Shown: piece after piece, positions 1 through 64,000 of the stretch
How the letters are laid out: every line of letters begins with the position of its first letter
How positions within the stretch are numbered: the first letter of the stretch is position 1
Assembly: GCA_013306675.1 (NCBI GenBank)
Contig: JABLUY010000018.1
Location: 62,001 to 126,000, forward strand
From: Thraustochytrium sp. TN22
Lineage: Eukaryota > Sar > Bigyra > Thraustochytrida > Thraustochytriidae
DNA length: 64,000 nucleotides
Reading direction: 5' to 3'
Program-made: the position numbers and the translations under genes
The notes under the pieces: model-generated
The model's database searches: none
Seen by the model: only the letters and a program-made list of their open reading frames with translations
Told to the model about the DNA's origin: nothing

Positions 1-778
1 AGAGCGAATAAAAGTACACGGAGAAGTTGTGGCGGTTGTCCGTGCGCACGAGGTGGTACAGGTAGGTCTCGTGCAAAAACGGAAAGCCGTAGCACGCGTA
101 GCAGACGGCGGCGAGGGCTAAAAAGATGCCGGCGCTGAGCACTGTGAAGCGCACGAGCGCCCGTGGCTGCCAGCCGATCGCCAGCAAGAAGGCGGGTGCG
201 AAGACAATGGGAAAGATGCGCACATGGACGGCGAGTCCAAAGGCCAGCGCCGCCGCGTCGCGCGCGGAGCGCAGCATAGCCAGGCCAGCCAACAGCACGA
301 GCAGGCACACGAGCGCATCGGCATTCCCGCGCGTGGAGATATTGACCGAGTACGGGTGGAAGAGCCAGAGGCAGGCCCAGGACTTGGCCTCGGCATCGGT
401 GCGCCCGCGCGCGCGCAACACCCGCACCAGAACCTCCGTCACGGCGAGGTCGCACAGCGCAAAGAGCACTTTGCCAAAAGCGCGGAACCAGAGCACATTC
501 GGCAGCAGCGCCCAGGCCAGCAGCGGCGTGTACCTGAAGGTGCGCCTGTCAAAGGGCGACCCGCCCTTTGCCACCGCCTGCGCCGCGTCCGTGAACACCT
601 GGTAGTCCACGTCTGTGTACTTGACGGCGAAGTGCTCGTCATGCACGCCGGCGTACACGATCAGCGCCACTCGCACGGCGATGCCCACGCCCACGACCGC
701 GCCCCAGTGCCGCGCCACGCGGGCGCCCACGCCTTGCGTGCGGTCATCGTCAACCGCCAGCGCGCTGCCCTTTTGCAT
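1..778 (-). CDS. PIGM: GPI mannosyltransferase 1 (PIG-M), 5' part, cut by window edge
   Basis: Adds the first mannose to GlcN-(acyl)PI in the ER during GPI-anchor synthesis, using dolichol-phosphate mannose. The frame opens at the ATG at 778-776 and stays open for 259 codons to the window edge, so roughly the C-terminal 40 % is missing. Family landmarks visible in order: an N-terminal membrane helix, the DxD-containing loop KYTDVDYQVFTDAA followed by RYTPLLAW, the STRGNADAL segment, and the ETYLYHL-x-RTDNRHNFSVYFY block. These match PIG-M/Gpi14 and not the later GPI mannosyltransferases. No intron is needed in the visible part. The gene points away from the crotonase at 2634. Identification is firm; the exact start is likely but not proven. 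Confidence 0.92.
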   Translation of the reverse strand, partial: MQKGSALAVDDDRTQGVGARVARHWGAVVGVGIAVRVALIVYAGVHDEHFAVKYTDVDYQVFTDAAQAVAKGGSPFDRRTFRYTPLLAWALLPNVLWFRAFGKVLFALCDLAVTEVLVRVLRARGRTDAEAKSWACLWLFHPYSVNISTRGNADALVCLLVLLAGLAMLRSARDAAALAFGLAVHVRIFPIVFAPAFLLAIGWQPRALVRFTVLSAGIFLALAAVCYACYGFPFLHETYLYHLVRTDNRHNFSVYFYSL

Positions 779-1671
779 CGGGGCCCGCCCGCACCGGCGG
801 CCCCGGGCCTGGGCTTCAGTCTCAGATGAGCAAAAGAGCGGCGGTGTGACGCGGCCTTGGCCAAGCTCGCCCCGCTGCCGCTCCGCGCGCCGCAGAGCAG
901 GGCAGCTCGTCTCACGAAGGCAACCAGCTTTGCTTGCTCCGCGCCAGATTGATTCTGCCTGCGTGCGTGCGACGCCAGATCGTGCACGGTACCGCGCCCT
1001 CACGTCGTGCACGAAATCGTGCAAAGGCGGGTGCGACGTGGAGTGGGAAAAATCATCCGATGATGCGATCTCACTGTCAGGCTGGCTGTCCGCGGAGTCC
1101 GCGGTGCAAACAAACAGCCCGCGCTGCAGACGGTACGAGCGTGCTGAAGAAGCCGAGGTAACTAACTTAGTAGAGAGGTAAGGAGGAAGAGCTGCTTGAG
1201 TGGCGAGACCGATGGCATGTCACGTGGAGCTTGGAGGAGGGGAAGTTGAGATGGCGCCCCGCACGCTTGGCTGCGGCAAGAAGGACAGCGGCGGTCAAAA
1301 GACCAGCGAGATGTGGATTATCGGTACGGCAGCTGTCGGGGTGATACGTCTTGCCACGCCATGGAGGCTGAAGCGACGTGGGCGGCGTGGTTGTGAACTT
1401 GGACCCCATTCCGAGCTGCCAAGCAAGCGAATCGGCGCAGTACGATGCGCTCGGCTTCCCTTTGCCTTTGCTAACGCAGATCGAATCCTAGCAAACATAG
1501 TGGGAAAAAGGCCATTACGTACGTTGGGATGGTATTGCAGGAGTTAGCCAGTCCGTGGACGTCGAGGACCTGGCCGCGAGTGAGCCTTGGAGCCACTTCG
1601 CTGATGAGAATAAGTTTCTTTGAGAGCACCACGTGGTTTAGCCTAGTCACTTGTTAAGAGAACGCGAGAAT

Positions 1672-1971
1672 ATGGGAGAGCCTGCATTAGTGCATCAAGA
1701 CATCGAGAACGCTGACCCACAATTGGTCGCCATGGGGCACCAGCGCTGTCTTCATCGCACTCTTCAACTTGTTGGCGTTTTCTTCATGGTTTGCGAGCAG
1801 CTGGAAGAGGATGTACACCATGCCCTGAAGCTACCAACGCGACGGAACATGTCGAGCTCGAAGGAAGTAACGATTGCAAATGGAGGCGAACCTACGATGA
1901 AGCGCAAAAAAAGGAGTGCTTACGGCAGGCAGGCTGTCACTGCGAGCCCATACAATGGCAACAAGCACTAG
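1672..1971 (+). CDS. Small ORF of unknown function, doubtful
   Basis: An ATG-started frame of 99 codons inside the lower-GC island. I do not recognise the product. It has a mildly hydrophobic stretch (LQLVGVFFMVCEQL) in the middle and a lysine/arginine-rich end (MKRKKRSAYGRQ). Its base composition is unlike that of the neighbouring genes, which carry G or C at almost every third position. It could be a remnant of inserted DNA or chance. No domain, intron or neighbour supports it. Confidence 0.15.
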   Translation: MGEPALVHQDIENADPQLVAMGHQRCLHRTLQLVGVFFMVCEQLEEDVHHALKLPTRRNMSSSKEVTIANGGEPTMKRKKRSAYGRQAVTASPYNGNKH

Positions 1972-2330
1972 CTGGTGTGCAAGTACGATGGACAGTGAAG
2001 ACAATCACGTGCCAGCGCACCGCCCTACTTCTGCGCGACCCCAGCCCTTTTCTCGCTGTCGCCCGGTCCGTTAGAGTTCATCGTACGGCTCTCTCGCTCG
2101 TTCTCACTGTCGAGGGCCCTGTCTTCTCGTTCTCCGAGCCAGCCTAGGCCTAGATCCGCTGCAGTCTCTGCGGTGCGCGTGCCGGCACACCTGGCGGCGC
2201 GAGCCTTGCCTCGCGCTCCAGCTCTTGTGGATCTTGGTCACGGTTCTTCTTCTTCCCTGCGAGTGCTTGACCGTGCTCAGCTCAGGACTTGCAATGCAGT
2301 GCGTCGCGTAAGTTAGGTTAGTCTTGCCTG

Positions 2331-2390
2331 GCTGCGTTGGCTGCGTTGGCTGCGTTGGCTGCGTTGGCTGCGTTGGCTGCGTTGGCTGCG
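2331..2390. repeat. 9-bp tandem repeat (GCTGCGTTG)x6
   Basis: Six perfect copies of GCTGCGTTG, then a degenerate partial copy ending in GCTGCGCCT. It lies about 240 bp before the crotonase start. No spacers, so it is not CRISPR-like; simple minisatellite growth is the likely origin. Confidence 0.9.
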
Positions 2391-2633
2391 CCTGGCTGCG
2401 CCTGGCAGCTTGCCGTGCCTCTGCGCGAGCCTTGGGCAGGCCGCCCTGTCCTCCCCTGGCCTTGTCGCGCGAACTGGCGGACTCGCGGGTCCAGTCCGGC
2501 CCGAGTCCGCGGCGGCGGCGCGGCAAAGGTGCAACGCGAGCCGGAGACGCAGCGCGGATCGGAGCAGGCAGGCAGCGCGAGCGAGCGAGCGAGCGGAGGG
2601 AGGAGCGACAGGGCGAGCGCTTGCGCAGACACC

Positions 2634-3410
2634 ATGGGCGAGGAGGAGCTGGTGCTCTTCGAGAAGCGCGGGCATGTGGCCATCTTCACGCTTAACCGGC
2701 CCAAGGCCATGAACGCCGTGTCGGCGGAGCTGTCGCAGCGCATGGAGGCGCTCATGGAGCAGTTCGAGAAGGACGAGGAGCTGTGGATCGGCATCCTGAC
2801 GTCCTCGCACCCCAAGGTCTTCTGCGCGGGCGCCGATCTCAAGTCGGTCAGCGCCGGCAAGCCGATCGAGACCCAAAAGGGCGGCTTCGCCGGCTTCGTG
2901 CGCTTCCCGCGCACCAAGCCCATGATCGCGGCGGTGGACGGCTTCGCGCTGGCCGGCGGCTGCGAGCTCGTGCTCACCTGCGACATGGTGGTCGCCTCGA
3001 CCAAGTCCAAGTTCGGCGTGCCCGAGGTCAAGCGCTCGCTCATCCCGGCCGCCGGCGGCATGTTCCGCCTGCCGCGCAAGGTGCCGCAGGCCATCGCCAT
3101 GGAGCTCCTGCTCACCGGCGACCCGCTCACGGCTGAGCGCATGTACTCGCTTGGCTTCGTCAACGAGCTCACCGAGCCCGGCAAGCACCTCGAGGCAGCG
3201 CTCGCGCTCGCCAAGCGCGTCGAGGTCAACGCGCCGCTCGCCGTGCGCGAGGCGCGCCGCATCGCCCTTGCCCACACCTACGGCGACGATGAGTCTGCCT
3301 GGAAGGCGAGCACCGACGGCATGAAGATGCTCTCCAAGACCCCGGACTTCCGCGAGGGCCCGCTCGCCTTTATCGAGAAGCGCCCTCCCCGCTTCACGGG
3401 CAAGCTCTAA
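2634..3410 (+). CDS. Enoyl-CoA hydratase/isomerase family (crotonase)
   Basis: A 258-residue crotonase-fold enzyme, the usual length for a single-domain enoyl-CoA hydratase, which adds water across 2-enoyl-CoA in beta-oxidation or amino-acid breakdown. The start is the first ATG in a good context (ACACCATGG) and leads directly into the family's first strand. Seen: the oxyanion-hole segment FCAGADLK, the second oxyanion loop AGGCELVLTCD, and the active-site region PEVKRSLIPAAGG. Glutamates stand at both usual catalytic places (in GGCEL and in PEV), so hydratase activity is plausible. The end, FTGKL, is at best a weak type 1 peroxisomal signal, and no clear mitochondrial presequence is present, so the compartment is open. 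Exact substrate cannot be assigned. Confidence 0.9.
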   Translation: MGEEELVLFEKRGHVAIFTLNRPKAMNAVSAELSQRMEALMEQFEKDEELWIGILTSSHPKVFCAGADLKSVSAGKPIETQKGGFAGFVRFPRTKPMIAAVDGFALAGGCELVLTCDMVVASTKSKFGVPEVKRSLIPAAGGMFRLPRKVPQAIAMELLLTGDPLTAERMYSLGFVNELTEPGKHLEAALALAKRVEVNAPLAVREARRIALAHTYGDDESAWKASTDGMKMLSKTPDFREGPLAFIEKRPPRFTGKL

Positions 3411-3706
3411 GTTAATACACGTAACGCGCGTTTCGAGTCGCCATGCACGAAACGTCTCATGAAAATGTTCTTCTCATTTATTTGTGCGATTGGGGACCAT
3501 GAGCCAGCCGACACACATCCAATGACCGCTCGCGCCATCTTCCTTCTCGCTTCACCAGCAGATCTTGGGCCGTCTCAGAGGCTCGCCTTCATCCCAAAAG
3601 GGCGATTTTCCGATTCATCAGCAAGTGCCGTTGGGCTGGCTGTGCACGGCGAGCGGCTCGCAAAAGCTTCTCACAGACACAAAGGGTCGGGTCTCTTCGC
3701 ATTCTC

Positions 3707-6700
3707 TCACTTATGCTCGATCGCCACGCCTCGAATCGCGGACTTGGCCGACACGGAAGCACCCTTGTGAACGTCTTCCTCCTCCAGGTCGTCATCGCCA
3801 GCGCCCGTGTCAAAGGAAATTTCGCTGCGGACTGCGTCATCGGCCACGAAGCTATGTTCGCTGCCAATGTCGCTGTCCCTCGGAGACGACTTGTCTTCGC
3901 TGCCCCCAGTCATGCCGAGATCGCTCACGTGAATCACTCCAGGACGACCACCGACGACACCTCCACTCCGACTTGTCCGGAAGCTCGAGGACGCACTCCG
4001 GAAACCTCCGCCGCCGCTGCCGCTACCATTGCCGCCACCGCCGCTGCCCACGGGCAGGGTGAGCAGGGAGCGCGCCTTGCGGTCAATGAGTGCGGACCGC
4101 TCGAGCAAACGCTGCACATCGGCAGCAGCCGAGGACGAGCGGATGGAGTGCGTTGGGCTCGGCGGAGGCGCGTACCGAGGCGGCGGGGGCGGCATGGCGC
4201 CCATTTGCTCCCGCAGCGCCCGATTGGCGGCCCGCTCGTGCTGCAGACGCGCGTGCAGCTCGAGGTGGTCGCGCTTGGCGCGCTCAATGCCGCGCTGCAG
4301 CTCCTGGCGTGCATCCTGGTGCGCCCGGCGCTGGCGATCCAGCGCCGCCTCGTGCTTGGCGTCCTGATCGCGCAAGCGCTCGCGGGCGAGCTCCAGGTCG
4401 CGCTCCAGCGCAGCCACGCGACGCAGCGCCTCGTCGAGCTGCGTCCGAGCCTCCCTGGTGGCGCCCGAGCCGGCACGTGCCGCCGCTTGCGCATCCCGCA
4501 GGGCCGCCGCGAGCGCCGGCAGCCCTGAGACCGCACGGCGCTCGTCATCCAAAAGGTCCTCGGCCAGCTCATCGGAGAAGCCCACTTCGGCGCGCACGGC
4601 CGCCACCACCGCCGCCATCTCATAGCGCGCACGCTCCACGCGCTCGGCGCGGCGCGCCAGCTCCTGCTCCTGCTCCAGCAGTCGCGAGGCCGCCGTGGCC
4701 GCCGTCTCGCGGGCCGCGGCCGCCTCGGCGCGAGCCTCCTTGGCCGCGCGCTCGGCGCTCGCCACTGCAGCCTCGCGCGCGGCGCGCTCGCCGCCGGCTG
4801 CGGCCAGCTGCGCACGGAGCGCGGCCAACTCGCGCTCCTGCTCGCGCGCGGCGGCATCCAGGGCCGCAGCACGCTCCTGGGACGCGTCCCTCGTCTGGGC
4901 CAGGTCGGCCTGGGCCTCGCGCAGACTGGTAGCCAGTGCGGCCGTCTCAGCAGCGGCGGCAGCCGCCACCTCCGCCTCTCGCTGCCGGCCTTGCGCCGAC
5001 ACCTCGACCTGCACGGCGCGCCGAGACGCGACCACGCGAACCCGCAGCTGCCGCTCCAGGTCGCCGCCGAGCTGCTGCAGGTCGCGCAGACCGTCGTCCA
5101 GGGCGCGCCGCACCTCGCGCGCCGTCGGCTTGAGCGCGGCGCGCACGGCGCGGCAATCCTCCAGCACAGCGCGGAGCCCTTGGCGGTCCGCGCCGCGCCG
5201 CTGCTGCAGCCGGGCCACGCGGGCCTCCAGCGCGCGGGCCCGCTCGCGCTCGCGTGCCGCGTCCTGACGCGCCGCCTGCAGCTGCGCCTGCAGGCCCTCG
5301 CTGGCGCGTGCCGCCGAGACCGCCTGCGAGCCCTCCGCGGCGACCTGCGCCGCGACGCGCGCGAGGTCCTCTTGGAGCGCCAGCACACGTGACTCAGCGG
5401 CGGCAGCCTGCTCCTCGAGCCGCTGCCGCTCAGACGCCACCTGCAGCCGGAAGAGCTCGTGCTCGTGCCGTAGCTGCGTGGCCTCGCGCTCCTGCGTGCC
5501 GGCCGCCGCGGCGCGCGCCTCGGCGAACCCGCGCTCGCGCTCCGCTTCCAGCGCCGCAACGCGCTCGCGCGCTGCGGCGGCGGCCGCCTCGGCGCTCGCC
5601 ACCGCGGCGCGCGCCTCCTCGCGCACGCCGGCCTCAGCCGTCACTCGGGCGCGCTCCACCTCAGCCACGCGCTCCTGCAGCGCGCGCACCTCGCGGCGGG
5701 CGTTCTCCAGGTCCTCGCTCACACTTGCGCGCTCCACGCCAGCCGCCTGCGCGGCGTCGCGCTCCGCAGACACGCGCCGCTCGCGCTCCGTGCTGGCCAC
5801 CTCGCGCAGCCGCGCGATCGTCTCCAAAGCGCGCCGCAGGTGGTCGGCGTGCGCGCGCTTGGCGGCGCCTGCGTCCTCCGCCTCTTTGCGCGCCTGCACG
5901 CGCGCGCGCCGCTCCGCCTCCAGGGCCACCTCCAGCTCCTGCTGTTCGCGCTGCAGCTGCGCCACCTGCGCCTGCAGGGCCGCCGCTTCCTGCTGCAGCA
6001 CCTCCAGCGCCGGCCCGTGCACGCGCGCCGCGCGGCCCTCGGCCTCGGCGACGGCGACCTCGCGGCTGCGCGCCGCGGCCGCCAGCGCCTCCTCCAGCCG
6101 CCGCCCGCCCTCCTCGCGCGCTTGCGCCACTTGGGCGGCCACCAGCTCGCGGTGCTGCTCCACAGTGATGTGGTCCTTCACCACGGCATGCAGCCGCGCC
6201 GCCACCGCGCGCTCCACGCGCTCGGACTCCTCCACCTGCCGGTCGCTCTCGGTCTGCTGCGCGCGCAGGACGTGCTCCAGCTCCTTTTGCTTGGCGTCCA
6301 GCACTCGCTGAAAGTGCGCCTCCGCCTTGGCCTGCGCCTCGCGCGCCGCGCGCTCGCGCTCCGCCTCCCACTTGGCGCGCTCCGCGGTCGCGCCCTGGAC
6401 AGCAGCCTGCGTCTGCTCACGAAGCTGCTGCACCTGGGCGGCCTGCTCGCGCCGCGCCTCCTCGAGCCGCTCCTCGGCCTGCCTGCGCTTGCTGCGCTCC
6501 GCCTCCACCTGCTGCGTCAGCGTGGCGCGCGCCAGCTCCGCTTCTTGCCGGCCCGCGCCCCGCTCCTGCTCCACACGCGCCTCCAGCTCCTCAATGCGCC
6601 GGTCGCGCCGCTCCGCGCGGGCCGCCGCCTCGCGGAGCTCCTCCTGCAGCCGGTCGCTCAGCGTGCGGTACCGCATGTGCGCCTCCTCTGCCTCGCGGAG

Positions 6701-7067
6701 CTGCGCCCGGCTGCGCTCCAGTTCCTGGCTCGTCTCGGCGCGCGACGACTCCGCCAGGCCCTGCAGCTTCGCGCCGAGGCTCAAATACTGCTGCCGCAGC
6801 TCCAGGCGCTCCTCTTCGCACCGCGCCAGCGCCGCGCGCGCCGCGCGCGCCTCCTCCTGGAGCCCGGCCTGCCGCCCGGCCTCGGCTTGCAGCCGCGCCT
6901 CGAGTCCGCGGATCGCCTGCGCCGCCTCGCTCAATTTCTCACGCAGGGCTTCGGCCTCGCGTCGCCCTTTTACGGCGCCGCACGACTTGCTGCGCTCCTG
7001 CACCTGGACCAGCTTCACGAGCGCGCGCACGAGCCGCCGTCCGGCTTCGGCATCGCCCTGAGCCCCA

Positions 7068-7098
<31 letters not shown>

Positions 7099-7954
7099 TC
7101 TCTAGCTCATCCAGAACACCCAGCTCGTCGCCCGCCCCGTCCAGACTCGAACCGTCCGCGTCCTCGCTGGCCAGCTCGAGCAAGATCATCGACGAGGCGT
7201 CCGCGCCCTCGCCGTCCTGCGCCCCGCCCTGCGGCTGCTGCAAGGCGCTGCGCAGGAGCGCCTGACGCAGCTTGCGCAGCGCCTGCCGCATCGTCGCGTG
7301 CTCCCTGGCGCGGCTCGTGCGCAGCTTGGCCAGCGCATCCTGGAGCTGCGCGGCGCGGCCCGCAGCGGCGCGCTCGGCTCCGCGCGCAGCCGCCACCTCC
7401 TCACGAGCCAGCCGCACGGCGCGCCCCACACCGTTCGCGGTCTGCCCGCTCTGCGCCTCCAGCTGTGCAGCGCGCGCGTTCGCGCTAGCTGCATCGGCAC
7501 GCGCTTCGCTCAGTTCCTCTGCGAGCCGCTCGATCTGCGCCTCGCGCTCTGCGGCCAGCGCCTCCGTCGCCACCTCCAGCGCGCGTGCCGGCGCAAACGG
7601 CGCCATTGTCGCGTCCGCCTTCATGCTCTGCAGCACCGGATCGCCCTGCACCATCGCCTGCACGTCCTGCACGCACTGCCCGAGCTCCTCCAGTCTGCGT
7701 TGATAGATGCCCTTGAGCGCCGCGTACCGCATTTTGAACTGCGCTTCTGCGCCCGCTGCCGCCCTCCACGACGCCGCGTCCTCGCCGCCGCCCTGCATCT
7801 TTTCTCTACGCCCGCGCTGCGACCTCTTTTCCTCCTCCTCCTCCTCCTCCTCCTCCTCCTCCTCCTCCTCCTCCTGCACCTCGGGCACGCGGGCGACGTC
7901 CCTGCCGCCGTCGTTACTCCCGAGCACGTGCCTGCTGCTGCTGCTGCGCCGCAT
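3707..7954 (-). CDS. Large coiled-coil protein (1415 aa), rootletin/myosin-tail style
   Basis: One uninterrupted frame. Almost the whole chain between about residues 60 and 1250 is Ala/Glu/Arg/Gln-rich heptad sequence predicted to be long parallel coiled coil. It begins with a run of about 15 glutamates encoded by repeated GAG (CTC on the plus strand, 7831-7875) and ends in a proline-rich segment (MPPPPPRYAPPPSP), a Gly/Ser-rich linker and an acidic tail. Such proteins commonly build rootlets, basal-body fibres or centrosome scaffolds; with several cilium genes nearby that is a reasonable guess, but no family-defining motif is seen. The start chosen is the ATG at 7954; an ATG at 7798, after the Glu run, is an alternative. 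The frame stays open further upstream only because it overlaps the opposite-strand AATF gene. Confidence 0.75.
7831..7875. repeat. (CCT)n trinucleotide run coding poly-Glu
   Basis: Fifteen uninterrupted CCT units, read on the minus strand as GAG codons near the N-terminus of the coiled-coil protein. Length polymorphism is to be expected. Confidence 0.9.
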
Positions 7955-8288
7955 CACCACGACCCGGCGCCGGGGCTGCGCAGCGCGCGTGGCCAGCGCC
8001 GCCGCTGCTGCCGCCGCCGCCGCGCCCGCCGCGCCCGCGCGCTCGCGCGCCCGCCCGCGCCCGCCTCGCGCGCGCGCGTTTGAATTGAATTCTGCTCGTG
8101 CTCCCGCACGGCGCCTTGGGTCCGTTTCGCGCACAGCGCTCGCCCGCGCGCCAGCGAGCGCTGCGATGGCTGGCCCGCGGCGGCCGCGCAGCAGTCCGCA
8201 GTCCCTGCGCGCGGCGCGGCGCGGCGCGGCGGGCGGCAGCTGGCGGGCGGCGGGCGGCCGGAGGCGCGCGCGAGGCGAGGCGAGGACC
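7955..8288. promoter_or_regulatory. Bidirectional promoter, coiled-coil protein / AATF
   Basis: A 334-bp gap between two divergent start codons. It is almost pure G+C apart from one AT-rich patch, TTTGAATTGAATTC at 8079-8092. Similar AATTCAAA-type patches occur in two other presumed promoters of this window (15824-15837 and 58321-58338), which suggests a core-promoter or activator site. No TATA box is evident. Confidence 0.45.
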
Positions 8289-9758
8289 ATGAGCTCGTCG
8301 CTGGCTAGGGAGCTCTCGCGCTTCAATCGGCCGGCGCCGGAGTCCGTGGACCCGGAGGCGGCGGACGACTTTGCGGACCGCGACGCCGCGACGCGCAGGG
8401 CGCGCAGCAAGGCGGCCCAGGACGACGAGGATGTCTCCCGCGCGCCGGCGGTGAAGAAGCCGGAGGGACGCCGGCTGCGCGGCGCGGCCGATGTTCTCTC
8501 CGACCCGAAGTACAGCGGCCGCAAGGTGCGGCGCGACCAGGTCTTTAACGAGGACGAGGACGACGAGGACGACGAGGAAGACGAGGACGAGGACGAGGAG
8601 GACGACGATAAAGACGAAAAAGGGAGTGGGGACGAGGATGGCGTCCTCGAGAGCGGCACTGCTGCTGCCGCAGGTCTCCACGAGTCCGCGTCCGCGTCCG
8701 AGTCTGCGTCCGAGTCTGCGTCCGAAGAGGAGGAGAGTCTCGTGTCGGGCGCCATGAGCGAGTCGGACGAGGAGGCGGAACCTGAGGACGACATGGTGCT
8801 GCGCAAGCCGCGCAGCGCGCGACAGGACACGCAGCACGTCAAGAACCAGTACTCGCTCTGGTGCGAGATGGTTGGCCTCAGAATACGCCTGCAGGGCCTT
8901 TTGCAGAGCGCCTTCCGGTTCCCTGCCGTCGCGCCGGCCGAGGCTGCTGCCGCCGTCGCAGACAGCTCCGGCAAGCGCGGCGCGCAGTTGGAGGAGGCCC
9001 AGGGTCTCATGGATGATTGCGCCACTGAGCTTGAGGGCATTTTGGACAAGCTCGTGCGCATGCGGGACGCCACCGAGCCGGCGCGCAGGCGCTTCCTCGA
9101 GGCGGCAGGCCAGGAGGCGCCCGAGCTCGACGCCGACGCGGCCTCGCGCAAGCGCAAGCGGGCGCCGTCCTGGGACGCCATCGATGCCGGCAACAAGCGT
9201 GCGCGCGACTTCGTCGAGACCACGCTCGACGCCTGGCATGAGCGCACCACGGCCGTCACGGGCGGCCGCAAGGCGCTCAAGGCCGTCAATCGCACCGTGT
9301 CGCAGCAGGTGGAAGATGTCATGGCTGGCGGCAACGCCTTTGTGGCGCGCTCGCAGGTGCGCCCCGACGGCGTCGTGCCCATTGGCGGCCTCGAGGAGGA
9401 CGCCTCCGCCGCGGACGACACGGACGGTGCGGCCGAGGACGAAGCCAACCGAGACGTGTACAATGACTCTGCCTTTTACCAGAACCTCCTCCTGACCTTT
9501 GTGAGCATGAGCAACGCCGAGAACGCCGCACGCGTGGCCTCTGTCGATGACGAGGACGTGCAGGACAGGCTGCGCCGCAAGCTGGACCGGGCCGAGCAGA
9601 AGAAGGCCGCCAAGCGGGTCGTCGACACCAACGCCAGCAAGGGTCGCAAGCTGCGCTTCACCGTCCACGAGAAGCTCGTGAACTTTATTGCGCCGCGCCC
9701 TGTTGACGAGCCCAGTGTCGACACGGAGCAGCTTTTCGCTTCGCTCTTTCGCAATTAA
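8289..9758 (+). CDS. AATF: AATF/Che-1/BFR2-type ribosome biogenesis protein
   Basis: A 489-residue nucleolar protein of the AATF (animal) / Bfr2 (yeast) family, part of the small-subunit processome acting in early 18S rRNA maturation. Visible in order: a Ser/Arg-containing N-terminus, a long acidic region (about residues 95-175, Asp/Glu-rich), the AATF leucine-zipper-like helix starting LWCEMVGLRIRLQGLLQSAF, and the C-terminal TRAUB domain with its typical RKLRFTVHEKLVNFIAP block and a Phe-rich end (LFASLFRN). Length and order agree with the family. The start (GACCATGAG) follows a GC-only leader. It shares a short promoter region with the coiled-coil gene on the other strand and converges on the ornithine cyclodeaminase gene. 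Confidence 0.93.
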   Translation: MSSSLARELSRFNRPAPESVDPEAADDFADRDAATRRARSKAAQDDEDVSRAPAVKKPEGRRLRGAADVLSDPKYSGRKVRRDQVFNEDEDDEDDEEDEDEDEEDDDKDEKGSGDEDGVLESGTAAAAGLHESASASESASESASEEEESLVSGAMSESDEEAEPEDDMVLRKPRSARQDTQHVKNQYSLWCEMVGLRIRLQGLLQSAFRFPAVAPAEAAAAVADSSGKRGAQLEEAQGLMDDCATELEGILDKLVRMRDATEPARRRFLEAAGQEAPELDADAASRKRKRAPSWDAIDAGNKRARDFVETTLDAWHERTTAVTGGRKALKAVNRTVSQQVEDVMAGGNAFVARSQVRPDGVVPIGGLEEDASAADDTDGAAEDEANRDVYNDSAFYQNLLLTFVSMSNAENAARVASVDDEDVQDRLRRKLDRAEQKKAAKRVVDTNASKGRKLRFTVHEKLVNFIAPRPVDEPSVDTEQLFASLFRN

Positions 9759-10001
9759 CTTACTCTTAGGAAAGGCGGAACTACATCACGTCGCAACCTG
9801 TCGTTCTTCTCTGATCGAAATGTGAACTTTCTCCTCTATCTCCTCTCTCTCCCCCTCCTTCTTTCTGTCACTCTCTTCGATCTGTCACTCCCATCTTGCT
9901 GCGCGGCGCTGACCATGTTCTCTCGAGCCCAAAGTACAGCGTGAAACTCGTGAGACTCCCAGCTCTCTACTCCGCAAGCCGCTCCAAGCTGCCCAGCTCT
10001 G

Positions 10002-11027
10002 CTAAAAGGGTACAATCTGTCCACCATTCACGGCCTTGACGTCGTCGTACACCTGAAGCGCCGAGGCGATGTCTTGAACGGCGCAACCCACGGACTTGAA
10101 GAGCGAAATGCCCTCCTGCACGGGGCCCGGCGCCGGCTGTTCGAGAAAGTCACCCAGTGTCGTGCCGTCAGCCTTGGCGGCAGCGCCAGCCTCCAAGGCA
10201 TTGCGCAAGTCGCCCGAGTCCCAGGCCTCCTCGGTGTCAACGACGAGCCGCGAGCAGCGACGCAGCGTATCCACGTCGAGCTCCGCGTTGGCAGCCAGGT
10301 ACGAGCCGACCGCGTTGACATGCGCGCCATTGCGCAGCCACTCGCCGCGCAGCACCGGCGTGGAGCTGCCCGTGGTGGTGCAGACCACGTCGGCGCGCGC
10401 ACAGGCAGCCTGCACGGCGGCCTCGTCCCCGGACGCGACTGCAATGATCTCGGGCGCCACGCCCCGGGTGCGGCCCTCGTCGTCCAGCGGCATCTCCGGC
10501 AGCTCCTCACGCAGGCGCGCAGCCAGCGCCTCGGCGCGCTCCAGGCCACGGTTTACCAGGACAACGCGCGAGAAGGCGCGCACGCAGCACATCGTACGCA
10601 CGTGCGCCTCGGCCTGCAGGCCCGCGCCCACAACGACCAGCTCGCGCACGTCCTCGCTCGTCATGCGCGCCGTGGCGACTGCCGACCCGGCCGCCGTGCG
10701 TAGCGCCGTCAGATATGTGGCGTCCATCACGCACTCCGTGGACCCGGTGTCCTTGCGAAAGAGCAGCACCACGGCCGGCGTCGTGCCAAGCCCGCGCGCC
10801 GCGTTGCCCGGCCTCACGTTGATGACCTTTTGGCCAAACAGCTCGCTGTCGGCCATGAACGCGGGCTTGAACAATGACGCGCCCTCCACGCCCGGCAGCT
10901 CCACGATGAGGCGCTGCGGCACCGTCGCCGCGCCGCTGCGCAGCGCGCGGAAGGCCGCCTCGTTCGTGCCCACCAGCCGCCACACGCGCGCGTGCGCGCG
11001 CACCATCTCGTCCCGGACCACCAGCAT
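10002..11027 (-). CDS. Ornithine cyclodeaminase / mu-crystallin family protein
   Basis: A 341-residue NAD(P)-dependent protein of the ornithine cyclodeaminase/mu-crystallin fold. Bacterial members turn ornithine into proline; animal mu-crystallin is a ketimine reductase. Seen: the N-terminal beta segment with LFGQKVINVRPGN, the conserved ALRTAAGSAVATARM helix, the Rossmann dinucleotide motif VVGAGLQAEAH, TTTGSSTPVLRGEWLRNGAHVNAVGSY, and SLFKSVGCAVQDIASA near the end. All main blocks are present and the length is normal, so the gene looks complete and intron-free. Which substrate it uses cannot be told from sequence alone. It starts 393 bp from the divergent gene at 11420 and converges on AATF. 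Confidence 0.9.
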   Translation of the reverse strand: MLVVRDEMVRAHARVWRLVGTNEAAFRALRSGAATVPQRLIVELPGVEGASLFKPAFMADSELFGQKVINVRPGNAARGLGTTPAVVLLFRKDTGSTECVMDATYLTALRTAAGSAVATARMTSEDVRELVVVGAGLQAEAHVRTMCCVRAFSRVVLVNRGLERAEALAARLREELPEMPLDDEGRTRGVAPEIIAVASGDEAAVQAACARADVVCTTTGSSTPVLRGEWLRNGAHVNAVGSYLAANAELDVDTLRRCSRLVVDTEEAWDSGDLRNALEAGAAAKADGTTLGDFLEQPAPGPVQEGISLFKSVGCAVQDIASALQVYDDVKAVNGGQIVPF

Positions 11028-11419
11028 CGTGCTGATGCCGCCCGCCTCGGCCGTCCGCCCGCCCTGCTCGGTCTCCGGCTGCTCGGTCCTGACTCTTTGC
11101 TCTCCCGAGAGTCCGAGTCCTGCCTCTGGTCCGTCTTCATCACCACGATGCTGATCAATCTGCGAGGGCGCGGAGGCTCGCCACTCTCGGCGGCACTCTC
11201 ACGGACACCCAGGCAGGCGCGCACCAAGCACTGTGATGATGACCATGACTGATGTGAGCAGAGAAGGGCAGAGCCGCAACCGCCGTCGCTGAGGCGCGTG
11301 GGCTGCGGCGGAGCACGCGGCGCTGGCGCCTGGCGCGAGGAGGGTGCGGGGGGCGGGCGGGAGGGACCCGTGCGCGCTCTTCCTCCCTAGCAGCTTCGAG
11401 CGCTAGCCGAAGCAATACT
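11028..11419. other. Intergenic region between divergent genes
   Basis: 392 bp separating the start codons of the cyclodeaminase-like gene (-) and the three-exon gene (+). It presumably holds both promoters. It has no repeat worth naming and no recognisable motif beyond scattered GATGA/TGATG words near 11230-11250. Confidence 0.4.
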
Positions 11420-12255
11420 ATGCAGGCGGTTCAGTCTGCTGCGCTGGACCTGGCGCATGAGGTCTCGCTCTTCGCGACGCACGTGGACGCGCTCAGGCAG
11501 GCGGATGACCGCCTGCAGGACTGGAACCGCTCCTTTGGTAAGGCGAAGCGTGGATGTTGTCTCTCGAGGTACTTGCGCTCAGGACTGACTCGTGCTGGCA
11601 TGCGCAGGCCGCCTGACCACCTCGGTTGCGCTCATGCAGCGGCAGACCCAGCTGGACCGGGCCAAGCGCGAGGCGCGGCTCAAGGCCATGCGTGCCGCTG
11701 CGGAGCCCGCGCAGCCGGTGTCGCGGCCCGAGCTCGACGCCCCGGCGTCGGATCCCGCGCGGGCGCCCTCACCGCAGCGCAAGGCGCACGCCGAGCAGGC
11801 TGCTCCTCAGCAGGCACCGCAACCACAGCCGCAGCAGCAGCAGCAGCAGAAGCGCGCCGCACGCACAAAGACGGGCAAGTCCTCTCGCAGCAGCGCTCAG
11901 CCGAGCGCGTGGGCGCGCGTCAGTCGCAAGGTGCTCCCGGACCTGCCGCGCAGGTACCACCAGCCGGACCAGCTCAAGCGCCTCGAGCGGATTTGGACGC
12001 TGGTCGATGCGCACCCGGTACGTTGGACCCCCCTTTCCGGCGTGCGCTCTCCGCCGGACTTGCCGTGCGCCCTCACCCACACTGACGACTTGGCCGCAAG
12101 CGCAGGGGAGCGTCCTTGGCGACATTGTCCGCATGTGCGGCTACACCGTGCTCCAGGTCAACGAGTGCTTGGCCACCATGGTCAAGCACGGCCTCGTGGC
12201 CCGCAAGAAGACGCGCACCTCTCTCGCCTACTTCACCCTCAAGCCCCAGTCCTGA
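11420..12255 (+). CDS. Three-exon protein: Dam1-like N-terminal helix, winged-helix-like C-terminus (unassigned)
   Basis: Exons 11420-11537, 11608-12017 and 12106-12255 join in frame to 225 residues; both introns (70 and 88 bp) are GT...CAG with a CTGAC word a short way before the acceptor. The N-terminal 50 residues form a helix pair with WNRSFGRL, faintly recalling the DASH subunit Dam1 signature (..FNESF..LLYGL..). A low-complexity Ala/Pro/Gln section with a glutamine run follows, then a compact block (LKRLERIWTLVDAHP / LGDIVRMCGYTVLQV / HGLVARKKTRTSLAYFTLK) that reads like a winged helix with its beta wing. I do not recognise the whole protein; a kinetochore or transcription role are both possible. 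Confidence applies to the gene model, not to function. Confidence 0.6.
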
Positions 12256-12833
12256 ACTCCTGCCCTGCAAAGCTCGCTAACCTACCCTACACGACGATGA
12301 TTCCTCGCTCTGATCAGCCTCATGTCCCGCTTGCCCCGGAACCGGCTTGCCCCGCTGACCCCTCCGGCTCGCTCGTTCCCACCGCGGCCTGCTCCGAGTC
12401 GCCGGCCGGCTCCTCCATCGCCTTGCAGAGCTCGTCGCGCGCGGCCAGGCGCTGCCGCCCTGCGCCGCCCTCCATTCCAGCTTCTCCGAGCCGTCCGAGT
12501 CCCTCTCCGCCTTGTCGGTGCCGTCCTCCGAGTCGCTCGCGCGCTGGCTCGTCTCGTCTCGCCTCGCCTCGTCGCGTCTCGCGCGTGCGCCGCACGTCCC
12601 GCGCCACCTGCGCAGGCAGGCCTGCGCGGCGGCCTCGGACCTTCCCTGCGCGGCCGGCGCGGCGCGGCGCGGCGCGGCGCGGCGCGGCCCTCGTCCGCTC
12701 TGCGCGCGGCCCGCCCGCCCGCGCCCGCGCGCGCGCCCGCGCCGCGCGTGCCCGCCGGCGGCCGGTCGCGGCCTCGATCCTCGCAGACCCGGAAGCAGAG
12801 CAGCTCGCCAGCGAGAAGGTCCCTCGCTCGACT

Positions 12834-12872
<39 letters not shown>

Positions 12873-13014
12873 GCGGCGGCGGCGGCGCGGTCCCGGCGCT
12901 CGCTCGCGTCCCCCCCCCCCCCCTCCCCCTCCCCCCTCCCGCGCGCGCGCGTGGGCGGGCGAGCAGACCCGCGGCGGGGCGGCCGGAAGACAGCCCGGCG
13001 GCAAGGCAGGCAAG
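12256..13014. other. Intergenic / leader region, extreme GC
   Basis: About 760 bp between two genes on the plus strand. It contains (GGCGC)n-like runs near 12658-12690, GGC-triplet runs near 12848-12890 and a C-only run near 12911-12922 followed by CT and GC tracts. No gene supported; long open frames here are a side effect of the absence of A/T-rich stop codons. Confidence 0.5.
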
Positions 13015-13677
13015 ATGCACCGCTTCGTGGGCAAGAAGAAGGAGAAGGCGCCGGTGGCGACGCTGGAGGAGACGAGCCAGCGGCTGGACGGGCGGTCCGA
13101 GACGATCGACCAGAAGATCGCGCGGCTGGACCGCGAGCTGGTGCCCATCAAGAAGCAGCTGGCCACCGCCAAGGGCGCGCGCAAGGAGCAGCTCAAGAAG
13201 CGCGCCCTCGGCCTGCTGCGGCGCCGGAAGATGTACGAGAAGCAGCGCGACCAGCTCGGCGCGCAGCAGTTCAACATGGACCAGCAGGCCTTCATGGTGG
13301 AGAGCATGCGCGATACCGTGGACACCGTTGCCACCATGAAGAGCTCCGCCAAGGTGCTCAAGAAGCAGATGAAGGCCGTCAAGCTGGACGAGATCGAGGA
13401 CATCCAGGACGATCTCCAGGACCTCATGTACGACCACGAAGAGATCCAGGAGGTCATGGCGCGCAGCCTTGGCGTCGACGACGACATCGACGAGAGCGAA
13501 CTCGACGACGAGCTCGCTGCGCTTGACGACCTTGAGCTCGAGGACCTTGCCGAGGACGAGGACGAGGCCGACTACCTCAAGCCTTCCCGCCTGCCGTCCG
13601 CGCCGACCGCCAACGTCGGCGGCCAGCGCGAGGATCAGCGCCAGGGCCTGCCGCCCGTGCCCCTGCCCGAGCCGTGA
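13015..13677 (+). CDS. CHMP5: ESCRT-III subunit CHMP5 / VPS60
   Basis: A 220-residue SNF7-family protein with the CHMP5/Vps60 signature: start MHRFVGKKKEKAP, the segment LDGRSETIDQKIARLDREL, the basic KKRALGLLRRRKMYEKQRDQL helix region, QQFNMDQQAFMVESM, and an acidic C-terminal half (DEIEDIQDDLQDLM, then ELDDELAAL). It is part of the late ESCRT-III machinery on endosomes, binds LIP5/Vta1 and helps control Vps4 in multivesicular-body formation. Length matches human CHMP5 (about 219). A basic N-terminal core and acidic autoinhibitory tail are both present. No intron. The end has an added Pro/Gln-rich tail typical of quickly evolving linkers. Confidence 0.95.
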   Translation: MHRFVGKKKEKAPVATLEETSQRLDGRSETIDQKIARLDRELVPIKKQLATAKGARKEQLKKRALGLLRRRKMYEKQRDQLGAQQFNMDQQAFMVESMRDTVDTVATMKSSAKVLKKQMKAVKLDEIEDIQDDLQDLMYDHEEIQEVMARSLGVDDDIDESELDDELAALDDLELEDLAEDEDEADYLKPSRLPSAPTANVGGQREDQRQGLPPVPLPEP

Positions 13678-14040
13678 CCGTGAAGTGCCCATCGCGCGCA
13701 CCCACATGCACCCATGCACCGACTCGAGAGTGCCGGGCGCCGGGCGGGCGGCCCCCCGGTACTCTTTCATGCCAAGTACCCATTCACAGCAGAGACCAGA
13801 TTGCCATTCAGATGAAAGCACCAGCACACACTTTCCCCTTCTTTTTTTGTTTCGTTTTTTCCAAAGTGGCTAGCTAGCGTACTACGGATGTGCCATGCCG
13901 TGTCGTGTCGTGTCGTATCGTGTCGAGTCGAGTCGAGTCGTATCGTATCGCGTCGCGTCAGCGTCGCGTCGGATCGTGTCGTATCGTGTGTCGTGTCGCA
14001 TCGTGTGTCGCATCGTATCGTGCTGCGACCGCGCCCAGCG
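13678..14040. other. Convergent intergenic region with pentanucleotide array
   Basis: Lies between the 3' ends of CHMP5 (+) and RPAP3 (-). The left half is unremarkable and includes a T-rich patch (13845-13862) that could belong to a polyadenylation region. The right half is the pentanucleotide repeat described separately. Confidence 0.5.
13898..14026. repeat. Degenerate (TCGTG/TCGTA/TCGAG)n array
   Basis: About 130 bp built of 5-bp words TCGTG, TCGTA, TCGAG, TCGCG and a few TGTGTCG insertions. Every unit keeps TCG, so variation is confined to the last two bases. Confidence 0.85.
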
Positions 14041-15671
14041 TCAGCGCAATACCGCGCAGAGTCGGGAAGATCCTAGACCGGCAGCCTGCAGACTCTGCAC
14101 GAGCGCGTCCTTATCGCGCCTGCCCAGAAACATGATGCTCATGTCCATGCTGGGCACCGCGGCGAGCGCGTCCGCCGCCTCCATGCCGCGACCCTCGCCC
14201 AGGGCCGCCAGTGCCTCCACCATCTCCGTCAGCATGTCGGCCTCGGGCGCACTGCGCGCAAACAGCCGTCGCACGCCGCTCGCACCCAGAATCTCGCCCA
14301 CCAGCTTGCCCCGGGCCTCCGGATCGCCGCGCAGCTCCTTCCACACGCGCTCGAAGTCGTACATGGACTGAGGTGCGCTCGTAGGCAGGGCGACGCCCAC
14401 GCGCCGCGCCGCCGCCGTCACGAGCGCGGGCGCCTTGGCCTCCGAGTTGGGCCTCACCTCCTCCTCCTCCTCTCGCGGCGACAAGGAAGCCTTCTCCTCG
14501 GTCACGTCCGTCGCGACCGCCTTGGCCGGGGCCTTGGCCGGGGCCACAGGCGTCGCCTCGTTGGTGGCGCGGTTTTCGTCAGCCACTTGTCGTCCTTCCA
14601 CCTCCTCGATCATGTCGGCTGTCTCCTTGACCTGCTCGCCCGGTTTGGCAGCCTCGGAGCGCGTGCGGGTGATGGCGACGCGCTGCCGAGGCGCACGCCG
14701 CGCCGCCGCGCGAATAAATTCGCGCGTGCGCGCGAGCTCCGCGATGGCCTGTCGGTTCTGCGGCTCAAGCTCGCGCACGCGCGCAAAGTCCGCAAAGGCG
14801 GCGCGGTGCCTTCCGAGCGCGTTGCGCGCCGTCCCGCGGCGCGTGAGCGACTTGACATGGACCGGATCTAGCGCCAGCGCGCTGCAGCAGTCCGCCTCGG
14901 AGGCGGTAAAGTCCTTGAGCTTGAGCAGCGCCATGGCGCGGTTCGAGTAGGCTGCCACGCTACGCGGGTTGAAGCCGATTGCACGCGTGTAAAACTTGAC
15001 CGCCTGCGCAAAGTCCCCGCGCTGATAGTACTCGTTGCCACGCTCGCGCTCCGTCACATCGCGCGCCTTCGCCTCGACGGGCTCGGCCGCCGGGAAGGAC
15101 GCCGCCTCGTCCTGTGCCACCCGGCCCGTCGCCTGCGCGGGCACGATGCTCGCCGGTGTCAGGGGTACTCCCGGGGCCGGCGTCGCGCTTTCGACTCCCG
15201 TCGCCGGCACTGCAGGCCCCGGCTGCGGGGCGGGCGACTCTTCGTCCACCTCGGCGAGCGCGCGGTCCACGTCAAAGGACTCCCACTTCTTGTAGCCCTG
15301 GTCATACGTATGCGCAGCAGCGCTCCCGGGCTTGGTGGTGGTGGTGGTGGTGGTGGTGGCCGTGGTGGCTGTGGTGGCCGTCGTGGCGCCGCCGCGTACC
15401 GGAACGGCCTTCACCTGCGTCTTGCTGGCCGGCGCTTGCTTGGCCCTCAGCGTCGCATCCTTCTTCTTGATGGACGCCTCCCAGCGCGCCAGGTCCGAGC
15501 TATAGTCCTGCGCCGCGCGCTCCGCCTCTTCGTTAGCCCAGCCAGCAGCAGCCCACCGGCCGCCGCGGTTGCCCTCGCGTCGCGCTCCCGCCCGCTCCTC
15601 CCACCTACCTGCAGCCGCTCCGCGTCCTGCCTGATCTTGAGCTGCGCCTGCAGCGCCTTGGCCGCCTCCAT
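14041..15671 (-). CDS. RPAP3: RPAP3 (R2TP co-chaperone; RNA polymerase II-associated protein 3)
   Basis: Two exons on the minus strand: 15609-15671 (21 codons, start MEAAKALQAQLK) and 14041-15507, split by a 101-bp GT-AG intron in phase 0; product 509 residues. The junction restores the RPAP3/SPAG1 N-terminal helix (..IRQDAERLQ|DYSSDLARWEASIKKKD). Three TPR repeats follow (start RERGNEYYQRGDFAQAV), which in RPAP3 bind the C-termini of HSP90/HSP70. The last 110 residues match the RPAP3 C-terminal domain (YDFERVWKEL ... LVGEILGASGVRRLF) that docks on RUVBL1/2. R2TP assembles RNA polymerases, snoRNPs, PIKKs and, in ciliates and animals, axonemal dyneins. A His/Thr-type triplet run lies in the linker. 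It shares a 325-bp promoter region with the RecQ gene. Confidence 0.92.
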
Positions 15672-15927
15672 CGCGCCGCCCCCGCGCCTCGCCTTCGCCT
15701 TGGCCCTCGCCGCCGCCGCTCTGCTGGCCGCGCCGCGCCGCGCCGCGCCGCGCGCGCCGCTCCTCCAACGTTCGGGCCCTGCCGCCTCGCCTGTCGGCCT
15801 GAGCGGCGAAGCGCAAAACCCCCAAAATTCAAATTTTGCCCGCGCCGCGCGCTGCGGCGGCGACGCGGGGGAGGCGGCGCGGCGCGCTTCTCTGCGCGCG
15901 CAGCAGGCCGGCCGGCCGGCCGGCCGG

Positions 15928-15958
<31 letters not shown>

Positions 15959-15996
15959 CGCGGCCAGACGGGCCAGGCGGAGAGGAGGCGGCTAGC
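15672..15996. promoter_or_regulatory. Bidirectional promoter RPAP3 / RecQ helicase
   Basis: 325 bp between divergent starts. It holds an AT-rich near-palindrome AAAATTCAAATTTT (15824-15837) amid G+C, and a (GGCC)n-(GGCA)n tract (15906-15958) just before the helicase start. The AT patch resembles patches at 8079 and 58321. Confidence 0.45.
15906..15958. repeat. (GGCC)n / (GGCA)n compound microsatellite
   Basis: About five GGCC units pass without a gap into about eight GGCA units in the 5' leader of the RecQ helicase gene. Confidence 0.9.
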
Positions 15997-18900
15997 ATGG
16001 TGGCGGCCGCCATGCGGCACAACCTCGCGGAACACCTCGCGGAGCGCGACAGGGAGCTCCAGCGCGACGCCACGGCGTACCTGCGCAGGCGGTGCCACGT
16101 GCAAGGGGTGGCGCCGCCCTCCTCCTCCTCCTCCTCCTCACAGCAGCAGCAACAACAACAGCAAGAGCGGCAGGTGCAAGCGCAGGCACAGGCGCAGCGC
16201 AGAGCGGAGAGGGAACGCGCCATGGCCTTGCTCAGGACCACTAGCTTCGCGGCCCTGGCGCACAAGGCCGGCACGAGCGGGCTCGGCCCAGACCTCTCCG
16301 CGCTCCCACCGCCCGACCAGCATCGGCTCACGCCGCAGCCGCGGCCGCAGCCGCAGCCCCGGCCCGTTCCGCCGCCGCAGCAGGCCGTCCAACCACCACC
16401 GCCGCAGCGCGCTGTCCAGCCCGCACAGGCGCAGGCGCAAGTGCAGGCTGCCAGCACCAAGTCAGCGCAGGAGATCATGGACGCAGAGGGCTGGACCATG
16501 GAGGACCTCATGGAAGAGCTGCAGGGCGCGCCCAAGGTGCAGGGCACGGCGCAGCCGCGTCGCGCGTTCCCATCGGCGAGCCCCGCCATTCCGGCCACGC
16601 CGGTCACGCAGCCAAACCACACCTTCACGCCGCAGGCGCCCTCAGCGCGCGCTGACCGCGCGATCGACAACGGCATCTCGCCACCGCCGTTCCAGGCCCA
16701 TGCGCTCCAGCGCGCTCCCTCCTCGTCCTCCTCCTCGTCCTCGTCCTCTCTGTTCTCTTCCTCGTCCATGTCGGTCGTGCACATGGATGGTCCGCGCTAC
16801 GAGCCGCTGCGCGCCGTGCCTTTGCCGGTAGCGGACGGAAAGAAGCAGGCGCAGGCGGGCGAAGGGGTCCTGGTCGCGGACAAGCTCATGCGGGTCGAGG
16901 ATCAGCTCGAGGCGTCGACGCGCGCCGACTTTGACTGGACGTCCGTGTACGACACCAACAAGCGGTACTTTGGTTACGACCGGTTCCGGCCGGGCCAGCG
17001 CTCGGCGATCCACGCCAGCCTCACGGGCCGTGACGCCTTCATCCTCATGCCAACGGGCGGCGGCAAGTCGCTGTGCTACCAGGTGCCGGCGCTCATCTCG
17101 CCCGGCGTCACGGTGGTCATCTCGCCGCTGGTCTCGCTTATCCAGGACCAGGTCACCTCGCTTACGGCCTGCGGCGTCAAGGCAGCCTTCTTCCTCGGCC
17201 AGGGCGCCGGCATGGACGGCTCCGGCCCAACGTACCACGAGATTGCCTCGGGACTGCGCGACGGGTCGACCAGTCTCCTCTATGTGACGCCGGAGAAGAT
17301 CGCGCAGAGCCCGTCCTTTGGCCAGATGCTGCAGGAGCTAGTGCACAAGAATCTGCTGGCGCGCTTCGTCATCGACGAGGCACATTGCGTCAGCGAGTGG
17401 GGCCATGACTTTCGCAACGACTATCTGCGCCTCAACGCGCTTCGCCACAACTTCCCCTCGGTCCCCATCATCGCGCTCACCGCCACGGCCACGCCCCTCG
17501 TCATTAGCGACGTGATCAACGTGCTTGGCCTGCGCGATCCCAAGGTCGTCAAGCTCAGCTTCAACCGCGCCAACCTGCGCTACAAGATCATGGCCAAGAA
17601 GCGCGGCATGAAGCAAAACATTGACCTGCTGGCCGAATTCATCACCTCGGGCCCGCGCCGCAATCAGTGCGGCATCGTCTACTGCTTCTCGCGCATGGAG
17701 ACCGAGCAGGTTTGTGAAGGCCTGCAGCGCAAGCTTGGCGCGCACGCCGTCACGTACTACCACGCCGGCCTCGCCGAGGCCGGCGACCGCCAGGACCGCC
17801 AGAACGCGTGGAGCACCAGCAAGGTGCGCGTCATCGTCGCCACCATCGCCTTTGGTATGGGCATCAACAAGCCCGACGTGCGCTTCGTCGTGCACTTTAC
17901 CACGCCCAAGTCCATCACCAACTATTACCAGGAGAGCGGTCGCGCCGGCCGCGATGGCAAGCCTGCCGAGTGCGTCGTGCTCTTTAGCCTCTCGGACAAG
18001 CACCGTCTCGAGCGCCTAATTCGGGGCGATGGTCCTGGCGGCGGAGGCGGCGGAGGCGGCTTTGGCGGCGGAGGCCGCGGCGGCTTTGGCGGCCGATACG
18101 GTGGAGCTGGCAACAACGGCGGCTACAATGGCTCTGGCTCTGGCTCTGGCTCCTCCTCGGGCCCGCCCGCGGCGCGCAAGGTGCACCGTCAGCTGCTGGA
18201 GCTGAACCAGATGGTCAACTTTTGCCTCAATCGCGCCGAGTGCCGTCGCTCGCTCATCTGCGGCCACTTTAACGAGGTCTTCGACGAGGCGCAGTGCAAG
18301 GGCACCTGCGACAACTGCCGCGACCGCGGCGGTCGCGCCATCCGGACCGTTGACGCCTCGGACTTGGCACGCACGCTCGTTCGCGTCGTGCAACACCAGG
18401 ACAGCGCGGCGGGCCAAAAGACCACCATGGGCAACCTCACCAAGACCGTGCGCGGCGCCTCGGGCGGCGCGCGCGACGCACCAGGTTTCGGCCGCTTCTC
18501 GAGCTGGAAGATTTGCGACGTCGAGCGCGTCATCTCGCAGCTCTTCGTCAATGGCGCGCTCGAGGAGTACGACCTGGCCAAGGGCGGCTACGTCAACTCG
18601 TATGTTCGTCCCGGCCACGACGCCCAGGCCTTTCTGCGCTCCTCCTCGCCCGTCGAGCTCCGCGTGTGCGACGACCGCTCCTCCGGCGCCGCCGGCAGTG
18701 GGACCGGCCGAGGCAGCAGCAGCAACAGCAGCAGCGGCGGCGGTGGCGGCGGCGGCGGCCGGGGTGCCACCACCAGCTCAGGCCGCCGCGCGGCGCAGCC
18801 ATCCTCGGGCGGTCGCAAGCGCGATCACATGTCCGCTGTCGGCGGCGGCGCGGCCGGGAGCGCCTCGAAGCGCGGCAGGGCGGACTTTGGTAGTCTTGCC

Positions 18901-19332
18901 TACAACGCTGCCCACGATGCGGGCCTGGGCCTGGGCGTGGGTCTTGGACTCGGGAACGGCAGCTCTGCCGCCAACAGTGGCCGCACGCCGCAACACCTTC
19001 GCGCCGGCCTGCTGGAGCGCCTCCGCGAGGCTACAGCGCGCGTCGTGCAGAACTCCGTCAGCACGAGCTCCCAGCTCTCGCGGCACTGGCTCATCTTCAG
19101 CGACGACCACCTGCGCGCAATCGCGGCTGCGCTCCCACTCAATCTGTACGAGCTGGGCCAGATTCCTGGCATCGGCGCCAACAAGGCCTCCGCCAAGGGC
19201 GGGCATCTGGTCGACGTCATTGCCGACTTCGTGCGCGAACACGGCGTGGACGTCGCAGCATTGCCCCCGTTTCAGGCTGCCGTGGACGCTACCAGCTTCG
19301 ACGATGCCGAGGCCACCATGGATGGCTATTGA
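15997..19332 (+). CDS. BLM: BLM/Sgs1-type RecQ DNA helicase
   Basis: A 1111-residue 3'-5' helicase of the Bloom/Sgs1 class that unwinds recombination intermediates, usually with Top3-Rmi1. Order: a disordered Gln/Pro/Ser-rich N-terminus (1-300), RecQ motif 0 (FGYDRFRPGQ, about 325), Walker A MPTGGGKS (about 350), DEAH box IDEAHCVSEWGHDFR (about 458), ALTATAT, helicase C with YYHAGL and the ESGRAGRDG arginine-finger motif (about 645), a zinc-binding RecQ element with four Cys (C..CRRSLICGHF..C..TCDNC), the RQC winged helix, and a C-terminal HRDC domain (SRHWLIFSDDHL). Presence of HRDC argues for BLM over RECQ5. A Gly-rich insert (18030-18170) separates the helicase lobe from the zinc element, and a second Ser/Gly run precedes HRDC. 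No introns. Confidence 0.93.
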   Translation: MVAAAMRHNLAEHLAERDRELQRDATAYLRRRCHVQGVAPPSSSSSSSQQQQQQQQERQVQAQAQAQRRAERERAMALLRTTSFAALAHKAGTSGLGPDLSALPPPDQHRLTPQPRPQPQPRPVPPPQQAVQPPPPQRAVQPAQAQAQVQAASTKSAQEIMDAEGWTMEDLMEELQGAPKVQGTAQPRRAFPSASPAIPATPVTQPNHTFTPQAPSARADRAIDNGISPPPFQAHALQRAPSSSSSSSSSSLFSSSSMSVVHMDGPRYEPLRAVPLPVADGKKQAQAGEGVLVADKLMRVEDQLEASTRADFDWTSVYDTNKRYFGYDRFRPGQRSAIHASLTGRDAFILMPTGGGKSLCYQVPALISPGVTVVISPLVSLIQDQVTSLTACGVKAAFFLGQGAGMDGSGPTYHEIASGLRDGSTSLLYVTPEKIAQSPSFGQMLQELVHKNLLARFVIDEAHCVSEWGHDFRNDYLRLNALRHNFPSVPIIALTATATPLVISDVINVLGLRDPKVVKLSFNRANLRYKIMAKKRGMKQNIDLLAEFITSGPRRNQCGIVYCFSRMETEQVCEGLQRKLGAHAVTYYHAGLAEAGDRQDRQNAWSTSKVRVIVATIAFGMGINKPDVRFVVHFTTPKSITNYYQESGRAGRDGKPAECVVLFSLSDKHRLERLIRGDGPGGGGGGGGFGGGGRGGFGGRYGGAGNNGGYNGSGSGSGSSSGPPAARKVHRQLLELNQMVNFCLNRAECRRSLICGHFNEVFDEAQCKGTCDNCRDRGGRAIRTVDASDLARTLVRVVQHQDSAAGQKTTMGNLTKTVRGASGGARDAPGFGRFSSWKICDVERVISQLFVNGALEEYDLAKGGYVNSYVRPGHDAQAFLRSSSPVELRVCDDRSSGAAGSGTGRGSSSNSSSGGGGGGGGRGATTSSGRRAAQPSSGGRKRDHMSAVGGGAAGSASKRGRADFGSLAYNAAHDAGLGLGVGLGLGNGSSAANSGRTPQHLRAGLLERLREATARVVQNSVSTSSQLSRHWLIFSDDHLRAIAAALPLNLYELGQIPGIGANKASAKGGHLVDVIADFVREHGVDVAALPPFQAAVDATSFDDAEATMDGY

Positions 19333-19473
19333 GTGAGTGAGAGTAACTCCCAAAGAACTTGAAGAAGAAAAGAGAAGAAAACAAAAGAGGGGTCAGTCTG
19401 GGCATGCCATCAGGTAGCCTACGCTTCATCCATGGCCCTAATCTACACGCGCGCGCCGGCCGGCGGGTCTGGG
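19333..19473. other. Short convergent 3' region
   Basis: 141 bp between the ends of the RecQ gene and ARV1; A-rich just after the RecQ stop (19350-19390), otherwise featureless. Confidence 0.4.
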
Positions 19474-20181
19474 CTAGTCCAGAGCAAGCCCGCCGTGGGC
19501 GGCTTGGATGGCGCAGGCCACCAGCGCGACCAGCGCGAGCACGCCGCGGGGCATGTCTGGGAGCGCGGCGTGCAGCGCGACCGCGCTGCAGCTCACGGAG
19601 AGCGCGCGGAGCATGAGCAGAAAGGCACGCGGGTACGTCCATATACTCATGATGACAAAGATCGACCGCGGGCTCGTGCCGATGGACATGGCGCGCAGCA
19701 ACGTGTACGCGCTCCCCACCTCTCCTTCTGACTGGGCCACTGCCCTGAGCAGGCGCACGGCCGCGATGCAAAAGAGCAGAGAGAGTGCGTTGAAGGCAAC
19801 CGCGGCGACCGCCGTCGCCGCCACGTCCGCCACGTCCATCGCCCGGTCGCCCAGGTAGTACATGCGAATGTAGAACTCGATCATGCTGTTGAACGCGAAA
19901 GCCCAGGCGAGGGTCCAGCTCGACTGGCCGCGGTTAAAGATCACATGCCGGTGCGCCTGCACCTTGTGCAGCAGCACGTCCACGCCCACCAGCAGGTCTT
20001 CAAACTCCACGTACTTGTCCACCACCTGGCCGCAGCGCTCGCAGCGGCGCAGCTTGATGTTGCCCGGGCTATACTCCACAAAGGCCGCGCCGGGCTCGCT
20101 CGCGCCGCACACGACGCACACCGCGCACCGTCCTGCTGCCGTCCCCGCCTCCGTCGCGGCCGCCGCTGCGGCGCGCGCCAT
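19474..20181 (-). CDS. ARV1: ARV1 family ER lipid/GPI homeostasis protein
   Basis: A 235-residue ER membrane protein. The N-terminus carries the ARV1 homology domain: a zinc ribbon with CVVCG and RRCERCG, then QVVDKYVEFEDLLVGVDVLL and HRHVIFN, the best-kept stretch of the family. Several hydrophobic helices follow (for example YIRMYYLGD region, AVAAVAFNALSLLFCIAAV, and a C-terminal pair ending AHGGLALD). ARV1 affects sterol distribution and, in yeast and humans, supply of GlcN-PI for the first GPI mannosylation, the step done by PIG-M, whose gene opens this window. I took the ATG at 20181 since no in-frame ATG precedes it. No intron. Confidence 0.9.
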   Translation of the reverse strand: MARAAAAAATEAGTAAGRCAVCVVCGASEPGAAFVEYSPGNIKLRRCERCGQVVDKYVEFEDLLVGVDVLLHKVQAHRHVIFNRGQSSWTLAWAFAFNSMIEFYIRMYYLGDRAMDVADVAATAVAAVAFNALSLLFCIAAVRLLRAVAQSEGEVGSAYTLLRAMSIGTSPRSIFVIMSIWTYPRAFLLMLRALSVSCSAVALHAALPDMPRGVLALVALVACAIQAAHGGLALD

Positions 20182-20250
20182 GGCGCCGTCCGTCTCCAAC
20201 GTGCGCGGAGGCCGCTTTCTGCCTCTGCTGCTGCAGTGCTTCTGCTGTCG

Positions 20251-20724
20251 TCAGATCCCGCGCGAGGCGCGAGCGAGGCAAGGCGACCCGACCCGCCGAG
20301 AGCGGAGCGGGCCTCTCGGCCGCCGGCGAGCGCGGCCAGTCAGCCGGCCAGCCAGCCAGCCAGTCCGCTCGCATCGCCACCGGAGTCCACGGAGTCGCCG
20401 AGGTCGTCGAGGTCGTCGCGCGCGCGCAGCAGCGTTGACGCATTGACGCATTGACGCACTGACGCATTGACGCATGGGCGCTTGGACGCCACAGTTCTGC
20501 GCTGCGCTGCGCTGCGCTGCGCTGTGCGAGAGCGCGGGGCTGCCCGGCGGGAGCGGCGTAGCGCAGGGCGCAGCTCGCGCAGTCGCTCTGCGACTGTCCA
20601 CGCCCCGCCCGGCCCCGCCCTGCGGCCGACTCGGCCAGAAGGACTTCCACTCGACTTTTGGCAAAGGCTCCTTCTTCAAGTAGGCCTGGAGCTCGCTCAT
20701 CGGGCTCGGAGCGTGACCGGCCAT
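20251..20724 (-). CDS. Putative small protein or first exon, uncertain
   Basis: An ATG at 20724 opens a 157-codon frame. Its first 35 residues (MAGHAPSPMSELQAYLKKE... and VEWKSFWPSR) look like genuine protein: mixed composition, amphipathic helix, aromatic cluster. After about residue 38 it turns into Ala/Arg/Pro-rich low complexity that runs through the repeats, which looks non-coding. A short protein with an unplaced intron after residue ~36 is possible. I recognise no family. It would share an 81-bp start-to-start gap with the plus-strand gene at 20806. Confidence 0.25.
   Translation of the reverse strand: MAGHAPSPMSELQAYLKKEPLPKVEWKSFWPSRPQGGAGRGVDSRRATARAAPCATPLPPGSPALSHSAAQRSAAQNCGVQAPMRQCVSASMRQCVNAAARARRPRRPRRLRGLRWRCERTGWLAGRLTGRARRRPRGPLRSRRVGSPCLARASRGI
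20435..20474. repeat. (TTGACGCA)x5 octamer array
   Basis: Five 8-bp units, four perfect and one with C for T (CTGACGCA). Each holds TGACGCA, close to an ATF/CRE half-site, so the array could be a bZIP-binding cluster in this upstream region, or a plain satellite. Confidence 0.85.
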
Positions 20725-20805
20725 AACGCTAGCTCGGCGAGGTCGGGCGGCGCGGCGCGCGGTGGCGGCGGGCCAGCCGCGAGGCGGGCGACGGGAGGCG
20801 GCGAG

Positions 20806-21804
20806 ATGGTGAAGAAGGCGAAGAAGAGCAAGGAGGGCGGGTCGCGGCGGTCCCGGTCGGCGAGCGGGCCGGCCGCAGGCGGCGCCGTGGAGCAGGCCCT
20901 GGCCCAGGCGCGCCTCGCCAGCCTGCGTGCGCGCGCGTGGGTGGAGCAGGACAAAAAGCGCGCCATGGCGGTGGGGCTCATCGCGCTGCTCGTCCTGGTC
21001 TTCGCGACGCTCTCGCGCCCGTCGGCCGGCAACGGCCCGGCGCTCAAGGGCGCAGAGCTAACCGTGGGCGGGGACGAGGACGCCTTCTTCGACGAGGACG
21101 ATGAGGGCGCGGCCGAGCAGCCCGCCAAGCGGCGCAGAAAGGCGGAGAGCCCCGGGCCGTCCGCCGCGGACTTCGAGGCGGACTTGGCGCGCGCCACGCA
21201 CCGCAGCGTGGCCGTCGAGACGCCGGCGGCCGCCACCGACTACAACGTCATGCTGCGCCCGCTCGAGGTGCAGGGCCAGTCGGTCATCTGCCCCGACAAG
21301 GGCGGCGGCAAGCAGAACAAGGTATGCAGCAAGGCCTACGCCGAGTACCTCTTCAACGTGCCGCAGCCAGGCGTCTACTACCTGTACGTCGAGACGCTCG
21401 GCCCGAACATCAACGACAACAGCCTCTGGGTGGGCGCGCCCACGCTGGACGGCTCTGCCTTCACCAGCTGTCCAGACGACAAGGCGGGCCCGCTTGTGCC
21501 GCACAAGCATGTCAAGTCCAAGAAGTGGCTCTGCTGTCCCAAGTATCTCGCCAGCAACGCCAAGAAGGGCCAGGGCGCCTTTTACTGCGAGTGCTGTATC
21601 TCCTCCATCGGCCCCTTCGGCAAGGATGTGGGCTGCATCCTCGACCTCGAGGTCGATGCCAAACCGCACTGGAACATGCTGCCCCGCGAGCTCCGCGTCA
21701 CCTCCACCTCCGAGCCGCTCCCCGTCCGCCTCTACGCGCGCGAAGACGGCACCGCTATTACGCGCGTGTTGCTCTCCGCCAACCCTTCACTCAAATCCAT
21801 ATGA
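20806..21804 (+). CDS. Type II single-pass membrane protein with Cys-rich beta-sandwich-like ectodomain
   Basis: 332 residues. A Lys/Ser-rich cytosolic tail (1-45), one clear transmembrane helix (about 48-66, VGLIALLVLVFATL), an acidic stalk (GDEDAFFDEDDEG), a short basic stretch (AKRRRKAE), then a globular part from about residue 140. The globular part has repeated Phe/Tyr/Gly beta strands (AEYLFNVPQPGVYYLYVETLG, then NSLWVGAPTLDG) like carbohydrate-binding or galactose-binding-like modules, and a cluster of cysteines (KKWLCCPKYL, YCECCIS, GCILDLEV) that would pair in the secretory pathway. A Golgi or ER resident or surface protein that binds glycans is my inference. No catalytic motif is seen and I do not know the family. 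Start: ATG at 20806 in GCGAGATGG. Confidence 0.75.
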   Translation: MVKKAKKSKEGGSRRSRSASGPAAGGAVEQALAQARLASLRARAWVEQDKKRAMAVGLIALLVLVFATLSRPSAGNGPALKGAELTVGGDEDAFFDEDDEGAAEQPAKRRRKAESPGPSAADFEADLARATHRSVAVETPAAATDYNVMLRPLEVQGQSVICPDKGGGKQNKVCSKAYAEYLFNVPQPGVYYLYVETLGPNINDNSLWVGAPTLDGSAFTSCPDDKAGPLVPHKHVKSKKWLCCPKYLASNAKKGQGAFYCECCISSIGPFGKDVGCILDLEVDAKPHWNMLPRELRVTSTSEPLPVRLYAREDGTAITRVLLSANPSLKSI

Positions 21805-22299
21805 AACGTGGCGGGGTGGGAGAGAAGCGTGATGTTGACTTTTGATGTGACACTTGATGCGGTGAGCGAGAGAAGTGTAGTATGATGATGACATTTTGAA
21901 CAAATGTGAGGTGCGCGCGCGAGAGGAGAAGCATCATGATGATGACGATATTTTCTTCCTGCATGATTCGTCGTCGTTTGCAATGTCGCTCCAGCTCTAT
22001 TTAGACGATTGGGCTGACCTGCGACACGCTCGGGCTCCGAAAGAGAACTGACTGCACGACATCACAATCGCAGAGCTCGCTGGAGTATCAACCGTAGCAA
22101 GAGCCTTGCAGATGCCGCAGCAGCAGCATGCGCAGCATGCGCAGCAGCAGTAGCAGCAGCGTGCGTACTAGCAGCAGCAGCAGCAGCAGCAGCGTGCGTA
22201 CCAGCGTGCGTACCGGCAGCAGCTGCAGCAGCAGCAGCAGCATCCAACGCGGCCTTTGCAGGAGCAGCCAACGCGGTCTCCGCAGCAGCATTCGCAAAA
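21805..22299. other. Intergenic region, low-GC left half then CAG-rich array
   Basis: 495 bp. The left part (21805-22070) is A/T-richer with TGATGATGA words, probably 3' flank of the gene at 20806. The right part is the CAG array that lies just beyond the BBIP1 stop codon. Confidence 0.5.
22116..22246. repeat. Interrupted (CAG)n array with GTGCGTAC inserts
   Basis: Blocks of 3-8 CAG units are separated by GCATG and GTGCGTACCA words, giving a higher-order pattern of CAG block plus GTGCGTAC. It lies 3' of BBIP1. It opens long Ala, Gln, Ser and Leu frames that are not genes. Confidence 0.85.
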
Positions 22300-22512
22300 T
22301 CACCACCGATCCCCGTCACCCACCTGACCCGCGACGGCATTCTCGCGCGCTTTCGCCTCGAGCTGCTCCATGCGCAGCAGCGTGGCCGACTTGAGCGGCA
22401 AGATCTTCGGTTTGCAGAGGATTTCCGTCAGGTTGCCGCGCTCCGAGAAGACCAGGCCTGCCTTGGGCAGCGCCTCCTCGAGCGGCGTCGGCGCCGCACG
22501 CGCCGCCTCCAT
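22300..22512 (-). CDS. BBIP1: BBSome-interacting protein 1 (BBIP1/BBS18)
   Basis: A very short gene, 70 residues from the ATG at 22512. The middle matches the BBIP1 (BBIP10, BBS18) core: LPKAGLVFSERGNLTEILCKPKILPLKS followed by LLRMEQLEA (quoted here in two parts of the same run: LPKAGLVFSERG, then LTEILCKPKILPLKS). Human BBIP1 keeps the same LCKPKLLPLKSLTLEK block. It is the smallest BBSome subunit; it fastens BBS4 in the coat that moves membrane proteins in cilia. The chain ends soon after the core, as in animals; a GTGGGT word after the codon for Gln-63 could be a donor to a further exon but is not needed. The frame is open upstream but without another ATG. It diverges from the amidase gene, 200 bp between starts. 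Confidence 0.85.
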   Translation of the reverse strand: MEAARAAPTPLEEALPKAGLVFSERGNLTEILCKPKILPLKSATLLRMEQLEAKARENAVAGQVGDGDRW

Positions 22513-22712
22513 CGTGGGCCGCCCCGCTTCCGGTTCTGGGCTCTCCTCGTCCTCGTCCTTGTCCTCGTCCTCGCGCTCAGCCGGCAGCTTTGCCGTTACC
22601 GGGCTCAGCGCGCAGTGGCGCGCGAGCGAGCGCAGGCCGCGCGCACGATCACGATTCACGATTGCCCGCCCAAACCAAGAATCGACCAAAACGGGAGCGC
22701 GCGGCGGGCGGC

Positions 22713-23764
22713 ATGGCGGCGGCGGGCGGCGCGGCCGTGGGCGCCCTGCAGCTGGCGCCCGTGCACGGCGACCGCAGCGCGAGCATGGCGCGCGCGGACG
22801 CGCTGCTCACGGCCTGGGCGGCCGCGGCGCCGGTCAAGGTTGCGGCGCGCCTCGGCCTGCTCGTGCTGCCGGAGATGGCCTTCACAGGGTACCAGTTCAA
22901 GGGCCGCGACGAGGTGCTGCCGCTCGCGGAGGAGGCCGGTGCCGGCCCCACGGCGGACTGGTGCCGCCGCGTGGCCGCGGCGTACGGCTGCGGCGTCTGC
23001 GTGGGCTTCCCGCGCATTGACAAGGCCACCGGCAGCCTCTACAACTCGGTCATGCTCGTGTCGCCCTCGGGCGACCTGCATGCCGTCTACGACAAACACT
23101 TTCTCTAGTACGTCTCGCCTGGGCTGCAGCGCCTGTGCAGCAAAGGTCCATCGCTCGTTTCGCCCTGCACTGGCTGGAGAGGACAGACAGACAGACGAAC
23201 TGACTGACTGACTGACTGACTGACTGACTGACTCGCGCGCGCGCGCGCACCGCACCTCGGAACTACTCTAGCGTCACCGACAAGTCCTGGGCCTCGGAGG
23301 GTAGCGGGTTCAAGACGGTGCAGTGCGACTGGCTCGCGGGAGGTGTCAAAGTGGGCCTCGGCATCTGCATGGACATCAACCCATGGGAGTTCAAGGCGGC
23401 TTGGGCCGAGTACGAGTTCGCCAGCTTCCACAAAGTCCAGGAGTCGCGTGTGCTCGCCTTCTCCTCCGCTTGGTGCAACCGGCATCCGGACGACGCAGAG
23501 CCAAGCGAGGTGAATGGCCCGGATACCATCAATTACTGGTTCGCGCGCTTGCGGCCATTGCTCAAGTGCAAGACGCTCTTCGTGGCTGCGGACCGCATTG
23601 GCAAGGAGCCCATGAGCCTTTTCCGCGACGGCGCCGAGGGCGACGTCACCTTTTGCGGCTCTAGCTGCATTATTGACATGGAGCAGCCTGCGCTCCTGAA
23701 GGCGCTTGGACCTGCGGAGGAGGGCATTGTTGTCGCGCGCATCCCAGGTTGCGACAACATGTAA
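22713..23764 (+). CDS. NTA1: Nta1-like N-terminal amidase (nitrilase superfamily)
   Basis: Two exons, 22713-23107 and 23272-23764, join across a 164-bp GT-AG intron inside a Tyr codon to give 295 residues. The nitrilase triad is complete: Glu in VLPEMAFTGY, Lys in YDKHFLY (the Tyr is the spliced codon) and Cys in GICMDINPWEF. The junction restores HFLYVTDKSWASEGSGF, as in the yeast enzyme. Nta1 deamidates N-terminal Asn and Gln so that arginylation and the N-degron pathway can follow. CMD(I/L)-x-P is typical of Nta1 and its kin rather than of generic nitrilases or omega-amidases. The intron carries the (GACT)n array. Upstream, the start shares a short promoter with BBIP1. Confidence 0.85.
23199..23233. 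repeat. (GACT)n tetranucleotide array inside the amidase intron
   Basis: About nine ACTG/GACT units, flanked on the left by (GACA)n and on the right by a (CG)n tract. The array ends 38 bp before the acceptor, where a branch site is expected; each unit contains CTGAC. Confidence 0.9.
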
Positions 23765-23794
23765 TAATGTAGCACACCTACACACAGACGGTCA

Positions 23795-23847
23795 GACACA
23801 CACACACACGCAGAGAGAGAGAGAGAGAGAAAGAAAGAGAGAGAGAG
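23795..23847. repeat. (AC)n-(GA)n dinucleotide tract
   Basis: About seven CA units, then a GA tract with two GAAA interruptions, in the 3' flank of the amidase gene. Confidence 0.9.
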
Positions 23848-24037
23848 TAAGATAAGAATCAGGGAAGAGTCGTTGCAAACCTGCTCCAGCGAACGGCGCA
23901 GACATCATGTAAAAAGAGGTAATGATCCTTCATTCGTTCACGAACGGAAATAGACGAGGCGGTTGCTTCGGCAGCCATGGCCTCCCTCTTCTCTTTCTCT
24001 TGAGAGCTAGCAGAGTAGCGAATGGATAGCTAAGCTC

Positions 24038-27000
24038 TCAGGGTAGCGCGGGCGACGAGGGGACCATCGCCAGGCTCGACGGTGCGGAGTCCATCAGATC
24101 CTTGAGCTCAATCGGACCCTCCATGCCGGTTCCCTTCTTCGTGGCGCACTGAAGCAGGGCCTCACGCGCCGACTCGGCGTAGAGCCCGTCGATCTTGGTC
24201 GCCTGGTAGAGCGCCAGGCCCTTGATGTAGACGCTGTCGGTACCGCCTGCCTCGTCGGCGACCCGGAGAAAAGTCTTGAGCGAGGCCGCCCCGGTGAAGC
24301 CACGCAGAATGTTCTGGTGCAGCGCCTGACAGTAAGCCACATGCGGCACGCAGGCCGGATAGGCCTTGGCGTACTGCTTGAGAAGCTTCATGATCTGCTT
24401 CAGGTGCCGCGTGGCCTGGCGGCGGATCGCGGGTACCGAAGGGGCAACCTGAACCGCGCCGTTCCGGTACACGCCAGCCCGGTCGTCGCCCGGCATGATC
24501 TGTGAGAGGCTGCGCCGCGTCTCGCGCGAGACGCCGGCCAAGGGGCGGCGGCTTTTGAGCAGCGGTGTGCCCTGCAGGCTCTCCGAGAGTGCCGTAACGA
24601 GGAGTGCGGCAGTGTGAAAGCGCGTGATGGGGAGGTCCGTGAGGTCAGTACTCTGCAACGCGGCGATGCCGCGGATTGCCGCGCCCATGGCGAGCTCCTG
24701 GTTGCCGTAGCGCCGCAGGAGCAGCAGTGCAAACGCAATATGGACCTCTGGGTCCTCCATGGCGAAGAACCTCTTGGCGCGATTCGCGATGTCCTGGCTG
24801 AGATCGCCCGGTGCCAGTCGCGCCACACGCTCCAGGCAGGCCTCGGCCACCTTGAAGTCGCCCACCAAGCAGGCGGTGCGTGCCGCGAGCGCCAGAATCA
24901 TATAGTTGGGCGCTGCCAGCGACATGCGCTCCACGTTGGCCTCGAGCATACGTTTGGCCGCCGTGAGCTTGCCCAGTAGCACCTGTACGGTAATGGACAG
25001 AACGGTGGACTCCATGAGCAGCCGCTCGAGACTGAGGAAGTTGCTCGTCCATAGTGCCTTGCGCACGCGGTCGCTGGCCTGCTTGAGGTCGCCAACCATG
25101 GTGGAGAACATGGCGGCCTGCAGGCGCACGAGCGCCTGCGTCTCGGAGTCCTCCACCTTGTTGGACGCATCGATGAGCAAGGCGGCCGTCTGAATGTGGT
25201 CACGCGCCATGTCCATCATGCCGGGCGCGCCCACGCAGACGTAAAAGGTGGCCACGAAGGAATACGTGCGCGCCAGACGCGCCGTGGCGGCCTCCAGGAG
25301 CGCAACGTCCGCCTCGTCGGACTCGCGCAGCAGGCCCTCTGCGGCGCGCGCAAGGTCCAGCGCGTTCAGCCGGAACTCGAGCGCTGACGAGTGCTCACGG
25401 TTGTGGTTGATCTTGGACAACATCTCGTAGCACGCCGACGCCTCCACGAGGAGCTCCGCGTCCCGGCCCGACACAATATCCTGGAAGGCCTCCTGCTCCT
25501 TGACCAGGTGCAGCTTCTGGCGCCGCTTCACGCCGAAGAGGCTGCAGACGTTCACGTCGTCGAACTCGTCCGAGGCGCAGTGCAGGTCGGCGTCTTCCAG
25601 TGCAGAAAAGAAGTAATCTTGAGCGTCCGGCGCCTTGCCCAAGAAGAGGAGCGACTCGCCCACGCGCCGCTTCCAGCCCACCTTGCGCGCCAGCGGGATG
25701 TCGGCCGTCACCTCCGGCTCGCGCGAGTCTACATCAATGAGCCGCGAGTAGCACATGAGCACCTGCTGCATAGCATGCGCCTCAAGCGCCACCTTGCCGG
25801 CCAGCTCCGAGAAGTGCACCGCCTTGGCAAAGTCCTCCGCTAAGAAGTAGTTGGTCGCAAGCAGAAAGTACACGGGCTCCAGGTAATCCTTGTTGCGCGT
25901 CTCGTGAAACTGCGCCAGCTGCCGATGCAGGTCCTTGCGGTTCTGAAAAAGCAGCAGATTGTACGCGCTCTCGCGCAGCATCGCATTTGTGAAGCGGTAG
26001 TGGTACATCATGTTGGCGTCGCGTGACAGCAGGCCGTCGGCAACCAGCGTGGCGATGTCCTGAGTCAGCTGGTCGATCACCTCTGCGTCGTCCGCCTCAT
26101 TCCCCTTGCGCGGCATGAGCGCCACCAGCTCCGTTTTCTGAAATTCTGTGCCAATGACGGCCGCCATCTTGAGCGCCAGCTGCTGCGACGGCTTGAGACG
26201 GTCCAGCTTACTGGTCATGAGCGCCGACACCGTGTCGGGCAGGCCAAAACTGCCTTCCTGCGCCTTTTTGGAGAGCCGCGCGACGCCCCGCTCCACGGAG
26301 ATCATCCCGTCCGTCACCATCAGCTTGGTGAGCTCCTCGGAAAAGAGCGGATGGCCCGAGCTCTTCTCCATTACGGCGCTCAACGCCTTGTCCGGGACCT
26401 CCTCTACCTCCAGCCATTTGCACATGCCCTCGCGCACCTCTTCCTGCGTCAGGTTGCTCAGCGGTAGATGTTCATAGTTTGGCAAGATGAGCCCGTCCTC
26501 GATGTGCATGAGGGACCGCACCGACGCGAGGAGTAGCATTGGCCGCGTCTCCATAGCGATCTCCTGCAGGAGCTGCAGGGAGAGCGGGTCCACGAACTGC
26601 AGGTCTTCCACCAGCATCACCAGCCTGTCCGGTACCAGCTGGATGCGCTGCGCCCCGCTGCGCATGCGGTAGCTGCTTCGAAAGCGGCTGCCTGCGGGCA
26701 GGCTGCCGAGGCTCGGCGCCGGGGACAGGCCGCCAGTGCCCTCCATCCCGTCCGCCGTCTTGCTCGCCAGATGCTCCTGCACCTTGGTCAGAGCTCCGGG
26801 CGAGGTCACGGCAGCGCTCCCGCTGCTTTCACTTCCATCGCTGTTGCTCTCAGTGCGCGAAGCGGACCGCCCGCGCATGCGCTTGCGCATCCCGGTCGTC
26901 TTGTGCGAGTCCTTGTCAGACCCGCGTACAATGGCCATGGACATATTCATGCGTCCAGCCGAGGACGTTACGGGCCCCGCCGTCAGGCCGCCGCCGCCCA

Positions 27001-29968
27001 CCGCAGCGGGCCCCGACGCAGCGCCGATGGCCCCAGCTCCCGAAGCAGCCGCCGCGGGCGCTGCTGACGAACCCATTCCCTGAGGCATTCCCTGAGGCAT
27101 CTCCAGACCGAGCCTGCTGAGCGCCTTCGTCTGCCTGCCCAGATGCGTGCCAAATTGGTCCAAGAGGTCACGCACGGCGTCGAGGTCCGCCACGGTCTTG
27201 CCGACGACCTCCTTGATGAGGCGCATACGGTTCTGCGCGCGCACCTCCTTCTTCATCTTTGCTGTCGTCTCCGTATCTTCGCTCTGCATGAGATCCGGGA
27301 TCAGCACGCTCAGCAGCGGGTACATGTCCTCAAGGTTGTCCTTGTCCACAGGGATCATGTCACGAATTACCTGTTCGCGGAGATCCTCCGGCAGCGTTGC
27401 GAGCGGAGGCAGGTCGTCCGCGGTCACCTTGCCAGGCGTCGTCGGTGACGGATTCAGCGGGGTGTCCATGGTCGACACGCTCGGACGCTCGGCCCCAGGT
27501 GAGCCAATGGTTCGTGATCCGCCATTGGCTCCGATGCTACTCCCACCCAAACCACCGCCCACAATATGTTCACCGACGCCAACACTCATGCTGCCGCCAC
27601 CGCCGTGGGCTTGCTCGGACAGGCCCATGTAACGCAGAAGCTCGGGTGGCGCCTCGCTCACGGATTCCGTCGCGGACTCTGTCGGCGAGTTCTCGTTGCC
27701 GCCCCTCGAACCATGGCTCAAAGCGCCTGTCACATTGGAGCGAAACGCCTCGATCTCCTCAAAAAAGGCCCTCGGCAGCAGCTTAGAGAACAGTTGCTCC
27801 GAGATCTGCGCCGGTACGCTCAGGGCAATGCCCTCGAGTGCCGGCTGCTGGCATGCCGCCCAGATCTGGTACCGTGTGCCTACCACCTTTAGGTAGTACC
27901 TATGCACAAGCTGCGACATGATGGAGCGAAATAAGTAGAACGCAGTGGAGCTCTCCGTGTCCACGCCCTTGCCAAAGAGCACCGCGCACTTGTGCGACTC
28001 GGCGATCGCGAAGGCCTCCTGCATGAGCCGCGACTTGCCGATGCCAGCCTCGCCCGAGATGACGATGGCCTCGTTCGTATCCGACTGCAGGTTGAGCCGC
28101 CTCAGGGACTCGGCGATGGTGTCGATCTCCATCTTGCGTCCCACAAAGGGAGCATCCGCGGTTCCCTGGTCGAAGCCCATCTCCACGCGGAAACCAAGCG
28201 GCCGATACACCTTGACCGGTTCGTCCTTGCCCTTGACCTTGAGCATCTCCGGTTCGCCAAACTCCACCTGATGGCAGGAATCGCGGTAAGTATGCTCGCC
28301 GCACAAGACGCCCACCTTGGCAGCGACCATGTACCGCGCCGCCAGGTTTACCAGTGTGCCGTGCAGCGTGTACTCGCATCGAATGCCACCGCCGGCCGTT
28401 CCGCAGAAGACGCGCCCGCTTGTCACACCGATAGATGCACTGAGCGCCGTGCCGTCGTCGTTGACAAGCTTGGACACCCCTGTGCAAATGTCCATGGCCG
28501 ACTTGGTTGCGCGCACCGGGTCATTCTCGTGCATGAAGGGCGGCAGACCAAAGGCTAGCAGCAGGCCGGCACCCTTATCGTCCACGATGAAGCGGCACAG
28601 TGTGCCCTCGTAGGCATACACGTGCTTTTGCACCACGGTAACCGCCTTGTGGATGAGCGCGAGGTTATCACGCGACTTGAAATGCAAGCCCTTGAGCCGG
28701 CAGAACAGCGTTGAGCACAGTCGCAGTTCCGAGAACCACAGGCTCTGGCCCGCATCAATGGCCTGCAGGACGGGCCGCGGTACGTAGCTGCGCAACGTCT
28801 CCTGCATGCGCACCAGCTCGGCGTGGTCTTCGCGAAGCCGAAGCAGCGATGCACTCACCAGTGCCTTGTTGGCCAGCTCCAGCGGCTGCACCAAGCGGTC
28901 CACGCGGAAGTTCCCGCTCCGGAGAGACTCGCCCACACAGCTCTCGGCAATGCGCTCGTACGCCGCTTTCGCCATGACAACCTCTCCGGCGGACGCCTCC
29001 GGCTCGGCCGACCCAATCTGCTCGATCGGGTCGCCCGTCACAACGTACTCCCACCGGTTGTAGCGGCCGCCCACGTGATAGCTGATGACGCGCCCAGCGC
29101 CCACGCCGCAGTGGATGGAGAGCTGCACACCGCCCGCTTTGAGATCCAGCTTGAGCAGGTTAAGGCCCACCTGAACGCAGCTCAGGGTTGCCTCCTCGAG
29201 GCTGTCCCCGAAACTTGATGATGGGAACACCACGAGGATCGCGTCTCCGGCGAACTTGATGACGTCACCGCCCTTGGAGCACACCTCCAAAACCATCTTC
29301 TCCAGTGATTTGCCGATGTACGCCGACAGGTTCTCGGCTGCATTTGCTGCGCAGTTCAGGTCCTTGGCCAGCTTCTCGGCGAGACTGGAGAAGCCGGAGA
29401 TGTCCGCAAACAGGACCGCACCGTCAAATTCCTCCGAGAACTCCACCAGCTTACGCTCACCTTTGTTCTCCAGATGGTGCTTGATTACCCTGGCCGGCAC
29501 CAAGCTCGCGAGCAAGCTGAGGTTGCGCATGGCCTCCTCTGCATCGCGCGTGGCGATCAGACTGATGCGCGCCTTTACAGGCGCCTCCATCGCCTGATCC
29601 AACGCTGGGTCATAGTAGCTTACGCCCTCGTCCTCCTGCTGCGCCCCTCGGACATCGGCTTTGGCGTCATCATTATCCTTGTGCTTTCGCTCCTTCTTCC
29701 CCTTCGTCACCTCTTCCGTTTCCTCGTCCTCCTTCTCCTCTACCTCCTCGTCCTCCTTCTCCTCGATATTGCCGGCCATCATTTCGCCAGCCTCCGCCTT
29801 GATCCCTGCATGCTGCGTCACCTGCACGGACGGGTCGGCAGTCTTCCGCAGAACGTCGTCGTCCATGATGGCGATGCCCTGGTCCTCTCTGAGCTTTCCT
29901 GTGCTCATCGCCTTCTCTTCGGCGATCAGCTCCTGCACGTGCGGCGCCTCGCTCGCCTCGGACGCCAT
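24038..29968 (-). CDS. ADCY10: Soluble adenylyl cyclase (ADCY10-like): two cyclase domains, STAND-type ATPase, long helical tail
   Basis: 1976 residues from one intron-free frame. After an acidic, charged leader (1-140) comes cyclase domain 1 with the metal aspartates in VLFADISGFSSL (about 181) and KFAGDAILVVF; cyclase domain 2 (about 415-590) has lost them but keeps the VNLAARYM Asn/Arg pair, as in mammalian soluble cyclase, which works as an intramolecular C1-C2 pair. An NTPase follows: Walker A SGEAGIGKS (about 637) and Walker B-like LVMLVEDLQF (about 1118), with a roughly 350-residue disordered insert between them; then helical TPR-like repeats to the end. This order defines the ADCY10 family, which makes cAMP in response to bicarbonate in cilia, flagella and cytosol. 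Start: first in-frame ATG, 29968. The next gene upstream (MYCBPAP) is also ciliary. Confidence 0.93.
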   Translation of the reverse strand: MASEASEAPHVQELIAEEKAMSTGKLREDQGIAIMDDDVLRKTADPSVQVTQHAGIKAEAGEMMAGNIEEKEDEEVEEKEDEETEEVTKGKKERKHKDNDDAKADVRGAQQEDEGVSYYDPALDQAMEAPVKARISLIATRDAEEAMRNLSLLASLVPARVIKHHLENKGERKLVEFSEEFDGAVLFADISGFSSLAEKLAKDLNCAANAAENLSAYIGKSLEKMVLEVCSKGGDVIKFAGDAILVVFPSSSFGDSLEEATLSCVQVGLNLLKLDLKAGGVQLSIHCGVGAGRVISYHVGGRYNRWEYVVTGDPIEQIGSAEPEASAGEVVMAKAAYERIAESCVGESLRSGNFRVDRLVQPLELANKALVSASLLRLREDHAELVRMQETLRSYVPRPVLQAIDAGQSLWFSELRLCSTLFCRLKGLHFKSRDNLALIHKAVTVVQKHVYAYEGTLCRFIVDDKGAGLLLAFGLPPFMHENDPVRATKSAMDICTGVSKLVNDDGTALSASIGVTSGRVFCGTAGGGIRCEYTLHGTLVNLAARYMVAAKVGVLCGEHTYRDSCHQVEFGEPEMLKVKGKDEPVKVYRPLGFRVEMGFDQGTADAPFVGRKMEIDTIAESLRRLNLQSDTNEAIVISGEAGIGKSRLMQEAFAIAESHKCAVLFGKGVDTESSTAFYLFRSIMSQLVHRYYLKVVGTRYQIWAACQQPALEGIALSVPAQISEQLFSKLLPRAFFEEIEAFRSNVTGALSHGSRGGNENSPTESATESVSEAPPELLRYMGLSEQAHGGGGSMSVGVGEHIVGGGLGGSSIGANGGSRTIGSPGAERPSVSTMDTPLNPSPTTPGKVTADDLPPLATLPEDLREQVIRDMIPVDKDNLEDMYPLLSVLIPDLMQSEDTETTAKMKKEVRAQNRMRLIKEVVGKTVADLDAVRDLLDQFGTHLGRQTKALSRLGLEMPQGMPQGMGSSAAPAAAASGAGAIGAASGPAAVGGGGLTAGPVTSSAGRMNMSMAIVRGSDKDSHKTTGMRKRMRGRSASRTESNSDGSESSGSAAVTSPGALTKVQEHLASKTADGMEGTGGLSPAPSLGSLPAGSRFRSSYRMRSGAQRIQLVPDRLVMLVEDLQFVDPLSLQLLQEIAMETRPMLLLASVRSLMHIEDGLILPNYEHLPLSNLTQEEVREGMCKWLEVEEVPDKALSAVMEKSSGHPLFSEELTKLMVTDGMISVERGVARLSKKAQEGSFGLPDTVSALMTSKLDRLKPSQQLALKMAAVIGTEFQKTELVALMPRKGNEADDAEVIDQLTQDIATLVADGLLSRDANMMYHYRFTNAMLRESAYNLLLFQNRKDLHRQLAQFHETRNKDYLEPVYFLLATNYFLAEDFAKAVHFSELAGKVALEAHAMQQVLMCYSRLIDVDSREPEVTADIPLARKVGWKRRVGESLLFLGKAPDAQDYFFSALEDADLHCASDEFDDVNVCSLFGVKRRQKLHLVKEQEAFQDIVSGRDAELLVEASACYEMLSKINHNREHSSALEFRLNALDLARAAEGLLRESDEADVALLEAATARLARTYSFVATFYVCVGAPGMMDMARDHIQTAALLIDASNKVEDSETQALVRLQAAMFSTMVGDLKQASDRVRKALWTSNFLSLERLLMESTVLSITVQVLLGKLTAAKRMLEANVERMSLAAPNYMILALAARTACLVGDFKVAEACLERVARLAPGDLSQDIANRAKRFFAMEDPEVHIAFALLLLRRYGNQELAMGAAIRGIAALQSTDLTDLPITRFHTAALLVTALSESLQGTPLLKSRRPLAGVSRETRRSLSQIMPGDDRAGVYRNGAVQVAPSVPAIRRQATRHLKQIMKLLKQYAKAYPACVPHVAYCQALHQNILRGFTGAASLKTFLRVADEAGGTDSVYIKGLALYQATKIDGLYAESAREALLQCATKKGTGMEGPIELKDLMDSAPSSLAMVPSSPALP

Positions 29969-30884
29969 AGCAGCAGCTGCAGCAGCGTGCGCCGCGCGCA
30001 CGCACACGGCGCGCGCGCGATCTCAATGGCGACTTTCTATTCCTGCCGCCGCCGGCCTGCTCGCGGCCGGCCTCGCTCTCACCTGCACGCGGCCTCGCGT
30101 GGCCGCAGCCCGCGCGAGCAGGTCGCTCGCGCGCTCACGTCCTTCTTTCTTGCCTGCCTGCCTGCCTTCCTCTCTTGCGGCTCCGGCCGTCGCACACCTG
30201 GCCAGCCGGCGAGCCAGCCAGCCAGCCAGCAAGTAAGCAAGCAAGCAAGCCTTCGAGCAAAGAGAAGAGAGCCTGGCCAGGTGTGTGCACACCAAGCTCC
30301 GTTTCGCTGCCTGTTGAAACTCATGCGTTGAGTGGCGTTGCGTGCCACCTCTCCTCTCTCGTTCTTTCCATTCATCCTTCCAGCGAACTTAGCTTCCAAC
30401 TTAGAGCGGACGGCTCCAGGCATATCCTGCCAATGGAGTGCCAGCGCTGACAGTGAGTGCTTGCCCCGACTCGGATAACTATAACTGCACGGACTTGCGC
30501 GCATGTCGCACTTGGCAGGAGCCGCTGGTTCGGAAAATTCAACGGTACTGCCCGTTCAATACTACTCTAGCTAGGTAGCTAGGTAGCTCTACTAGCTGAG
30601 GCCTAGAGATCGCTCGTCGGTGGGAAGCCGTTTCCCGGAGGTTGGCTCAGGCTGCGGCCGCGCGCGCAATCTGCCACGAAGATGCGTGCGAGCAGGAGAG
30701 AGGATGTGGTCAGAGAGGCCAAGAAAAGGGGAAGGGAAGCTTGGCTCCTCCAACGTCGTCACGCCACTGACATGAGGATGAGGACACAGGGTTTTACTTG
30801 ATTGTTTTCTGTAAAAGTGCTGGTGACTTGGGAATGTCGCCGGCGCGGTCGCTGAACGGGAGTTTGGGTCAGGCTGGAGTTTCG
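29969..30884. other. Intergenic region between adenylyl cyclase and MYCBPAP-like genes
   Basis: 916 bp, head of one minus-strand gene to tail of the next. The part next to the cyclase start is G+C-rich with (CCTG)n and (AGCC/AGCA)n short tracts near 30150-30250; the rest (30300-30880) is nearer to even base use and includes a (TAGC)n-like stretch, TAGCTAGGTAGCTAGG, at about 30567-30590. No gene supported. Confidence 0.5.
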
Positions 30885-33800
30885 TCAGGTCAGACTTGCT
30901 TCACCCTCAAGCGCGGCCTCCGACCCGGACGAGGGCTCCGCCGGGCTGTCGGTCAGCGTGGAGACCGCCAAGCCAGGCGGCGCGACCAGGGGCACCAGCG
31001 CAAGCAGCTGCCGCATAGCCATGCTGTTGACGATCGTCTGCATGTCTTGGAGGTGTAGAGGGTCCTCCTCCTGGGTCTCCCCGTCGTTGTCCGCGTCGGT
31101 GCTGGGCGCCTCACCGGCTGCCGCCTCCGCTGCAGTTGCCGCGTCCTGCTCATCCTCGTCGTCATCCTCGTCGCCGTTCTCGCTGCCCGCCTCTTCGGCG
31201 CGATCCTCTTCGTTCATCTCCTCCTCGAGCGCGTCGTCCTCGTGGGCGCCACTCCTGAGAATCTCCATCTGCGACCAAACCTCGGGTGCCGCCGCCACCA
31301 CGCGGTGCCCAGCCTTGCCAAACTTGCGCAGCAGAAGGCGCGTGCCGTATTCGGAGTGCGCTGCGTCCAGCATGAGAATGGATCGCACCGGCTCCGCGCC
31401 GAGGCGGTCAGCAAAGTCCGTCAGCTCGCGCCGCACTGTCCTCGTATCCTCCGCGTCAAAGACCTTGAGCGTTGTTCCCTGCAGACGAGCCAGCTCCAAG
31501 ATTCCTCGAGCATGCTCTAGCTCGCGATCAGCGATTGTCGCGCCGGCCTCACTTGCTGGTTTGCATACCGCCTCCGCGTCGCTCGGGATAATTAGCGCCA
31601 CGGGGTCGCCTTGTGCCAAGGCGAGCAGCCTCTCCCTGGCGGCGGGCCCTAGCTCCGCGACCGCGCGGCGAAAGAGGCCGGCCAGTTCGCCCAGAACGAG
31701 AATCGCCGCGGCGTTCCCGCTCCGCAGAGTTCCCTCCAGCAAACGCAACTCGCGCACAAAGCCAGCCTTTGACGGGTCGACCTCGGACTCGAACTCGGAC
31801 TCGGACTCGTCCTCGTCCGCGCTCCCGCTCGACGCGGAACCCTCCGACGCACCGGACTCGCTGCCCGAGTCAGCCTTGTCCTCCGACTGTGCCGCCTCGG
31901 AGGCCGCCACGCTCTTCTCGTCCTCGTCGTCATCTTCGTCGTCTTCGTCGTCTTCATCCTCGTCCTCTTGCTGCTGACTCGTCGCATGGTAGCTGGGCCC
32001 CTCGCCAGGCGGGTATGCGCTAGCAGATCCACCCACAACAAGGACCACCTGCTCGGCGAGGACCCCAGCCGCGGCCTCGAGATCACGCTCGAAGCCGACG
32101 CCTGCCAGCTGCTCCAGCTCGGGCAAGACCAGGTCTTGCTCCAGCAGAACTTGCATGCTTGCCACGCTCTCGTGCACAACAATTTCCGTGTAGGTGGTAA
32201 GCAGCTCGCGGACGTCGCCGGTCTTGCGCACGCTTGAGAGCGCGTCCAGAACAAGCACAGCGACCTCGTCTGGATCTACCCTGACGCGGGCCACCGGCTC
32301 CGCGGCGACGTTTTCCTCGCCGTTCGGGGACATCCCCGTCTCCTTGTCTTCCTTGTCCTCGTCCCCAACCTCGTCCTCGTCCTCGTCCTCTTTGCTACCC
32401 TCGTCCTCATCTTCGTCTTCTTCCTCCTCGTCTTCTTCCTCGTCTTCCTCTTCCTCGTCACCATCCTCAGGGGTACCGCGGAGCAGCGAAACGCCCTCCT
32501 CGCCGTCCTCGAGACTTGAGACAAAGGTTACCTCGCGCCCGAGACGCGATGCTAGCTCGTCCACAACGCTGGTCACCGTTGCGTGGGCACCCCCCGCAAG
32601 GTCCGGCAGCGCGTCCACGATCAGCACGCTTGCGCAGCCTGCCTGAAGCAGCCACTCGACCGTCTTGCACAGTGACTTGAGCTTGATTTCCAGGTCCACC
32701 TCGTCTGGGACGGCCGTGTTACCCTCGCTGGCACGAACAGCAAGGTCGGCACTCAGGAGGACGCGCATGCCGACGAAGGTGGAGGCCTCTTTCGGGTCAA
32801 GGTCCGAGCAGCATTTGAAGCACGATCTGCCCACGCTAGCCAGCACCGGCTGCAAAGCAGCCTGTCGCAACGTTTCCGCGTCGGCGGCCAGCTGCGCCTG
32901 CATCTCGCCCGCCATAAGGCTCACGCCGGCAGTCGCGCGTCCGTGCAGTGTGAGCATCGGGTCCACCTCTTCATCAACGTCCCCAGGTTGCGCAGCGGGG
33001 CCTACATCGTCTGGCTCCGGGTGCTCCTCTCGCCACGCGTCCACTTGATCCGCAACCGCCAGTGCCATGGACAGCACCGTCTCCTGAGCACGAACCCAAG
33101 AAGACGCGACCTGCAGCGGCGGCCGCCGCATGTTCTCCGCGAGCGCCTGCAACGCGTCGATCTGCTCCTGCGCCTCCAGTTGCAGGCGCGCGTGCTCCTG
33201 CGCCAGGTAGTCCGGGTCCGACTGATCCGAGACGGGCGACTCCGGCTCCTGGGCCTCGTTCACGGCCTCGTCAACGCCTGCGCTGGCGCCGCCGTCCGGG
33301 GAGGCGTCCACGTCACCGCTAGTATCCGCGAGGTCGCCCTCTGCGGCCGCAGATGGGTCCTCGAAGCCCTCGACGGCATCCGCGCTTAGCTCCATGTTCT
33401 GGTCCGCGGCGGTGCCGTCCGCCTGCGACGGCGTTTCCTCGACGACGCCACCATCCGGGGTGCCCGCCTCGCTATTAGCCGCCTCGTGGCTGTCATCTGC
33501 CTGCGTGGCCTCCTCTTCGCCGTCCACGACCGTAGCGGCGCGCCACTTGGGCCACAGGGGCTCGCCTCGCGAGATGCGCTCTAACGCCACGCGCAGCGCA
33601 ACGAGCGAGGGCGCGGCCTGCCAGGCCTTAAGCGCGGCATCCGCCGTCTCTTGCAAGCCTCTCTCCCTCTCGGTGGCGTCAGGCACGACATCGTAGGCGT
33701 GCAGCTTGGCGAAAATGTCCAGAGCTAGGGCGGCAACCTTGTCTTCCAGTTCCGGGTGGTAGTAAAGGCCAAGCGCGCGGTTCTCGGCTTCGAAGCGACG

Positions 33801-36053
33801 GCGGCGGAAGGCAATGAGGTCGTCACCAGTGAGCCCGAACTCTGGGTCAAGGCGGGCGGCCTCCTCAGCCTCGCGGTCGCGCCTGCGTAGCACCCGTTCA
33901 TGGACGCTCTGCTCCAGCTGGCCACCCTGCGTGTGCAGGTCGTGCAGCGCGGCGAGGCGCTGCGGCCGCGCGGCATCGAGAGGGTTGCAGAGCGCGCGCA
34001 GTTCGAGTGCGAGGCCCGCGACCGGGGCCTGGGCTTCGGGTGTCGTAGACATGGTCCAGACTTGCTTCCAAGCGCCCGGGGCGGCGCTGCGGAAGCCAAA
34101 GGCGACCTCGAGGCTTTGCTGCGGCAGTACGACGCCTTCAGGTTGCGAGCAGTGGAAGAGCGCGGCGCTCTCGTCGCCGCACTCCGGGACGACGCGCGCC
34201 GCAGACCACCGATAGAAAATTGCCGTCGTGCCGGTGTTGTGAACCTGCACGATGGCGGTGGAAGCCTCGTTTTGAACCGCGGCGAAGGCCAGCACGAGCC
34301 CCGGGCCTGGGTCCGCGCCACGGCCTGCGCCAATGCCCACGGTGGCGGTCTCCACCGCCGAGGCGCCGAGGATCTCGCAGCGCGGGCCGGCCGGAAGGGC
34401 GGGTGGCGGCCCGAGGGCCGCACCGGCGAGCGCCTGCGCCGAGGCGGCCCGCGCCCGATCGTCTTCCGGCGAGGCGGACGATGGACGCGATTTCGGGGAG
34501 CTCGTGGGCTTGGCCTCGGCTGCGGCCACGAGCTCGGCGTCGTGCAACGCCTCGGCCTCGATACTGACGTAAGCCCACTCCAGCAGCGGCTCGCCGCGAA
34601 TGACCAGGGCGTCCGCGTCCTCGTCCTCCAGGCGGTGCGGCCGCAGCTTGCGCAGGTTGGCCGCGAGGCTGCGCTGGCGGCGCTGCAAGATGGGCGAGTC
34701 ACGCCAGGACGGCTTGGCCGGCCCGCCGAGCGCCGACGCGCGAGCGCCCTGCGCGTGCAGCCGCGGGATACGTACCATCTGCAGCTCATTCTTGGAGGAC
34801 TCGCTGACAGGGCAAAAGAGGCCGCTGAAAATGTTGCCCACGGCGACGTACCGCGTGCCCATGCCGCGCAGGCTCATCTTCCAGTACTCGGACCCGTGCT
34901 TTTCGTGGTGCGGCGTTGCCTCGCTGATGTAGTTGTACTCTTCCTGGCGCTCGCGGAAGGCATCGGCTCGCGAGATGACGAGCTCGTTCACGGTCTTGCC
35001 CGAGAGCGCACACATGGCGCGCTTGAAGCGCGCCCACTCGCGCTGCCACTCGGCGTGCGCCGCGAGGGCGCGCTCCTGCCTCTGCGCCATGAGCCGCTCG
35101 TGCGCGAGCATGCCGGCCTCCTTGCGTCGCCGCAATGCGTCCTCGCGCACGCGGCTCGCCTCGGCGCGCAGGCGCGTCTCCTCGGCGGCGAGCTGCCGAA
35201 CCTGCTCCAGGTAGGCCTGGCGCTCTGTGGGCGACGATGGCCGCGGGGCGTCATGCTGAAGGCTGCCGCCGGCCATGGTGAGCTCGCGCGAGCCGGCCGT
35301 GGGGTCGTTGAGCTGCGCAATCAGCTGTGCCTCCGAGCCGGCCGACGTTGGCGAGAAGCTGTGGCTACGATTCATGCGCATGTGCTCGAAGCGCGCACTC
35401 GCGCGCCGCGACGACCGTCGTGAGAGCCGCGAGCTGGGCCGGCTCAGCGCGTTGGACGATCCGGCCGTCGAAGACCGCGCGAGCCGCGTGAAGTCCTCCA
35501 CGGAGCCCAGAATCGAGTACGAGACCACCTGACCCTGCGCGTCGTAGCGCGGGCCGCTGCCGCTGTTGCCGACGAGGCCAGGCTTGTCCCCGCTGGCGCC
35601 GCTCCCTGAGACCATCGAAGCATGCACGGGCGAGGCGGCGCTGCTGCCCCCTTGCGAGCCTCCGCTGGCAGTCGTCGTGCACTTGCCGAGCGGCGTCTCG
35701 TACACGGTGGCCTTTTGCGGCTGGCCGGTGGGCGACCTCGCCTGGTTCGTCTTCACTTTGACCTCGCCCATGGCCACAGCCTTGCCCACGAAGACCTTCT
35801 TGCGCGTGCTCGCGATGCCCTGCTGGCCTCCGCGCGTGCTCCCCTGCCATGTCTGCTCCTTGTGCTCCAGCTGCTGCTCCTCCTCCTGCAGCAGCTCGAG
35901 CCTGTTCCTCGCCTCGCCCTCCTCCTCCTCCTCCTGCTCCCCCCCTTCCCTCGCTACGATTGCCTTCTCTGCGCGCTCGCTCACGCGCACGAGGATGCGC
36001 TTCTTGCCTGGTGGCGTTGCCGTGCCCAAGTGCTCCGCGCCCTGCGACGCCAT
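30885..36053 (-). CDS. MYCBPAP: MYCBPAP-like axonemal protein fused to a degenerate phosphoglycerate-kinase-like domain
   Basis: 1722 residues, no intron, start MASQGAEHL in a good context. The N-terminal two thirds follow MYCBP-associated protein: a helical Arg/Glu region, then EYWKMSLRGMGTRYVAVGNIFSGLFCPV (core GTRYVAVGNIFSGLFCPV) and a PapD/ASH-like beta domain (about 570-680, with VQVHNTGTTAIFYRWS). MYCBPAP is known from sperm and ciliary central-apparatus samples. From about residue 1085 to 1640 the chain reads like phosphoglycerate kinase: MRVLLSADLAV for the DFNVP strand, LCKTVEWLLQAGCASVLIVD for the SLPTIKYLL helix-strand, DELASRLGREVTFV, and VVLVVGGSAS for the GGAKV loop. The SHLGRP, NDAFG-HR and Lys of GGAK are gone, and three acidic linkers interrupt it, so catalysis is very unlikely. 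A pseudo-enzyme scaffold is my inference. Confidence 0.78.
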   Translation of the reverse strand: MASQGAEHLGTATPPGKKRILVRVSERAEKAIVAREGGEQEEEEEGEARNRLELLQEEEQQLEHKEQTWQGSTRGGQQGIASTRKKVFVGKAVAMGEVKVKTNQARSPTGQPQKATVYETPLGKCTTTASGGSQGGSSAASPVHASMVSGSGASGDKPGLVGNSGSGPRYDAQGQVVSYSILGSVEDFTRLARSSTAGSSNALSRPSSRLSRRSSRRASARFEHMRMNRSHSFSPTSAGSEAQLIAQLNDPTAGSRELTMAGGSLQHDAPRPSSPTERQAYLEQVRQLAAEETRLRAEASRVREDALRRRKEAGMLAHERLMAQRQERALAAHAEWQREWARFKRAMCALSGKTVNELVISRADAFRERQEEYNYISEATPHHEKHGSEYWKMSLRGMGTRYVAVGNIFSGLFCPVSESSKNELQMVRIPRLHAQGARASALGGPAKPSWRDSPILQRRQRSLAANLRKLRPHRLEDEDADALVIRGEPLLEWAYVSIEAEALHDAELVAAAEAKPTSSPKSRPSSASPEDDRARAASAQALAGAALGPPPALPAGPRCEILGASAVETATVGIGAGRGADPGPGLVLAFAAVQNEASTAIVQVHNTGTTAIFYRWSAARVVPECGDESAALFHCSQPEGVVLPQQSLEVAFGFRSAAPGAWKQVWTMSTTPEAQAPVAGLALELRALCNPLDAARPQRLAALHDLHTQGGQLEQSVHERVLRRRDREAEEAARLDPEFGLTGDDLIAFRRRRFEAENRALGLYYHPELEDKVAALALDIFAKLHAYDVVPDATERERGLQETADAALKAWQAAPSLVALRVALERISRGEPLWPKWRAATVVDGEEEATQADDSHEAANSEAGTPDGGVVEETPSQADGTAADQNMELSADAVEGFEDPSAAAEGDLADTSGDVDASPDGGASAGVDEAVNEAQEPESPVSDQSDPDYLAQEHARLQLEAQEQIDALQALAENMRRPPLQVASSWVRAQETVLSMALAVADQVDAWREEHPEPDDVGPAAQPGDVDEEVDPMLTLHGRATAGVSLMAGEMQAQLAADAETLRQAALQPVLASVGRSCFKCCSDLDPKEASTFVGMRVLLSADLAVRASEGNTAVPDEVDLEIKLKSLCKTVEWLLQAGCASVLIVDALPDLAGGAHATVTSVVDELASRLGREVTFVSSLEDGEEGVSLLRGTPEDGDEEEEDEEEDEEEEDEDEDEGSKEDEDEDEVGDEDKEDKETGMSPNGEENVAAEPVARVRVDPDEVAVLVLDALSSVRKTGDVRELLTTYTEIVVHESVASMQVLLEQDLVLPELEQLAGVGFERDLEAAAGVLAEQVVLVVGGSASAYPPGEGPSYHATSQQQEDEDEDDEDDEDDDEDEKSVAASEAAQSEDKADSGSESGASEGSASSGSADEDESESEFESEVDPSKAGFVRELRLLEGTLRSGNAAAILVLGELAGLFRRAVAELGPAARERLLALAQGDPVALIIPSDAEAVCKPASEAGATIADRELEHARGILELARLQGTTLKVFDAEDTRTVRRELTDFADRLGAEPVRSILMLDAAHSEYGTRLLLRKFGKAGHRVVAAAPEVWSQMEILRSGAHEDDALEEEMNEEDRAEEAGSENGDEDDDEDEQDAATAAEAAAGEAPSTDADNDGETQEEDPLHLQDMQTIVNSMAMRQLLALVPLVAPPGLAVSTLTDSPAEPSSGSEAALEGEASLT

Positions 36054-36539
36054 GCTGCCGTCCGGCCGCGCGAGCGCGGGCTCCGCCAGCTCTGGTCTGG
36101 GCGGCGCCTCCTCGTCGTCGCCTTCGCCTCGGCCCGCCGTCGTCTTGTCTCGCCTTGCCTCGCCTCGCCCCGCCTCGCCTCGCCCCGGGCGGCCTCTAGC
36201 CTAGCCTACGTCGGGGCGGGCTCCGATGGTACCTTGCGCAGTCAGTGCCAGTGCCAGTGCCTACGCCTACGGAGCGAGCGTAACGGGTGCGGGCGCAACC
36301 CATTTTCGCGCGGCGCGCCCGGCCGGCGCCGGTGCCACTGCCTGCCAGTGGGCTGCACTGGTACCTGCAACGTCAAGGGCCGGTGCCCGCGACTTGCTAC
36401 AAGACAAGTGCACGACGTAAAAGCGTTGGTTGACGTGGTACCAAAGTTGGTCAACTCTTATCTTACTTACTAATCTTAGGTTAGGTTACACGATGGACTC
36501 GGAGAGGCCTGCCTGCGGGGCTTGCTGCTGGCCGTCAGG
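36054..36539. other. Intergenic region
   Basis: 486 bp upstream of the MYCBPAP-like start and downstream of the ZRANB3-like stop. Left part is TCGCC/TCGCCT-rich (36150-36190), right part has mixed sequence with several AGTGCCAGTGCC words near 36243-36262. No gene or known element. Confidence 0.5.
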
Positions 36540-39500
36540 TCAAGGGCGCGGCTTCATAGGGCAGATGATCTCGTGCATGAGGCGGTCCTCGACGGTCATG
36601 CACTTGTCGTAGTTACACCACTCGCAGACGAGGCCAGTGAGCTTGGACGTGGCGAGGCGGCGCTCTTTCATGGCGTGCGTAGCGCGCTGCATGTAGCGCG
36701 CCTGCGTGCGCTTGAGCTTGGCAATGGCGGTGCAGTCCTGGCGAGTCTTGGCGAGGTGGCACGGCTTGCAGAGCGTCTGGAAGTCGTCCAGCGAGGCGTC
36801 GCCGCCGCCAAGGCGCACGGCGATGATGTGGTCTGCCTCCCAAAAGTAGCCCTCGTGAAGTGTCTGGTTGCAGAGCTTGGCCTCCATCGTAGGCCCAAGC
36901 ACGCTGCGCTGCAGCTCGCTCCAATGCAGGCGCGCGGTAGCGTCCGAGTCCTGCCCCTGGCGCACCATGTGCTTGCAGAGCACGTCGGAGTCGCAAAAGA
37001 GCGCGCGCCGCCTCTCCTCGGACCCATCTGGATGCGCGCGCGCGCGAAAGAACATGGCGCGAGTGTTCACCTTGCAGCGACGACAGATGCCGCCCTCGGA
37101 CTCGGATAAGTGCACCCTGGCCACCGCCGTGTAGCACTTGATTTGCCACGAGCGAAAGCAGGGCGCCGCACCGCCGCAGAACAAATCGCGCATTGTGCCG
37201 TGCAACACCAGGCGCTGCTGCTCGCTCTTGCGCTTGGTCTGTCCGCCAGGGCTCGTTGCCGCGGCGGTGCCTCTTTGCTTGGCGCCGGGCCCGCCATCCT
37301 CGTTGCCGTGGTCTTTGTCCGCACCACCCTCGCCTTCTTTCATGTCCACGTCCACGTCCACGTCCACGTCCGCGTCCGCATCCTCGTCTTCCTCGTCCGC
37401 CTCTGCGGTCGCCAAGGTTTCGCGGAGGCGCGCGATGCTGTCGTCCGTAGGAGAAAAGGTGTGCTGCGCCTGCGGGTACAGACAGCCGCAGTACAGGCAG
37501 AGAGGGCGGCCGGTCGCGGCCTCGAAGCCCTGCTGCACGGAGCGCGTCGTGAGCTGGATGCCGCGCGCATCCATGACGTCCCTGCTGTGCAGCATGATGA
37601 CGCCAACACCGTAGCCGTCCGGACCCCACACCCGGAGCGCGGCACGGTGCAGCTGGAAGGCCGGCGTAGAGCCGCGGTCAAAGGACACCACGTCCTGCTC
37701 GCTCGCCTTTTGCGCCGCCTTGCCTCGGTGGCTCAGCTCCTCGCTGAGCGGGATGCGCAATGGCCGCTCGAGCGCGCGCAGGCTGTTTTGCAAGATCACG
37801 CTCAGGCTCGTCCACTCCTCGACGAAGGCCTGCGCCTGGCGAAAGGCCACCGACGCCGAGTTGCGCATGGGCCGCGGGAGTCGCCGCGCGACCTGGGCGA
37901 GCTGTCGCCGCGCTTGCTGCTCATGCTGCACGTCCGTGCTGGTGTCGTCGGCGTTGGCGTCGGCCTGCGCGTCCGACTGTGCAAGCAGCTCCTGCGCCAC
38001 GAGGCGCACGTCGGAGATGGCAAAGTTGAAGCCGGCCGCCTCGAAGGTGCCAGGGGAGTTCTCGCGCGCCGTGGCCTCGCGTGTGGCCCAGAACACGTGC
38101 ACACGGCCCGTGTACGAGACGCGGAATGCGAGTGTCACAGACTCGGGGAAGCTGGAGCGCGAGCTGTCCTGCGTCTCGAGCTGGCTGCGCAGCGGCGAGA
38201 GCGCCATCGCGCGCGATGGCGCTCTCGCCGCCTCCTCGCGCCGCTGCGCCAAGAGCCCTGCCACGGCGCGCGACTGGCCGTGACACGTCGTCACGGCCAA
38301 GGTGCTCACCGTGGGCCCCGCGCGTCTCGCCAGCGTCGCCTGTGTTGGTGATGCCGGTGCCGGCATGATGGGCGTTTGCGTGGCCTGCGCGGCCTGCGCG
38401 GAGCCAGAACGCCGCCTGCCGCTGGCGCCACTGGCCAATGTCGAGCTTGGACCCTCCAAGGCAGCCTCCATGTTGCTGAGGCGCGAGGAGAGCATCGCCC
38501 AGAGTTGCTCGTCGAAGGTGCCCTCCGCCAGCACGTACTGGACGCAGACCGAGTCCTTGGCGCCGATGCGGTGCGCGCGATCTTCGGCCTGGAGCAGGAC
38601 CTGAGGCGACCAGTGCAGCTCCGACATGACCACTAGCGAGCTGCGCGTCAGCGTGACGCCCACGCCCATGGCCTCGATCGAGAGCACGAGCACGCGGGGC
38701 CCGGGCGAGTTTTCCGCCTGAAAGCTCTTGATGATGCGGTCTCGTTCTGGCACCGGGACCGACCCGCTCAGCATCTCACTGTGGAACATGCGGAAGCGCG
38801 AGCTGGCCGGGTCCTCGCCGCGCGCCGTCAGCAGCTTGGACTGGATGACCTCGAGCGCCTTGATGTGGCGACCAAAGACCAGGATGCGCTCCGACATGTC
38901 CAACGTCTGCAGCAGTTCCAGCACATAGTCCGCCACGAAGGGCGCCTTGGCCAGCCCCAAGCAGAGCAGCTCCCACGACATCTGCTCCGGCGCGCGCCGA
39001 TTCGCCAGCGCCATGGACGCCAGCTCCGCCCGGTACTGTTTAGTGCGCTGCGCCTCCGCCTCCGCCTCCGCCTCGACAACCTCTGGTGCCGTCCTGGCCG
39101 CGACGACCGCCGCTGGGTGTCTTCGCTCCCGCGCCGCCGTACTTTCCTGCGTCTGTGTCTGCGTCTGCGTCTGCCGGACTAGGCTCTGGCTCGCCGCCTC
39201 CTGGCGCTTGTCCTCATCCTCGACCTCGGAGGCCTTCGTGGTGACCGCGTTCGCCGGCTTCTTGGAGCCCGGCGCCCCGGCATGCCGCAGTGACGAGGTG
39301 GCCGCCGACACGTATATGATCTGCCGTCGCTTGGGCGGAAGGTCCTTGAGCACGTCCGCCTTCCTGCGGCGCACGACGTACGGCTCGATCACTGCGCGCA
39401 GCCGCCGCAGAGTGCTCTGGTTGGTGCCGATATATGTGTATCCGCGACGCGACCAGCCTTGCGCGTGCTGCCCGACCCTACTGCCTCTGCAGTACATGAG

Positions 39501-42500
39501 ACCGAAGCAGTGCGCGTCCCACATCTGGATGATGGACAGCATAAAGTCCGGCGTCGAAAAGGCTTCCTTGAGCGCGGACCAAAAGGCGCCCATCGCCCTG
39601 AGCTGCGCGAGCAGCGTCTGGTACGGCAGCGAAGGTGCTGTCGAGGCGGCGCCACTTGGGGCTGGCGGCGGCACGCGCACGCCGGCTACCACGCGCTCCA
39701 GCCGTCGTAGCACTGGATTGTACGTCTTGCGGCTGGCGCTCGTGTTCGCAAAGGTGGAGCGAGTCAGGCAGTGCAAATCGGCTAGAAAGAGGTGCAAGGC
39801 GCCCAGCAGGTCACGCCGATGTTGGTCCGGGAGCTGGTCCCAAAAGTCGCGTGCGCTCGGGGCGCTGGTGGAAAGCCGGAAAGCGACCGAGCACGGCTGC
39901 ATCCAGGGCGCCTCCGGCGTCAGCGTGAAGAAAGTGATGTCGCGCAGATGGCGCATGGGCCACCGGAAGATCTGTGCCAAGTGCGACTCCTCCATGTATG
40001 CCTCCTCGGAGCCGCGCTCGCACGCGCGCCAGCCCCAGCGCGCCATGAGCAAGTTCTTGTCGCGCTCGTGCAGCGCGATGCTGAGCTGCGCGTACAGCTC
40101 GAACGGGCGAATGAGCATAGGCGTCCCTGTCGCGAGGATCACGCGGTCGACCTTGCGCGCAACCAGCGCCAGCGCACGCGTCTGGAGCGAGTCAAAGGAG
40201 CGCGTCTTGTGCACCTCATCCGCGATCAGAAACCGTACCCCGCGCCGCACAAGCTCCGGGCACAGATCCTCCAGCATGCGATAGCTGATGACGATGATGC
40301 GCGCCGACTCCGGAATGACGGACCGCTTGTTGGTCACCACCGCCACCTCGTCTATGCCAATGAATGGCAGCCACCGTTCCACCTCCATTACCCACGACAT
40401 GCGCAGGGACGCTGGACACACGATGAGCGCCGGCCACCGCCCGGTGCGTAGGCTGCTCACCGCCATGGCGAAGAGCGACTGGAACGTCTTGCCCAGACCC
40501 ATTTCGTCGTACAGCAGATAGCGCCCGCTCTCACCCAGCATGCGCAGCACGCCGGCCCTCTGGTACGGCTTCAGATATCGGCGTCCGGTCTGCAGGAGCT
40601 GCTTCAGCTGCGCGTGTGCGGTCGGGTCGTCCTCCGCACGCTCGAGGCTCTCCGCACACATGCGCTCAAACTCCTGCGCGTCCACCTCGCTGTGTGAGAT
40701 GAGCGAACTCAGTGCCGCCCGGCCCTGCTGTGATGCGGAGCCCTGCTGCAAGGCAGGGTCTCGCTGCGGTGGGTCCTGCAAGGGAGCCAGGGTCTGGGCC
40801 AGCGTACCGCCACGCTGACGGTCCAACGCTGTGAGGTCTCGAAGCCCGAGTCCCCACGGCGGCGCTCGCGACGGTAGGTTCACGCCTTTTGCAAGTGGAA
40901 CCCGTTCCCGAGACCGCGAGCTGCCTCTGCTCGAGGACCGCGACCCAGCCGAAGATCGCGACTTTGAGCGACCCGGCCGTGCTTCGTTTTGCGCGATCGC
41001 CCACGGGTTCGACTCTTGCTGTTGCGCCATGACGGCGGGGGGCGCATTTGACGGAGGGCAGATGTCAGCAGAGCGCGCTTGCTCTTGCTCTAGCTCTAGC
41101 TCTTGCTCTTGCTCTTGCTCTTGCTCCTGTTCCTGTTCTTTTCGCTGCTGCACGAGCTCCAGCTCCTGTGCGTGTTGTGCGAGTTGTCTTTCTTGCGCGA
41201 GCTCTGCTTGCTCTGCACGTTGTGCGAGCTCTGATTGCTGGAGTGCGTGCTGCTTGAGCTTTGCTCGTTCCGCGTCTTGTGCGAGCTTCGGTTCTTGCAC
41301 GTGCTGATTCAGCTCTAGTTGCTGCTTGGTTTCTGATTGCCCTTGCGCATGCTCCACTAGTTTTGTCTTTTGCGCGCTCTTGGAATGCTCAGGTGGCTGC
41401 TCAGGTGCCATCAGTGCCATCGGCCGGCCCGCCTGCTTCGTTTGCTCTGCATGCTCTGCTTGCGATGCGTGCTTCGTGAGGTCTTTTTCCTGCGGAGGCT
41501 CTGCGGGCTCTATCCTTTGCTCAATTGCAGCCTGCTGCACCTGCGCCTGCGCCTGCACTGCAATGTGCTGACTGTGCCCACCCGTGTAGCCAAGGTCGCT
41601 CTTGAGGCGCTTTGGAGAGCGAGTGGCGCTGTCCGGGCCGGAGGTCAGGGCACCAGGGTCGCTGCGCGCCCTGCGAATGCCAACAGACGGTAAGCAAGGC
41701 GCCGCTGCTGCGGCTTGGTTCGACTGCGAGTACTGCGAGTCGGGGGAAAAGGTTAAACGACGTCGCCGTTCGAGATATCGTTCGAGCTTGGCACAAGCGC
41801 GCTCGAGCAACTTCTTGGTGGGCGACTCCCGCTTCGGATAGAACTGCAGCTGGCGGCGGTCTGGCTGCAGCGAAGTGGGGGGGCGGAACTGGCCAGACCG
41901 CCGCATGCGTTGGTGGCGCTGGTCCGTCGGGCGCTGCAGGCGAAGCCGCTGCCTGGGGCGCGGGGCCGGCAACACGCTCTCGGGCACCGGGCCTGCGCAG
42001 ACGCGCTTGCGTTCCGTGGCGCCGCGCGACGTGCAGCTGGACTGCGAGGCGCCAGCACTGGCCTCCTGCGCGCTAGAATTCTCGCTCAGCACATCTAGCG
42101 AGAAAGGTACCGGCGTGAGTGGCGCCTTGCACGCCTTGACAGCACCCTGGGGCGGTTCCGTGTGCCGCCGTTCGAGCCCCACGGCGCCTGCAGGCCGCTC
42201 AGCTGCCGCGGCGCCGCCACGCGGCGCGTCTGGGTCCCAGCGCCTCTTTTGACCTCCGCTTTGGCTCTGGCTCGATCGCTTGCGGCCTGAGCCGAGGATG
42301 TCGGACGCCTTGCGGAAGCCGTGGCTGCCCTGCGAGGCCTGCGAGGATCCCTCCGACCACCACGCCGGCCTCGGCAGCGACGACTGCGAAAAGTCCTCCT
42401 TGAGCAGGGACTCTCCGGTCCCTTGCGTCTCCTGCGTCGCCCGCCGCGACGTTGGCGCCGCCGTCGCCGCTGCCGGGCCGCTGAGCGCGCTGTCGGTGCC

Positions 42501-42641
42501 GCGCTGCGCTGCGCCACGGTTAGGTTGCGCGCCATGCCCGCGCATGCGCAACGCCTCGCCCTCGAGGTCCTCCCACGGCAGCGCGTCAAACCACTCGTCG
42601 CCGGCCGTCGCGCCCGCCGCCGCGGCCTCTTCGCCCGCCAT
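36540..42641 (-). CDS. ZRANB3: ZRANB3-like annealing helicase: SNF2 ATPase plus C-terminal HNH nuclease
   Basis: 2033 residues from the ATG at 42641 (GGCGATGG), no intron. A disordered N-terminal 640 residues includes long Gln/Glu-rich coil. The SNF2 motor has DEMGLGKT (about 712), motif II DEVH in place of the usual DESH or DEAH (about 810), LATGTP, then helicase C with RAHRIGAKDSV (about 1360), whose HRIGQ/A-x-DSV style is that of ZRANB3 and SMARCAL1. Near the C-terminus paired cysteines (CLYCGCLYP, CRRCKVN) lead into an HNH nuclease: EADHIIAVRLGGGD..DDFQTLCKPCH. SNF2 plus HNH is the ZRANB3 architecture, which restarts stalled forks, binds PCNA and nicks D-loops. The NZF finger of animals is not evident. 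A 40-bp palindrome lies inside the gene (38192-38231). Confidence 0.88.
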   Translation of the reverse strand: MAGEEAAAAGATAGDEWFDALPWEDLEGEALRMRGHGAQPNRGAAQRGTDSALSGPAAATAAPTSRRATQETQGTGESLLKEDFSQSSLPRPAWWSEGSSQASQGSHGFRKASDILGSGRKRSSQSQSGGQKRRWDPDAPRGGAAAAERPAGAVGLERRHTEPPQGAVKACKAPLTPVPFSLDVLSENSSAQEASAGASQSSCTSRGATERKRVCAGPVPESVLPAPRPRQRLRLQRPTDQRHQRMRRSGQFRPPTSLQPDRRQLQFYPKRESPTKKLLERACAKLERYLERRRRLTFSPDSQYSQSNQAAAAAPCLPSVGIRRARSDPGALTSGPDSATRSPKRLKSDLGYTGGHSQHIAVQAQAQVQQAAIEQRIEPAEPPQEKDLTKHASQAEHAEQTKQAGRPMALMAPEQPPEHSKSAQKTKLVEHAQGQSETKQQLELNQHVQEPKLAQDAERAKLKQHALQQSELAQRAEQAELAQERQLAQHAQELELVQQRKEQEQEQEQEQEQELELEQEQARSADICPPSNAPPAVMAQQQESNPWAIAQNEARPGRSKSRSSAGSRSSSRGSSRSRERVPLAKGVNLPSRAPPWGLGLRDLTALDRQRGGTLAQTLAPLQDPPQRDPALQQGSASQQGRAALSSLISHSEVDAQEFERMCAESLERAEDDPTAHAQLKQLLQTGRRYLKPYQRAGVLRMLGESGRYLLYDEMGLGKTFQSLFAMAVSSLRTGRWPALIVCPASLRMSWVMEVERWLPFIGIDEVAVVTNKRSVIPESARIIVISYRMLEDLCPELVRRGVRFLIADEVHKTRSFDSLQTRALALVARKVDRVILATGTPMLIRPFELYAQLSIALHERDKNLLMARWGWRACERGSEEAYMEESHLAQIFRWPMRHLRDITFFTLTPEAPWMQPCSVAFRLSTSAPSARDFWDQLPDQHRRDLLGALHLFLADLHCLTRSTFANTSASRKTYNPVLRRLERVVAGVRVPPPAPSGAASTAPSLPYQTLLAQLRAMGAFWSALKEAFSTPDFMLSIIQMWDAHCFGLMYCRGSRVGQHAQGWSRRGYTYIGTNQSTLRRLRAVIEPYVVRRRKADVLKDLPPKRRQIIYVSAATSSLRHAGAPGSKKPANAVTTKASEVEDEDKRQEAASQSLVRQTQTQTQTQESTAARERRHPAAVVAARTAPEVVEAEAEAEAQRTKQYRAELASMALANRRAPEQMSWELLCLGLAKAPFVADYVLELLQTLDMSERILVFGRHIKALEVIQSKLLTARGEDPASSRFRMFHSEMLSGSVPVPERDRIIKSFQAENSPGPRVLVLSIEAMGVGVTLTRSSLVVMSELHWSPQVLLQAEDRAHRIGAKDSVCVQYVLAEGTFDEQLWAMLSSRLSNMEAALEGPSSTLASGASGRRRSGSAQAAQATQTPIMPAPASPTQATLARRAGPTVSTLAVTTCHGQSRAVAGLLAQRREEAARAPSRAMALSPLRSQLETQDSSRSSFPESVTLAFRVSYTGRVHVFWATREATARENSPGTFEAAGFNFAISDVRLVAQELLAQSDAQADANADDTSTDVQHEQQARRQLAQVARRLPRPMRNSASVAFRQAQAFVEEWTSLSVILQNSLRALERPLRIPLSEELSHRGKAAQKASEQDVVSFDRGSTPAFQLHRAALRVWGPDGYGVGVIMLHSRDVMDARGIQLTTRSVQQGFEAATGRPLCLYCGCLYPQAQHTFSPTDDSIARLRETLATAEADEEDEDADADVDVDVDVDMKEGEGGADKDHGNEDGGPGAKQRGTAAATSPGGQTKRKSEQQRLVLHGTMRDLFCGGAAPCFRSWQIKCYTAVARVHLSESEGGICRRCKVNTRAMFFRARAHPDGSEERRRALFCDSDVLCKHMVRQGQDSDATARLHWSELQRSVLGPTMEAKLCNQTLHEGYFWEADHIIAVRLGGGDASLDDFQTLCKPCHLAKTRQDCTAIAKLKRTQARYMQRATHAMKERRLATSKLTGLVCEWCNYDKCMTVEDRLMHEIICPMKPRP
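38192..38231. repeat. 40-bp perfect palindrome without spacer, inside a coding region
   Basis: The left arm GCGGCGAGAGCGCCATCGCG is followed directly by its exact reverse complement. The palindrome is in the open reading frame of the ZRANB3-like gene and encodes an Ala/Arg/Ser/Pro/Met-containing stretch between the motor and the HNH part. Confidence 0.97.
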
Positions 42642-42698
42642 CGCCGCCGCGCCGCGCCCGCTGGCCCGGGCGGGCGGCGTCAAGGTTTTGCCTTGGCA

Positions 42699-42731
<33 letters not shown>

Positions 42732-43147
42732 AAGGACGAGGTCGAGGTCGAGGTCGAGGACGAGGGCGAGGTCGCGAGGGCGAGAACAAGGACGAGGACA
42801 GGCCCGCGCTGGACCAGCTTAGAGCACCTGGTCTGGCCTCGGACGAGGGCGAAACGTTGGCCCGGCCTCTGACAAGGACGAGGAGGAGGACGGCCCGCGC
42901 TGGGCCTTGCGGCCCGGGCGAGCGATCACTGGATCGACAGTCTCTTTGCTCGGTCGATGCAGCCACCTGCCTCGGTCATCTCGCGGCCTGCGAGGTCGCT
43001 CGCGAGGTCGCTGTATGCCGCTGCCTTCGAGGCAAATGCTGCGCGAGATTGGCCCCGTGCACGTCGTCGTCAAGGGGCTCGCCCTCTTCAAAGGCGAAGC
43101 ATAGAGATGGCTGGCCGACCGTGGCCTTTGTGATAGCAATAGTATAA
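42642..43147. other. Intergenic region with hexanucleotide repeats
   Basis: 506 bp between the ZRANB3-like start and the 2H phosphoesterase stop, both on the minus strand. The left part is GAGGAC/GAGGTC-rich, the right part plain. Long frames here code Glu/Asp or Arg runs and are not supported. Confidence 0.5.
42699..42776. repeat. (GAGGAC)n / (GAGGTC)n tract
   Basis: Around thirteen hexamers, first GACGAG, then GTCGAG variants, in the presumed promoter of the ZRANB3-like gene. Confidence 0.85.
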
Positions 43148-44203
43148 TCAACTTGTGGCAGGGGCGCCATCAGGAAAGAAGCTGCGTGCGCAACTGACGT
43201 AAAAGCCATCCGCGGCGGGGGGCTCGAGCATGGAGCAGAGCTCGATGCCGTGCAAAGGCGCAGGCTGAACAGGCAGCCAAAAGGCAGTGTCGGCAAAGAG
43301 CTCTTCGCGCAGTCTGTCTGTGGAGGCCTGCAGTTGTGGGTCCTGAGCAAAGGGCTGCGCGCCGACCAAGGCTCTGTAAAAGGCCGCAGCCTCCTGGCGG
43401 ACCTTGCGACGGCGCTTGACCTTGCTCATCTTGGCCAGGGTCGCATGAGCCTTGAAGTCCTTGGGGTTGACGGCGATCCCGGCTTCTTGGACGAGGCCGC
43501 GCACGGCCTGGGCGAGACGCGCGAGTCGCGGGCCATCTGCGTCCAGGTTGGGTTCAAGGAAGAGTACACCGCCGTCGCTGAAGTGGCTGAGGCGGCGCAG
43601 GAGGAGCGGCGGCTGCGGGTCCGCCAGCTCCATGTCATTCACGATCGAGGCCAGCTTCGCGAGGTCCTCCGCAGACTCGGCCGCGGTCACAGCGAGCGTG
43701 ATGTGCAACTTGGCCACCGGCGTGAACGCAAGCGCAGCCTGTGGGCAGACCTTTGCGATGGCATCCTGAATGCGCTGCGCGGCTGCGACGGCCTCTGCAC
43801 AGTGCGCCAGTCGCAGCGCAATGAAGTGCGTCCACCGCGGCCCTTGCTTCGCGTGTCCCTGCTTCCGCGGCCATCTCTTGCGACCTCGCTCGCCGCCACG
43901 TGCCCCTGGAGGAGCAGCCCCGGCTGGAGCAGCCCCAGCTGCCGGAGCCCAAGAAGCAGCAGCAGCAGCTGCAGCAGCAGCAGCAGCAGCAGCAGCAGTT
44001 GCGTAGCCACGACCAGTGCCCTCCGTGCCGCCGTCATCTGGCTCGAGGCCCTGGCCTTGGCGGTCTCGGCGACCTTGGTCGCCTTGGTTAGCGCGGCCCT
44101 CGGCTCGTACCACCACCCCGCTGCAGCTGCAGGCTGCGCTGACCGCGCCGGCGCCGGCCGCCGCCAGACCTCTGGCGGCCGCGCGGGTCGCGGGAGCCTG
44201 CAT
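43148..44203 (-). CDS. 2H phosphoesterase of the ASCC1/AKAP7 class
   Basis: 351 residues if started at the ATG at 44203. The recognisable domain is the C-terminal 240 residues: both HxT motifs of the 2H superfamily are present, KLHITLAV and KAHATLAKM, with the family's RWTHFIALRL entry strand and a length typical of the AKAP7-NLS/ASCC1 domain. These proteins process or hold 2',3'-cyclic or 2'-5' linked nucleotides; ASCC1 also takes part in alkylation repair with ASCC3. No KH domain is seen in front, so the protein may be AKAP7-like rather than ASCC1 proper, or lack its N-terminal exon. The N-terminal 110 residues are Ala/Gly/Arg low complexity with a run of about 14 Ala coded by (CTG)n. An alternative start at 44273 would need an extra intron. 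Confidence 0.72.
   Translation of the reverse strand: MQAPATRAAARGLAAAGAGAVSAACSCSGVVVRAEGRANQGDQGRRDRQGQGLEPDDGGTEGTGRGYATAAAAAAAAAAAAAASWAPAAGAAPAGAAPPGARGGERGRKRWPRKQGHAKQGPRWTHFIALRLAHCAEAVAAAQRIQDAIAKVCPQAALAFTPVAKLHITLAVTAAESAEDLAKLASIVNDMELADPQPPLLLRRLSHFSDGGVLFLEPNLDADGPRLARLAQAVRGLVQEAGIAVNPKDFKAHATLAKMSKVKRRRKVRQEAAAFYRALVGAQPFAQDPQLQASTDRLREELFADTAFWLPVQPAPLHGIELCSMLEPPAADGFYVSCARSFFPDGAPATS
43955..43999. repeat. (CAG)n trinucleotide run coding poly-Ala
   Basis: Nearly uninterrupted CAG units with one CTG; on the minus strand the gene reads it as GCT/GCA-type Ala codons near its N-terminus. Confidence 0.9.
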
Positions 44204-44427
44204 CGGGCCGCGGGCTTGCGAGCGGCAGGCCCGTTGCGCGTCTGGCGGTCTCCAGTTTGGCCTCGTGCGCCATGACGCTCGTACGTGGTCGTGGTGGCCG
44301 CGGCAGCGCTTGGCATCATGGCGGAGCGGTACCGCTCGCGCGGCTTCACGCGCTGCGAAGCTGGCCAGCGCGGGCGAAGGGGTCGTGAGCGGAGGGGACT
44401 GACGCCTTGGGCACGGTTGACGCGCAG

Positions 44428-45434
44428 ATCTTTGGCCTGGCGCCCATTGTGGTGCCGCTGCTGCTGACGCCGACGCTGGAGGAGCTGCAGGGCCTGGCGC
44501 CACGGCGGCCTCTGACGCTGGCGCTGGACGCCGACTGGGCGCAGCGCAACCTCATCTACTCGACGCGCAATCTGCGCGCGGGCCGCTGGTGGACGCGACT
44601 CACGTACGCGCTCGTGCACGTCAATGAGACGCACCTCATGAACAACCTGCGCATGCTTGTCCCAAGCAGCATCTCCGTGCATCGCGCATTTGGCACGCTC
44701 GGGCTCTGGTTCACCTTTGCGGGTGGCTGCGTCATGGGCAGTTTCGACTTGGGCCAGGGTACGTTTTGCAGTTCTCAGGGTTCTCGTCGGCCAGGGAAAG
44801 TGTTGCACAAGCTGACCGCGGTTCGCCGCGCGAACAGCCAAGAGCGCGCAGCAGCGCAAGTCGCTCTCGTCCTCGCTCCTACCCGGGCTGCAGTCCTGGG
44901 CGGCTCGGCAGGACAACGAGCTGCTGTCCAAGGCGGTTCGTACGGGCGTTGACTTCGGCACGGATCTGCTCTCGCCGGTATTCTCTTATCTTACAGACTA
45001 CGTGGGGTGCAGCACGGGTTGCTGCGCTCTCCTCGCCGCTGACCTGTGCCTGTCGATCGAAGCAGTTTGGAACTTCTTCTCGGCCGACTCGAACGCGCGT
45101 CGAAAGGGCGGCGACGAGGTCGTGCGCCCCACCGACGAGATGGCGCTGCAGATCTCCTCGCACATTGTGTCGGCCTACTTCTCCATCACCCTCATCGCGC
45201 AGGAGGCGCAGATGCTCCTGGATGGCGACGGCACCGACGGCCTGGACCATGCCGGTACGTTTGGTTCTGCGCGCGCATTCCGCCGGACGCGCAACCGCCG
45301 CAACCCCTTCCCACTCACGCGATGGCCACCTCGGTCGCGTTGGGAGACACACAGGACATTTGCTTGGCCTCGGCTTTGGCGTGGGTGCCTACCTCGTGAT
45401 GCGGCAGCTGCAGCGCGTGGACCGCCGTCGATGA
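44428..45434 (+). CDS. Rhomboid-family membrane protein, 5' exon not placed
   Basis: Exons 44428-44758, 44838-45254 and 45355-45434 splice in frame (two GTACGT donors, phase 1 both) to 275 residues. Rhomboid marks: a WWTRLTYALVHVNETHLMNNL block near the first membrane helices (Arg/Trp, His and Asn in the usual L1/TM2 places), a GCSTG in TM4 where proteases have GxSG, and GHLLGLGFGVGAYLV in the last helix with the catalytic His in AGH. The serine is kept but the following Gly is Thr, so protease activity is uncertain. A large loop (about residues 115-220) sits between. No ATG is available in frame: the ORF meets a TGA at 44386, and a CTGAC...GCGCAG acceptor-like site ends at 44427, so a first exon probably lies upstream and was not found. 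The 2H phosphoesterase is divergent. Confidence 0.75.
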
Positions 45435-45584
45435 TTCTGGTTCCCATAACAAGTAGTACTACGAAGAGAGAAGCCCCCTCGCCCACACACCCCGCCCCGT
45501 TGGGCTAGCTCCTACGCCTGGCTAGCCTTAGCTCGAGAAGCCTGCCTGCCTAGCCTGACCGCTCGCTTTCCCCCTCAGAGTAGG
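45435..45584. other. Short convergent 3' region
   Basis: 150 bp between the rhomboid stop and the end of the four-helix membrane protein; nothing notable. Confidence 0.4.
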
Positions 45585-46091
45585 TCACTCTGGAGAAAAG
45601 AAATAGGCGTCGGCACCGTTGGAGCGGGCCTTGCGGCCGCGCACGAGCGACACATAGGCGATGAGGGAGAGCAGCAGGCAGGCGAAGTTGATGACGCCGG
45701 TGCCGAACTGCACAAAGGCGTACATGCGGTAGGACGTCTCGCAGTCCTGCACGATGCCTCGAAAGGTGAATGTGAAGTTTTGCTCCTTGCGCACGGCCTG
45801 GCCCTCGAGCTTGGTCTCGCACTCCGAGTACGTCTGGCGCTCCATGGCCAGCAGCCCTAGCGCGAAGCCGACCGCCACGTTGAGCGCCAGCGCCAGCAAG
45901 AAGAACGTCAGCCGCCTCTTCTCCCACTGCACCACGCCGAAGTGGCCCTCGAGCGCCGCCACGACGCCCAACAGGCCCTGCCAGATGGGCGGCACCCCGA
46001 TGCCGAAGATGATGATGCTGCTCGACACCGTCAGGTGCACCAGCGCGCAGAACTCGACCACGCCCGCCGGGCCCAGCCCGCACAGCCCCAT
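45585..46091 (-). CDS. Four-helix membrane protein of unknown function
   Basis: 168 residues from the ATG at 46091. Four hydrophobic segments: one starting VVEFCALVHLTVSSSIIIFGI, one WQGLLGVVAAL, one LTFFLLALALNVAVGFALGLL and one GTGVINFACLLLSLIAYVSLV. A polar loop with three Cys/Glu-rich turns (YSECETKLE, IVQDCETSYR) lies between helices 3 and 4. The topology resembles tetraspan or claudin-like proteins, but the CCG motif of tetraspanins is not seen. I do not recognise the family. It ends in ADAYFFSPE. It shares a 307-bp promoter region with the SAP-domain gene. Confidence 0.7.
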   Translation of the reverse strand: MGLCGLGPAGVVEFCALVHLTVSSSIIIFGIGVPPIWQGLLGVVAALEGHFGVVQWEKRRLTFFLLALALNVAVGFALGLLAMERQTYSECETKLEGQAVRKEQNFTFTFRGIVQDCETSYRMYAFVQFGTGVINFACLLLSLIAYVSLVRGRKARSNGADAYFFSPE

Positions 46092-46398
46092 CGCGCCGCG
46101 CCGCCGCGCCCGCGCGCCGCCCGCGCGATCGGAGTCTGGTCTGCGGCGCGGCGGGCGGCCAGCCGGGCCCGGAATTCCGCTGCGCCCCGGACTTCCGGGC
46201 CGGCGCGCCTCCCTCGCGGGCTTGGGCAAAACCGTTTGCGCCAAACCCGATCCCAGCCGCCGCGCAGCCGCCCGTCGCCGCGCGGCGCGGCGCCTCGCAC
46301 GGCCCCGCGGCGCGCAGGGTCGCCTCTCGCGCGAGCCGCAGCCTCGCGCGCTCCGGGTCTGGTCTGCCTGCGCGGGGAGGGGCTGCGACAGGGCCACC
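46092..46398. promoter_or_regulatory. Bidirectional promoter with palindromic E2F-like site
   Basis: 307 bp between divergent starts. It holds TTTGCGCCAAA at 46235-46245: GCGCCAAA on the plus strand fits the E2F/DP consensus TTTSSCGC. The plus-strand gene codes a SAP-domain protein that may be mitotic, which would suit S-phase control. No TATA box. Confidence 0.45.
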
Positions 46399-48255
46399 AT
46401 GGGACGACGCGAGGAGCTCGAGGCGCTCGCGCGCCGCGAACTCCAGGCGCTCGCCAAGGAGCACGGCGTCAAGGCGAACGGCAAGAGCGCGGACATCGTG
46501 GACAGGCTCCTGGAGGTGCTCGCTGAGCAGCCCCGGCAGGAGCCCGAGCTCCAGCAGGATGCCGCCGGGACCGAGTCTCGCAGCGAGGGTGCCGCCCAGC
46601 CGAGCACGACCGAGCAGACGGGCCTCGAGGAGGCCAGCGCGCAGGTGCCGGCGCAGGCCAAGAGCAAAGCCAAGAAGCGGCGCTCTGCAAAGGACAAGCA
46701 GCAGGAGCAGGAGCAAGAGCAGGAGAAGGAGCGGGAGCAGGAGCAGGAGCAGCAGAAGACGGCCCAGGACAAGCCCAAACGGCGAGCCGCCAAGACGAGC
46801 CGCGCTGCGGCCAAGGTTGACAACGAGAGAAAGGAGGAGCCCGCTACGATGGATGCGCTTGCGCAGGAGTCGGAGCCGGTCAAGACGAAGGCCAAGAGCA
46901 CCAAGCGGCGCGTCGGCAAGGGCCGTGCTTCTACCAAGGGACAAGAAGAGGTCAAGGAGCAGCAGGAGGAGATGCAAGTGGAGGAGTCGAAGGAGGAGGC
47001 TGCCGCCCTGGCTCCCGCTCCAGCTCCAGCACCGGCGGCGGCGGCGGCTCCGGCCGAGGCGGAGCCAAAGAGCAAGAAGCGGCGCTCCGTCAAGAACCGC
47101 GCCCCTGTCAAGACGCAGGAGTCGCCGCAGGAGCCGCAGGCGCAAGACAGCATCGCCCCTGAGGTTGCTCCTGCTCAGACCAAGAGCAAGAAACGGCGCT
47201 CCGCACGGCTCAGCTCCTCGAGCGGGGCGGCAGCGCCGGCTCTCGAGCATACGACGCTGTCCCGTGCCCGCGTCGCGGCAGGCCGGCGCCCGCCCGCCAA
47301 GCTGCGCGAGAAGACCCTCCAGCCGATGCGCGGCGCCTCGGCCGAGCCCGAAGCACCGAGCGCTGACGAGGCTGTCAAGGCAAGCGCCGCGGCAGCCAAG
47401 CAGGACCCGGTGCGGGCTGTCAACAAGAAGAAGAAGGGCCCGACCCAGGCTGGGCCAACGGCTGCAGCCAAGACGCCCAAGGCCAAGTCGGATTTGGTGC
47501 GCAGCGCCAAGAAGCGGCCGGCCGAGGCGGCCGCAGCGGACTGTCTGCCGACGAATGCCGCCAAGACGCCCAAGGCCAAGTCGGATTTGGTGCGCAGCGC
47601 CAAGAAGCGGCCGGCCGAGGCGGCCATAGCGAGCACGCTCGCGTCGGCCGCCGCGGCGCAGGTCGCCAGCAAGCGGCGCAGGCTGAGCAAGGACAAGGAG
47701 AACGAGGCCCGGGCGCGCACGACCCAGGCACGCAAGCCCGTGGTCCCAACGACGGCGAGCAAGGCCAGCAGCATCGCACGTGGCAAGACGCCCGGCCGCT
47801 TCGACCGCGCCCATGCCAAGCTTTTCAGCGCGCAGAAGTCCATTGTCGGCACGCAAGCGGTCAAGTCGGCCCGCAAGCCACGGCCACCGCCGACCGCCGC
47901 GGCGCGGTCCGCCGTCAAGAGGCCTGCGCCGGCGCCGGCGCCCGGCGCGGACGCCCAACTTGTCTCCGCCAAGAAGCGCCGCGTGCCGCTGGCCGCCTCG
48001 GCGGCCGCCGCCGCGAACGCGCCGACGCCCAAGGCCGGCGGCGCCCGCGGCAAGCAGCCCAAGTCCGCCGCCAAGCCGACGTGGCGGCCAGCTTTTCGCG
48101 GGGAGGCTGTCACCGCGCCGACGCCAGGAGACGCGCCCGCGGAGCCGACGTCCACGACCTCGGCGGCCTCCTCCAAGAAGCGCTTCAAGTTTGACCTCGA
48201 GGAGAGCCTGAAGCGGCCCATTACCTGGAAGATGAAGACCGGACCGCTGCGGTGA
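46399..48255 (+). CDS. SAP-domain, Ala/Lys-rich chromatin or spindle protein (perhaps NuSAP-like)
   Basis: 618 residues; start GCCACCATGG. Residues 1-45 are a SAP domain (MGRREELEALARRELQALAKE, then HGVKANGKSADIVDRLLEVL), a DNA-binding helix-turn. The long middle is Ala/Lys/Glu/Gln low complexity with repeated KSKKRRS-type nuclear-localisation blocks. The C-terminal third is basic, with short blocks FDRAHAKLFSAQKSIV, GAKQPKSAAKP and RPAFRGEA that resemble the microtubule-binding end of NuSAP proteins, which also start with a SAP-like domain. That comparison is tentative. Two nearly identical 93-bp units sit at 47461-47646. Nuclear location is well supported by composition; function is inferred. 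A chromatin-linker role of the H1 kind is an alternative. Confidence 0.7.
   Translation: MGRREELEALARRELQALAKEHGVKANGKSADIVDRLLEVLAEQPRQEPELQQDAAGTESRSEGAAQPSTTEQTGLEEASAQVPAQAKSKAKKRRSAKDKQQEQEQEQEKEREQEQEQQKTAQDKPKRRAAKTSRAAAKVDNERKEEPATMDALAQESEPVKTKAKSTKRRVGKGRASTKGQEEVKEQQEEMQVEESKEEAAALAPAPAPAPAAAAAPAEAEPKSKKRRSVKNRAPVKTQESPQEPQAQDSIAPEVAPAQTKSKKRRSARLSSSSGAAAPALEHTTLSRARVAAGRRPPAKLREKTLQPMRGASAEPEAPSADEAVKASAAAAKQDPVRAVNKKKKGPTQAGPTAAAKTPKAKSDLVRSAKKRPAEAAAADCLPTNAAKTPKAKSDLVRSAKKRPAEAAIASTLASAAAAQVASKRRRLSKDKENEARARTTQARKPVVPTTASKASSIARGKTPGRFDRAHAKLFSAQKSIVGTQAVKSARKPRPPPTAAARSAVKRPAPAPAPGADAQLVSAKKRRVPLAASAAAAANAPTPKAGGARGKQPKSAAKPTWRPAFRGEAVTAPTPGDAPAEPTSTTSAASSKKRFKFDLEESLKRPITWKMKTGPLR
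47467..47625. repeat. 93-bp direct repeat inside the SAP-domain gene
   Basis: Bases 47467-47532 recur exactly at 47560-47625 (66 bp identical, period 93 bp). Both copies read AKTPKAKSDLVRSAKKRPAEA. Full nucleotide identity, including third positions, points to a recent duplication or to gene conversion. Confidence 0.95.
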
Positions 48256-48529
48256 TTGCCTACGCGCGCACGCGGCGCGCAAGCTCTCTTTGCTTCGCAA
48301 AGGTAGATAAATAGAATCGGCTCCCACGATTCGCTGGCTTCGAATTTTGTAGACTTGCGATCTGTCCTTTTGTTTTGCGCCAGAGCGCCGCGTGGTTCGT
48401 AGAGAGCTTGCCACGGTAGCAAGCGAGCCAACTTCTTCCTTCCAGCAGACTTCATCAAACTTCGCTGCGAACGTGGCTTGTGTCAACAGGATCATTGGAA
48501 CGTGCAAAGTTGTTTGGAAATGCGCGCTG
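48256..48529. other. Convergent 3' region
   Basis: 274 bp between the SAP-domain and RCC1-repeat gene ends. Less GC-rich than its flanks; no structure noted. Confidence 0.4.
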
Positions 48530-50281
48530 TTACTTGATCATGCGGCCGGGCGTACGTGAGAGGAGCGCGAGTATCCCGGCCAAGGCCCCGGCCCGGAAGC
48601 AGGCCGCGAGGATGGTGCTTGAGAAGTCTGACTGAGCTAGGGCACGGAGAGCAACGGCGCGAATGAGCATGGCGCGCTGCGCGACCTTGGGCATCGCGCG
48701 CTTGGCGTGGGACACGGCCGCTTCCCCAACGCGCGACACGAAAAGGGCGGTCAGGGCACCGGGCACGGAGGCAAGGACAAAGTCTTTCAACGCCGACAGA
48801 ACAAAGCTTTCGGTCGGGTGGCCGAGGCCGAGCTGCCCAGAGACATTGCAGCCGCAGGTGGCGACGCCGCCGTCGTCGAGGCGCACGATGAGGTGCGAGC
48901 GACCAGCATCGAGCTGCACCGCCTTGAGCGCGTCCGGGCTGCCATCGGCGTAAAAGTGCGAGTAGCGCAGCGGCCGGAACGAGGTGAGCGCCGGGTCTCG
49001 CCAGCCGCCGGCATGAGCCGCCTCCGGGTCGGCCACGGGCGCGTCAACGACATCGCTGTTGGGCTCCCAGGTGAAACTGCCAAGCATGATCACCTCTCCC
49101 TGCGTGGTGAGTGCTGCGGTAAAAAAGTCTCCGCAGGTGACTTGAAGGACCTCTGCGGAATGCAACGCACCCTTGGTACATCGCGTTGGTCTCCTGCGCG
49201 GGAAGCCGTCCTCTTGGCCAAGCTGGCCCGCGATGCCGTGACCGAAGACAAATAGCGCACCGTCGTGCGTGATGGCTGCAGAATGCACCATGCCGGCGGC
49301 GCAGGCGACGACGCGGCGGCCATCGGCGGCACCGATGCCGGCGATGCGACGAGGCCCTGCCACGTCCAGGTCGTTGCCATGGCCGAGGCGGCCGTGCTGG
49401 CCGGCGCCCCAGGAGTACAGGTCGCCGGCTTCGGTGACGGCGAGAAAGTGGGAGTCACCGCAGGCAACCTGCAGCGCGCGGCCATGTGGCTCACTGGCGC
49501 CGAAGCCTGCAATCCGCTTGGGCTCGGCCGACCCGCTGTGCACGAAGATCTGGCCGTCCGCGTCGACCCACGCCAGCCTGTGTGCGGCAGCGCTGATCTG
49601 GCGCGCGTGGACACCGTGGAGTGTCACCTCGCGGTTTGTGCACGCGGCGGATGCGGAGAGCGCGTCGCGGCCGAGGCAGCCGAAGACGTGCAGGTCACCT
49701 CCGGACGAGAGCAGGGCAGTGTGGTAGAGTCCGCAGGCGATTTGCCGCAGCGACTGCGTGGCCTGGGGCCGGTCCTCAAAGATGCTCGCGGGCTTGTCCG
49801 CGTGCATCCAGCGCCTGCGCTCCGAGAGCGCCTCGCCGAGCGCGCCACCGGTCCCGTCCCCCATGCCGAGTACGGCGGCGCTCTTGCCAAGATGCTGCAC
49901 TTCTTGTCGCTGCTGCCGCTGCTGCTGCAGCGGCGCGAAGACGGAATGCCGCGCGCCGGCCGCCACGAGTCGTCTGCCGTGCGCGTCCGACGTCTCGCGG
50001 AGCGCCTCGACCCGGGCGAGCCTTCGCAGCAGCGGCGTCGCCTCGTTCAGCGTCGTCGCGCAGCCCCTGCCGCGGTCGCTCTCCTCGCAGGCTTTCAGCC
50101 TGCGCCTCGCCACGCCGGCCACTGCTTCGCGCAGCTCCCTGCTGCACGCCGCTGCCCTGGCTAGGTCCCTGGCCTCCAGGAACTCCATGCACAGCTGCGC
50201 GTCCGTCTGCAGCGTCTGCTCGAGCGCCGCGCTGCGCGTCATGGCGGCGTCTGCGCGCTGGGTCTGGGTCTGGGTCTGCAT
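48530..50281 (-). CDS. RCC1-repeat protein with F-box-like N-terminus
   Basis: 583 residues from the ATG at 50281. The N-terminus has MEFLEARDLARAAACSRELREAV, a good F-box-like pattern (the family's L-x-x-D-L-x-x-x-x-x-V-C-R-x-W spacing), suggesting an SCF ubiquitin-ligase adaptor. From about residue 150 to 500 come RCC1 repeats, best seen as LYSWGAGQHGRLGHG, LFVFGHGIAGQLGQ and ATCGCNVSGQLGLGHP, each with the Gly-rich beta-propeller blade pattern. The C-terminal 80 residues are Ala/Leu/Arg-rich and partly hydrophobic (FVLASVPGALTALFV). RCC1-like propellers bind small GTPases, chromatin or substrates; F-box plus RCC1 proteins are known from plants and protists. No catalytic claim is possible. 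It is intron-free and a Gln/Thr-rich TQTQTQ start may be leader only (ATG alternatives at 50281 and 50242). Confidence 0.8.
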   Translation of the reverse strand: MQTQTQTQRADAAMTRSAALEQTLQTDAQLCMEFLEARDLARAAACSRELREAVAGVARRRLKACEESDRGRGCATTLNEATPLLRRLARVEALRETSDAHGRRLVAAGARHSVFAPLQQQRQQRQEVQHLGKSAAVLGMGDGTGGALGEALSERRRWMHADKPASIFEDRPQATQSLRQIACGLYHTALLSSGGDLHVFGCLGRDALSASAACTNREVTLHGVHARQISAAAHRLAWVDADGQIFVHSGSAEPKRIAGFGASEPHGRALQVACGDSHFLAVTEAGDLYSWGAGQHGRLGHGNDLDVAGPRRIAGIGAADGRRVVACAAGMVHSAAITHDGALFVFGHGIAGQLGQEDGFPRRRPTRCTKGALHSAEVLQVTCGDFFTAALTTQGEVIMLGSFTWEPNSDVVDAPVADPEAAHAGGWRDPALTSFRPLRYSHFYADGSPDALKAVQLDAGRSHLIVRLDDGGVATCGCNVSGQLGLGHPTESFVLSALKDFVLASVPGALTALFVSRVGEAAVSHAKRAMPKVAQRAMLIRAVALRALAQSDFSSTILAACFRAGALAGILALLSRTPGRMIK

Positions 50282-51276
50282 CGCCTGGCGCCTCCGCCGC
50301 CAGCCGCCGCGGCCGCTGCCGCTGCTGGGGCCTGCGCCGTGCCGCGCTCGCGGGCCTCCGCCGGGGTCGCTTGCCGGTCTGCGCGCGCGTCGCCGCCGCC
50401 GCCGCCGCGTCGCTGCCAGCGCTTGCCGCGAAGCGGAGTCCGCGCGCGTGCGCGTCACTGGTCCGCCTGCGCCCGTGCGCACCCCTGCGTCAGCGGAGCT
50501 GCGCTCACGCCCGCGCAGGTTCGAGGAGGGCGCGACCGCGAGCGGCACGCCGCTGCGAGCGCGCCGGGCTGCGTGCTCCCGGCCGGGCCGGTAAGGCGCG
50601 GCGCGGAGCCCGCCGCCGCGCGGCGCCGCCGCTGAGCCCTGGGCGGGGCTCGTTGGACCACCGAGCGAGTCGTGTTGCGCAATCCCATTCGCGGGAAACA
50701 GCCCTCTCTGGAGAGTCACTCTCTCGTGGGAGTTCGCACATGTCAGTGGCGTCCGACTCGGACTCCGGGGGGGAGGCACTGGCCAGTGGCTAGTACTAGG
50801 CCTAGGCCTACTGCCAGCCTGGGGCAGTGGTGCCAGTGGCTCACTGCAGGCTCAGGCTGGCGAGTCCAACTTGACTCAGGGGCCGTCGTCTGCAGTGTCG
50901 GTGCCGTCGGTGCCGTGGCGGCTCTGATTGCTTGCAGTGCTCGCTCGCTTGCTTGCTTGCTTGGGTGCGTGCGTGCGTGCGTGCGTGCGTCCACGTGCGT
51001 GCGTGCGTGGCGAGCGCGCCGAAACGCAGCCGACTCGCGCGAGACTGACTGACTCGCAGACTCACAGTGCGACGCTCAAGGCCCGTCGCAAGTTGACCCG
51101 CGCTCGCTTCCTGAGCACTCTTCGTGCATGCCAGATGCAAGGCCGGTTCTCTCACGGTCAGCACGCAACTCGGACGTCAAATCTCTAGTTTTCTGTGGTA
51201 CGTCGTGGGTGATCATCAAAAGGACACATGGGCACGAGATTCCCTCGATGCCTCATCGCGCTCGCTTCAGTCTTGG
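50282..51276. other. Intergenic region with several microsatellites
   Basis: 995 bp between the RCC1-protein start and the eIF5B stop. The left half is extreme GC, probably promoter and 5' leader. The right half has (GCTT)n-(GCGT)n tracts (50948-51010), an ACTGACTGACTC word at 51043-51054 and otherwise nothing that supports a gene. Confidence 0.5.
50948..51010. repeat. (GCTT)n-(GCGT)n tetranucleotide tract
   Basis: About three GCTT units then about ten GCGT units with one CCAC interruption. Confidence 0.9.
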
Positions 51277-54200
51277 TTAGGCAATGTCGAAGACCTTCTT
51301 GAGGCGGATGACGAGCTCCCAGTCGGGACGCTGGAGGTCGTCCTTGAAGTTCTCCTTGAGAAGGTCGATGGACTTGCGGGAGAGCTGAGAGACTAGGGCG
51401 CTGGTGTGGTCAAAGTGGCGGCCGAAGGTGACGTAGGACTGGGCGGCGGAGCCCTGAATCTTGATGGCGACCTTGGTGCCGCGGCGCGAGGTGTTGACGG
51501 GGGCGCCGTCCTTCTCGATGGAGATGATCTTGCCGATGGAGAGCATCTTGGTCTGGCCCGGGTTGGCCTCGTCCGGCACGGTCTTGTCCGGGACGACGAG
51601 CGGCGTGCCGACCTTGACGATGCCGCTCTCGACTTCGACGCCGAAGATGAGCGGGTTGCGCTTGTTGAAGACGTGCTCCGGGATGATCTTGAGCACGCAG
51701 GGGAAGACGGCGTCGGCCTCCATGTTGGCCTTGCGCTCGTTCTTGACCTCCTCAAGGTAGCGCGTGAAGTGGTCGAAGAGGTGGTAGATGATGTCGGCGG
51801 TGAAGATGCGCACGCCGAGGTCATCCGCCATCTCCTGGGCCTCGCGCGTGACCTTGACGTCGAAGGCGAGGATGCAGGCGTACTCCTTCTCGTGCTCGAG
51901 CATGATGGAGGCGCGGCTGACGTCCTTCTTGTGGACCGGGCCGATCTGCACAGAAGCGACCGGGATGTTGCTGGTGCGCAGGAACTCCATGAGGGCCTCA
52001 AGCGAGCCGAGCGTGGAGGCCTGCACGGAGACGCCGCGGCCCGTCACGGAGACGTCGCCCATGATGTCCTCGACGTCGCCCATGACGGCGTCCTTGAGCT
52101 CATCGACGTCGTCGTCGTCGGTGACCAGGTACATGCTGGTGCCGGCGATGGCGTCCTCGAGGTTGGTGGCGGCGATCTTCACACCCATGGCGGCGCGCAG
52201 CTCCTCGTGGTGCACAAACTCGCCCTTGACGCGCATCTCCTTGGCGGGCTGCGGCGTGAGGAGCGCGCGGATCTGCGTGACGATGGGGCCGTTCATGCCG
52301 GCCACGACGATCTCGTCGCCGCGGCGCAGCTTGCCGTTCATGAGCAGGACGTCGATGGTGGTGCCGACGCCCTCGATCTTCTTGACGTCCAGCACAGTTG
52401 CCTCCATGATGGGCGAGAACATGAGCTGCTCCACCATGAGGCGCTGCGTGAGCGTGAGCAGGACGAGCAGGAGGTCCGGAATACCCTCGCCGGTGTGCGC
52501 GGACGTGGGCACGAGAGAGACGACCTGCTTGAACTTCTTGTTCTCGTAGTACAGCTTGGCGTTGAGCCCCTGCTCCATGAGCTGCGTGATGACCTGCTGC
52601 GTGCGCGTCTCAAACTCGCTAAAGACGCTGGGGTCCTGCTGCGCGAGCGATTCGCGGATGGGCGCGCCCGGCAGCGGCTTCCAGCCGTAACACCGATCCA
52701 CCTTGTTGATGGCGCACACGAAGGGCACCTTCTTGGCGCGCAGCATCTTGATGGACTCGATCGTCTGCTGCTCCAGGCCGTGCATGATGTCCACCACGAG
52801 GACGGCCACGTTGGCGCTGGAGCTGCCGCGGTGCCGCAGGTTCGCAAAGGACTCGTGGCCGGGCGTGTCGATGACCAGCAGACCGGGCAGCTTGACGTCA
52901 ATCGCGAGGTCCTTGTTGAGGCGCTCCGTGATGGTGCGCAGGTTGTCCATGGGGAAGTAGGTGGCACCGATCTGCTGCGTGATGCCGCCAGCCTCGCCCT
53001 CCTGTACGTTGGTGCGGCGAATCTTGTCGAGCAGCTTGGTCTTGCCGGTATCGACGTGGCCCATCACCACGCACACGGGCGAGCGCAGATCGTCCGGGCT
53101 GCGGTTCTTGAGGGCCTCGCGCATGCGCTCCTCGCGGCGCTCGCGGGCCTCGTCGATGGCGCGCTCCTTCTCCAGCTCCTTTTGCCGGACGCGCTCGGCG
53201 CCCGTCATCTGCGACTCGTCCTCGCTGCCGTCGCTGTCGTCGTCGCTGTCGTCATCGTCGCTGTCGTCGGCCGCCTTGTTGCTGCTGCTGACCGCCTTTT
53301 TGGCCGCCGCGCCCTTCTTGCCCTTCTTGCCCTTCTTGCCGCCCTTCTTCTTGCCGGCGCCCGTCGCGGGCCCGTCCGGCTTGGCGGCGGCGGCCTTGCG
53401 GATCATCTCCGCCTCGTCCTCGACCACCTCCTCCTCGTCCGCGTCCAGGCGGTTCTCCACCTGCTCGGCGAGGGCGTTCTCCCAGTCATCTGCGCTGGCA
53501 GCGTCCCAGTCGTCCAGGACAGCCTCGGCCTCGGCCGCCTCGGCCTCGGCCTTGGCCTTGGCCTCGGCCTCGGCCTTCTCCTGCTCCTCCTTGGCCTTGG
53601 CCTCGGCCTCGGCCTTGGCCTTCTCGGCCTCGGCCTTGGCCTCGGCCTCGGCCTCGGCCGCCTCCTTGTCGGCCTTGGCCTTGGCCTCGGCCGCCTCCTT
53701 GTCGGCCTTGGCCTTGGCGGCAGCGTCGTCCTGCGACTTCTTGCCCTGCTTCTTGCCGCCCTGCGTCGCCTTGACGGGCTCGATGATGTTGCCATCCTCG
53801 TCCACCTTGACCAGGCCGGATGCGATGAGCCGCTCGCGCGCGGCGCGCGCCTTGGCCTCGCGCGCCTTCTCCGCCTTGGTCACGGCCTTGCCCTCGGCGC
53901 GCAGGCGCTCCTTGCGCTCCTTGTCGCGCTGCCGTTTCGCCTCGCGCTTCTCCTCCTCGAGCCGCTCCTCCTCCTTGCGCTTCGCCTCGGCCTCCTCCTC
54001 CTTGCGCTTGAGCTCGGCCTCCTCGGCCTCCAGCCGCTCGCGCTCCGCGCGATCACGCTCGATGCGCTCGCGCGCCAGCTTCGCGGCCGCCGACATGGGC
54101 GGCGCGGACGAGGTGGGCGCGGCCGCCGCCGCGCCGCCGCCGCCGCCGCCGCCCTTCTTCTTGTTCTTCTTCTTCTTCTTCTTGTCGCCGCCACCGCCGC

Positions 54201-54504
54201 CCGCGGCCGCGCCGCCCAGGAGCTCGGCCATGATCCGGGCCTGGTCGTCGTCCACCTCCTCGTCGTTGCCGTCCTCATCCTCCTTTTCCGCGTCGCCGTT
54301 CTCGCCGGCGGCCTGGGGTGCGGCGGGGGGCTCCTTGGCGTCCACCTCGCCGCCGTTGGTCTCCTCCTCGCCGGCCTCCTCGCCCTCGGCCTTCTTCTTG
54401 CCCTTGTTCTTCTTCTTCTTCTTGCCGCCGCCGCCGCCCGCGTCGCCGCCCGCGCCCATGCCCGCCAGGAACGCCGCGGCCGCGGCCGCAGGGTCGTCCG
54501 CCAT
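51277..54504 (-). CDS. EIF5B: Translation initiation factor eIF5B
   Basis: 1075 residues, start MADDPAAAAAAFLAG, intron-free. eIF5B is the IF2-like GTPase that joins the 60S subunit during initiation. The N-terminal 430 residues are Lys/Glu/Ala-rich, with two KKKKKNKGKKK-type runs and repeated EAEAKAKAD heptads. The G domain begins near residue 475: G1 GHVDTGKT, switch GGITQQIGATYFP, G3 DTPGHESFANL, G4 NKVDRC. Domains II-IV follow with VGTTIDVLLMNG, the NLEDAIAGT block and a C-terminal helix ending LVIRLKKVFDIA, close to yeast eIF5B. The length (human 1220, yeast 1002) is normal. All GTPase motifs are intact. It is one of the best-assigned genes here. Confidence 0.96.
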   Translation of the reverse strand: MADDPAAAAAAFLAGMGAGGDAGGGGGKKKKKNKGKKKAEGEEAGEEETNGGEVDAKEPPAAPQAAGENGDAEKEDEDGNDEEVDDDQARIMAELLGGAAAGGGGGDKKKKKKNKKKGGGGGGGAAAAAPTSSAPPMSAAAKLARERIERDRAERERLEAEEAELKRKEEEAEAKRKEEERLEEEKREAKRQRDKERKERLRAEGKAVTKAEKAREAKARAARERLIASGLVKVDEDGNIIEPVKATQGGKKQGKKSQDDAAAKAKADKEAAEAKAKADKEAAEAEAEAKAEAEKAKAEAEAKAKEEQEKAEAEAKAKAEAEAAEAEAVLDDWDAASADDWENALAEQVENRLDADEEEVVEDEAEMIRKAAAAKPDGPATGAGKKKGGKKGKKGKKGAAAKKAVSSSNKAADDSDDDDSDDDSDGSEDESQMTGAERVRQKELEKERAIDEARERREERMREALKNRSPDDLRSPVCVVMGHVDTGKTKLLDKIRRTNVQEGEAGGITQQIGATYFPMDNLRTITERLNKDLAIDVKLPGLLVIDTPGHESFANLRHRGSSSANVAVLVVDIMHGLEQQTIESIKMLRAKKVPFVCAINKVDRCYGWKPLPGAPIRESLAQQDPSVFSEFETRTQQVITQLMEQGLNAKLYYENKKFKQVVSLVPTSAHTGEGIPDLLLVLLTLTQRLMVEQLMFSPIMEATVLDVKKIEGVGTTIDVLLMNGKLRRGDEIVVAGMNGPIVTQIRALLTPQPAKEMRVKGEFVHHEELRAAMGVKIAATNLEDAIAGTSMYLVTDDDDVDELKDAVMGDVEDIMGDVSVTGRGVSVQASTLGSLEALMEFLRTSNIPVASVQIGPVHKKDVSRASIMLEHEKEYACILAFDVKVTREAQEMADDLGVRIFTADIIYHLFDHFTRYLEEVKNERKANMEADAVFPCVLKIIPEHVFNKRNPLIFGVEVESGIVKVGTPLVVPDKTVPDEANPGQTKMLSIGKIISIEKDGAPVNTSRRGTKVAIKIQGSAAQSYVTFGRHFDHTSALVSQLSRKSIDLLKENFKDDLQRPDWELVIRLKKVFDIA

Positions 54505-55355
54505 CTTCGCGCGCCCCTCCCGCTCCGCTCCGCGCCTCGCCGCCGCCGCCGCCGCCGCCCGCTGCCGCCGCGCCGCGCCGCCGCGCGCCGGGGCCACGAG
54601 TTTGGTTTTGCATCCTGGCCGCCGTTCATCCACTCCATCCATGCATCCATCCATGCAACGAGTCCGCGGCGCGCCGCGGCGCCAGCGGGACGGCTCGCGG
54701 CGGCGGCGCGCCGTGCGGCGCCCGCCCCGCCTGGACGCCCGCGGAGAGCGGAGGAAGCGGCCGTCGCTCCCCGCGATCGACTTGGAGGCCGAGGCCCGAG
54801 ACAGCAACAAGCATCCATCACGCGCGCAGCAGGAGTACTCTAGAGTAACTCTCTCCTCCGCCGCCGAGGCCGGGCGGTCTTTGGCGGCTTCTCGCCCGCG
54901 CGTGGTGCTTGCTTGCTCGCTTGACCCTGCTTGCGGTTGGCTGCGCTCGAGACGGTGAAGAAGAAGAGCGCGCTCACTCCATCTTCTTTTTACTTGGACT
55001 GTCATCAAGACCAAGATCGTGCGCTCTTGCGGCTCTTGCTCTTGGCGCGAACGAACGTGGGTGAGAGCCTGACAAAATCGTTGGCTGGCCTAGCATGCTC
55101 TTTGTTAAAGAGGCAAGATCAAGCATCGCTTGCTTGCTTGCTTGCTGGGTGGCTTGCTGGCTACGTGCATCAAGGATGAGATGGCATGGACGGGAACAAC
55201 TGCCTCGTGTAAATCCATGGACTGACTGACTGACTGCCGCGCTCACGAGAAGAGAGAGAGCGAGCGCGGCGACAGGACAGGGCCGGCGCAGCGGCGGACA
55301 CCGCGACCTGCTGCTGTGGAGGACGCGGGCGCGCGACGTGGTGGCTCGAATCCGC
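54505..55355. other. Intergenic region
   Basis: 851 bp between the eIF5B start and the NDUFS8 stop, both on the minus strand. Left part is GC-rich eIF5B promoter and leader; right part (54960-55350) is more even, with (CTTG)n at 55127-55145 and GACTGACTGACTGACTG at 55215-55235, another copy of the tetranucleotide seen in introns. No gene supported. Confidence 0.5.
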
Positions 55356-56306
55356 TTAGCGGTACGGAGCCTCGGCCTCGAGGTTCTGGGCGATTGCTGG
55401 CTCCCAGCGGTCGCCATTGGCCAGGAGCTTCTCCTTGTCGTAAATGAGCTCCTCGTGCGTCTCCGTGGCGAACTCGAAGTTCGGGCCCTCCACGATGGCG
55501 TCCACGGGGCACGCCTCCTGGCAGAAGCCGCAGTAGATGCACTTGGTCATGTCGATGTCGTAACGCGTCGTGCGGCGCGAGCCGTCCTCGCGCATCTCCG
55601 CGTCGATCGTGATGGCCTGCGCCGGGCAAATGGCCTCGCACAGCTTGCACGCGATGCAGCGCTCCTCACCCGAAGGGTACCGGCGCAGCGCATGCCTGCA
55701 GGACGTGACACGTGAGTTCTCGGCTCCCTCCTCGCATCGTGCGCTGCGTACGCGCATGCCATAGCATAAACTTACTCGCCGCGGAAGCGCGGGGAGATCG
55801 CGCCCTTCTCGAACGGGTAGTTGATGGTGATCTTGGGCTTGAAGTACATCTCCGTGCCTGTGTGCAAGTAACGCGCGCGTGTCAGTACGACCATATCCCA
55901 CGATGAGGCCACCCGGGGCCGCAGCGGCAGCAAGGAGCGCACGCTTGATCTCGTTCGAGCGAGCCGACCGACACGCTCCGCGGCGCGCCCTTGGCGTGAA
56001 AGCGCGCTCGCGCGCTCGCGCGCTCGCTCGCTCGTCCGGCTTGCTCGCCCCCGTTTCCCATCACGCCTCCCGCCACGTACAGATGAGCAGACCACGATAC
56101 ATCTCCGTCATGAAGAGCGTGGAGCCCGCGCGGTCGAGCAGGTCCCACATGGACGTGTTGGCGTCCGGCTCGTTCTCCTCGGAGTGCTTCGGCGCCGTCG
56201 GCGCCGTCGCCAGGCCGCGCAGCGCCACGGCCTTCGCCGGCGCGCGCGCCGCGCGCCCGCCCGCCAGCGCCGCGGCCGCGGCCGCGCGCCCGCCCTGCGC
56301 CAGCAT
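55356..56306 (-). CDS. NDUFS8: Mitochondrial complex I subunit NDUFS8 (TYKY, NuoI)
   Basis: Three exons on the minus strand, 56081-56306, 55776-55857 and 55356-55695, giving 215 residues across introns of 223 and 80 bp. Splicing gives [24 protein letters not shown] and [14 protein letters not shown], the family's best-kept stretches. Two 4Fe-4S motifs are intact, [12 protein letters not shown] and [12 protein letters not shown] (with [20 protein letters not shown] after it). These hold clusters N6a and N6b that pass electrons toward ubiquinone in the matrix arm of complex I. The N-terminus is Ala/Arg-rich and amphipathic, a credible mitochondrial targeting peptide of about 35-40 residues. Nuclear location in all, with short GT-AG introns, fits most eukaryotes. 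Splice sites GTACGT and GTAAGT are strong. Confidence 0.95.
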
Positions 56307-56841
56307 CGCTCCTCGCCGCTCCCGCCGCTTCGCCGCCCGCCGCGCCGCCCTCGCCCGCGCTCTTCTGCCGCGCGCGCGCGCCGCCGCCGCCGCCGCCAGC
56401 AGCAGCAGCAGCAGCAGCCTCGCAGCAGCAGCAGCAGCGCCGCACCGCCTTAAACACCACCTTATCGAGGCCGCAGCACTGGTTGCAGTGTTACTGCGCT
56501 GCAGACACCGCCGGCGCCGGCGGCACAGACCGCGCGCGACAGGCCCTGGAAGCTTGCGACTGTGGCTGAAAGGGAAGGCTGAGTTGGGCGGGGAGTCAGA
56601 GACCACCGCGGGTGACGACGACAAGGAGCAGGCTAGCTAGGAGGAGGAGGGAGCGAGAACGAGGCAGGTGGAGGCTCACTTGGTTTGATTACTCGCCGCT
56701 CAGGCTGGATCGCTCAGGCTGGATCGGTGGCGTCAATCGGAATCGGCGACGCCGCCCTCGGTGATGAGGAAGCGGGCCTCGGCCTCACTTGGTTTGATTA
56801 CTCGCCGCTCAGGCTGGATCGCTCAGGCTGGATCGGTGGCG
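56307..56841. other. Intergenic region between NDUFS8 and DMC1
   Basis: 535 bp. Left part is promoter and leader of NDUFS8 with (CAG)n at 56397-56420. The right end holds one copy of the duplicated DMC1 end (56675-56783) and 3' sequence. No further gene. Confidence 0.5.
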
Positions 56842-56892
56842 TCAATCGGAATCGGCGACGCCGCCCTCGGTGATGAGGAAGCGGGCCTCGGC
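56675..56892. repeat. 109-bp tandem duplication spanning the DMC1 stop codon
   Basis: Bases 56675-56783 and 56784-56892 are the same sequence repeated head to tail with a period of 109 bp and, by eye, identity over about 107 bases. The right copy holds the last DMC1 codons (..ARFLITEGGVADSD and TGA); the left copy repeats these codons and stop behind it, now in the 3' flank. Within each unit, GCTCAGGCTGGATC also occurs twice in tandem. Confidence 0.97.
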
Positions 56893-58145
56893 CTCGGGCA
56901 TGTTGGGTGAGTCGACGAGCTTGACGACGCGCTCGTTCTCGCGGCCCTTGCGGAACATGAGGCGCGTGTTGGAGGCGTGCGCCACGACGTGGCCGCCGAC
57001 GTGCTTCTTGGGATCGGGAACATACGTCATGCCGCCAGCCGGGTCCGACATGACCCTGCGCGAGGAGAACAAGGTTAGCTATTAAAATGGTGCCTCGGCG
57101 CCCGCGCACGCTCGCAAGCACGCGCGCATCCACACAGGACCTACTGGTTCGTGTAGACAACGGCCAGGTTGTGTCGCTCGGCGAGCTTCTTGAGCAGGTT
57201 GAGGTGGCGGCCGACGCGCTGCTGGCGCTCGGACAGCTCTCCGCGGCCCGAGTAGTCGGTGCGCCAGAGTGCCATGAGCGAGTCGATGATGATGAGCGAG
57301 AACGCAGTGTCGTCCTCGTCGATCTTGGCCTCGATCTGCAGGGGCACCTCCTCCTGCTGGTCCGACGTGAAGATGCGCGCGTACAGGATGTTGTCCAGCA
57401 CCGTCTCGAAGTCCACGTTGTAACGCTTGCAGATGGGCTCCAGGCGCGCCGGGCGAAAGGCGCCTGCGGAGCCCTCGCTCGGGTCAGTGGCCGCGTCCTA
57501 CGTGTCGCCTCGCGTGCAAGTTTCGACCTACCCTCGGTGTCCACGTAGACGACCTTGCCGGCGTGCTCGCCGAGCTGCGCGCTGACCGCCAGCGTCATCA
57601 TGAGCTGCGACTTGCCGGTGCGGAACTCGCCGTAAATCTCGGTCGTGCTGCTGGACTCCATACCGCCGCCCAGGATCGCATCCAGCTCGCCGGACCCGGT
57701 CGAGATGTGGTAGCGGCGAGTCTGCGTGTTTTGAACCTCCGCGGCCGACTGGAAGCGCCCGCTTGCGCGGCACGAGACGGCGCTGGCCGCCTGCACCAGA
57801 CTCGCGTACCGTGCGTCTGTGATGCCGCGGATGTTGAGTACGTCTTTCTTGGTTGCCATCTGCAAGCCCTCCACAGTGCAGATGCCCGCAGCCTTGAGTT
57901 TTGTGAGATCCGCCGCGTTGATGCCATGTTTTTGCAGCTCGTCTGCGTGCGTCCCTCTTCTTGTCAGCCGCTCTGGACGCCTTCGTGCTGCGCCACGCTG
58001 TCGCTCTCGCATCGCGCCGCGCTGCGCCGCGCCGCGCCGCGCTTTCCTTTCACTTTCGCACTGCACCAAGCTCTGACTCACCGATCTTGTTCGCCGCGCG
58101 AGGACAGTTCTCCTCGTCCACCTGCAGCTCCGCCGCGGCCGCCAT
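56842..58145 (-). CDS. DMC1: Meiotic recombinase DMC1
   Basis: Four exons on the minus strand: 58082-58145, 57532-57942, 57145-57463 and 56842-57055 (335 residues; three introns of 139, 68 and 89 bp). An in-frame ATG at 58154 would add three residues. The N-terminal HhH domain reads ELQKHGINAADLTKLKAAGI, a DMC1 pattern. Walker A GEFRTGKS, Walker B LIIIDSLMALWRTDYSGRGEL, and the loop L2 region VMSDPAGGMTYVPDPKK with GGHVVAHAS. DMC1, unlike RAD51, keeps GGH(V/I)-x-AHA and PEAEARF. All catalytic parts are intact. It exchanges strands between homologues in meiosis and is good evidence for a sexual cycle. Each intron has CTGAC or CTAAC 20-30 nt before its AG. The 3' end carries a 109-bp tandem duplication. 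Confidence 0.95.
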
Positions 58146-58154
58146 GCTCGCCAT

Positions 58155-58498
58155 GCTCGCCGTGCTCGCTCGTTCGTTCGTTTGCTTGCTTGCCTGCCTG
58201 CCTGCCCGCGCAGTCGGCGCTGCTTGCGCTCGTCGCTGCCGTCTGTGTCCGTGCCCTCTTCGATGCCGATCTGCTCGAGCAGGTCGCGGTCGCCCGGCGC
58301 GCCGGCGTGGTGGTAGTTGGAAATTCAAATTCAAATTCTTTGCCTCGGGCACGAGGAACCAGGGGTACACAAACTGCCGCGCCTCATTTCTGCGTCGCAG
58401 CGCAGGCTAAAGCTCTTTTATGATCATCTCATCCGTCTCCCGGTCTCTCTCCGGCTCGAAGCTAGCTAGCTAGCTAGCTACGACTCGCTCCCCTCTGG
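58155..58498. promoter_or_regulatory. DMC1 upstream region with AAATTC repeats
   Basis: 344 bp between the DMC1 start and the Sfi1-like stop. It holds AAATTCAAATTCAAATTC (58321-58338), the third example in the window of an AATTCAAA-rich patch in a presumed promoter, and (AGCT)n at 58461-58480. Both occur in surroundings otherwise free of A/T runs. Confidence 0.4.
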
Positions 58499-61400
58499 TC
58501 ATTCGGCCTCGTCGCCGGTGGCTGCCTGGTTGGCCGCGTACATGTTGACCTGCTTGGGCCGCACGCTGAGGCGGTTTTCGCGAACGCGGTCCTTGGCGGC
58601 GACGGTGCGGCGCTGGAGCGCGAGGCGGGGATTGTCATTGGCCGGGTGGAGCAGCGGGAAGTTCTTGGAGAGGCCCTGGAGGAAGTCGTTCCAGTTGACG
58701 AGCGAGTGCACGCGCGCCTTGCGAAGGCTGCCGACCATGGCGGAGGGCGCCGCGGCAGCGGCCGCGAGGTCAAGATGCGAGTGGCGCACGGCGTCCTCGT
58801 CCGGCGCGAAGAGGTCGAGGTCGTGCAGGTTGCCGGAGAGGACGAAGCCGAGGATGGATTGCAGGTTGCGAATCTCCATCTCAGCCGTCCCGGCGTCGCC
58901 TTGCCCCGTTTTCTCCTCCTCCTCCTCCCGGGCGCGCCGATTCGCGAGCTGCTTCAGCTTGTCGCGGGCCCACAGCGTGCGCGTGATGACGTCGGCGTCC
59001 GCGAAGGTGACCCAGGACACGTCCGCGGCGCCCAGCGTGGGGCGCGGCAGCTCCGGTGGTAGACGGCCCTCATCATCGTCATCGTCATTCTCCACCGCCC
59101 GGGCAGTGGCCGCGGCCACAGCGTCGCCGGGCGTCTCGGGCTCGTCGCAGTCCTCGTCGGCCTTGCTGGACCAGTCGCTCTGGTCGGTCTCCGTCTGCAG
59201 GCGCGCGCGCGCGGACTGGGGCTCGGCGAGGAGCGTGGCTGGGTCGTGGCCGCACTTGGTGCAGGGCAGCGCGCGTCCACCGCCGCCGCCACCGAGCAGG
59301 CCGCCGCCGCCGCCGCCACCGCCGCCGCCAACTGCGCCGCCGCCGGTCGTGCCGCCGGCTGCCGAGGAGCCGCTGAGCAGGCGGGACTTCTCGCCGGCGC
59401 GGCGGGCCACCGCGCTGAGCCCCTTGCTGCGCAGGTCGCCGGCCTGGTCCTCGGAGGCGCGCATCTCGAGCAGGCGCTTGGCGGTGCCCGGGTGGATCAG
59501 GCTCATGGCATCGAAGAGCGCTTGCAGGCGGACGAGCTCCTCCTCGAGCTGCTGCTGGGCAAACTTGGACTTGATGACGGCCTCCTCCTTGGAGGCGGCC
59601 AGGAGCTGCAGGTCGGCGGCGCGGTCCTTCTCGGCCTGCAGGCTGGCGTCCAGCTCGCGAATGGCCTCCTTCTGCTGGTCGCTGCTCACCTCCATGGCAA
59701 GCAGCATCTTCTTCTGTGTCTCGAGCGCCTTGAGCAGATCTGCGCGCGTGTGCAGACCGCCGATCTTGCCGTAGATGGCCTTGTGCTTCCAGACGCGGAA
59801 GAAGCGCAGCTGCGTGAGCCGGCGCTGGCGGCGGCGGAAACCCGCGAGCAGGACGGCCTGCGCCTCGCGCGTCTTGCGCGCGCGCTTGGTGTAAATGTAC
59901 CACGCGCGAAAGGGCAGCTGGCGCCGCCGGTAGCAGAGTTCGCGCCACTCCTCGACGCAGAGCCGCTTCACTTCGAGCTGGAAGCGCGCGCGCGTGCGCC
60001 AGGCCGCAAAGACCGAGGCCACCTCACGCCGCAACACGCTGCGCTGACGCTCGCGCACCGCGCGGTTCTGCGCCGTGAGCCCGCGCCACGCGCGTGTGGC
60101 CCTGCGCAGCGCGAGCCGTCGCGCGAAGTTCTCCACCACGCGCTCGTTGTGGTCCGTGTCGAAGCGCGCCGGGTCCCAGGTGTACGCCACCTTGGCCTCG
60201 CTCTGCTGCAGTTTCACAAAGTCCTGCCACGCGCTCCAGAAGCGCGGGAAGCGCTGCAGTCGGAACCACCGGTCCGCGCGCTTCTTGAGCTGGATCAGGT
60301 CGAACAAGAAGTCCTCCGACCATGCCTTGAAACACACGCGCTTCAGGTGGAAGCTGCGTCGCTGCGAGATGAAGTCGCTCGCCTCCTCGCTCATTGCCTT
60401 GAGCACGTCTGCGTGCTTGACGCTGCGCACCTCCTCCTCCCCCCCTGCCTCCATGCGTCGCAATACTTTGGCATATCGCTCCTTGTATGCGGCCTCCACG
60501 GCCTTGCGCGACCGCGGCCCGCGCGCCACGTCCAGCCAGAGCATCATGCACTGCCGCACAAGGTCCAGCTCCAGCGCGCGCCGCATCATTTCCGCGCCGC
60601 GCTTCACACGGGCGCGCTCCCCGCGCGTCGACACCACCTGGGCGTGCCACGCGCGCAGCGTCTCCTCCTTGCACTGCTCCTGTCTGCGGACCTGGATCTC
60701 GCGCAAGCGCTCCAGAATCCCGGCGCGCCGCCACATGAAGCCATCCACGTCATCGCGCACCAGCGCGGCGCCCTGCCGCAGTCGCCACCTGCGTGTCGCC
60801 TGGATCGCCAATGCGAAACGCTGTCGCTGCAGGTACCCGCGCGCGGCGGCCACCAGCCGCGTCGCTGACGCCTGGATCTGCTCCTGCCGCAGGATCGCCT
60901 CCTGCTCCGTCGAGCTCAGCGCGCGCTCCAGCCTGTAAATGGTGTCCTGAATCCCGTCCATGACCATGATCATTTCCTCCTGCTCTTCGTTGCCCGGATG
61001 GTTGGCTGCCACATATGCAGGGCGTCGTTCGTCGCGGTGCTGCTGATTCTTGGGCGACCTGTTGCTGGCGCTCGTGCCGCTCAGCGGCTCACGCGGGTCT
61101 GCCTTGCTCGAGATCACCTTGCCCGCCTTGCGTGGGCCTAACGAGGGTCCTCCGCCCGCCTCCTCGTTCGCCTCGGATGCCTCCTCGTCCGCCTCGCGCA
61201 AGTCCGCCTCGGGTTCCTGGTTCGGCCCGCTCGCGCGCCCCTCCCGCACGCGCCGCGCCTGCTGCATCTGCCGCACTTCGAGTTGGTCCAGGCGCGCCAA
61301 CACGCCCTGCAGCTGAGCACGCAGCTCCTTCACGGACGCCGACGCGGACGCCGGCGCGGACGCCGACGCGGTCGACGCCGACGAGGACGCTGCCGGAACC

Positions 61401-61822
61401 ACCATCGATGCTAATGACGCCGACGACAGAGCTCTTGTTGACGCCGACGGGACCATGGGCGCTGGCCGCGTCGCGTCCATCTCCTCGCGCCCGCCGCCGT
61501 CGATGCTGTCCGGGAACATCACGCCTGCACCTGCCGCCGGCACGCTGCGCGGCAGCTCGCGGCGGCCACGCACCAGACGCTGCGCGCTAGGCTGCCACGC
61601 CGGGCTCTCGGCAAGGAACTCAGCGTACTCATACTCAAGGCTCGGCAGCCGTCGCGGCTCGCGCGCGCCGCACTTGCGCATGAGCACCACCTCCTCCAGC
61701 GTCCGGCTCGTCGGGTGCAGCGTCGCGCCCGCCGCCGTGACCACTTGGTGCACCTGTGTTGGCAGGTGCAGTTGCCGCTTCGGCCGCGCGCGCCGCCGCG
61801 CGCCATCCTGCCGCCGCTGCAT
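58499..61822 (-). CDS. Sfi1-like centrin-binding repeat protein
   Basis: 1107 residues from the ATG at 61822, no intron. The N-terminal 330 residues are charged and disordered (Ser/Ala/Glu-rich). The central region (about 350-760) is made of tandem Trp/Phe/Leu helices with spacing like Sfi1 repeats, such as TLRAWHAQVVSTRGE, CMMLWLDVARG, VCFKAWSEDFLFDL, RFPRFWSAWQDF, VFAAWRTRAR, PFRAWYIYTKR and FFRVWKHKA. These bind centrin along fibres at basal bodies and spindle poles. A coiled-coil stretch follows (about 775-850), then a glycine run and a short C-terminal domain with MVGSLRKARVHSLVNWNDFL. Assignment to Sfi1 itself is not certain, since other centrin-binding and WxxL repeat proteins share this pattern. 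Fits the other cilium genes here. Confidence 0.7.
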   Translation of the reverse strand: MQRRQDGARRRARPKRQLHLPTQVHQVVTAAGATLHPTSRTLEEVVLMRKCGAREPRRLPSLEYEYAEFLAESPAWQPSAQRLVRGRRELPRSVPAAGAGVMFPDSIDGGGREEMDATRPAPMVPSASTRALSSASLASMVVPAASSSASTASASAPASASASVKELRAQLQGVLARLDQLEVRQMQQARRVREGRASGPNQEPEADLREADEEASEANEEAGGGPSLGPRKAGKVISSKADPREPLSGTSASNRSPKNQQHRDERRPAYVAANHPGNEEQEEMIMVMDGIQDTIYRLERALSSTEQEAILRQEQIQASATRLVAAARGYLQRQRFALAIQATRRWRLRQGAALVRDDVDGFMWRRAGILERLREIQVRRQEQCKEETLRAWHAQVVSTRGERARVKRGAEMMRRALELDLVRQCMMLWLDVARGPRSRKAVEAAYKERYAKVLRRMEAGGEEEVRSVKHADVLKAMSEEASDFISQRRSFHLKRVCFKAWSEDFLFDLIQLKKRADRWFRLQRFPRFWSAWQDFVKLQQSEAKVAYTWDPARFDTDHNERVVENFARRLALRRATRAWRGLTAQNRAVRERQRSVLRREVASVFAAWRTRARFQLEVKRLCVEEWRELCYRRRQLPFRAWYIYTKRARKTREAQAVLLAGFRRRQRRLTQLRFFRVWKHKAIYGKIGGLHTRADLLKALETQKKMLLAMEVSSDQQKEAIRELDASLQAEKDRAADLQLLAASKEEAVIKSKFAQQQLEEELVRLQALFDAMSLIHPGTAKRLLEMRASEDQAGDLRSKGLSAVARRAGEKSRLLSGSSAAGGTTGGGAVGGGGGGGGGGLLGGGGGGRALPCTKCGHDPATLLAEPQSARARLQTETDQSDWSSKADEDCDEPETPGDAVAAATARAVENDDDDDEGRLPPELPRPTLGAADVSWVTFADADVITRTLWARDKLKQLANRRAREEEEEKTGQGDAGTAEMEIRNLQSILGFVLSGNLHDLDLFAPDEDAVRHSHLDLAAAAAAPSAMVGSLRKARVHSLVNWNDFLQGLSKNFPLLHPANDNPRLALQRRTVAAKDRVRENRLSVRPKQVNMYAANQAATGDEAE

Positions 61823-62989
61823 CGCCCGCGCGCCCTCGCGCGCGCGCCTCTCGCGCGCGCACGCACTGCCTTGCACCACGACTCGGACGAGACAAGTTCT
61901 TGTGAAACAGGGGTGCGCGACTGCCAAAATCCGAACCACGTTCAAGTACACACCTCAACGGATTAGAATGAACACGGACAGTCTGAGTCTGGCCAGTGCG
62001 CCAAGCCACGCTGCGACCAAGGGTCATGACCAGAGAGAGCAAGGCGCGGCAAGGCACCAAAAGCGCCCACGAGAGGCTGTGCTTGTGCTTGCAATGGTCA
62101 TGGCAAGCGCCGCGCTGCCAGTCGCCACTGTGCTGGCAGCTAACGTTGCGTTTGACCTGGCCACCGACTGCCCGCTGACTGCAGCCCGCTGACCCCAGCA
62201 ACAATCCCCGTCCAAGCGTCTTCGATCTTGCGCGATCTTGCCGCCTCGAGCCCGTCGCCGTCCGTGTCCGCGTCCGTGTCCGCGGGCGCTGACCTCCCTC
62301 CGGGCCGGGCCGGTCCGGCGCCTCGGAGCGTGTCGGAGCTTGCCGAGCTTGCCATCTAGCTCGAGCCACGCCGTCGCTCGCCCGCCCGCTTCCTCCGGGC
62401 CGCCAGCCGCCAGCTGCGCGCTGCCGCCCGCCGGCGCTCCCGCCCGCCTGCCGGCCTCGTCTCGCGCCGCGCTCTCCGTGGCCGCCCGCGCGCGGCCCGC
62501 AGAACCTGGGCTCGAGCGATTGCCTCACTCCCATCAGTGGCCTCCTTCAAGTTGTCCGGCGCCGTCGCGGCGCGTCATGCGGCGTCACTCGGCCCCGGCG
62601 CGCGCGCGCTCGAGGCGCGGTCGCGCGCGGCCGCCGACGCTCGCTCGGCGGGCTGCCCCGCGGCGCGGCGCGGCGCGGCGGCGCGGCGCCCTGCGTCGGC
62701 GCGCGGCCGGCGCGGCGGCCGGCTGCACGCGCGGACTTGAAGATGACTTGCCATGAGCACCTCGGAGGCAGGCTTGACTTGACAGTGATGATGGGATGGG
62801 TGCGCTTGCGCGACGGGCCAGTGATGGCGCGAGCACGGACGGCGCGCGCGCGGCGGCCGCAGACCGGAGTCGGGCGCGCGGCGGGCGAGGCGGCGGGCGG
62901 GCGGCGGCGGGCGGCAGCGGGCGGCAGCGGCGGGCGGGCGGGCGAGCGCGCGCGAGCGGGCGGCGGCGGCAGGCAGGCAGGCAGGCAGG
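61823..62989. other. Intergenic region between two divergent genes
   Basis: 1167 bp between the Sfi1-like start (-) and the hydroxylase start (+). Left part (61860-62200) has more even base use; right part is dominated by GC repeats: (GGCGC)n near 62655-62680, (GGCGGGC)n near 62890-62950 and (GGCA)n just before the start (62970-62988). Open frames on both strands are low complexity. No gene or known element seen. Confidence 0.5.
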
Positions 62990-63959
62990 ATGCTGGTCCG
63001 CGCGCTGGTGGAGCACGCCGGCGTGGCGCACGGGAACGTGACGGCGGCGGCGGCGGCGGACGGCGGGCTGCGCCTGGGCGACTATGAGCTGGCGGCCGAC
63101 TGGCACCAGTGGAGCTGGGTGCAGCTGGCGGTGTACTGGGCGGTGGTCGTGGGCGGCCAGCAGCTGCTGCATGTCGTGGAGGAGATCTTTGAGCACTTTG
63201 TGCACGGACGCATCCCGTACGCCGGCAAGAGCCTCGAGCACCTGGGCGTCAAGGACTGGCTCTTCATCTACTTTAACCGCCTGAGCGTGCCCGTCATGAC
63301 CTACGACCTCTTCTGGTATGCGTGGACCTCGGGCCGCATGGACTGGGACCTGGACAACATCGGCGTGCTCAACACGATCGGCGCCATCACTGCCTACTAC
63401 CTGGTGTACGACCTCATCTACGTGCCTTTCCACGCCTTTCTGCACGTGCGCGCCATCTACCCGTGGGTGCACAAGCACCATCACCGCCGTACGTTACGGT
63501 TTTCCCGCGTGGCAAGACAAACCTTGCCTCTTGAATGCGACCGGCCTGGAAACAACGGAGCAAGCGCGCAGACTGACTGACTGACTGACTTGTGCATACG
63601 CATACACAGAGGCGGCGCCGTCGCGTGGCAACACGGACGCGTCCAACACGCACCCGGTCGAGTTCGTGCTCGGAGAGTACCTGCATCTGGTGGCGGTGAT
63701 GCTGGTGTCGCACGCTATTCTGCCGCACGTGGTGACGATCCCCATCTTTGTGCTGGTGGGCGGCGTCATGGCGTCGCTCAACCACACCCGTATCGACCTG
63801 GAGGTGCCGCACCTGTTCGACACCAAGGCGCACGACATGCACCATTGCATCCCGACGTGCAACTACGGTCAGTACATCATGACCTTCGACCACCTGTACG
63901 GCACGTACCGCGTGTCGCACAAGCTGGCCAAGCAGGCCGCGTCCGGCAAGTCCGACTGA
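62990..63959 (+). CDS. Fatty-acid hydroxylase / sterol desaturase family di-iron enzyme
   Basis: Two exons, 62990-63488 and 63610-63959, join across a 121-bp GT-AG intron inside a Gln codon to give 282 residues. The enzyme has the histidine boxes of the superfamily: FHAFLH (HxxxH), HKHHH (HxxHH type) and, in exon 2, AHDMHH (HxxHH), with THPVEF near the exon junction in the place of the NHP.E motif. Hydrophobic helices include WVQLAVYWAVVVGG and, after the junction, LHLVAVMLVSHAILPHVVTIPIFVLVGG. These bind the di-iron centre that oxidises sterols or fatty acids in the ER; C-4 methyl oxidase, C-5 desaturase and plant/algal hydroxylases share them, so the substrate is open. The intron contains (GACT)n (63571-63590). 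Confidence 0.9.
63571..63590. repeat. (GACT)n tetranucleotide array in the hydroxylase intron
   Basis: Five GACT units ending 19 bp before the acceptor AG at 63608-63609; each junction reads CTGAC, the branch-site-like word of other introns here. Confidence 0.9.
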
Positions 63960-64000
63960 TCGCCGCGCCGTCGGCGTGCGCTCACTGTCAGCAGGGAGTT

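Follow-up and report, generated by a model that had tools for sequence, protein, structure and literature searches.

The MYCBPAP gene and its neighbours

The window analysed here, a 64-kb stretch of DNA from Thraustochytrium sp. TN22, contains on its minus strand one uninterrupted open reading frame of 1722 codons (30885-36053), which runs from ATG to stop with no in-frame stops and encodes a protein of 1722 aa. Residues 325-701 (33951-35081, minus strand) form a MYCBPAP family domain, towards the end of which lies an Ig/ASH-like stretch, and the C-terminal part holds a stretch apparently derived from phosphoglycerate kinase (PGK) together with three acidic linkers. The match to PF14646 reaches 116.5 bits (E 1.9e-33), exceeding the curated cut-off of 24.5, and is the one match to this family in the 37.9-Mb genome; judged by homology, the presence of the domain in this 1722-aa protein is certain. 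In phmmer searches of the PDB, the protein matched 9ijj_v, the MYCBP-associated protein (E 1.3e-08), and 7n61_0I (E 2.4e-08), which is named FAP147/FAP213 in the PDB, as is 7som. We take the 7n61/7som and 9ijj structures to be those of Chlamydomonas and mouse, respectively. N-terminal to the domain, residues 174-193 (GQVVSYSILGSVEDFTRLAR; 35475-35534, minus strand) resemble residues 121-140 of 9ijj_v, a similarity that is not significant by itself (2.3 bits, i-E 210). The CFAP65-type Ig matches found by Pfam at about residues 597-661 are weak and below the cut-off (E 0.0051 and 0.099). The single frame, the MYCBPAP-style blocks and the PapD/ASH-like domain that the earlier note had read at this locus are thus borne out, the last by these sub-threshold matches.

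The coding signal bears on the alternative that the frame is in fact a pair of genes, or the product of an assembly join. When synonymous codon choice was scored in 100-codon blocks, the frame came first, alone or tied, in 17 of 18 blocks when set against the other two minus-strand frames; the remaining block, the final one, covers just the last 22 codons and extends past the stop. However, the signal is weak over the C-terminal half, GC3 declines from 0.87-0.92 (residues 1-500) to 0.72-0.79 (residues 1001-1600), and a plus-strand frame outscores the gene in 3 of the 18 blocks (residues 101-200, 701-800 and 1001-1100), with one further tie. While the weaker codon bias, the falling GC3 and the plus-strand blocks would fit a join, the absence of stops across 1722 codons, the standing of the frame among the minus-strand frames and a fusion of the same two families in print for Tetrahymena (PMC7729029) argue for one gene, and we consider two genes or a misassembly extremely improbable.

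Other recognisable genes surround the MYCBPAP gene. These include a RecQ-type helicase with RQC and HRDC (15310-19332, plus strand), an RCC1-repeat protein (48530-50779, minus strand) and an IF-2/eIF5B-like GTPase (51277-55014, minus strand). The adjoining frame on the same strand (24038-30007, minus strand; 1989 aa) contains two class III cyclase stretches and AAA_16 according to Pfam, and presumably resembles a soluble adenylyl cyclase of the ADCY10 type. A frame of 2047 aa (36540-42683, minus strand) combines SNF2, Helicase_C and a C-terminal HNH domain (Pfam), an architecture that we take to resemble ZRANB3. Three further minus-strand frames, at 3707-9463, 45550-48507 and 58499-61951 (1918, 985 and 1150 aa), had no Pfam match at E 0.001; they may be real genes, or frames that stay open by chance in DNA of high GC content.

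The PGK-derived stretch and the segments that follow it

PGK was absent from the Pfam matches of the whole protein at E ≤1, and the C-terminal part was searched as three linker-free segments whose borders were chosen by us after that scan had missed it. For the first segment (residues 1085-1190), PGK (PF00162) was the sole family that Pfam listed up to E 10, at E 0.02 and 14.3 bits, which does not reach the cut-off of 27; residues 1094-1180 (about 87 residues; 32514-32774, minus strand) align to profile positions 7-88. Among PDB sequences, the top of three matches was the PGK chain 7zy7 (E 0.043). NCBIfam, which may hold no PGK model, listed three families for this segment, with HypE first (E 0.036) and PGK not among them. 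Given the borderline Pfam score and the silence of NCBIfam, and because an unrelated oxidoreductase chain in the PDB scores 16.5 bits (E 0.027) against the PGK profile, the score alone would be unconvincing in a blind search.

Shuffled sequences and pieces of other frames provided a further scale. A two-sequence HMM built from the PGKs of the same genome gave the joined segments 15.9 bits, against 1.6 for the best of 300 shuffles, and a 33-sequence PGK HMM gave 11.0 bits against 3.7 for shuffled sequence. In a custom profile alignment, the first segment scored 54.5, a value reached by 0 of 400 shuffles (maximum 47.3), and its hhalign score against PGK was 36.4, with shuffles (n up to 60) at 13.8 ± 2.6 and a maximum of 23.5 (z about 8.7). 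Two HMMs and hhalign each also placed the segment at the top of a set of 121 pieces, the other 120 being 106-aa pieces of the same protein and of eight further long frames within the window; two of these 120 pieces overlap the segment. With the two HMMs, the segment scored 15.6 and 13.2 bits, compared with 1.3 and 2.1 bits for the best piece from the other frames; the corresponding hhalign scores were 36.4 and 19.2.

These comparisons support shared descent of residues 1094-1180 with the start of the PGK N-lobe, which is a statement on descent and not on enzyme status. The stretch could instead be a chance match within some other alpha/beta domain, as the borderline E values of the blind Pfam and PDB searches and the appearance of HypE in place of PGK would allow. 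Nevertheless, this is improbable given the first rank among 121 pieces under three scoring methods, an alignment that starts at PGK position 7, and the independent report of a Tetrahymena protein joining the same two families (PMC7729029). With PF14646 and PF00162 matching the same frame, the earlier claim of a MYCBPAP protein that also carries a PGK-derived segment holds.

Most of the conserved PGK residues have been lost from this stretch. Of the 17 columns within it that are invariant across 11 aligned PGKs, five are kept (G8, D16, V19, P60 and L81) and 12 are lost. RVDFNVP has become SADLAVR and SHLGRP has become DAL--P; in the profile alignment, N18 of DFNVP is replaced by alanine, R32 by lysine and H56 of SHLGRP by alanine, and a gap takes up the positions of G58 and R59. 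N18, R32, H56, G58 and R59 are established substrate residues of PGK. The loss is not total, because the DFNVP aspartate is kept and the R32 position is a lysine. The substrate residues given for the T. brucei enzyme agree with those positions (PMC4106842). Further along, the position of the GGAK lysine reads VGGSA in a low-confidence alignment, and the GGGDTA region was aligned by no tool. Loss of both the lysine and the GGGDTA loop is likely, and is graded no higher because these regions are aligned weakly or by eye. Of the motifs that the earlier note had listed as lost, SHLGRP stands, as does the decay of most conserved residues, while the GGAK lysine depends on that low-confidence alignment.

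Elsewhere in the genome, on other contigs, there are two PGK genes whose motifs are intact; they cover the glycolytic role, leaving the present copy free to decay. At 515 and 613 aa, their open frames exceed the 379-position PGK profile in length, and these canonical PGKs possibly carry extensions, for example for organelle targeting.

The later segments appear by eye to fit PGK and are statistically not significant. The score of the candidate continuation at residues 1252-1358 (31980-32300, minus strand), where VGGSA stands opposite GGAK, is equalled by 54 of 400 shuffles, and that of the candidate C-lobe at residues 1425-1600 (31254-31781, minus strand), where IIPSD stands opposite LPVD, by 23 of 400. 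At E ≤10, Pfam gave no family for the second segment and a single DUF for the third (E 0.27), with PGK in neither; PDB sequence searches with both segments did not list PGK, and hhalign found no match between the later segments and PGK. In global mode, hhalign gave a result without meaning. NCBIfam returned no PGK for the whole protein or for the uncut domain of 536 aa. The latter drew 13 Pfam families at E ≤10, none of them PGK, and the best stretch of all 13 falls on an acidic linker.

Six sub-segments, compared with expected profile regions that were picked after reading the sequence, gave shuffle fractions of 0.204, 0.026, 0.132, 0.024, 0.666 and 0.462; for residues 1252-1358, one of two sub-segments has p 0.026 in its expected region. 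A chained score that includes the first segment was equalled by 0 of 1000 shuffles, and by 94 of 1000 once that segment was removed. Among 120 segment orders, the six best (167.0-169.3) are all wrong and lie above the true order (163.8). The hydrophobic tail at residues 1664-1706 (30936-31064, minus strand) had been read by eye as the PGK C-terminal helix, a reading that was rejected as unsupported (p 0.462 in the expected region and no hhalign match).

The case for an entire PGK domain is thus carried by the first segment, by inspection of the sequence by eye and by the Tetrahymena precedent. Alternatively, the MYCBPAP domain might be followed by a long C-terminal region that is acidic and largely disordered, with a fragment of the PGK N-lobe as its sole PGK remnant and no folded pseudo-PGK. 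The confinement of significance to residues 1094-1180, the later segments that fall short of it and the wrong orders that beat the true one all favour such a fragment. However, the later segments are, by eye, alternating hydrophobic and alpha/beta-like in PGK order, and p is about 0.025 for two of the six sub-segments, whose regions were chosen after reading the sequence; on balance, we hold the fragment reading to be somewhat unlikely. The PGK-like chain described in the earlier note is retained at residues 1094-1180, where PF00162 matches below its cut-off, whereas its GGAK-like, C-lobe and C-terminal segments do not attain statistical significance.

Relatives of the fusion

A related fusion is known from Tetrahymena, where a PGK review describes TTHERM_00856750 as a multidomain PGK with MYCBPAP-family sequence; in the available text, its authors view it as a PGK isoenzyme, possibly with added functions in conjugation (PMC7729029). 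Compared by description only, this protein and the window protein both unite MYCBPAP-family sequence and PGK in one chain, and they differ, on the same descriptive basis, in that the PGK part of the window protein is decayed and split by acidic inserts. A second relative is T. brucei PGKL (Tb927.11.2380), an axoneme-associated PGK-like protein that was judged inactive from lost residues (PMC4106842) and is described as dispensable in the procyclic form (PMC7729029). Like the window protein, the axoneme-associated PGKL has a PGK-like domain without key catalytic residues; however, its PGK is N-terminal and joined to a cyclic-nucleotide-binding-like domain, whereas that of the window protein is joined to MYCBPAP (PMC4106842). 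The cyclic-nucleotide-binding-like family was absent from the Pfam matches of the window protein to E 1.

FAP147 (7n61, 7som) and the 9ijj chain, with lengths of 976 and 932 aa, share the MYCBPAP core with the window protein. The PGK profile matches 52 PDB sequences up to E 10; 7n61_0I (FAP147) and 9ijj_v do not belong to this set, so these relatives do without the PGK part. The CPC1/enolase C1b module likewise places a metabolic enzyme on a central apparatus projection, although there the enolase is a separate subunit on a different projection and the PGK part described here is fused (PMC9113940). Relatives of the window protein were not found in viral contigs. Within the available text of the open-licence literature, no report of a MYCBPAP-PGK or FAP147-PGK fusion was found besides PMC7729029. 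The earlier belief that a domain of this kind had never been described in a MYCBPAP fails because the Tetrahymena fusion (PMC7729029) and the inactive axonemal PGK of trypanosomes (PMC4106842) are already published. The window protein appears to represent a known type of fusion in degenerate form, not a new kind of protein; what appears to be new is its decayed, acid-interrupted form.

Acidic linkers and a proposed role in the C2a projection

Three linkers of acidic composition interrupt the C-terminal part, as had been noted previously: residues 1191-1251 (32301-32483, with DNA tandem repeats at 32350-32468), residues 1359-1424 (31782-31979) and residues 1601-1663 (31065-31253), all on the minus strand. 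They include D/E runs of 20 at residues 1199-1218 and of 17 at residues 1363-1379, and the net charge is -168 over residues 701-1722 and +10 over residues 1-700. When the domain was searched against its own genome at E ≤1, at least 22 matches were obtained, one of them the gene itself, and 20 of the 21 non-self matches, whose E values were 3.8e-4 at best, lie over an acidic linker, with 81 of 123 candidates scored. Because at least 20 other genomic places match the acidic linkers, the charge may be ordinary drift of a disordered tail.

The MYCBPAP family has a described place in motile cilia. In Chlamydomonas, FAP147 forms the rachis of the C2a arm of the central apparatus (PMC9113940), and in mouse, C2a collapses when any one of three C2a proteins, including MYCBPAP, is lost (PMC13345628). 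The Chlamydomonas and mouse sperm studies disagree on the placement of C2a proteins (PMC13345628); in the available text of the latter, CFAP65 and CFAP70 are the two major C2a components and MYCBPAP is mentioned once, in connection with model building (PMC12297659). By analogy with FAP147 and mouse MYCBPAP, we infer that the window protein would be located in C2a (PMC9113940, PMC13345628). Mouse sperm C2a is described as predominantly negative, with repulsion between it and the spokes proposed, and most projection surfaces as mixed (PMC12297659). More generally, some central apparatus surfaces are negative and spoke heads are too, and here again repulsion has been proposed (PMC12297659, PMC9113940).

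Starting from what is read directly from the sequence, namely the MYCBPAP homology, the PGK-derived residues 1094-1180 with most of their conserved positions lost and the very acidic C-terminal insertions, we propose that the gene encodes the MYCBPAP/FAP147 of this organism, which would form the rachis of C2a, a projection of the central apparatus of the cilium, with a decayed, non-catalytic PGK at its C-terminus acting as a charged structural part. We would give this proposal an even chance of being correct. In it, the C-terminal phosphoglycerate kinase would no longer catalyse the PGK reaction, the core of the decayed domain would remain folded and carry three acidic loops, and this pseudo-PGK would serve as a negatively charged structural head of C2a. 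The negative part might then add to the repulsion that has been proposed to act between C2a and the radial spoke heads, which are themselves negatively charged.

The earlier note had suggested a structural or an ADP/ATP-sensing module; no support for sensing was found in the sequence. A sensing pseudo-PGK would still bind ADP/ATP or a phosphorylated ligand and report the energy state to the axoneme, and metabolic enzyme folds do occur in the central apparatus, among them the C1b enolase (PMC9113940) and the adenylate-kinase-like domain of HYDIN (PMC12297659). However, the equivalents of N18, H56 and R59 are gone from the aligned stretch, the GGAK lysine position reads VGGSA (at low alignment confidence), and there is no sign of a retained ligand site, which makes a sensor very improbable. 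The charged structural head remains our preferred reading. A bolder version of it, which we regard as speculative and unlikely, is that the MYCBPAP-PGK fusion was ancestral to ciliates and this lineage and that the enzyme was turned here into a non-catalytic, acid-looped C2a spacer, a pseudoenzyme acting by charge.

Should the domain prove to be a folded pseudo-PGK, it would be another inactive PGK tied to motile cilia besides trypanosome PGKL, and on a named projection, C2a. Together with Tetrahymena, it would suggest that the C2a rachis once bore a glycolytic enzyme, and local ATP supply versus structural reuse would be testable in a genetically tractable ciliate.

Other ciliary genes were also detected in this genome. 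CFAP65-type Ig domains gave 45 matches at E ≤0.01, the best at 84 bits, and the same search matched 2 of 14 prokaryotic controls, both below the cut-off. A radial spoke head protein scored 157.2 bits, and the match to the Hydin adenylate kinase lies below the cut-off. On contig C199 (1493-4814), the radial spoke head gene sits beside that weak, below-cut-off Hydin adenylate-kinase match, which is on the opposite strand.
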